Part shown: positions 1 to 32,376 of the stretch, in pieces | Layout of the letters: each line of letters starts with the position of its first letter | Position numbering within the stretch: the stretch's first letter is position 1 | NCBI GenBank assembly: GCA_016926985.1 | Contig: JAFGNO010000131.1 | Location: forward strand, 1-32,376 | DNA length: 32,376 nt | Source of the DNA: Anaerolineae bacterium | GTDB taxonomy: Bacteria > Chloroflexota > Anaerolineae > Aggregatilineales > UBA3940 | Direction of reading: 5' to 3' | The notes under the pieces: generated by a model | What the model was told of the DNA's origin: nothing | Databases searched by the model: none | What the model saw: the letters and a program-made list of their open reading frames with translations, nothing else | Translations under genes and position numbers: made by a program

Positions 1-52
1 ACCCGAAGGCAACCAGACCCATCCGAGCCGAAAATCTGATATACTTTTGCAT
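1..52 (-). CDS. 5' end of a truncated CDS, MQKYIRFSARMGLVAFG..., possible signal/TM N-terminus
   Basis: ATG at 52..50 on the minus strand, preceded by GAAAGGAAAC (SD-like); open to the window edge. Confidence 0.35.
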   Translation of the reverse strand, partial: MQKYIRFSARMGLVAFG

Positions 53-222
53 AGCGACGGTTTCCTTTCGCAAGTTGTTTCTCTCATTATGAGTCTTGCT
101 CAGGAAGCTGTCGCTGTCACTTTTTGATGTCACTTCCGATGATTTGTAGGCTAATTGGCACGAAATTTAGGTATGTAAGCACTGCATACAGTTCTGCAGT
201 GTTCCTCCGTAACCTTCCCTAA

Positions 223-948
223 TCAATGCCTCAGGATTGCTGTGCCAACAATCGACATAATCATGATCAGCAGCACCAGCAATACAAAACCACTGAAAAG
301 CCAATCTCCTATCAAGGCAAGGACAACCATGACGGCAACAAGCACCGCTATAATCAACAGCGCAGATAAGCTAATAAAGCCAGGATTGATCCCCGAACGC
401 CCCACTCTGGCATACAGCACTATCCCGGCTGCCATCAACAGCCCGCCGATCAACAGCGCAGCAATCACAACCTGCCGCCCTGTCAAAAACGGCAGCTGCA
501 CCACAAAAATACCGCAGGTGCCGGTACGTTCAGGAAGCGGGTAGTTACGACCCACGTAAACTCTGACAAATACAAACCTATTCCAAGCAGCATTGCTGGC
601 CGAGACGTCCCAGGTCAGTGTTTGCGTTTCTCCAGGCGTAAGATAAACCATCTCATCGTTCTGCTGTAACAGCGTCACGAATCCATCAGAAATGCGCGTG
701 TGAACGATAAGCGTTTTGTCGACATCCGCAGGGTTGTCGAAGGTAGCTGAGACCGTTGAAACCTCGTCAGCTACCAAGATAGCAGGGCATCTGAGGGTCT
801 TCAGCTTGGTTTTGGCGCCAATTGAAGCATTAAACAGGGTCGACTCGAGGTCGGCCCAGGCCGTAACACCGGCCAGCAGGATGCCTACAAGTGCCCCCAG
901 CGCAAAGACAACAAGACTGATAACCAAAACCGCTCGATGTTTATTCAT
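223..948 (-). CDS. hypothetical membrane protein: N-terminal TM/signal, extracytoplasmic domain, C-terminal TM helices
   Basis: 241-aa ORF; hydrophobic N-terminus (VLVISLVVFALGALVGILLAGV) and several hydrophobic C-terminal segments. Confidence 0.6.
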   Translation of the reverse strand: MNKHRAVLVISLVVFALGALVGILLAGVTAWADLESTLFNASIGAKTKLKTLRCPAILVADEVSTVSATFDNPADVDKTLIVHTRISDGFVTLLQQNDEMVYLTPGETQTLTWDVSASNAAWNRFVFVRVYVGRNYPLPERTGTCGIFVVQLPFLTGRQVVIAALLIGGLLMAAGIVLYARVGRSGINPGFISLSALLIIAVLVAVMVVLALIGDWLFSGFVLLVLLIMIMSIVGTAILRH

Positions 949-1026
949 AGGATTCTTTCACAATTTCTAATAAGAGAGAAAAGCAGACCAGAATATACCC
1001 GGCTTCGCAGCGCTGCAGACAAGCAT

Positions 1027-1051
1027 AAAAAAGGAACATCCTGATTGTTCC
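1027..1051 (-). terminator. intrinsic terminator at the end of the Hdr/MetVF operon
   Basis: On the minus strand GGAACA-ATCAGGA-TGTTCC followed by TTTTTT. Confidence 0.6.
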
Positions 1052-1218
1052 CTTCTATACATAAATATACGTCATTGATGCAAAAAGGTGACTCCCAGCA
1101 GCCTGCACAGGACAGTCCACACCAATATGAAGGCTGAGCATCCGGTCAGAACAGAGGCAGGCTTAACAGCCAGCCGCTTGAGAGCGAGCCAAACAACCTG
1201 ATGCAGTGATTGCGCCTG

Positions 1219-1755
1219 TCAGTCCGTTTCGATGCGAAAGGGCCTGTTGCAATATCTGCAGATTGCCGCTTCCGCCAGAAGCGATGACTGGTTGATCAGG
1301 ATATAGCGAGGCGGCAGACATTCGCAAGCCGCCTTAACGCAAGGATCATCTAGCGGCACCCTCCTGACAAGTTCACCCACATACTGAGTTGCCTGCAATA
1401 AGCCTGAGTTACGCTCAATTGCTTCCGCCAGAGAAAACAGCAGGTTGGCCCACTGCGTCTCGGCATCAGGAGCCAGAATCCACCTGACACATTGTGTCAC
1501 AGAATCCCGGATACTCATCAATCCATAAGCTCTGGCAGGCAGTTTGTACCAGGGCGAAAAACGGTCAACCAGTTCAATCATCTCCAGGAGGATGTTAACC
1601 AGGACCGTTTTTGCTGCCTCCTCTGCATCAATAAGCACTACTCCTTCAAAGAGCGCCTCCAGGTCTGGCATTCCCGAATTGACGCCAAAATATCCACAGA
1701 CATCGCGCCAGAGCTTCTCAAGCGTAGCGTCCATGACCTCCACTGAAACCACCAT
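1219..1755 (-). CDS. hypothetical protein with a C-terminal CRYC motif, last gene of the Hdr/MetVF operon
   Basis: 178-aa ORF; strong SD (AGGAGGGG) 5 nt before ATG; same strand as and 60 nt from the upstream Hdr gene; C-terminal CEC...CRYC. Confidence 0.6.
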   Translation of the reverse strand: MVVSVEVMDATLEKLWRDVCGYFGVNSGMPDLEALFEGVVLIDAEEAAKTVLVNILLEMIELVDRFSPWYKLPARAYGLMSIRDSVTQCVRWILAPDAETQWANLLFSLAEAIERNSGLLQATQYVGELVRRVPLDDPCVKAACECLPPRYILINQSSLLAEAAICRYCNRPFRIETD

Positions 1756-1815
1756 ACCAGCCCCTCCTGCCCCCCCTAACCGGGTGGCTCTGGTATTAAC
1801 GAATGCCCCTCCCTA

Positions 1816-3240
1816 TTAATGCTCGGATAACAGCCCCTTGCTCTTCAGCAGGGGCACCGGGTTGACCAGATTTTTGCTCAACGCTGCCGACTTTTCCGGC
1901 AGGCCCAGCGCAATTGCCAGCAACTGCGTGAAATACAGGACGGGCATTTCAAAGTCCAGCTTCATCTGGAACTGCCGCGCATCCAGATTCATATGGCAAA
2001 GCGGACACGCCACAGCAATGGCGTCAGCGCCTACCTCCCGTGCCCGTTTGAGTAAATTGCCGCTTAAGTCTAAAACAATATCGGTGCGGGTAAGCGAATG
2101 GGCTGCGCCACAACAGCAGGTTTTATAGGACCAATCCAGCACCTCCGCACCCGCTGCGCAGAGCAGATCGTCCATATCCGTGGGATTTTCCGGGTGCAGC
2201 GCCCCGGTCACTTCCGATGGTCGGGTTAACAGACACCCGTAATAGGTTACGAGTTTCAAGGAATTCAACGGTTGTTGAACTTTTTTCGTTATCTTCTTAA
2301 GTCCCACATGCTGGTGAATGGCTTCAATCAAGGTGCTCACATGCACGCGGTCCTGGTAGGTATATCCGGTTTCTTTTGCGACATCGTCCACGACCTGCCG
2401 ATGTTCATTCAGGTCGTGCACGGCAAACTTGTGTCGGCTGTAGCAGGCGGCGCAGGGCATGGTCACTTCAGAAAAGCCACCCTGCTCAATCAGCACCAGG
2501 TTATCAAATGGCAGCCGGAAAGCCGCTTCAGGATCCATTTTATGAGCCGCTGAACTTCCACAACATCCCCAGCCATCAGGTTCAATCAGGTTAAGGTCAA
2601 GGGCCTCACAGACAGACACTGTTGATGTGTTGTACTCAGCTGCCGTGCCATGCAGTGAGCAACCCGGATAGTAAGCAACGGAACGTGAAGCACCGGCAAC
2701 CGGTTTGACATGCCTGGGCTTACGTGTAGGCGCCGGCATAATGGGTATCTTGTTGCGCTGGAACATGCGTAAGGCCAGGTCGAGATCGGCCATAATATTC
2801 ATGGTGCGCAGTTTTAGCTCCGCCATGAGGCCCGCTTCATAATTGCGCCGCCACAGGCTGACCTCGCGAAGAAAAGCCTGATTGAAGATATTCACTTCTT
2901 TAACAGGGGGCTTGTACCCCCGTGCCACTGACTCCTGGGTGAGAAAATCCATGATCCCTGCAATATCAAGGCCCTGCGGACAGCGAGTAGTACAGGTCTG
3001 GCAGGATGCACATAACCAGGGAGTCTTAGCTTTTAGCGCAATGTCCTCCTGTCCCAGTTGAAGGGCGCGCATGATCTGGTTGGGCTGCCAGTCAAAATAC
3101 TCGGCAACCGGACAGCCCGCCGTGCACTTGATGCACTGGTAGCACAAGTACACGTTTTGTCCCAACTCCTCCTGAACGCGCCGGGCCAGTTCATGAGAGA
3201 TTACAATTGATTCCCCGGGCGATTGGCGTTCGCTGGCCAT
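1816..3240 (-). CDS. fused HdrC-HdrB (heterodisulfide reductase-like, 4Fe-4S plus two CCG domains)
   Basis: N-terminal CYQCIKCTAGCPV and CASCQTCTTRCPQG (HdrC-type 2x[4Fe-4S]); C-terminal GCCGSSAAH...CAAC and TCCCGAAHS...CPLCHMN (CCG domains of HdrB). Confidence 0.92.
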   Translation of the reverse strand: MASERQSPGESIVISHELARRVQEELGQNVYLCYQCIKCTAGCPVAEYFDWQPNQIMRALQLGQEDIALKAKTPWLCASCQTCTTRCPQGLDIAGIMDFLTQESVARGYKPPVKEVNIFNQAFLREVSLWRRNYEAGLMAELKLRTMNIMADLDLALRMFQRNKIPIMPAPTRKPRHVKPVAGASRSVAYYPGCSLHGTAAEYNTSTVSVCEALDLNLIEPDGWGCCGSSAAHKMDPEAAFRLPFDNLVLIEQGGFSEVTMPCAACYSRHKFAVHDLNEHRQVVDDVAKETGYTYQDRVHVSTLIEAIHQHVGLKKITKKVQQPLNSLKLVTYYGCLLTRPSEVTGALHPENPTDMDDLLCAAGAEVLDWSYKTCCCGAAHSLTRTDIVLDLSGNLLKRAREVGADAIAVACPLCHMNLDARQFQMKLDFEMPVLYFTQLLAIALGLPEKSAALSKNLVNPVPLLKSKGLLSEH

Positions 3241-3252
3241 ATTCCACCTCCG

Positions 3253-4269
3253 CTAGGTTGCAACTACCGGTCTGGGCAACAGACCAGCGCCTTCCACAAT
3301 TGGCTGAACAGCTTCTTCCCACTCGATGGCCATGATATGAACACCCGCAACACCCTTGATTTCCTTGAGTTCGTTGATCAGGTCGATGCAAATCCTGATG
3401 CCCTCATCTTTCCAGGCCTGAGACCGCGCCTTTTTGTCCTCAGTTGTCAATTCTTCTTTGGGAATATCTGCCCAGGGGGCGCTGGCCCGATTCATCCGGT
3501 CTATGACTTTGTCGGGCACAAGAATGCCGGGAACCTGGTTTTTCATATAGCGCGCCATCCCGGGGCTTTTCAATGGCCCAACCCCGGCAAGGATATATGC
3601 CTGCTCATGAAGTCCCATTGAACGGACCTTTTCCATGTAAACGGCAAAGGCCGGGATATCATAAACCAGCTGGGTCTGGATAAAGTTAGCCCCCGCAGCA
3701 ATTTTCTTGGCCAGCCGGTAGGGACGAAACTCGGTCGGGTCGGCAAATGGCGCAGCAGCAGCCCCTACAAAGAACCGGGCTTCAGGGCCTTTAAAAGCCT
3801 CACCGCTCGCAAAAACAGCCGAATCGCGCATATCAGAGACAAGCTTGACCAACTGAAGCGAATCGATATCAAAGACATTCTTTGCCGTCGGGTGGTTACC
3901 AAAACTCTGGTGATCGCCCGTTAAACACAGCAAGTTACGCATGCCTAATGCGTATGCCCCTAACAGGTCACTTTGTATAGCCAGCCGATTGCGATCGCGA
4001 CAGGTCATCTGGATGATCGGTTCAAGACCTTCCTGAACAACTATTGTCCCCGCACCAATGCTGGACATCCGGACAATCGCAGTCTGGTTGTCGGTAATAT
4101 TAACCGCGTCGCAGTTGCCTTTTAGAATGGCAGCCTTATGCCGGATTTCCTGCCCATCAGCACTCTGAGGCGGGCCGAGTTCTCCGGTCACCGCGAAATG
4201 TCCCGCTTTCAGAACCTTTTCAAGATTAGAGCCAACCAGATAGCCATTTGAGGAAGTGGCATTGCTCAT
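3253..4269 (-). CDS. metF: methylenetetrahydrofolate reductase (MetF)
   Basis: MetF-type TIM-barrel sequence (GELGPPQ..., NITDNQ, LCLTGDHQ, GANFIQTQLVYD). The ORF extends to 4482, but the ATG at 4269 avoids a long overlap with metV. Confidence 0.9.
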   Translation of the reverse strand: MSNATSSNGYLVGSNLEKVLKAGHFAVTGELGPPQSADGQEIRHKAAILKGNCDAVNITDNQTAIVRMSSIGAGTIVVQEGLEPIIQMTCRDRNRLAIQSDLLGAYALGMRNLLCLTGDHQSFGNHPTAKNVFDIDSLQLVKLVSDMRDSAVFASGEAFKGPEARFFVGAAAAPFADPTEFRPYRLAKKIAAGANFIQTQLVYDIPAFAVYMEKVRSMGLHEQAYILAGVGPLKSPGMARYMKNQVPGILVPDKVIDRMNRASAPWADIPKEELTTEDKKARSQAWKDEGIRICIDLINELKEIKGVAGVHIMAIEWEEAVQPIVEGAGLLPRPVVAT

Positions 4270-4270
4270 T

Positions 4271-4954
4271 CTATTCCTCCTCTGCTGCCAATCGCAGATC
4301 ATCACGCGTGATTTTTCGGGGCCCACCATCTCGGGAGGTGCTCCAATTCTTGGGTGGCTGAAGCTCCAGAAGCGCATCGAGACGCCCCAAACGACTGAGC
4401 CGGTCATATATGAGCTGCCAGGCACAGTCAATATCCGGGTTGATCTCGCAGTGCCCATCTTCCGAGCCTCCGCAGGGCCCATTTAGCAGCGACTTCGAGC
4501 ACCGGGCAATCGGGCAGATACCGCCGGTGATGCCCAGCACACAATCTCCGCATGCTGCGCATCGTTCTATCCATACACCCTGTTCCGTTGGCATCCCAAG
4601 AAAGGTGGTATTCAATCCGGGGACAACCCATTTATCTGGGAAGCGTTCAGCTATTGCCTGAACACCGATCCCACAACCAAGCGAAAGGATAATATCGGCA
4701 TCACTGATCTGCTCTTTTATCTCATCCAGGTATTCCCATTCGCACTGGCGCTGAACCGTCACGTCAGTCACCTCTCTGGGCACGCTGTTCAGTTTGCTGG
4801 TCATTCTGACCGAGGCGGCAACAATCGCCGCTTCACGCGCCCCCCCGGCAAAGCAGACCGTGACGCAGGTGCCACACCCGACAACCAGGACACGTTCATC
4901 GCTGCCCAAAAGCCCCATAATCTCGTCCAGCGGTTTCTGTTCTGCAATGATCAT
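4271..4954 (-). CDS. metV: MetV, methylene-THF reductase partner (zinc-finger/C-terminal domain protein)
   Basis: GCGTCVTVCFAGGAREA and C-terminal CAACGDC...GGICPIARCSKSLLNGPCGG...C; directly upstream of metF. Confidence 0.88.
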   Translation of the reverse strand: MIIAEQKPLDEIMGLLGSDERVLVVGCGTCVTVCFAGGAREAAIVAASVRMTSKLNSVPREVTDVTVQRQCEWEYLDEIKEQISDADIILSLGCGIGVQAIAERFPDKWVVPGLNTTFLGMPTEQGVWIERCAACGDCVLGITGGICPIARCSKSLLNGPCGGSEDGHCEINPDIDCAWQLIYDRLSRLGRLDALLELQPPKNWSTSRDGGPRKITRDDLRLAAEEE

Positions 4955-4957
4955 TGG

Positions 4958-5419
4958 TCACTCTCCAGTCGACGTCTCTGTCGTGTATAACGGGTCTTTT
5001 CGCAGTGGGTTTGGCCCCAGCTGCCGGATCTCTTCAGTTAACTTAGCAGCATATTCGGCAAACTGTCCTCCCATGGCAGATGACAAATTGAACATCTGGA
5101 CACGGCTCGCCTCCAGACCAATTTCCAACAGGAGATTCCTGACAAATTCAACCCGCCGCCTAGCGTTGATATTACCTAACAGGTAATGACAGTCGCCTTC
5201 CATTCAACCAGCGACCATAACGCCATCAGCGCCATCCTCAAGCGCCTTGAGAATATGCACCACATCCACTTTGCCTGTACATGGCAGCCCGATTATTCTA
5301 AGCGATTCAGGATAGTTCAAACGCAACGAACCAGCCAAGTCGGCTGCCGCGTAAGCACAATGATGGCAGCAAAATGCGACGATTGTTGGCTCAAAAGCAA
5401 ACTCATCATTTCCTGTCAT
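4958..5419 (-). CDS. mvhD: MvhD, [2Fe-2S] subunit, predicted selenoprotein with in-frame UGA at 5204..5206
   Basis: ORFs 5204..5419 and 4958..5203 are in the same frame, separated by one UGA; read through they give ...GADGVMVAG-U-MEGDCHYLLGN..., colinear with MvhD 10050..10568 (...GADGVYVVACPIGNCHHVRGN...). ATGA overlap with the upstream hdrA. Confidence 0.85.
5171..5187 (-). promoter_or_regulatory. candidate bacterial SECIS hairpin in mvhD
   Basis: Minus strand ATTACC-TGTTA-GGTAAT: perfect 6-bp stem, 5-nt loop with G at loop position 2; loop begins 22 nt after the UGA. Confidence 0.7.
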
Positions 5420-8400
5420 AATTTCTCCCGTTTGTCTGCCAGATCAGACTCGCAGAGCGCAATAAGGTCAAACCTATCCATAAACCGCCCTTTGCCAAAC
5501 AATGCATCAATCTTGGCAATGACCTGAACATCACTGTAGTGCCTCAACTGTATTGCCTGGGCAGGGCACTCACTGGCGCACGTCCCACAACCCTGGCAGA
5601 CAGCAGGTTCAATATACGCGGCCCCCATGATGTTGCCTGTTCCAACCAGAGAAGATTTCACCCGGGGGACACCAAACGGGCACACACGCACACAGGTCAA
5701 GCAACCAGTGCAGCGCGTTTCATCCACAACAGCAATGCTGCCACCCGCGGTCATTGTCTCATAGACAAGCACCTTGGCGGCCTGTGAAGCAGCGGCCTGG
5801 GCCTGAACGATGGTTTCATCGAGCAGTTTGGGATAGTGAGCCATCCCGGCCATAAACAAGCCATCGGTCGAAAAGTCAATCGGCCTGAGCTTGACATGCA
5901 CCTCAAGAAAGAACCCGTCATTGTCGAGATTGGCCTTAAATAAACGGGCTATCTCACGGGATTCTGGCCGGGGAACAACGGGCATACTGAGCACCAGCAG
6001 GTCTGGCTCCAGCCTGACTGTCTGACTGAAAGCCGAATCCCAGGCTGAAACAACCAGGCCGTCGTCGCTCTGCACGTCCGGGGGGTGGTCATCATCATAA
6101 CGAACAAAAACCACTCCCAGTTCACGGGCCTGCGTATACAGCCGCTCTTTGAATCCATAGGCGCGAATATCTTTGTAGATAATGACCACCCGGGCATCGG
6201 ACTTGCGCTGCTTGAGCGCAATGGCGTTCTTGAGCGCAACCGTGCAGCAGATACGGGAACAGTACTGTTCGGCGGGGCCAACACACTGGATCATCACAAC
6301 GGAATCAGGAAGCTCGCCGCCATGCAGGACAGCCTCAAACTGCTGCTGGGTCACGATCCGCGGGTTGGTCCCATACCCGTATTCCGGCCCGCGATATTCG
6401 ATGCCGCCAATCGCCAGTATGGTCGCACCATGCTCCAAGACGGTCCGCTCACCGGTGTTGGTCTCAATGGTGGTGGAGAAATTCCCTCGGAAACCACTGG
6501 CATCCACCACCTGGCTGTTGAGATGAACCGTTACGGCTGGATTCTCCTCCACCTGGTCAACAAGGTGCCGCAGAAATGCGGCGGGGTCCTGACCGTCGGG
6601 CAGGGTATAGGTGTATCGCAGGTTGCCCCCCAGCGCCTCTTCCTTTTCGATCAGATTGACCGGGAATCCCTGCTCGGCAAGGGACAGCGCGGCTGTCATC
6701 CCGGCCACCCCGCCACCGACAACAAGCGCACGCTGCTGGACAGGAACAGTGATCGGCGTCTGCGGGAGCAACTCGGCAGCGCGTCCAACCGCCATCCGGA
6801 CCAGGTCTTTTGACTTGGCGGTTGCTTTATCCCAGTTATGTGAGTGAACCCACGAACACTGGTTGCGGATATTGGCCATCTCAAACAGGTAGGGGTTCAA
6901 ACTGGCGGTGCGCAGGCAGTCGCGGAACAGGGGCTCATGCGTCAGGGGTGTGCAGCTTGCCACCACCACACGGTTAAGGCCACGTTCCCGGATTTCCTCA
7001 GCAATATGGGCGATGCTATCCTGCGAACAGGTATAGAGATTGGATTCCGCGTGTGCCACGCCCGGAAGCGTGGCGGCGTATTCAGCCACCTCAGGCACAT
7101 CCAGATACCCCCCGATATTGGAGCCGCAATGACAGACAAATACGCCAATTCGCAGTTCTTCGCCTGAGACGTCGCGCTCTTCTGGATACTCCGTTTGTTT
7201 GGTCAGGGTAAATCGCGAGTTGCTTAACAGCCCGGCAGCAGCACCTGCCGCCCCGCTGGCCTCAATAACCGATTCGGAAATATCTTTAGGCTCCCGGAAG
7301 GGGCCAACTGCGTATATCCCTTTTCGGCTGGTTTCCAGCGGATCAAACAGGGTGGTATGGCAGAACCCATATTCATCCAGCTCGATTCCAAGCCTGTGAC
7401 CCAGCGCTTTCACCGACTCGGAAATCTCCATACCGACGGAAAGCACTACCAGGTCAAACTGCTCATCATGGGGCGCGCCCTGATCATCGACATAGTGGAT
7501 CAGCAGGTTTCGTGTGTCAGGATCTTCATGAAGCTGGCTGATCCGGCAGCGCGTATACTGCACGCCATAGCGGTTCCGAGCGCGCTCAAAATATCCCCAG
7601 TATCCCTTGGAAAAAGCCCGCATATCCATCATGAATACGTGGATATCCAGGTCCGGCTCGTGCTCTTTGGTGATGATAGCTTCCTTTGTGGCGTACATGC
7701 AGCACACGGCAGAGCAGTAATCGTGGGACTGGTCGCGGGAGCCCACACACTGGAGAAAAGCAATCTTCTGCGGCTTCTGCCCATCAGATGGGCGCTGGAT
7801 ATGCCCCATTGTTGGACCTGAGGCAGACAGAATCCGCTCGTATTGCAAAGCGGTGATCACATTGGGATACCGGCCAAAGCCGTACTCTTCAGACAATTCG
7901 GCACGATACACCTGGTAACCAGGAGCCAGGATAACCGCCCCCACCTGGATCATTTCTTCGGTCGCCGCCATATCATGGTTAATAGCATCCCGCCCGCAGG
8001 CAAAGGTACAGCTCATGCACTCAGAACACACACCACAGGCCAGGCAACGAGCGGCTTCCGCCATGGCGGATTCGTCGTCATAGCCGCCTTCCACCTCGGC
8101 AAAATTGCCTATCCGCTTGCTTACCGGAAGCTCAGGCAGGGGAACCCGCCTCTGCGGTGTAATCTCACCCCGGGCAATACGCTCATCAATCTCCTGCTGG
8201 GTCAGTTTAACCACCGGCAGCTCCGGCTTGGGCGGCGGCTCCAGATGATCCCCCTGCAAATAGCGGATAATCGACCGTGCAGCAGTATGTCCACTGTCAA
8301 CAGCTTCAATGACAAAAGCCGTCCCCGATACGCTGTCGCCCGCTGCAAAAACACCCTCGCGTGTTGCTGCCAGCGTGTTGGGATTGACGGCTATGGTCCT

Positions 8401-9969
8401 TTTGCCAGTCAGCCCGACGCCGGCATCATCGGGGATGAAGGCAAGACCGGCCCGTTGCCCAACCGAAAAGATCACCGTGTCGCACTCAATCAGGTGGGCC
8501 GAGCCCGGAATTTTCTCAACGATCAGCCGACCCATCTCATCAAAGTGAAACGACTCAACCCGATCGCAGCAGACGCCGGACACATGCCCGGACGCATCAC
8601 CGACAATCTCTTCAAATGTACGTCCGGCGTGAATGACGACCCCTTCTTCCTCCGCCGCTAACACCTCCCAGTCATGCGCAGGCATTTCTTCGCGGCTCTC
8701 CAGGCAGGCCAGGTGAACCTCTCTGCCCAGCCGGATGGCAGAGCGCGCCACATCAATCGCCACGTTGCCTCCGCCCAGCACCAGCACGCGCCTGCCAAGC
8801 GGTGGGGCGTCGCCGCTGCCATTTTCATAGCGTCCCAGCCGCACATCACGCAGGAAATGGGTGTTGATCAGCACACCCTCGCGGTTGGCGCCGGGTATGG
8901 GTAGCCGGATGCCTTCATGAGCACCGACAGCAATCAAGACAGCATCAAATCCCTCATCGAACAGGTCGTCGAGGTTATTCACCTGCGCGTTGAGTTTCAA
9001 GGTTACGCCGAGATCAACAATATCCTGAATTTCACGCTCGATGATGTATGTGGGGAGCCGGTATTCCGGCACCCCCAGCCGCAGCATTCCCCCGGCAACC
9101 GGCATCGCCTCAAACACGGTGACCGGATACCCTTCCATTGCCAGGTCCTGGGCGGCGGTCAGTCCGCAGGGGCCCGCGCCGATGATCGCCACTTGTTTTT
9201 CATGGGCAACAGGGACAGGCTCTACAGGCTGCCGTTCTTCTGCGTAGACCTTATCGGTAACAAATCGCTTGAGAGCGCGAATATTCACCGGCTCATCCAC
9301 CAACCCACGGTTGCAGGCTGTTTCACAGCGATGGTTGCAAATACGCCCGCAGATACCGGGGAACGGGTTATCCATCTTGATGACGCGCATCGCGTCATGC
9401 CAGCGCCCTTCACGGATCAACGCAATATAGCCCTGGGCACGCTGTCCAGCTGGACAGGCATCACGGCATGGCGCTATGCCCCGTTTTTCAATGGCAAAGG
9501 CGTTGGGTACAGCCTGTGGATAGAGCTGGTAAACCGCTCGATGTTCGGACAGCCCCTCATTGAAATGATCGGTTATAATAACCGGGCAGACCTCAGCGCA
9601 GTCACCGCATCCAACACATTTTTCCACATCGATATAACGCGGCGCCTGGTGAATGCGAACCGCGAAATCGCCCGCCTCCCCGGAAATGTCCTGCACCTCA
9701 GCCTGGGTGATAATTTTAATATTGGGATGGTTGCCTGTTTCTACCAGCTTGGGAGATATGGTACACATCGCACAGTCATTGGTCGGGAACGTCTTGTCAA
9801 GCTGGGCCATTTTCCCGCCAATTGCCGGCTGCGCCTCGATCAGGTAGACCATAAAGCCCTGATCAGCCAGGTCCAGCGAAGCCTGCATGCCGGCAATGCC
9901 GCCACCGACAACCATGACTGCGCCGGTTGGTCTGAGCTCCTGCTGCCCGGTATTTTCGTTTCCCCTCAT
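5416..9969 (-). CDS. hdrA: giant HdrA-like protein: HdrA module with an NfnB/GltD-type NAD(P)H oxidoreductase insertion, then a second HdrA-like FAD module and C-terminal ferredoxin domain
   Basis: Three dinucleotide-binding motifs (VVGGGIAGMQA, IIGAGPCGLTA, VVGGGVAGMTA); GltD signature CRDACPAGQ...GICGRICNHRCETAC; HdrA motif TFPTNDCAMC; C-terminal CTGCLTCVRVCP and CQGCGTCASECP. The ORF is open to 10014 via TTG; ATG at 9969 has an SD-like AGGGGG. Confidence 0.9.
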   Translation of the reverse strand: MRGNENTGQQELRPTGAVMVVGGGIAGMQASLDLADQGFMVYLIEAQPAIGGKMAQLDKTFPTNDCAMCTISPKLVETGNHPNIKIITQAEVQDISGEAGDFAVRIHQAPRYIDVEKCVGCGDCAEVCPVIITDHFNEGLSEHRAVYQLYPQAVPNAFAIEKRGIAPCRDACPAGQRAQGYIALIREGRWHDAMRVIKMDNPFPGICGRICNHRCETACNRGLVDEPVNIRALKRFVTDKVYAEERQPVEPVPVAHEKQVAIIGAGPCGLTAAQDLAMEGYPVTVFEAMPVAGGMLRLGVPEYRLPTYIIEREIQDIVDLGVTLKLNAQVNNLDDLFDEGFDAVLIAVGAHEGIRLPIPGANREGVLINTHFLRDVRLGRYENGSGDAPPLGRRVLVLGGGNVAIDVARSAIRLGREVHLACLESREEMPAHDWEVLAAEEEGVVIHAGRTFEEIVGDASGHVSGVCCDRVESFHFDEMGRLIVEKIPGSAHLIECDTVIFSVGQRAGLAFIPDDAGVGLTGKRTIAVNPNTLAATREGVFAAGDSVSGTAFVIEAVDSGHTAARSIIRYLQGDHLEPPPKPELPVVKLTQQEIDERIARGEITPQRRVPLPELPVSKRIGNFAEVEGGYDDESAMAEAARCLACGVCSECMSCTFACGRDAINHDMAATEEMIQVGAVILAPGYQVYRAELSEEYGFGRYPNVITALQYERILSASGPTMGHIQRPSDGQKPQKIAFLQCVGSRDQSHDYCSAVCCMYATKEAIITKEHEPDLDIHVFMMDMRAFSKGYWGYFERARNRYGVQYTRCRISQLHEDPDTRNLLIHYVDDQGAPHDEQFDLVVLSVGMEISESVKALGHRLGIELDEYGFCHTTLFDPLETSRKGIYAVGPFREPKDISESVIEASGAAGAAAGLLSNSRFTLTKQTEYPEERDVSGEELRIGVFVCHCGSNIGGYLDVPEVAEYAATLPGVAHAESNLYTCSQDSIAHIAEEIRERGLNRVVVASCTPLTHEPLFRDCLRTASLNPYLFEMANIRNQCSWVHSHNWDKATAKSKDLVRMAVGRAAELLPQTPITVPVQQRALVVGGGVAGMTAALSLAEQGFPVNLIEKEEALGGNLRYTYTLPDGQDPAAFLRHLVDQVEENPAVTVHLNSQVVDASGFRGNFSTTIETNTGERTVLEHGATILAIGGIEYRGPEYGYGTNPRIVTQQQFEAVLHGGELPDSVVMIQCVGPAEQYCSRICCTVALKNAIALKQRKSDARVVIIYKDIRAYGFKERLYTQARELGVVFVRYDDDHPPDVQSDDGLVVSAWDSAFSQTVRLEPDLLVLSMPVVPRPESREIARLFKANLDNDGFFLEVHVKLRPIDFSTDGLFMAGMAHYPKLLDETIVQAQAAASQAAKVLVYETMTAGGSIAVVDETRCTGCLTCVRVCPFGVPRVKSSLVGTGNIMGAAYIEPAVCQGCGTCASECPAQAIQLRHYSDVQVIAKIDALFGKGRFMDRFDLIALCESDLADKREKL

Positions 9970-10049
9970 GAACCCCCTCACGGATGCTGCCCGATCAAAC
10001 AAAGCAGCGTTCAACCAATGCGTGCCCTCGAAAAGCTCCCTCCTGAGGC

Positions 10050-10568
10050 TTATTCTGTGGCATGCGGCCTGCGCCCACGCCAGCCAACCTCCTCATCCGG
10101 CCCCTCAATTCGCCCGGTATCTGGTACGCCAACATCTGATTTCTGGGGTTTGATGGGGTTAGGGCCAAGTTTTCGGATACGCTCAGTCATCTCATGTGCT
10201 GCCATCGCAAAGGAATGGCCCTGGCTGCCTGACATGAAGAACATCTCAAGCCTGTCACCCCCAATGCCAATCTCGTCAAGAATCGCCTTTGCGCGATTCA
10301 GGCGAGCCAGCCCCCGTTCATTTCCCCTGACATGATGGCAGTTGCCAATCGGGCAGGCAACAACGTAAACGCCGTCAGCGCCCTGTTCAAACGCTTCAAG
10401 CAAATAGCGGACATCCGTTTTACCGGTGCAGGGCATCCGGATGAATTTGATATTTGCGGGGTATTGAATCTGCTGGATTCCGGCTGTATCTGCAGCCATG
10501 TATCCACAATAAATACAGTAAAACGCGGTAATTTCTGGCTCGAAATTGCTGGATTGCTGGGAGTTCAT
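10050..10568 (-). CDS. mvhD: MvhD-like [2Fe-2S] protein, Cys version
   Basis: ITAFYCIYCGYMAADTAG, MPCTGKTDVRYLLEAFEQGADGV, CPIGNCHH, LGPNPIKP; paralog of the 4958..5419 product. Confidence 0.88.
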   Translation of the reverse strand: MNSQQSSNFEPEITAFYCIYCGYMAADTAGIQQIQYPANIKFIRMPCTGKTDVRYLLEAFEQGADGVYVVACPIGNCHHVRGNERGLARLNRAKAILDEIGIGGDRLEMFFMSGSQGHSFAMAAHEMTERIRKLGPNPIKPQKSDVGVPDTGRIEGPDEEVGWRGRRPHATE

Positions 10569-13500
10569 TTAGCCACCTCAGCGCTGATATGGGTCTGCCA
10601 GCTTCCTAACCCACCAATGGAATGAAGCATCATCTGTTCGTCAGTGTAATGCACCAACTGGATTGCATTGGCCGGACATTCGCCAGCGCAGGTCCCACAG
10701 CCCTGGCACTGCGCAGTGTCAATATACGCCGGGCTGCCCAATCCCCCCACCCCAGTCATGTCATCGCGTGGGACAATCTGCGGGATGGCAAACGGGCAGG
10801 TCCGGGTGCAGGTCAGACACCCGACACATTTCTCCGGATCCACAACCGCGACAATGCCTCCCAGATGCAGCGCCTGCTGGGACAGCAAAGGTAAAGCCCT
10901 TGCGGCAGCAGCCAGCGCATGACTGATGCTCTCCTCAATAAACTTTGGATAATGCGCCATACCAGCAAGGAATATACCCTCGCGCATGAAGTCCATGGGA
11001 CGCAGCTTCATCTGGGCTTCTGTGAAAAACCCCTCAGTAGACAGCGGAACCCTCAGTATCTCAGCCAACGCATTGGCCCCTTTGGCGGGCCCAATTGCCA
11101 TACTGATCGGGACCAGATCAGCAGGCAGGTCCAGCCAGCGTTTAATCGTCATATCATAGACGCGGACATGCAGACGGTTGCCATGCCTCACCAGCAAGGG
11201 CGGTTGGCTGTCCTCATAGCGAACAAACAACACACCTAGCTTCCGTGCAGCTTCGTAAAACTCCTCCCGGAACCCATAGGTTACGATATTTTTATAAACT
11301 ATTGTGAGTTGACAATCCGGGTTGAATAATTTGAGGCGAATGGCGTTTTTCATCGTATTGGTACAACAAACCCGCGAACAATATTCCGGGCTGCCGGGAG
11401 GACGAACACACTGTATCATGACAACTTCGCGCAAGGAAGCAATCTGGCCCGGTTCGTGGATAATCATCTCCTCAAGACGCTGCTGTGTGATCACTTCGGG
11501 ATAGACCTCAGCGTTGGTGAGCCACGGATGTTCCTGCGTTTCCCTGCCCCCTGTTGCCACAATCGTCACACCATGCTCGATCTCGGTGTTCGTAAATGAA
11601 CCATCCAGATGACGAGTGTGCAGAACCGCCTGGAAAAATCCCACATGGCCCCGGTGATCGATCACCTCAGTCCGGGTATGGGCCACGATCCGCTGGTGGG
11701 ATCGAACCCGGTTGACCAGGTCCCTCAGCAGACGCTGCGGCTGGTAGCCCTCTGCCACATAATACAGGTTCAAAAGGTTGCCGCCGAGCATATCCTCTCG
11801 CTCGACCAGGTGGACATCGCACCCACTGTCAGCAATGGCCAGCGCCGCCGACATCCCTGATACTCCCCCCCCAATAACCAGAGCCGTTGGGTGACAACTA
11901 TGCATATCTTTGTGAACCGGTTGCGCCAGCACAACACGTCCGGTAGCTGTACGCATGAGTTCAATTGCCTTCTGTGTCACTCTGCCCGGTTGCGCCCTAT
12001 GCACATTGGCACACTGCTCACGAATGTTAACCAGTTCGATAAGGTAGGGATTCAGCCCGACTTCCCGTATGGTGCGCTGGAATAATGGATCATGCGTCCG
12101 GTTGCTGCATGCTCCAATCACCACGCGGTTCAAGTTATACTCGTTGATTTTTTGTTTGATATGATCTGTCCCCGCCATAAAACAGGCATAGTCAATCACT
12201 TCTGATACGACTACATTCGGCCAGTGCGCAGCCTGCCTGAGCACCTCAGGGAGGTCGATTACCTCACTGATCACCTCACCGCATGAACAGGCAAAAATCC
12301 CCACTCTCGGAGACTGGGCGGTAATATCCCTCTCCGGTGGCAGCGTTTCATTGGCAAGGAAGGGCCATTCCCGTGTGAACTGGAAAGTGTTCAACCGGTC
12401 ATTGAGCAGCCGCATGACTTCTGCGGCTGCGCCGCTGGCATCGATGATCGTTTCAGAAATCTCCTTGGGAGAAGAAAAGGCGCCGCAGACAAAAACCCCT
12501 GGACGCGAGGTTTGCAAGGGCGTGAACTTATCTGTCTGGCAAAAGCCATACTCATTCAACTCGATATCCAGCATCTCAGCCAGTTCCCCGGCCGAGTCGG
12601 GTGGTTGAAGCCCGGTTGCCAGCACAACCATCTCATATCGTTCGTGAATTAGTTCACCCCGCTCATTGGCATACTGAAGAATCAAATCACCCGTAAGTGG
12701 ATCCTCCTGAACAGCCGATACCCTGCACCGGACATAGTTGATATGGTGGGTTTCTCGGGCCTGCTCAAAATACTTGCTGTATTCCTTGTTAAACGCGCGT
12801 TCATCCATAATGAAGACGGTACAGACAGCATCTTCACCCATCCGCTGTTTGGCCAGAATAGCCTCTTTGGTGGCGTACATACAGCAGATGGATGAACAGT
12901 ATTTATTTTCCCTGTCCCTGGAGCCAATACATTGCAGCCAGGCAATTGACCGGGGTTTCCGTTGGTCAGATAGACGACTTATCACGCCTTCGGTCGGGCC
13001 GGACCGGCTGGCAAGTCGCTCATAGGTCATGGCATGCAAGACATTTCGGAAACGTCCATAGCCCAGTTCATCCAGGCTGGAGGGGTCATAAGTCTGAAAG
13101 CCCAGCGCCAGGATAATGGCGCCCACATTGATGCCGATCAGTCTTGGTTGTTCGCTCAGGTTGATGGCCCCTGTCGGGCAGATTTCCTGACATTTGCCAC
13201 AGTCGTCACAATAATCACCTTTATCAATCGCATACGAATCCGGTGCAGCTCGCCCGGCTAATTTGAAGGCTGCCTTTCGTGTCGCCAGGTTATCCTGGTA
13301 GGAATCGGGGAGTTCAACCGGGCAGACACGAGCACAGTCTCCACAGTTGGTGCATAACTCAGGGTCGACATAGCGAGGATTCTGGCGCACTGAAACGCTG
13401 AAGTCCCCTGCCTGTCCTTCCACACCAACTATCCGTGAGTTGGTCAATATCTCGATATTGGGATGTCGGTTGTGATCGATATATGCCGGAGACAAAGAGG

Positions 13501-13738
13501 GGCGGGTGCATCCAAACCCATGATCTGCAGTTCCACGACAAAGCACACAGTCATGCTGGGGAAACATATATCCCAGTTGAGCCACCCGCCCACCCAGACA
13601 GGGCGTTTGTTCAACAAGATATACCTGCAATCCGGCATCGGCCAGGTCAAGAGCGGCTCGCATACCGCCGATGCCACCACCGACAACAAGTGCTGCTGCT
13701 GGCTGCCCTTTTGCAGTGCGGGAGCGAAGTGGTTCCAT
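10565..13738 (-). CDS. HdrA-like protein with two FAD modules and ferredoxin domains
   Basis: VVGGGIGGMRAALDLADAG, VIGGGVSGMSAALAIADSG, several CxxCxxCxxxCP motifs. ATG at 13738 with upstream GAGGA chosen over TTG at 13771. Confidence 0.88.
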   Translation of the reverse strand: MEPLRSRTAKGQPAAALVVGGGIGGMRAALDLADAGLQVYLVEQTPCLGGRVAQLGYMFPQHDCVLCRGTADHGFGCTRPSLSPAYIDHNRHPNIEILTNSRIVGVEGQAGDFSVSVRQNPRYVDPELCTNCGDCARVCPVELPDSYQDNLATRKAAFKLAGRAAPDSYAIDKGDYCDDCGKCQEICPTGAINLSEQPRLIGINVGAIILALGFQTYDPSSLDELGYGRFRNVLHAMTYERLASRSGPTEGVISRLSDQRKPRSIAWLQCIGSRDRENKYCSSICCMYATKEAILAKQRMGEDAVCTVFIMDERAFNKEYSKYFEQARETHHINYVRCRVSAVQEDPLTGDLILQYANERGELIHERYEMVVLATGLQPPDSAGELAEMLDIELNEYGFCQTDKFTPLQTSRPGVFVCGAFSSPKEISETIIDASGAAAEVMRLLNDRLNTFQFTREWPFLANETLPPERDITAQSPRVGIFACSCGEVISEVIDLPEVLRQAAHWPNVVVSEVIDYACFMAGTDHIKQKINEYNLNRVVIGACSNRTHDPLFQRTIREVGLNPYLIELVNIREQCANVHRAQPGRVTQKAIELMRTATGRVVLAQPVHKDMHSCHPTALVIGGGVSGMSAALAIADSGCDVHLVEREDMLGGNLLNLYYVAEGYQPQRLLRDLVNRVRSHQRIVAHTRTEVIDHRGHVGFFQAVLHTRHLDGSFTNTEIEHGVTIVATGGRETQEHPWLTNAEVYPEVITQQRLEEMIIHEPGQIASLREVVMIQCVRPPGSPEYCSRVCCTNTMKNAIRLKLFNPDCQLTIVYKNIVTYGFREEFYEAARKLGVLFVRYEDSQPPLLVRHGNRLHVRVYDMTIKRWLDLPADLVPISMAIGPAKGANALAEILRVPLSTEGFFTEAQMKLRPMDFMREGIFLAGMAHYPKFIEESISHALAAAARALPLLSQQALHLGGIVAVVDPEKCVGCLTCTRTCPFAIPQIVPRDDMTGVGGLGSPAYIDTAQCQGCGTCAGECPANAIQLVHYTDEQMMLHSIGGLGSWQTHISAEVAK

Positions 13739-13907
13739 AGAGCATTCCTCGACGTTGAAAACCACGTACAACTAACGGAAATACACCATTAACAAATGGA
13801 CGTGTGAATAGGACTATGAAGTCTGAGTGGTAGGCGGGAGAAGGTGAACGTGGAGTAGTTAGCGTGATTGTGTGTGAGAGTTCTGTTTTATGCAGCTATT
13901 TAAATGC

Positions 13908-13937
13908 ATTATACGAGATGGGCTTATTCACAGTCAA
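13908..13937 (-). promoter_or_regulatory. sigma70/sigmaA-type promoter for the Hdr/MvhD/MetVF operon
   Basis: Minus strand TTGACT (13937..13932), 18-bp spacer, TATAAT (13913..13908). Confidence 0.7.
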
Positions 13938-13940
13938 TTA

Positions 13941-13958
13941 TTGTGATAATTTGCACAA
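13941..13958. promoter_or_regulatory. Rex-like operator
   Basis: TTGTGATAATTTGCACAA matches the TTGTG-N8-CACAA core of the Rex consensus; 3 bp upstream of the -35 hexamer. Confidence 0.55.
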
Positions 13959-14046
13959 AACCTGGTGCGAAGATTCAGCATCAGCCTGTATGTCGCAGGG
14001 GTCTCACATCAGCAATCCCCGCCTAGCAAAGGACCCGCACTGTTGC

Positions 14047-14085
14047 AAAAGGCTGTGCGGAAGCGGAGATGCTTTCCACACAGCC
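14047..14085 (-). terminator. intrinsic terminator after the cytochrome/FeS/NrfD module
   Basis: Minus strand GGCTGTG-T-GGAA...TTCC-G-CACAGCC then TTTTGC. Confidence 0.65.
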
Positions 14086-14115
14086 AATATCGTGTAAACG
14101 AAGTTTCTGACCCTG

Positions 14116-15357
14116 TTAGTGCTCCGCTGGTACACTGTCAGCCGCAGGATAGATAGGCAGATAGCGCACTCCCAGTGTCAGGCCCAGCAACGCATAAGCA
14201 ATGATTCCCAGAAACGCGCCAATTTCAATCAGCGTAGGCGTATAGGACAATCGGGGGAAAAGAAAGGCCGTTCCAGGAGACCAATCGAGCGGCACAACCA
14301 GGCCGGAGATAGTTGTATTCCAGCGGAGCATAACAACGCCAACAATGGTCAAGGCAGCGGCCAGCATAAGCATCCAATCATTCTCACGCAGACGTCGCCA
14401 CATATAAATGATAGCAGGCAGAATTCCCCCGATCAGAACCTCAACCCACCAGAAAGTCGCCCCATAGGGAGATGTCTGGTATAGAAGCTCCAGGCCCGCC
14501 TCGGTAGCAGGAAGACTGCTGTAGTAGTTAGTGGCTGCCCAGTTCCACACCTTTAAATAGAGATAAAAGAGCAAGGCTGCGCCAGCAATCAGCGCCAGAT
14601 CGCGTAAAACGCCCGGCTTAACCACATATTTTCCCCGCAAGAGGCTGACAACCAGGGTAACCAGCAAGGTCGCCGACAGGCCGCCAGCCACAGCCGACAG
14701 GATAAATTGGACCGGCAGCGAGGGGTTATACCAGAGCGGTCGGGCAGCAATAATACCATACGTTGCACCAAGAGAAGATTGGTGCAGGAGTGATAGGACA
14801 AGACCAATCAGCGCAAATATCGGCGTGAAGCGATGAAGCTGGTGGGCCGCTTTCGGTGCAGCCGCCCAGCGCGCCTTGACAACGTCGCTCTCCAAAACAA
14901 CAACCGCGATCTCAAGCGCCAGCACTGTGAAGTAAAACACCACGCACATCGTGATTTCCCACAACACCGAGTGGACATTCCAGTAAACCAGTGGATGCCA
15001 GAACCGATCCGGGCGGCCAATGTCCAGGGCAAGGGCCAGCATCGCAGAGGAGTATCCCAGAAACCCACCAAGCACAGCGATCCGGGCAACCCCCTCAAAC
15101 CGCTTGATGTTCAGCAGGTAAACAACCGCCGATAGAACAAACGCGCCTGCTCCCAGACTGATTGCTGAGAGGTCCAGGGCAATCCACAATCCCCACGGTA
15201 TCTGGTGTGACAGCCCGGTAACACCCAACCCTTTAGCAAATACCACCACTCCACACACAACGCCAATCACCAGCAGAATCCCCAGGAGGCCAATCCAAAT
15301 TTTCAGGCCCAGAGGCATGTCAAGCCATGGTAGCTTTTTCATAACGGCGCCTGTCAT
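14116..15357 (-). CDS. NrfD/PsrC-like polytopic membrane subunit
   Basis: 413 aa, many TM helices, follows a periplasmic FeS subunit gene with ATGA overlap; NrfD-like organisation. Confidence 0.85.
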   Translation of the reverse strand: MTGAVMKKLPWLDMPLGLKIWIGLLGILLVIGVVCGVVVFAKGLGVTGLSHQIPWGLWIALDLSAISLGAGAFVLSAVVYLLNIKRFEGVARIAVLGGFLGYSSAMLALALDIGRPDRFWHPLVYWNVHSVLWEITMCVVFYFTVLALEIAVVVLESDVVKARWAAAPKAAHQLHRFTPIFALIGLVLSLLHQSSLGATYGIIAARPLWYNPSLPVQFILSAVAGGLSATLLVTLVVSLLRGKYVVKPGVLRDLALIAGAALLFYLYLKVWNWAATNYYSSLPATEAGLELLYQTSPYGATFWWVEVLIGGILPAIIYMWRRLRENDWMLMLAAALTIVGVVMLRWNTTISGLVVPLDWSPGTAFLFPRLSYTPTLIEIGAFLGIIAYALLGLTLGVRYLPIYPAADSVPAEH

Positions 15358-16145
15358 GAGATCACCATCCCTTCAGCCGGGATATAGTAGACGTTAGGCT
15401 CCGTGCCCAGGTCTTCTTTCAGCTTAAAAGTAGGCGTACTGGCAATGAGTTTCGCCACTTCTGATTCCGGGTCATTCAGATCGCCAAACAGCCGGGCCTG
15501 AACCGGGCAGATATTGACACAGGCAGGTGTTGCAGAACGATCAACACCGGGCATCAATCCCTGTTCCAACCCGCGATCGATCCGGTGCACACAGAAAGTA
15601 CACTTTTCAACCACCCCACGCGGGCGGCGCTCGATTTCAGCAACGCCATATTCTGGCTGATAGGGATTTACATCGCTCCGGGGGGAGTAGTTGAAACGCC
15701 GCGCATCATAAGGGCAGGCCACCATGCAATACCGGCAGCCAATACAGCGGTCATAATCCATCACCACCACGCCATCCCCTCGCTGATAGGTGGCATGCAC
15801 CGGGCATACGTCAGCGCATGGCGGGTCCTGGCAGTGCAGGCAGGGACGAGTCATGTGGAAAATCTGACCCGTGACCGTCCGGTCCGGCGTGTAGACATTC
15901 CACAGCATATCTTCAGCAGTATCGTTTACTGCCCGGCATGCATAAACACAATACTGGCATCCAATACACTTACTCAGGTCGATCACCATCACCCAGCGGT
16001 GATTTCCTTCTGCCGTTTCTTCAGCATTGACCCGGTGAGCAATCCCCGGTGAGGCCAGCGCCGCGGCAACTGCTGTGGAGAAACCAGCAATGCCAAGCGC
16101 TTCCAGGAACTTCCGCCTGCTAACAGGCTTTACGTTTTCTGTCAT
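15354..16145 (-). CDS. Tat-exported 4Fe-4S ferredoxin-type subunit (NrfC/TtrB/PsrB-like)
   Basis: SRRKFLEALGIAGFSTAVAAALASPG twin-Arg signal; CIGCQYCVYAC, CLHCQDPPCADVCP, CIGCRYCMVACPYDAR, CTFC...CVNICP. Start set at MTENVKP. Confidence 0.88.
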   Translation of the reverse strand: MTENVKPVSRRKFLEALGIAGFSTAVAAALASPGIAHRVNAEETAEGNHRWVMVIDLSKCIGCQYCVYACRAVNDTAEDMLWNVYTPDRTVTGQIFHMTRPCLHCQDPPCADVCPVHATYQRGDGVVVMDYDRCIGCRYCMVACPYDARRFNYSPRSDVNPYQPEYGVAEIERRPRGVVEKCTFCVHRIDRGLEQGLMPGVDRSATPACVNICPVQARLFGDLNDPESEVAKLIASTPTFKLKEDLGTEPNVYYIPAEGMVIS

Positions 16146-16146
16146 G

Positions 16147-18573
16147 CTACTCTGTCTCCTCATCGACCCGTTCATCGTCCCACTTACCAAACCTGGCAGT
16201 AATGAAGGAGCGATTCCGGCAAATGAAGACCCCTATTCCGCCAACAACCAGACCAATCGCCGCGCCTTTTATAATATTCAGAATAGTTCTGTTGCGGTCT
16301 TCATGCATAAGGGTCTCGACCTCTGCCTGAAGCTCACTGATCAGAAGCTCTTCTTCTGTTCCCAGCAGAATAGACTCTTCGGTATCCGTTCGGGAGAATC
16401 CATCATCCACATTGCTGGGAACCAGTTCAATATCCTGATGGCAATCCAGGCAACTGGTCACATTGACCCGGAAGTCGTGTCCGGTGGGTTTCTGCCCATC
16501 CGGGCGCTGTGTATAAGAGTCGGGATTCACATAGCCATGGCAGTCGCGGCAGACCAGGCCCGCCTCCACATGCGACTGGTGAGCAAAATCATCAAGCTGG
16601 TGGCTGTGGCAATTCAGGCACTGCGTGACCTGGTCTTCGAAGCGCAGGCCATTTGTATGGGCATAGTGGCAGCTTGTACAGGTCATACCTGCAACCTCAT
16701 GCAAACTGGCGCGGAACTCGGCTTCTGACACTGTGTGACAGTCTGCACAGGCGGTGATCGCATCATTCAGTCCGGCAGCCACAGCAGGATGGCCCTCAGG
16801 GACCTGTCCATGGCAGGCTTCACAGGCAACGCCTTCGGCATGGTAGCTTTCCAGCGCAGGGCTGTAACCAGTGGTATGGCAGTCCAGACAGTCAGGATCG
16901 TAATTGCGCTCTCCCCAGGATTCCTGGAACCCATTATTAGAATAGGCATGGGCATGAGGCGTTTCGACCCAGTCGTTGACTATAGCACTGTGGCACTCAA
17001 CACAGGTAGATGGAATCTGATCAATTGGATTGGAGGGCGCAGCAGATGGAGGCTCACCGGTCGGTTCTTCAGTCAGTTCTGGCTCCGGCTCCGCTGGAAC
17101 AGGCGGGAAGGTCGACAATACCTGGACCTCTTCAGAAGAGTAGCCAAGCGCGATAAAATCGAGCCGCCCGTTCTCAGTGTGGCAATCCATGCAGCCAAGG
17201 GCTTCCTCGGCAGGGGCCACCTGGTGGGTAATCGGCCAGTACATAACGCTTTCGATCTGCTCATACGAACCGCTGTATTCGACATCGCGCTGGGCCAGCC
17301 CTTCCTGCAAAGCCAGGTCCATATCCCATACTTTCCAGAAAGCTGTTGTATCATCCGCGTTGTAGGGAAACAGGTGAGGGATGCCAATGACGTTGTTCAC
17401 CGGGTCGTAGGGTTGGATACCGGTGAACACCTTGAAGGGCCATATCTTGCCATCTTCCCGGCTCCCAAGAATGGCATTTACTGTGAAATTGGTATCAGGG
17501 TCAACGCCCTCCTCAAACAGCGCATAGTCATATACGCCATTTGACCAGAAATACTCGGGCTGCACATCCATTTCCCAGGTGAATGACCCCTTGCGCGAGT
17601 CATAAACATGGACCTCAAAACCGTTGACCTCCTCGCTGACAATCCAGGGATATCCCCCTTCAGGATTGGGCTGTCCTGCTTGTGACCAGTCCCAGGTCAT
17701 CATTGACGGCGCACCGCGAGCAAACTCCGGAATATGGCAGGTCTGGCAGGCGATAAACCCTGCATGGGTATTCAAAGCAGCAACATCTGCATGTGGCTCT
17801 GCTGTGTGGCAGTTCTCACAGGTAGCCCCTTCGCCCGTATAAGCATCTGCCACATAGCGCCCACCGGAGATATTGTGGTTTTCGGTGATGTGGCAATCGG
17901 TGCAGGAGAAATCAAGTCCATCGGAACTCATGTGAACATCTTCCTCCCAGGCAGGATCAAGCAGAGACGTGTCCAGGTCGCCGTGTTTCACACCATCTCC
18001 CCCGCCGCCTGTGAAGTGACAGGAACCACAGGTCTGGCGGCTGGTTGCCCCGACATTTTGCGCCACATAAGCCAGGTCTACCGGCGGCCATTCCACGCCG
18101 CTCAGGATTATTGGCTCTCCCAGCACCGGGTTACCGGCTGCTGTGGGGAACTTGGCATAAGTGCCAGTTGTATCATGGCAGACCAGGCAGTCTATCAACT
18201 CCGGGTTCTCGAAATCGAACGTGTCATCACGCCAGCCATAGCCAATATGGCAGCTCGTGCAACGCGGTTCATTTGAGTCTATTGCAATGCAGTAGTTGTT
18301 GATGACATACCGTTTACCCACGGTCTCGCCAATCACCTCATTCTCATATTCCCAGGTCCAGTGGACAGTGCTCATAATATCGCTGGCGACATTGGCATGG
18401 CAGGTCAGACAGGCCGCAGTCACCTCAGGGCCAGATTCAAATGGCCCTTCTAACAACGTAAAAGTTGAGTGATCCATCCCCTGCTGGGCAACAGCCTCAT
18501 CTTGCGTAAGCAAAATCAGGCCCAGCGCAGCGCTCAGTGAAATCACTATTGCGACAACATGCGTACGTTTCAT
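16147..18573 (-). CDS. multiheme c-type cytochrome (16 CXXCH): octaheme tetrathionate-reductase-like N-half fused to a second 8-CXXCH half with C-terminal TM anchor
   Basis: Signal peptide, 16 counted CXXCH motifs, OTR-like GYGWRDDTFDF...CLVCHDTTGTYAKFP, Pro/Glu-rich linker, C-terminal AAIGLVVGGIGVFICRNR. Confidence 0.88.
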   Translation of the reverse strand: MKRTHVVAIVISLSAALGLILLTQDEAVAQQGMDHSTFTLLEGPFESGPEVTAACLTCHANVASDIMSTVHWTWEYENEVIGETVGKRYVINNYCIAIDSNEPRCTSCHIGYGWRDDTFDFENPELIDCLVCHDTTGTYAKFPTAAGNPVLGEPIILSGVEWPPVDLAYVAQNVGATSRQTCGSCHFTGGGGDGVKHGDLDTSLLDPAWEEDVHMSSDGLDFSCTDCHITENHNISGGRYVADAYTGEGATCENCHTAEPHADVAALNTHAGFIACQTCHIPEFARGAPSMMTWDWSQAGQPNPEGGYPWIVSEEVNGFEVHVYDSRKGSFTWEMDVQPEYFWSNGVYDYALFEEGVDPDTNFTVNAILGSREDGKIWPFKVFTGIQPYDPVNNVIGIPHLFPYNADDTTAFWKVWDMDLALQEGLAQRDVEYSGSYEQIESVMYWPITHQVAPAEEALGCMDCHTENGRLDFIALGYSSEEVQVLSTFPPVPAEPEPELTEEPTGEPPSAAPSNPIDQIPSTCVECHSAIVNDWVETPHAHAYSNNGFQESWGERNYDPDCLDCHTTGYSPALESYHAEGVACEACHGQVPEGHPAVAAGLNDAITACADCHTVSEAEFRASLHEVAGMTCTSCHYAHTNGLRFEDQVTQCLNCHSHQLDDFAHQSHVEAGLVCRDCHGYVNPDSYTQRPDGQKPTGHDFRVNVTSCLDCHQDIELVPSNVDDGFSRTDTEESILLGTEEELLISELQAEVETLMHEDRNRTILNIIKGAAIGLVVGGIGVFICRNRSFITARFGKWDDERVDEETE

Positions 18574-18750
18574 AATGGTTTATCCTGCGCAAAGTATATT
18601 GATTTAACTCGACCGTGATACAAGTATCTGTAAGGCTCAACAAATCAGCCAGTGCCAGGCACGGTTACCTGTTAACAATGATATGATCTTCTCTCTGGCC
18701 ATCGCAGTGTCATACATCACGCCCCCTCAGCCAATCAGCGCAATAACAGG

Positions 18751-18764
18751 ATGACATTTGTCAT
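18751..18764. promoter_or_regulatory. perfect palindrome in the divergent cytochrome/rpoB intergenic region, possible operator
   Basis: ATGACA-TT-TGTCAT. Confidence 0.3.
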
Positions 18765-18876
18765 ATTGTATACAGATTTTCCATAACAGGAAGTTGTCCG
18801 GGCAAGAGCATGAGCAGAAAAGGGTAATAAATAAAGGGGGAAAGGGGGAAAAATATTTGGAGTTGGCATGATTTTA

Positions 18877-18885
18877 TGGTATGAT
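18877..18885 (+). promoter_or_regulatory. extended -10 promoter candidate for rpoB
   Basis: TGGTATGAT (TGn-TATGAT), about 140 nt upstream of the rpoB ATG. Confidence 0.4.
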
Positions 18886-18920
18886 ATCAGGTCTGATGAA
18901 CCGAGAGGTCGTGAGATGAC

Positions 18921-18997
18921 AGGCAACCCAACTCAGGCAAAAGCCGGGAAGGCGGGTGCCTTATTTTGTGTTGTCTGGCAGATTGTGCCATAACAAC
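18921..18997 (+). promoter_or_regulatory. structured 5' leader of rpoB (two hairpins)
   Basis: AGGCA(A)CCC (18921..18929) can pair with GGGTGCCT (18954..18961), followed by TATTTTG; then GTTGT-C-TGGCA-GATTG-TGCCA-TA-ACAAC (18970..18997). Confidence 0.45.
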
Positions 18998-19020
18998 GTT
19001 CGCGTTTGAGGAGATGTTGA

Positions 19021-22950
<3,930 letters not shown>

Positions 22951-22968
22951 TAATCTGACCGGCGATTA

Positions 22969-23008
22969 CAGGGCACCGCAGCACAGTTTCTGCGGTGCCC
23001 TGTTTGTT
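22969..23008 (+). terminator. intrinsic terminator after rpoB
   Basis: CAGGGCACCGCAG-CACAGTTT-CTGCGGTGCCCTG followed by TTTGTT; perfect 13-bp stem. Confidence 0.85.
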
Positions 23009-23077
23009 GATTGCCCTGAATCCTCGCTTTATTTATACTGCCATAGAATATTATGATGGAAGCTGAGAGGAAATGAC

Positions 23078-23668
23078 ATGCAAAGACGCACGTTTCGAGG
23101 CCCCATTACCGCCAGAGGACTGGCCCAGGCATTGATAACCCGGTTTAATACCGGGCATCTTGAGGCGCTTGCAAATGGGGCAGAGGACCACGTTGTAGTC
23201 CAGATTGTCGCCCGTGATCGCAGATGGAGACAATCCGGGAGAGCAGCACTCACGATCAGCATAATCCAGCAGAACGAGGCTGTCGAAGTCTCCCTGGGAG
23301 AGCACCAGTGGCTTGGCCCGGCTGCGGACCTTCTCCAGACCGGACTGCGCGGCTGGTTTCGTCCTATGACCCTGCTTGGGGAACTGACGGATATCGCTGA
23401 CGATCTGCATACACTGCAGCTTCCTGAACAGGTATGGGAAGCGGTTGAGCATTATGCGGAAAGTGTCAACGCAAAGCTGGGACTTGCAGAGGAAGACCGG
23501 CTGGTTGCCTGCCCTTACTGCGGTGTGGGCAACCCGGTCGGTGAAGGGCAGTGTTCAGCCTGCGGGGCAGGGTTATCGGAGGTTCAGCCAATAGCCTGCC
23601 CGTCATGCGGTAAGATTTCACCGCGATCTGCCCGTTATTGCAGCCGCTGCGGGACTGTACTGAACTGA
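23078..23668 (+). CDS. zinc-ribbon protein of unknown function
   Basis: C-terminal CPYC...CSAC and CPSC...CSRC double zinc ribbon; GAGAGGAA SD before ATG. Confidence 0.7.
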   Translation: MQRRTFRGPITARGLAQALITRFNTGHLEALANGAEDHVVVQIVARDRRWRQSGRAALTISIIQQNEAVEVSLGEHQWLGPAADLLQTGLRGWFRPMTLLGELTDIADDLHTLQLPEQVWEAVEHYAESVNAKLGLAEEDRLVACPYCGVGNPVGEGQCSACGAGLSEVQPIACPSCGKISPRSARYCSRCGTVLN

Positions 23669-23685
23669 GGGACAGCCACCAGCGC

Positions 23686-24828
23686 TCAGTGCGACAGATT
23701 CAGCCGTTCAGTAACTGCCATAATGGCATCAGTCGCTGCCCCCTGAACCGCACCAACCGTCCTGCGGGCCAGGTATTTTGCCCTCGCCAGAATAAACAAC
23801 TCATCAGTCAGAGAGACAGATACTGAGTCGTCCGCTCCACCCAGATGCACTACGGCTGATGCCCAGGTCAACCCGGCGCCAAATCCGACCAAACCAAGTA
23901 TATCACCTGGTTTGCAGCGCCCCTCTTCGATAGCTTCACAAAGCGCAACCGGTATTGATGCAGCAGATGTGTTTCCATAGCGCTGGATATTCATATAGAA
24001 GCGGTCTTCAGGGACATGCATCAGGCGCGCAGCCGCCTCCACTATGCGATGGTTGGCCTGATGGGGAATGAAGAGGTCGATCTCCTGTGCTGACATCCCT
24101 GCCTCAGCCAGAACACGGTTCAGCGAGCGCCCCAAAGTCCGGGCTGCAAATTTGAATATCTCCGGGCCATTCATCCTGAGGTAGTGTTCGCCTTTTTCAA
24201 TCGTCTCGTGCGTGATGGGCCTGGCCACACCGATACCCGGCACTATCAGGTGCTCAGCCCCAGAGCCATCCGAGCCAAGCTCAAATGACAGCACACCGGT
24301 GGGTGTTGTAGAACGCTGCATGATCACCGCTCCAGCCGCATCCCCAAACAAAACACAGGTTGTGCGATCCGACCAGTCAACATTGCGGCTAATGGTTTCC
24401 GCGCCTACAACCAAAATGGTTTCGTATGCGCCACTCTGAATAAACTGCTGGGCAACAACTAATCCGTATACCCAACCGGTGCAGCCTGCTACCAGCGTGA
24501 AAGCGCCGCAGCGGGCACCCAGCATATCCTGGACCAAGCTGGATACCGGCGGAACAACGTGGTCGGGTGTCGAGGTGGCAATAATAATCAGGTCAAGATC
24601 AGACTCCGAGATACCAGCAACCCGCATAGCTTCCCTTGCTGCGCCAACAGACATGGTCGCAGTTGTTTCCCCTGGCCCGGCAATCCGGCGTTCAACAATG
24701 CCGGTCCGAGTCCGGATCCACTCGTCGCTGGTTTCCACCATCTGCTCAAGCTCAAAATTGTCCACAACCCGCCGGGGAACACATTTCCCCCAGCCCGTTA
24801 TCCGACCGTAATATTGTGGTGACATCAC
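23686..24828 (-). CDS. fabH: beta-ketoacyl-ACP synthase III family protein
   Basis: TSDEWIRTRTGIVERRI, AGCTGWVYGL, GDAAGAV, FIPHQANHRI, YGNTSAASIP. Confidence 0.92.
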   Translation of the reverse strand: MMSPQYYGRITGWGKCVPRRVVDNFELEQMVETSDEWIRTRTGIVERRIAGPGETTATMSVGAAREAMRVAGISESDLDLIIIATSTPDHVVPPVSSLVQDMLGARCGAFTLVAGCTGWVYGLVVAQQFIQSGAYETILVVGAETISRNVDWSDRTTCVLFGDAAGAVIMQRSTTPTGVLSFELGSDGSGAEHLIVPGIGVARPITHETIEKGEHYLRMNGPEIFKFAARTLGRSLNRVLAEAGMSAQEIDLFIPHQANHRIVEAAARLMHVPEDRFYMNIQRYGNTSAASIPVALCEAIEEGRCKPGDILGLVGFGAGLTWASAVVHLGGADDSVSVSLTDELFILARAKYLARRTVGAVQGAATDAIMAVTERLNLSH

Positions 24829-24886
24829 TCCCCCTCACCAGGCAGCAAACAACAACCCGGGCACGATAGACACAGGTATTATGTTA

Positions 24887-25318
24887 CTAAGCTGAGGCTA
24901 AACGGCGTTTCCTACCAGCAAGAAATGTAAACAGCAGGATCAGGGAACCGGTGAACCGGAAGATCACCAGCACCAGGGCCGCTAATGACAGGGCCCATCC
25001 CACTAACTGAGGCAGCTTTGTGGAGCGGTATCCGAGGGAAGGCCAGGGTCTCCGGCGCCATGCCGGACGCTCCTGTATTTGTGCCAGCCGGGTGCGAAGA
25101 TCCTCAACAAATTCCTCTGATGGCTCGGTTGGAACTAAGGTATAGTACAGTCGGCGTGTCAACCCCATCAGCGACTCAAGCTCAGGGTGAGTCTGCCCGT
25201 ACTTATCTATCAGATCTGCATCTGCCGGTTCTCCGCCCATGATAACCGCCGCAGCATGCTGATCCAGGATTGTGGCCAGTTCTTCTTTATGTTCGCGCCT
25301 CTTCAATTTTCTGAACAT
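24887..25318 (-). CDS. single-TM protein downstream of an ECF sigma factor, possible anti-sigma factor
   Basis: Soluble N-terminus plus C-terminal TM (LVGWALSLAALVLVIFRF); adjacent and co-directional with the sigma gene. Start placed at MFRKLKRREH. Confidence 0.55.
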   Translation of the reverse strand: MFRKLKRREHKEELATILDQHAAAVIMGGEPADADLIDKYGQTHPELESLMGLTRRLYYTLVPTEPSEEFVEDLRTRLAQIQERPAWRRRPWPSLGYRSTKLPQLVGWALSLAALVLVIFRFTGSLILLFTFLAGRKRRLASA

Positions 25319-25422
25319 ACCCCACTCAAGTTTTATTGGCGATGCCAATTCTTAACCATAAAAACCCCCTGACAGTCAGAGAGTTACTCAATTGTGCCTT
25401 GGAATTTCATGGATCTTCAGGG

Positions 25423-26043
25423 TCAACTGCGGTCGAAACCCAGATGTTTGAGAACATCCGACCGGCGTTTCTGCCCTTTTTGTATGCGGTTCAACTCGGC
25501 TCGCAGAGCAATCAGGGTGCGATGGTAGAGGGATTTGATCGCCCCTTCGCTGCGTCCCATAATCTCACCAATTTCAGCATTGGACATCCGCTCAATATAC
25601 TTCAAAATGAGCATTTGCTGGCGGTCTTCGGGCAGGTTTCGGATGGCTTGAAGTAATTCCTCATGCTCTTCACGCTGTTGAGTGACAAATTCTGGGGCCT
25701 CGCTGCTTTTGGCGGTAATGACCAGATCTTCAATTGGCACAATCTGCCGACGTTTTCGGTCTCTGTGGTAGTTTACAACCAGGTTGTGAGCAATCCGATA
25801 AAGCCAGGCTGAAAAGGGAACGCCACGATCCTCATAACCTGATATATGCCGCATGGCACGCTGAAAAACCCGGGATGTCAAGTCTTCTGCATCGTATTTG
25901 TTACCTGTCCGGTAGTAGATGTAGTTATATATGCGGTCTATATAGCGCTCATAGATCACGCCAAACGCACGCTGGTCGGTTTTAGCGAGCCGAACCAATT
26001 CAGCATCATCAAGATGGTCAAGAGAATGAGACACGTCGGTCAA
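25423..26043 (-). CDS. ECF-type RNA polymerase sigma factor
   Basis: Region 2 (YDAEDLTSRVFQRAMRHI...PFSAWLYRIAHNLVVNYHRDRKR) and region 4 HTH (MSNAEIGEIMGRSEGAIKSLYHRTLIALR). Confidence 0.92.
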   Translation of the reverse strand: MTDVSHSLDHLDDAELVRLAKTDQRAFGVIYERYIDRIYNYIYYRTGNKYDAEDLTSRVFQRAMRHISGYEDRGVPFSAWLYRIAHNLVVNYHRDRKRRQIVPIEDLVITAKSSEAPEFVTQQREEHEELLQAIRNLPEDRQQMLILKYIERMSNAEIGEIMGRSEGAIKSLYHRTLIALRAELNRIQKGQKRRSDVLKHLGFDRS

Positions 26044-26148
26044 TCGAGAGTCCTGATTTGAAAGCTAAGGGCTTACCATGTTGGAGTATACCAGTGCCCT
26101 GTACTGCGGGCAATGAAGTACCATGCCCGTATTCGCAGGTTCAAAACG

Positions 26149-26177
26149 TGGACGGCAGCCCTGAATTCGCGTATAAT
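26149..26177 (+). promoter_or_regulatory. ssrA promoter
   Basis: TGGACG (4/6 to -35), 17-bp spacer, TATAAT at 26172..26177, 11 nt before the tmRNA 5' end. Confidence 0.6.
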
Positions 26178-26188
26178 ATAGATAGTTC

Positions 26189-26573
26189 GGGGCCGTAATG
26201 GTTTCGACAGGGAGGGGTGTGAACTCACTGCGAGCCGGGGAAGCATCGCCCCGTTAACAAGATGCAACACAAATAACTGCCAACGAGCAGACACCCGCTC
26301 TCGCAATGGCTGCATAACAGCCATTAGAGAGCCGGTTCCCTGAGGGGAACCACGTCCGCCTGACTTTGCCCGGACCGGGTCAGATTGCGGGCGTCATGAA
26401 GGCCCGGGTGCAGTTCTGTATGACGCTGGCCAGAGCCTAAGACCAAACAGCGCCTAGCCTGAACCGAGCCTGTCGGACGGCGTTGGGGACGGCGAAGATC
26501 CAATAGCCCGACTACGCTCGTAGACGTGGGGAATCTATCTTTCTGGACGGGAGTTCGACTCTCCCCGGCTCCA
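26189..26573 (+). ncRNA. ssrA: transfer-messenger RNA
   Basis: 5' GGGGCCGTAATGGTTTCGACAGG and 3' GGACGGGAGTTCGACTCTCCCCGGCTCCA form the tRNA-like acceptor/T-arm; internal tag ORF 26279..26317 encodes ANEQTPALAMAA*. Confidence 0.95.
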
Positions 26574-26579
26574 TGCCTT

Positions 26580-26612
26580 GGCAAAAACTGCTCATTTCGA
26601 GCAGTTTTTGCC
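26580..26612. terminator. bidirectional terminator between ssrA and the convergent methyltransferase operon
   Basis: GGCAAAAACTGCTC-ATTTC-GAGCAGTTTTTGCC, perfect 14-bp stem with A/T tracts. Confidence 0.8.
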
Positions 26613-26615
26613 TTA

Positions 26616-27512
26616 TTACGAACCTGTTCGGCGGCGGGTTCGCCGTTCCCGGCGGCGGCCATCGTGTTCTTCGCCGCTGCGGTTTGCAGCCAGCCAACTG
26701 GCACAGTTCTCGTCACGCCCCATCATCACATCTGCTGCAAGGATGGTCATTCTGATATCCTCTTCAAGCGGGTTGGCAATCGCGCAGGGCATCCCTAATG
26801 CAATTGCCATCGCCAGAAAGGTGGCGTTCAGCCGGATGCGCCCGGGCAGGCCAAATGACACATTGCTGGCCCCGCAAACAGTGTTCACGCCCAGTTCATC
26901 CCGGCAGCGACCGACCAGTTTAAAAACCGCTCTACCGGCCATAGGGACGGCACCAACAGGCATAACGAGCGGATCGACCAGCACATTTTCGCGGGAAATA
27001 CCGTGATCTTCAGCCCGTCGCACGATTTTCCTGGCGATCTCAAACCGCATATCAGGGTCCTCTGAAATGCCGGTTTCGTCGTTGCAGATTGCGATGACAG
27101 CAGCGCCGTATTTTTTTATCAGCGGCAAAACTGCCTCCAGCCGTTCTTCTTCCCCCGTAACCGAGTTGACAAGCGCTTTCCCTTCATAGGCCTCCAGACC
27201 AGACTGCAAAGCAGCGATGATTGAGGAGTCGATTGAAAGTGGGACATCAGTCACCGCCTGCACCCGCCTGACAGCTTCAGCAAGAATGGCAGGCTCATCG
27301 GCAAGAGGAATGCCTGCGTTGACATCCAGCATCTGCGCCCCGGCGCTGACCTGAGCTGCCGCATCCGACTCCACCCGGCTGTAGTCTCCCGCCGCCATCT
27401 CAGCGGCCAGCATCTTCCGCCCGGTTGGGTTAATCCGTTCCCCAATGATGACAAAAGGATGGTCTGGGCCAATCACAACAATTTTAGTCTTCGAGCTCAA
27501 AGTTGTCTTCAT
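26616..27512 (-). CDS. pterin-binding methyltransferase (methyl-THF:corrinoid methyltransferase-like, AcsE/MetH pterin domain family)
   Basis: FVIIGERINPTGRK, GAQMLDVNAG, PLSIDSS, ICNDETGI, DPLVMPVG, CGASNVSFGLPGR. Confidence 0.88.
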   Translation of the reverse strand: MKTTLSSKTKIVVIGPDHPFVIIGERINPTGRKMLAAEMAAGDYSRVESDAAAQVSAGAQMLDVNAGIPLADEPAILAEAVRRVQAVTDVPLSIDSSIIAALQSGLEAYEGKALVNSVTGEEERLEAVLPLIKKYGAAVIAICNDETGISEDPDMRFEIARKIVRRAEDHGISRENVLVDPLVMPVGAVPMAGRAVFKLVGRCRDELGVNTVCGASNVSFGLPGRIRLNATFLAMAIALGMPCAIANPLEEDIRMTILAADVMMGRDENCASWLAANRSGEEHDGRRRERRTRRRTGS

Positions 27513-27515
27513 AAC

Positions 27516-28124
27516 CTAGTCTCCAATGCGGCTCTTATCGCTGCATTTCATCAAATTGACAAGTCGCGTCTCTAGTGTGCCGTATCCGGTATCCCACACC
27601 TCAAAATCAAGCTCCAACTGCGCTGCCGCCCTGGATGCTTTTGCCAACAGGCTGGGATCATCAGTCTGCTTCAGGTAAACGACCCGTCTGTAATTTGCAA
27701 AGTAAGTATCCCTGAGCTCCGGGGCCCGGTCCAATCCGAGTCCTTCAATAACAAGGTGATCGAATGAGCGAACCAGGAAGTCTGTGAGAAAAAACGTGCC
27801 CGGCTCATCGACCATGGCCGCCTCAAACGCGTCTTTGCCAAGATACTGCTCATAACAGTGCGGGCCGCTGATCCGCTCAACAGACAGGGAATCCAACATA
27901 TCATCCAGGGCGCCGGCTGTACCGCAGTCGCCATAAATAACAATCGTATGCTCATACCGATCGGCGGTATCCACAATACGCTTCCTGACAGCCTCCGGTA
28001 TGCGGGAGGGATCGTTATGCAAAAGCGCGGGGACTGCCAGCACTTCTGCATCCCAGCCATATCGATTCCGTATGGCGATCACCTCGCGGGCAAGTGCCCC
28101 ACAGGTAAGCAGCAGAACTGTCAC
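27516..28124 (-). CDS. DUF1638-like protein
   Basis: CGALAREV..., LHNDPSRIPEAV, IVIYGDCGTAGALDDML; located in a methyltransferase cluster as is usual for this family. Confidence 0.72.
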   Translation of the reverse strand: MTVLLLTCGALAREVIAIRNRYGWDAEVLAVPALLHNDPSRIPEAVRKRIVDTADRYEHTIVIYGDCGTAGALDDMLDSLSVERISGPHCYEQYLGKDAFEAAMVDEPGTFFLTDFLVRSFDHLVIEGLGLDRAPELRDTYFANYRRVVYLKQTDDPSLLAKASRAAAQLELDFEVWDTGYGTLETRLVNLMKCSDKSRIGD

Positions 28125-28136
28125 CGAACTGGCATC

Positions 28137-29024
28137 CTATTTAAGCGCCTCTGCAATAGCGCGGATATGATCAGGGGTGCTCCCGCAGCAAGCGCCAATG
28201 ATGGTTGCACCCAGGTTCCGCACCCGCACCGCATAGCGCCCCATATCTGAGGGGGCTGCATCATACACTGGCACGCCAGCTTCCAGGTGGGGCACACCTG
28301 CATTTGCCTTGGCGATCAGGACAGCGTTCTTGCCAAGTGCATGCATTTTGCTGACCACAGTCTCAATTTCCTCAATACCGTTCCCGCAGTTGCCACCCAG
28401 CGCCACGACATCGAACCCTATGAGGACTTCAAAGGCTCTCTCAGGTGTCACCCCAAACATTGTCCGCCCATTTGTATCAAAGGTCATGGTTGTGACCAGG
28501 GGCAGTTGGGGTGCTGCACGCCGGGCGCCCTCTACCGCAGCACGCACCTCCTCAAGATCGGACATCGTCTCAATCCAAAGGATATCAACGCCGCCTTCTG
28601 CCAGTGCGCCCGCCTGCTCCGCAAATGCAGAGACCGCATCGTCAAACTCCATGTCTCCATATGGCTTCAAAAGACTGCCGGTTGGGCCCATATCCCCCGC
28701 CACAATCACCGGTTGAGGAGCCTCATCAGCTTCGGTCCTGGCCAGGCTGGCCGCCGCCTGATTAAACTCAATGGCTCTATCAGACAACTTGTGCAGCTTG
28801 AGACGATATCTGTTACATCCAAACGTGTTGGTCAGGATAATCTGTGCGCCGGCTTCAATATAAGCCCGGTGAACATTGCGTATCCTGTCTGGATGCTCAA
28901 CATTCCACAATTCCGGCGAGTCTCCCTGAGTCAGGCCCAGCTCAAACAGGATGGTGCCCATCGCGCCATCGGCAATCACCGGTTTGCCGGAAGATATAAG
29001 GTCCTGGAATGTGGTTTTCATCAA
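28137..29024 (-). CDS. homocysteine S-methyltransferase family protein
   Basis: DGAMGTILFELGL, TNTFGCNRYRL, AGDMGPTG, ALGGNCGNG, IIGACCGSTPDHI (Zn-ligating Cys). Confidence 0.9.
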   Translation of the reverse strand: MMKTTFQDLISSGKPVIADGAMGTILFELGLTQGDSPELWNVEHPDRIRNVHRAYIEAGAQIILTNTFGCNRYRLKLHKLSDRAIEFNQAAASLARTEADEAPQPVIVAGDMGPTGSLLKPYGDMEFDDAVSAFAEQAGALAEGGVDILWIETMSDLEEVRAAVEGARRAAPQLPLVTTMTFDTNGRTMFGVTPERAFEVLIGFDVVALGGNCGNGIEEIETVVSKMHALGKNAVLIAKANAGVPHLEAGVPVYDAAPSDMGRYAVRVRNLGATIIGACCGSTPDHIRAIAEALK

Positions 29025-29081
29025 TTACCTTTCATAAGCAATCAGCGTTTGCAATGAATGGGAGGATTTTACCATACTCCC

Positions 29082-31127
29082 CTACCCTGTTCTACGCGAC
29101 CGCGATGATCTGTCTTTTCGCCTGTCACCAGGACTATTTCGAGGCGGCAGAATCCCCGCAAGATGAGGAAATTTGTCTTCAGCATGTGGCAGGGCCATGG
29201 CAGCAACAAAGAATTCCTGGAAATGTGGAGCAATGGCGGTCTCAACATATTCAACACTGCGAGCTGCCTCCTGCGCTTCCTTCCGGCTCTCAGCGTTGAG
29301 AAGCGCGATCCGCGCCCCATCCCCGGCAGAATTGCCAACTGCTGTTACGTTTATGAGATCGCAATCTGGTATCAGCCCAATGACCATGGCATAGGTTGGA
29401 TCAATATAACTGCCAAAAGCGCCCGCCAGTTTGATCCGGTCGACCCTGTCTGTCCCAAACCTTTCCATAAGCAGCCGAATCCCTGCATAGAGCGCACCTT
29501 TTGCAAGCTGTATCTGACGTATATCATTTTGAGTAACGACGATATCATGACCGGTGGATGTTTGCTCGCTGTCAGCAATCACTACCTCATAGGTGCGACC
29601 ATTCGGCTGCAGCCTGACCGCAGGGTGCAGACTTTCAGCATCCTTTACAAATCGACCGCTACGATCAATTAGCCTATGAATGAATAACTCCCCCACCACT
29701 TCGATAATGCCCGATCCACAAATCCCGGTTGGCTTGAGCGACTGGTCCGCATCGATCTCGCCGCTCCAGCGCTGATCTCCCACGACCTTATAGTGCATCT
29801 GGCCTTGACCAGTATCGATCCGAAACCGCTCAATTGCCCCCGGTGTGGCTCGCTGACCGTGGGTAATCTGCGCGCCTTCAAAGGCCGGCCCTGTCGGGCT
29901 TGAGGCTGACAGCATCCGCGTGCGGTTCCCAAGCAGAATCTCAGCATTTGTGCCGATATCTACAACAAGTGTGATCTGGTCATCAAGCTGGGGCTGTTCA
30001 GCCAGAAGTACTGCTGCATTATCTGCTCCAACATGCCCAGCAATGCATGGCAAAATGTGCGCATACGCGCCTTTGCTGACAGAGGTCAAACCCAGATCAC
30101 GGGCTTTGATATCAACCGGATCGCTGACTGCCAGCGCAAATGGCGCCCCACCCAATTCAACGGGGTCAATACCCAGCAAGATATGATGCATGACGGTGTT
30201 ACCAACCAGCACAACATCGACAATATCATCCTGATGTAAATCGACACTTGCTGCGGCTTCAACCGCCAGGTCGTTTACTGCCTTCAACACAGCCCGGTGC
30301 ATCCGGGCAAGTCCCTCTGGCTCAGTGATACCATACGACACGCGGCTCATCAGGTCCTCACCATATCGGACCTGCGGGTTCATCATTGACCGGGTAGCCA
30401 GTACCTGGCCTGTCAGCAGATCAACCAGATGCCCGGCAAGAGTTGTCGATCCAACGTCAACGGCAAACCCGGCCATCCTTTCAACATACCCCGGCTCAAT
30501 ACGGATTACCTCAGCATTGTTCCAGAGCGTCAGGGTTATTGCCCAATTGCCCTGGCGCAAAGCCGATTGGAGTCGTGGAAACAATACCGGATCGAGTTGA
30601 ATATCGCTGGCATGCCATTGATTGGAAACGGCGCGTTGCACTCGCTCCCAATCAGCAGTGCCTTCTAAAATCGCCGGTTCAACGGTGATATACATAAGCC
30701 TGACAGCGGGATTGACCGCTATTTGCAGGTCGCTGGCCTCTTTGCGAATAACCTGCTTGCGTGCGAGGCTGCTTTCCGGCACAAAAATAAGCGCGTCACC
30801 CTTGAGCCTGGCAGAACATGATAGGCGATATTTGCTGAGGTCAAGCCCGTGTTCTTCTGCATAGGCTTGTTCCTCCGCTTCTGGTGGGGTGAGGTGCGAG
30901 TTTTTTGACTCGATACCGTGCTTTTGAAAAATACCAGTCTCGTGAGCGATCAGACACTTTCCGCAGGTCTGCCGCCCACCACAGATTGACTCGATGCCCA
31001 CTCCAAGCTGCCGGGCGGCATCAAGCACAGTCTGTCCACATTCAACCTTACCCTGCCTTCCTGAAGGCATAAGGATCAGCCTACACAGGATAGTGCTATC
31101 TTGATGGCTCATCTTCCTCGCTCGCAT
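29082..31127 (-). CDS. RACo-like corrinoid-protein reductive activator (2Fe-2S ferredoxin plus ASKHA/DUF4445 domain)
   Basis: N-terminal CGGRQTCGKCLI ferredoxin motif; AVDVGSTTLAGHLVDL, VDIGTNAEILLG, GPAFEGAQITHGQRA, GICGSGIIE. Alternative start at 31112. Confidence 0.9.
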   Translation of the reverse strand: MRARKMSHQDSTILCRLILMPSGRQGKVECGQTVLDAARQLGVGIESICGGRQTCGKCLIAHETGIFQKHGIESKNSHLTPPEAEEQAYAEEHGLDLSKYRLSCSARLKGDALIFVPESSLARKQVIRKEASDLQIAVNPAVRLMYITVEPAILEGTADWERVQRAVSNQWHASDIQLDPVLFPRLQSALRQGNWAITLTLWNNAEVIRIEPGYVERMAGFAVDVGSTTLAGHLVDLLTGQVLATRSMMNPQVRYGEDLMSRVSYGITEPEGLARMHRAVLKAVNDLAVEAAASVDLHQDDIVDVVLVGNTVMHHILLGIDPVELGGAPFALAVSDPVDIKARDLGLTSVSKGAYAHILPCIAGHVGADNAAVLLAEQPQLDDQITLVVDIGTNAEILLGNRTRMLSASSPTGPAFEGAQITHGQRATPGAIERFRIDTGQGQMHYKVVGDQRWSGEIDADQSLKPTGICGSGIIEVVGELFIHRLIDRSGRFVKDAESLHPAVRLQPNGRTYEVVIADSEQTSTGHDIVVTQNDIRQIQLAKGALYAGIRLLMERFGTDRVDRIKLAGAFGSYIDPTYAMVIGLIPDCDLINVTAVGNSAGDGARIALLNAESRKEAQEAARSVEYVETAIAPHFQEFFVAAMALPHAEDKFPHLAGILPPRNSPGDRRKDRSSRSRRTG

Positions 31128-31190
31128 CAGTCAGACAACAGTCAATTGCCTGATAAGTGTACCAGCACACAGATCGGCATTCAACGAGAG

Positions 31191-32102
31191 TTAAGGGGAG
31201 ACAAGTGGGGGCAATCGATACATCCTGTAGCGCAGTCGCCTCAGGGGCTTGTTGGCTCGTTTGAGCAGGATTTGAAGATCGTGGAGGTGCTGTCGGGCAG
31301 CACACTCACCAACTGAAACCAGATCTATCGCATGCTTCAGGTCGAGAAGCCCAACCTGCTGCGTCCCCGCTCGTATCAAAACATCTGGCGGGTAGACATT
31401 CATTTCGTACGCTGTAAGCATTTGTTGGCTCAGCATAGTTGAATACAGCAGCGTGTTAAATACTTCCTCCCGGCGAGACAAATTCAGGAGCCAATATAGC
31501 GCACGCTGTAGCTGTTTATTGAAACTGGCAATATCATTCATCACCAACTTGACATCCAGGTCGTTGCCAAGATCCACAGCAACCAGGTATTTTGCACCTA
31601 ACTGGTAGGCTGCCTGTGTCGGCACATTGCTGACAACGCCACCATCTACCAGCTTGCGATGACTCCATGTTACAGAAGGGAATATACCGGGCAGAGCTGT
31701 TGTAGCCAGCAGCGCATCCACTACTGGCCCTCGCTCAATGAGTATCCGATCACCACTGACAATGTCAGCGGCCACCACCGCAATCTTAGGTGATAAATCC
31801 CTCAAATCAATGTCTGCAAAATGCGCGGCAAGTATTTCCTTCAGCGGCCCGACAGATAACAAACCCCGACCCGTTCTGTCAATCTTTATCAGTTCATCAA
31901 AATCAACGGCAGCAAGCAATTCAGTCATGTGCTGGGGAAGCCAACCCATGCCAACCATGGTCGCCACAATCCCACCAATACTCGTACCCACAACAATATC
32001 AGGCTTATAACCAATCTCTTCCAGGACCCTCAAAACGCCAATGTGAGCGCCTCCTCGAGCTCCCCCACCGCCAAGCGCCAATCCGATTTTTGGTAAAAAC
32101 AC
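31191..32102 (-). CDS. patatin-like phospholipase (RssA/YchK-like)
   Basis: GLALGGGGARGGAHIGVLRVLEE (oxyanion hole), GTSIGG (GxSxG), DGGVVSNVP (catalytic Asp). Confidence 0.92.
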   Translation of the reverse strand: MFLPKIGLALGGGGARGGAHIGVLRVLEEIGYKPDIVVGTSIGGIVATMVGMGWLPQHMTELLAAVDFDELIKIDRTGRGLLSVGPLKEILAAHFADIDLRDLSPKIAVVAADIVSGDRILIERGPVVDALLATTALPGIFPSVTWSHRKLVDGGVVSNVPTQAAYQLGAKYLVAVDLGNDLDVKLVMNDIASFNKQLQRALYWLLNLSRREEVFNTLLYSTMLSQQMLTAYEMNVYPPDVLIRAGTQQVGLLDLKHAIDLVSVGECAARQHLHDLQILLKRANKPLRRLRYRMYRLPPLVSP

Positions 32103-32211
32103 AGGGTCTCCTTTTAGTTTGGCTTCCAGAATGCGTCTATCAAGTACTGTCCTTGTAATTCAGTGGATTGGCAAATCACGTTTACGGCTTGCGCCAGCAA
32201 AATCCCCAACA

Positions 32212-32345
32212 GAATCAAAAAGCCTGCTGGCAAGATGGCGTGTCAGTGGCTGCGCCACTGCCCTGGCAGAAACGCTGCGCCTTTCTGCACGTCTGGGATG
32301 ACTGTCCTGTCTGTCAGGTGGGGGGGAATCAAAAAGCCTGCTGGC
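32212..32345. repeat. 20-bp direct repeat GAATCAAAAAGCCTGCTGGC (32212..32231 and 32326..32345)
   Basis: Two exact copies 114 bp apart, with a 7-bp inverted repeat CAGTGGC-TGC-GCCACTG (32244..32260) between them. Confidence 0.6.
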
Positions 32346-32376
32346 GATGGCCTAGGTTCCCACCGGGCTGCCCCGG

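Follow-up and report, generated by a model that had tools for sequence, protein, structure and literature searches.

The octaheme tetrathionate reductase (OTR) of S. oneidensis has a solved structure and is able to reduce nitrite, hydroxylamine and tetrathionate in vitro, while its physiological role has been called "cryptic" (PMC11024163, PMC4484225). The catalytic heme 2 of the enzyme is ligated by a conserved lysine (PMC11024163), and an interaction with the tetraheme cytochrome STC has been described (PMC4484225). A 2026 review includes the corresponding protein family TIGR04315 among the selenoprotein families annotated in GenBank, where the motif is not given (PMC13188914). Quinol is oxidised by NrfABCD and MccACD, the quinone-linked complexes with a multiheme catalytic unit which come closest in architecture (PMC8076601), and QrcABCD works electrogenically when it reduces quinone (PMC6303296). 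For thiosulfate reductase an electron transfer driven by the proton motive force has been discussed (PMC4807273). Here a locus is described in which an OTR-family domain is fused to a second octaheme domain and encoded together with an FeS and an NrfD-type subunit. It lies in the window, by which we mean the whole stretch of 32,376 nucleotides that was analysed, from a 2.28-Mb MAG which is 80% complete and consists of 249 contigs.

The sixteen-heme protein

A single open reading frame with an ATG start (positions 16147–18573, minus strand) encodes a protein of 808 amino acids with exactly sixteen CXXCH motifs, eight in the N-terminal half (residues 55, 105, 129, 182, 224, 252, 276, and 461) and eight in the C-terminal half (residues 524, 562, 584, 609, 632, 652, 675, and 708). 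Shuffling the protein 2000 times yielded a mean of 0.075 and a maximum of 2 such motifs. Between the halves is a Pro/Glu-rich linker (residues ~488–519, positions 17017–17112, minus strand). Hydropathy peaks are found at residues 3–25, a signal or anchor, and at about residues 763–786, a C-terminal transmembrane helix. The signal peptide (about 18490–18573, minus strand) lies within the OTR part, and the transmembrane helix (16216–16287, minus strand) forms the end of a long helix which spans residues ~728–795 in the AF2 model. The two halves were modelled separately because a joint MAFFT alignment had placed the rows of stand-alone relatives of the C-terminal half onto the OTR half.

The N-terminal half (residues 1–484, positions 17122–18573, minus strand) matches TIGR04315 over the full length of the model (564 bits with a cut-off of 375, residues 34–478 on model positions 2–440) and the S. 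oneidensis OTR structure 1sp3 with E=1e-125, all eight CXXCH motifs being in register in the alignment. The AF2 model built from 38 sequences (pLDDT 72, pTM 0.68) folds like 1sp3, which was the sole significant PDB match in Foldseek (E=3e-37, TM 0.55–0.60). Asn92, Cys95, Asp128, Lys141, Lys196, and His197 are invariant in all 38 aligned OTRs. Lys141 in the stretch CHDTTGTYAK (codon at 18151–18153, minus strand) corresponds to chain position 110 of 1sp3 and is the candidate ligand of heme 2. Cys95, a non-heme cysteine encoded by TGC (18289–18291, minus strand), corresponds by alignment to chain position 64 of 1sp3 and presumably lines the active site, as we take the equivalent cysteine to do in the OTR structure. 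Models for NrfA and HAO gave no match in the 808-amino-acid protein.

The C-terminal half contains an octaheme domain, termed C8 in the following (residues ~520–756, positions 16306–17016, minus strand), which is delimited by its homology to stand-alone octaheme proteins. In relatives C8 is a separate protein of 300–390, typically about 340, amino acids with a long helix plus a transmembrane anchor, in which all eight CXXCH motifs and seven further histidines are invariant among 25 sequences. Its weak profile matches are to proteins of the wire type, i.e. DmsE/MtrA, GSU2203, and NrfB, with 42–64 bits for the DmsE/MtrA decaheme family TIGR03508, below the cut-off of 192. Pfam Cytochrome_C554 also matches within the half (61 bits over 20.8), and no NCBIfam equivalog model was found for this stretch. 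The AF2 model of C8 (pLDDT 69, pTM 0.46) had MtrA (6r2q_A) as best PDB match, with a Foldseek E value of 0.066 which is not significant. A role of the C-terminal half as a second catalytic octaheme was rejected in view of its purely wire-type affinities. An HmcA-type identity of the sixteen-heme protein was also rejected, the model NF045713 giving no match at E<=0.001.

An earlier note made from the sequence alone had described two sets of eight CXXCH motifs around a Pro/Glu-rich linker and a C-terminal transmembrane anchor, both of which were borne out by the counts and the hydropathy profile. Its suggestion that the N-terminal half is OTR-like now has the backing of a profile model, a solved structure, a fold search and the active-site residues, and the C-terminal half, which it held to be of a different type, indeed belongs to a separate, wire-like octaheme family.

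The FeS and NrfD-type subunits

The gene of the FeS subunit (15354–16145, minus strand) starts one base past the stop of the sixteen-heme reading frame and overlaps by four bases with the gene of the NrfD-type subunit (14116–15357, minus strand), all three thus being closely packed in one operon. The FeS subunit is NrfC/QrcC/DsrO-like and carries a Tat-type SRRKF signal. It reaches the cut-off of the DsrO model (223.7 bits, cut-off 200) and scores 171.4 of the required 400 bits for QrcC, 163 bits for TtrB, and 142.8 bits for NrfC, where the cut-off of 377.6 is not reached. The quinone-reactive membrane subunit matches Pfam NrfD with 115 bits and is nearest to QrcD (269.7 of 570 bits), followed by HmcC (178.8 bits), with far lower scores for the NrfD equivalog model (37.3 of 347.6) and for DsrP (52 of 350).

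When the residue numbers published for QrcD (PMC6303296, PMC8076601) were mapped, not by sequence alignment but by a fixed shift of −8 and, further along, −7, the quinone-site residues D70, D120, S138, E142, and S202 corresponded to D62, D112, S130, E134, and S195, and all five are invariant in 21 homologs. Seven of the nine residues of the QrcD proton path are kept (D62, Y80, Y102, Y142, E149, E156, and H192, the counterparts of D70, Y88, Y110, Y150, E157, E164, and H199), N100 is replaced by Arg92, and E413 has no counterpart. Since the quinone-site residues are conserved, quinone is very likely a reactant of the subunit. On oxidation of quinol at this site the protons would probably be set free on the cytoplasmic side, and the reaction may thus be coupled to the proton motive force.

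Separated by a gap of 344 bases, a cluster (1816–13771, minus strand) follows downstream with two HdrA-like proteins (1068 and 1532 amino acids), two MvhD proteins, MetV/MTHFR, and a CCG-domain protein, possibly a flavin-bifurcating methylene-THF reductase complex. It was left out of the system described here because of this gap and because none of the modules examined in relatives has such a cluster. In its second MvhD/FlpD gene (4958–5422, minus strand) the reading frame contains a TGA, within VMVAG-U-MEGDCHY, at a position that encodes cysteine in the other copy (10050–10568). The genome has selB as well as selA, the latter in two pieces on different contigs, and this protein is therefore probably a selenoprotein. 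A further cluster (26616–31127, minus strand) comprises genes for a pterin-binding methyltransferase, DUF1638, a homocysteine S-methyltransferase-like protein, and RACo and represents a corrinoid demethylation cluster.

Fused and separate genes in related genomes

A second complete OTR–C8 fusion was found neither in the 154 genomes of the order, where the window itself gave the only end-to-end match to the full-length query, nor in samples of the class, the family and the phylum, and no protein of the same sixteen-heme architecture with a known substrate was encountered in this set. A scan of named genomes yielded stand-alone OTRs in proteobacteria only, which is a weak negative because few exact patterns were used.

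In relatives the halves are separate proteins. C8 occurs as a stand-alone gene directly upstream of FeS and NrfD genes of the same type in 20 loci, with identities to the window proteins of about 58–77% for FeS and 51–72% for NrfD. It is found without FeS–NrfD in four loci (L071, L104, L110, L115), and contig ends cut some C8 loci, including L107 and L108. Downstream of stand-alone OTR genes there is often a gene for a cytochrome b that resembles PhsC (85–129 bits, PhsC cut-off 204). One genome of the same family, G288, has both parts as separate units, an OTR with its own transmembrane anchor (L015, 61% identity) and a C8–FeS–NrfD module (L061), while the window genome contains no second OTR and no second C8–FeS–NrfD module. 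C8 and NrfD of the window group with those of G506, G288, and G512 from its own family (SH-aLRT 99), hence this module is native to the genome. In the OTR tree the window falls into a clade of cytochrome-b-linked and fused OTRs in which its nearest relative is not resolved. Other couplings comprise adjoining OTR, FeS and NrfD genes of the HybA/HmcB type (L125 in G133), an OTR fused to a DmsE-like heme tail and cut by a contig end (L120 in G214), and a divergent OTR with an MtrA/DmsE-like heme tail near C8–FeS–NrfD (L151 in G321). From these couplings, and from the other multiheme fusions described below, it follows that quinol module and catalytic multiheme protein are exchangeable, and that the window holds one such pairing made covalent.

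As the halves are separate proteins in relatives and C8 stands beside the same FeS and NrfD genes, the 808-amino-acid protein can be read as a Rosetta-stone fusion which predicts an electron path from quinol via NrfD and FeS to the octaheme wire and OTR. This logic, together with the quinone-site residues, supports the quinone-linked periplasmic conduit or reductase postulated in the earlier note. That an enzyme of known structure but cryptic physiology is fused to the wire belonging to a quinol module is direct evidence, at the level of the gene, of a path by which it receives electrons.

Other large multiheme proteins were seen in the same survey. A 1469-amino-acid chain with 22 hemes (L146 in G174, 2742–7151, minus strand) consists of two OTR domains, a transmembrane segment and an NrfH-like heme domain. 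In proteins with 17 hemes a different nine-heme N-terminal part is fused to C8 (L077, L116, L117, L118, L119), and these genes are followed by FeS and, except at the contig end of L077, by NrfD.

Sulfur, selenium and the substrate

The operon contains no gene of substrate metabolism, and no nitrogen-oxide genes are present in the window. One stand-alone OTR (L078) adjoins sulfur-transporter and rhodanese genes, and one C8–FeS–NrfD module (L111) adjoins an exported protein with four rhodanese domains. Two OTRs from one genus carry an in-frame TGA exactly at the codon of the invariant cysteine (NNF-U-IS): L126 (G199:C235, between 2352 and 2777) and L127 (G160:C603, between 5798 and 6406). About 16 bases past the TGA there is a stem GCAACGA-GGC-UCGUUGC, whose folding energy is not beyond that of shuffled sequences. 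Both genomes have selB over the cut-off, and selA is complete in G160 and a contig-end fragment in G199. We regard the two proteins as candidate selenocysteine OTRs. Selenocysteine in this family is already on record, and new is its position at the invariant cysteine. The rhodanese and sulfur-transport neighbours of the stand-alone halves and the TGA at the invariant cysteine favour a sulfur (or selenium) substrate. In the OTR of G288 (L015, G288:C257) a TGA replaces the first cysteine of the heme-2 CXXCH motif. It was not accepted as selenocysteine because this genome has neither a selA match nor selB over the cut-off, and is probably a nonsense change or a sequence error.

The C8–FeS–NrfD module also adjoins an 11-heme cytochrome with an in-frame TGA in the motif GPG-U-GGSV[AP]P. 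It stands beside C8, mostly as C8–FeS–NrfD, in L062, L063, L065, L073, L076, L102, L104, L105, L107, L108, L109, L112, L113, L114, and L115. The TGA is kept in 37 of 38 long matches within the order, a SECIS-like hairpin downstream of it had a z value of −4.8 in one of the four folded sequences, selA/selB are next door in several genomes, and no NCBIfam model matches the protein over its cut-off. It is possibly a new selenoprotein family. It occurs in 28 of the 33 genomes of the order with C8 as compared to 12 of the 121 others, with a Fisher value of 2e-16 which overstates the association because the genomes are related. It is absent from the window genome as far as this is assembled. Like the rhodanese neighbours, its association with C8 speaks for sulfur (or selenium) chemistry.

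Proposed function and alternative explanations

We consider it rather likely that the three genes encode a multiheme reductase complex of the NrfABCD/MccACD kind which is anchored in the membrane, lies on the P side, draws on quinol and reduces a small sulfur compound. Menaquinol would be oxidised at NrfD. Its electrons would move via the FeS subunit to the C-terminal C8 wire, cross the linker and arrive at the OTR domain in the N-terminal half, where a small molecule would be reduced at the Lys-ligated heme 2 adjoining the invariant cysteine. A nitrogen oxide is the less likely acceptor, and polythionate, thiosulfate or polysulfide may take this role. A possible coupling to the proton motive force and the PhsC likeness of the partner of stand-alone OTRs hint at an acceptor of low potential. 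Order and direction of the electron flow are what we infer from gene order and homology.

The direction could be reversed, as QrcD-like residues are typical of a branch mostly reducing quinone (PMC6303296). The OTR domain would then oxidise a reduced compound or take electrons from a periplasmic donor, and C8–FeS–NrfD would reduce menaquinone electrogenically in a Qrc/Hmc/Nhc-like manner. In line with this, QrcD and next HmcC are the best matches of the NrfD-type subunit, and seven of nine proton-path residues are kept at a fixed offset. However, OTR is known solely as a reductase (PMC11024163, PMC4484225), NrfABCD and MccACD work in the quinol-oxidising direction, and the window holds no QrcB-like or c3 donor gene, which together make the reversal unlikely in our view. 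A similarly low probability is assigned to a quinol-dependent reduction of nitrite or hydroxylamine, in ammonification or detoxification, by the same complex in the same direction. NrfABCD is indeed the closest architectural analogue, but the invariant cysteine, with a TGA in two genomes, suggests thiol or selenol chemistry, the stand-alone halves have sulfur genes as neighbours, and nitrogen-oxide genes are absent from the window.

Less probable still is a non-catalytic conduit, with all sixteen hemes arranged as one long wire that would lead electrons from the membrane to acceptors outside, e.g. Fe(III), and with an OTR domain that would itself have turned into a wire. OTR relatives such as MmcA do act as conduits (PMC11024163) and C8 has its weak MtrA/DmsE affinity, but MmcA lacks heme 2, and the full retention of heme 2, Lys141, Cys95, and the surrounding residues points to retained catalysis. 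As the window contains no porin or outer cytochrome, metal reduction was not favoured. Finally, the complete fusion is known from a single, incomplete and fragmented MAG, and it has to be considered that the assembly may have misjoined genes for OTR and C8. This is very improbable, as the junction lies within an uninterrupted frame, GC (0.54/0.54) and GC3 (0.60/0.55) show no break between its two sides, the genome contains neither OTR nor C8 a second time, and OTRs with DmsE-like heme tails occur in G214 and G321, too.

Going beyond the proposed quinol-linked reduction of a sulfur compound in the window, one may speculate, with considerable doubt, that OTRs in general are thiol- or selenol-dependent S–S (or S–Se) reductases which have Cys or Sec at the invariant active-site position and work on interchangeable quinol modules, i.e. 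a PhsC-type cytochrome b, a HybB/Hmc-type NrfD, or a QrcD-type NrfD with an octaheme wire, the window encoding a covalent reverse-loop reductase. With both the PhsC-type and the QrcD-type module the protons of quinol would end up in the cytoplasm, so that the proton motive force could drive electrons onto an acceptor of low potential, for instance thiosulfate. With separate genes, other modules, and Cys versus Sec, the relatives provide a comparison set for the role of the active site.

Comparison with known systems

The N-terminal half resembles S. oneidensis OTR (SO4144, PDB 1sp3) over its whole length, including eight hemes in register, the heme-2 lysine, and the cysteine at position 64. 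The S. oneidensis protein, however, is a single eight-heme periplasmic protein, whereas the OTR of the window is membrane-anchored and continues into a wire domain. With the NrfABCD system of the E. coli type the locus shares a multiheme catalytic unit, a multiheme wire, FeS and NrfD, a P-side location and the link to quinol. It differs in that the catalytic unit is OTR instead of NrfA, the scores for the NrfC and NrfD models are far below cut-off, and the wire has eight hemes, is membrane-anchored, and is fused to the catalytic unit. In MccACD sulfite reductase an octaheme catalytic cytochrome is likewise fed by FeS and NrfD-type subunits (PMC8076601), although MccA is another type of octaheme protein and carries no octaheme wire within its own chain.

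QrcABCD provides the nearest NrfD and, by score, a near-nearest FeS subunit, with the quinone site and most of the proton path kept, but QrcB and a match to QrcA are missing from the window, the cut-offs are not reached, and the partner is OTR. As compared to DsrMKJOP, the FeS subunit reaches the cut-off for DsrO, the NrfD-type subunit does not reach that for DsrP, and DsrM, DsrK, and DsrJ are absent from the operon. The gene set of a sixteen-heme cytochrome, FeS and NrfD is also that of Hmc (HmcA, HmcB, HmcC), yet the sixteen-heme protein of the window is unrelated to HmcA and is composed of eight plus eight hemes from two other families.
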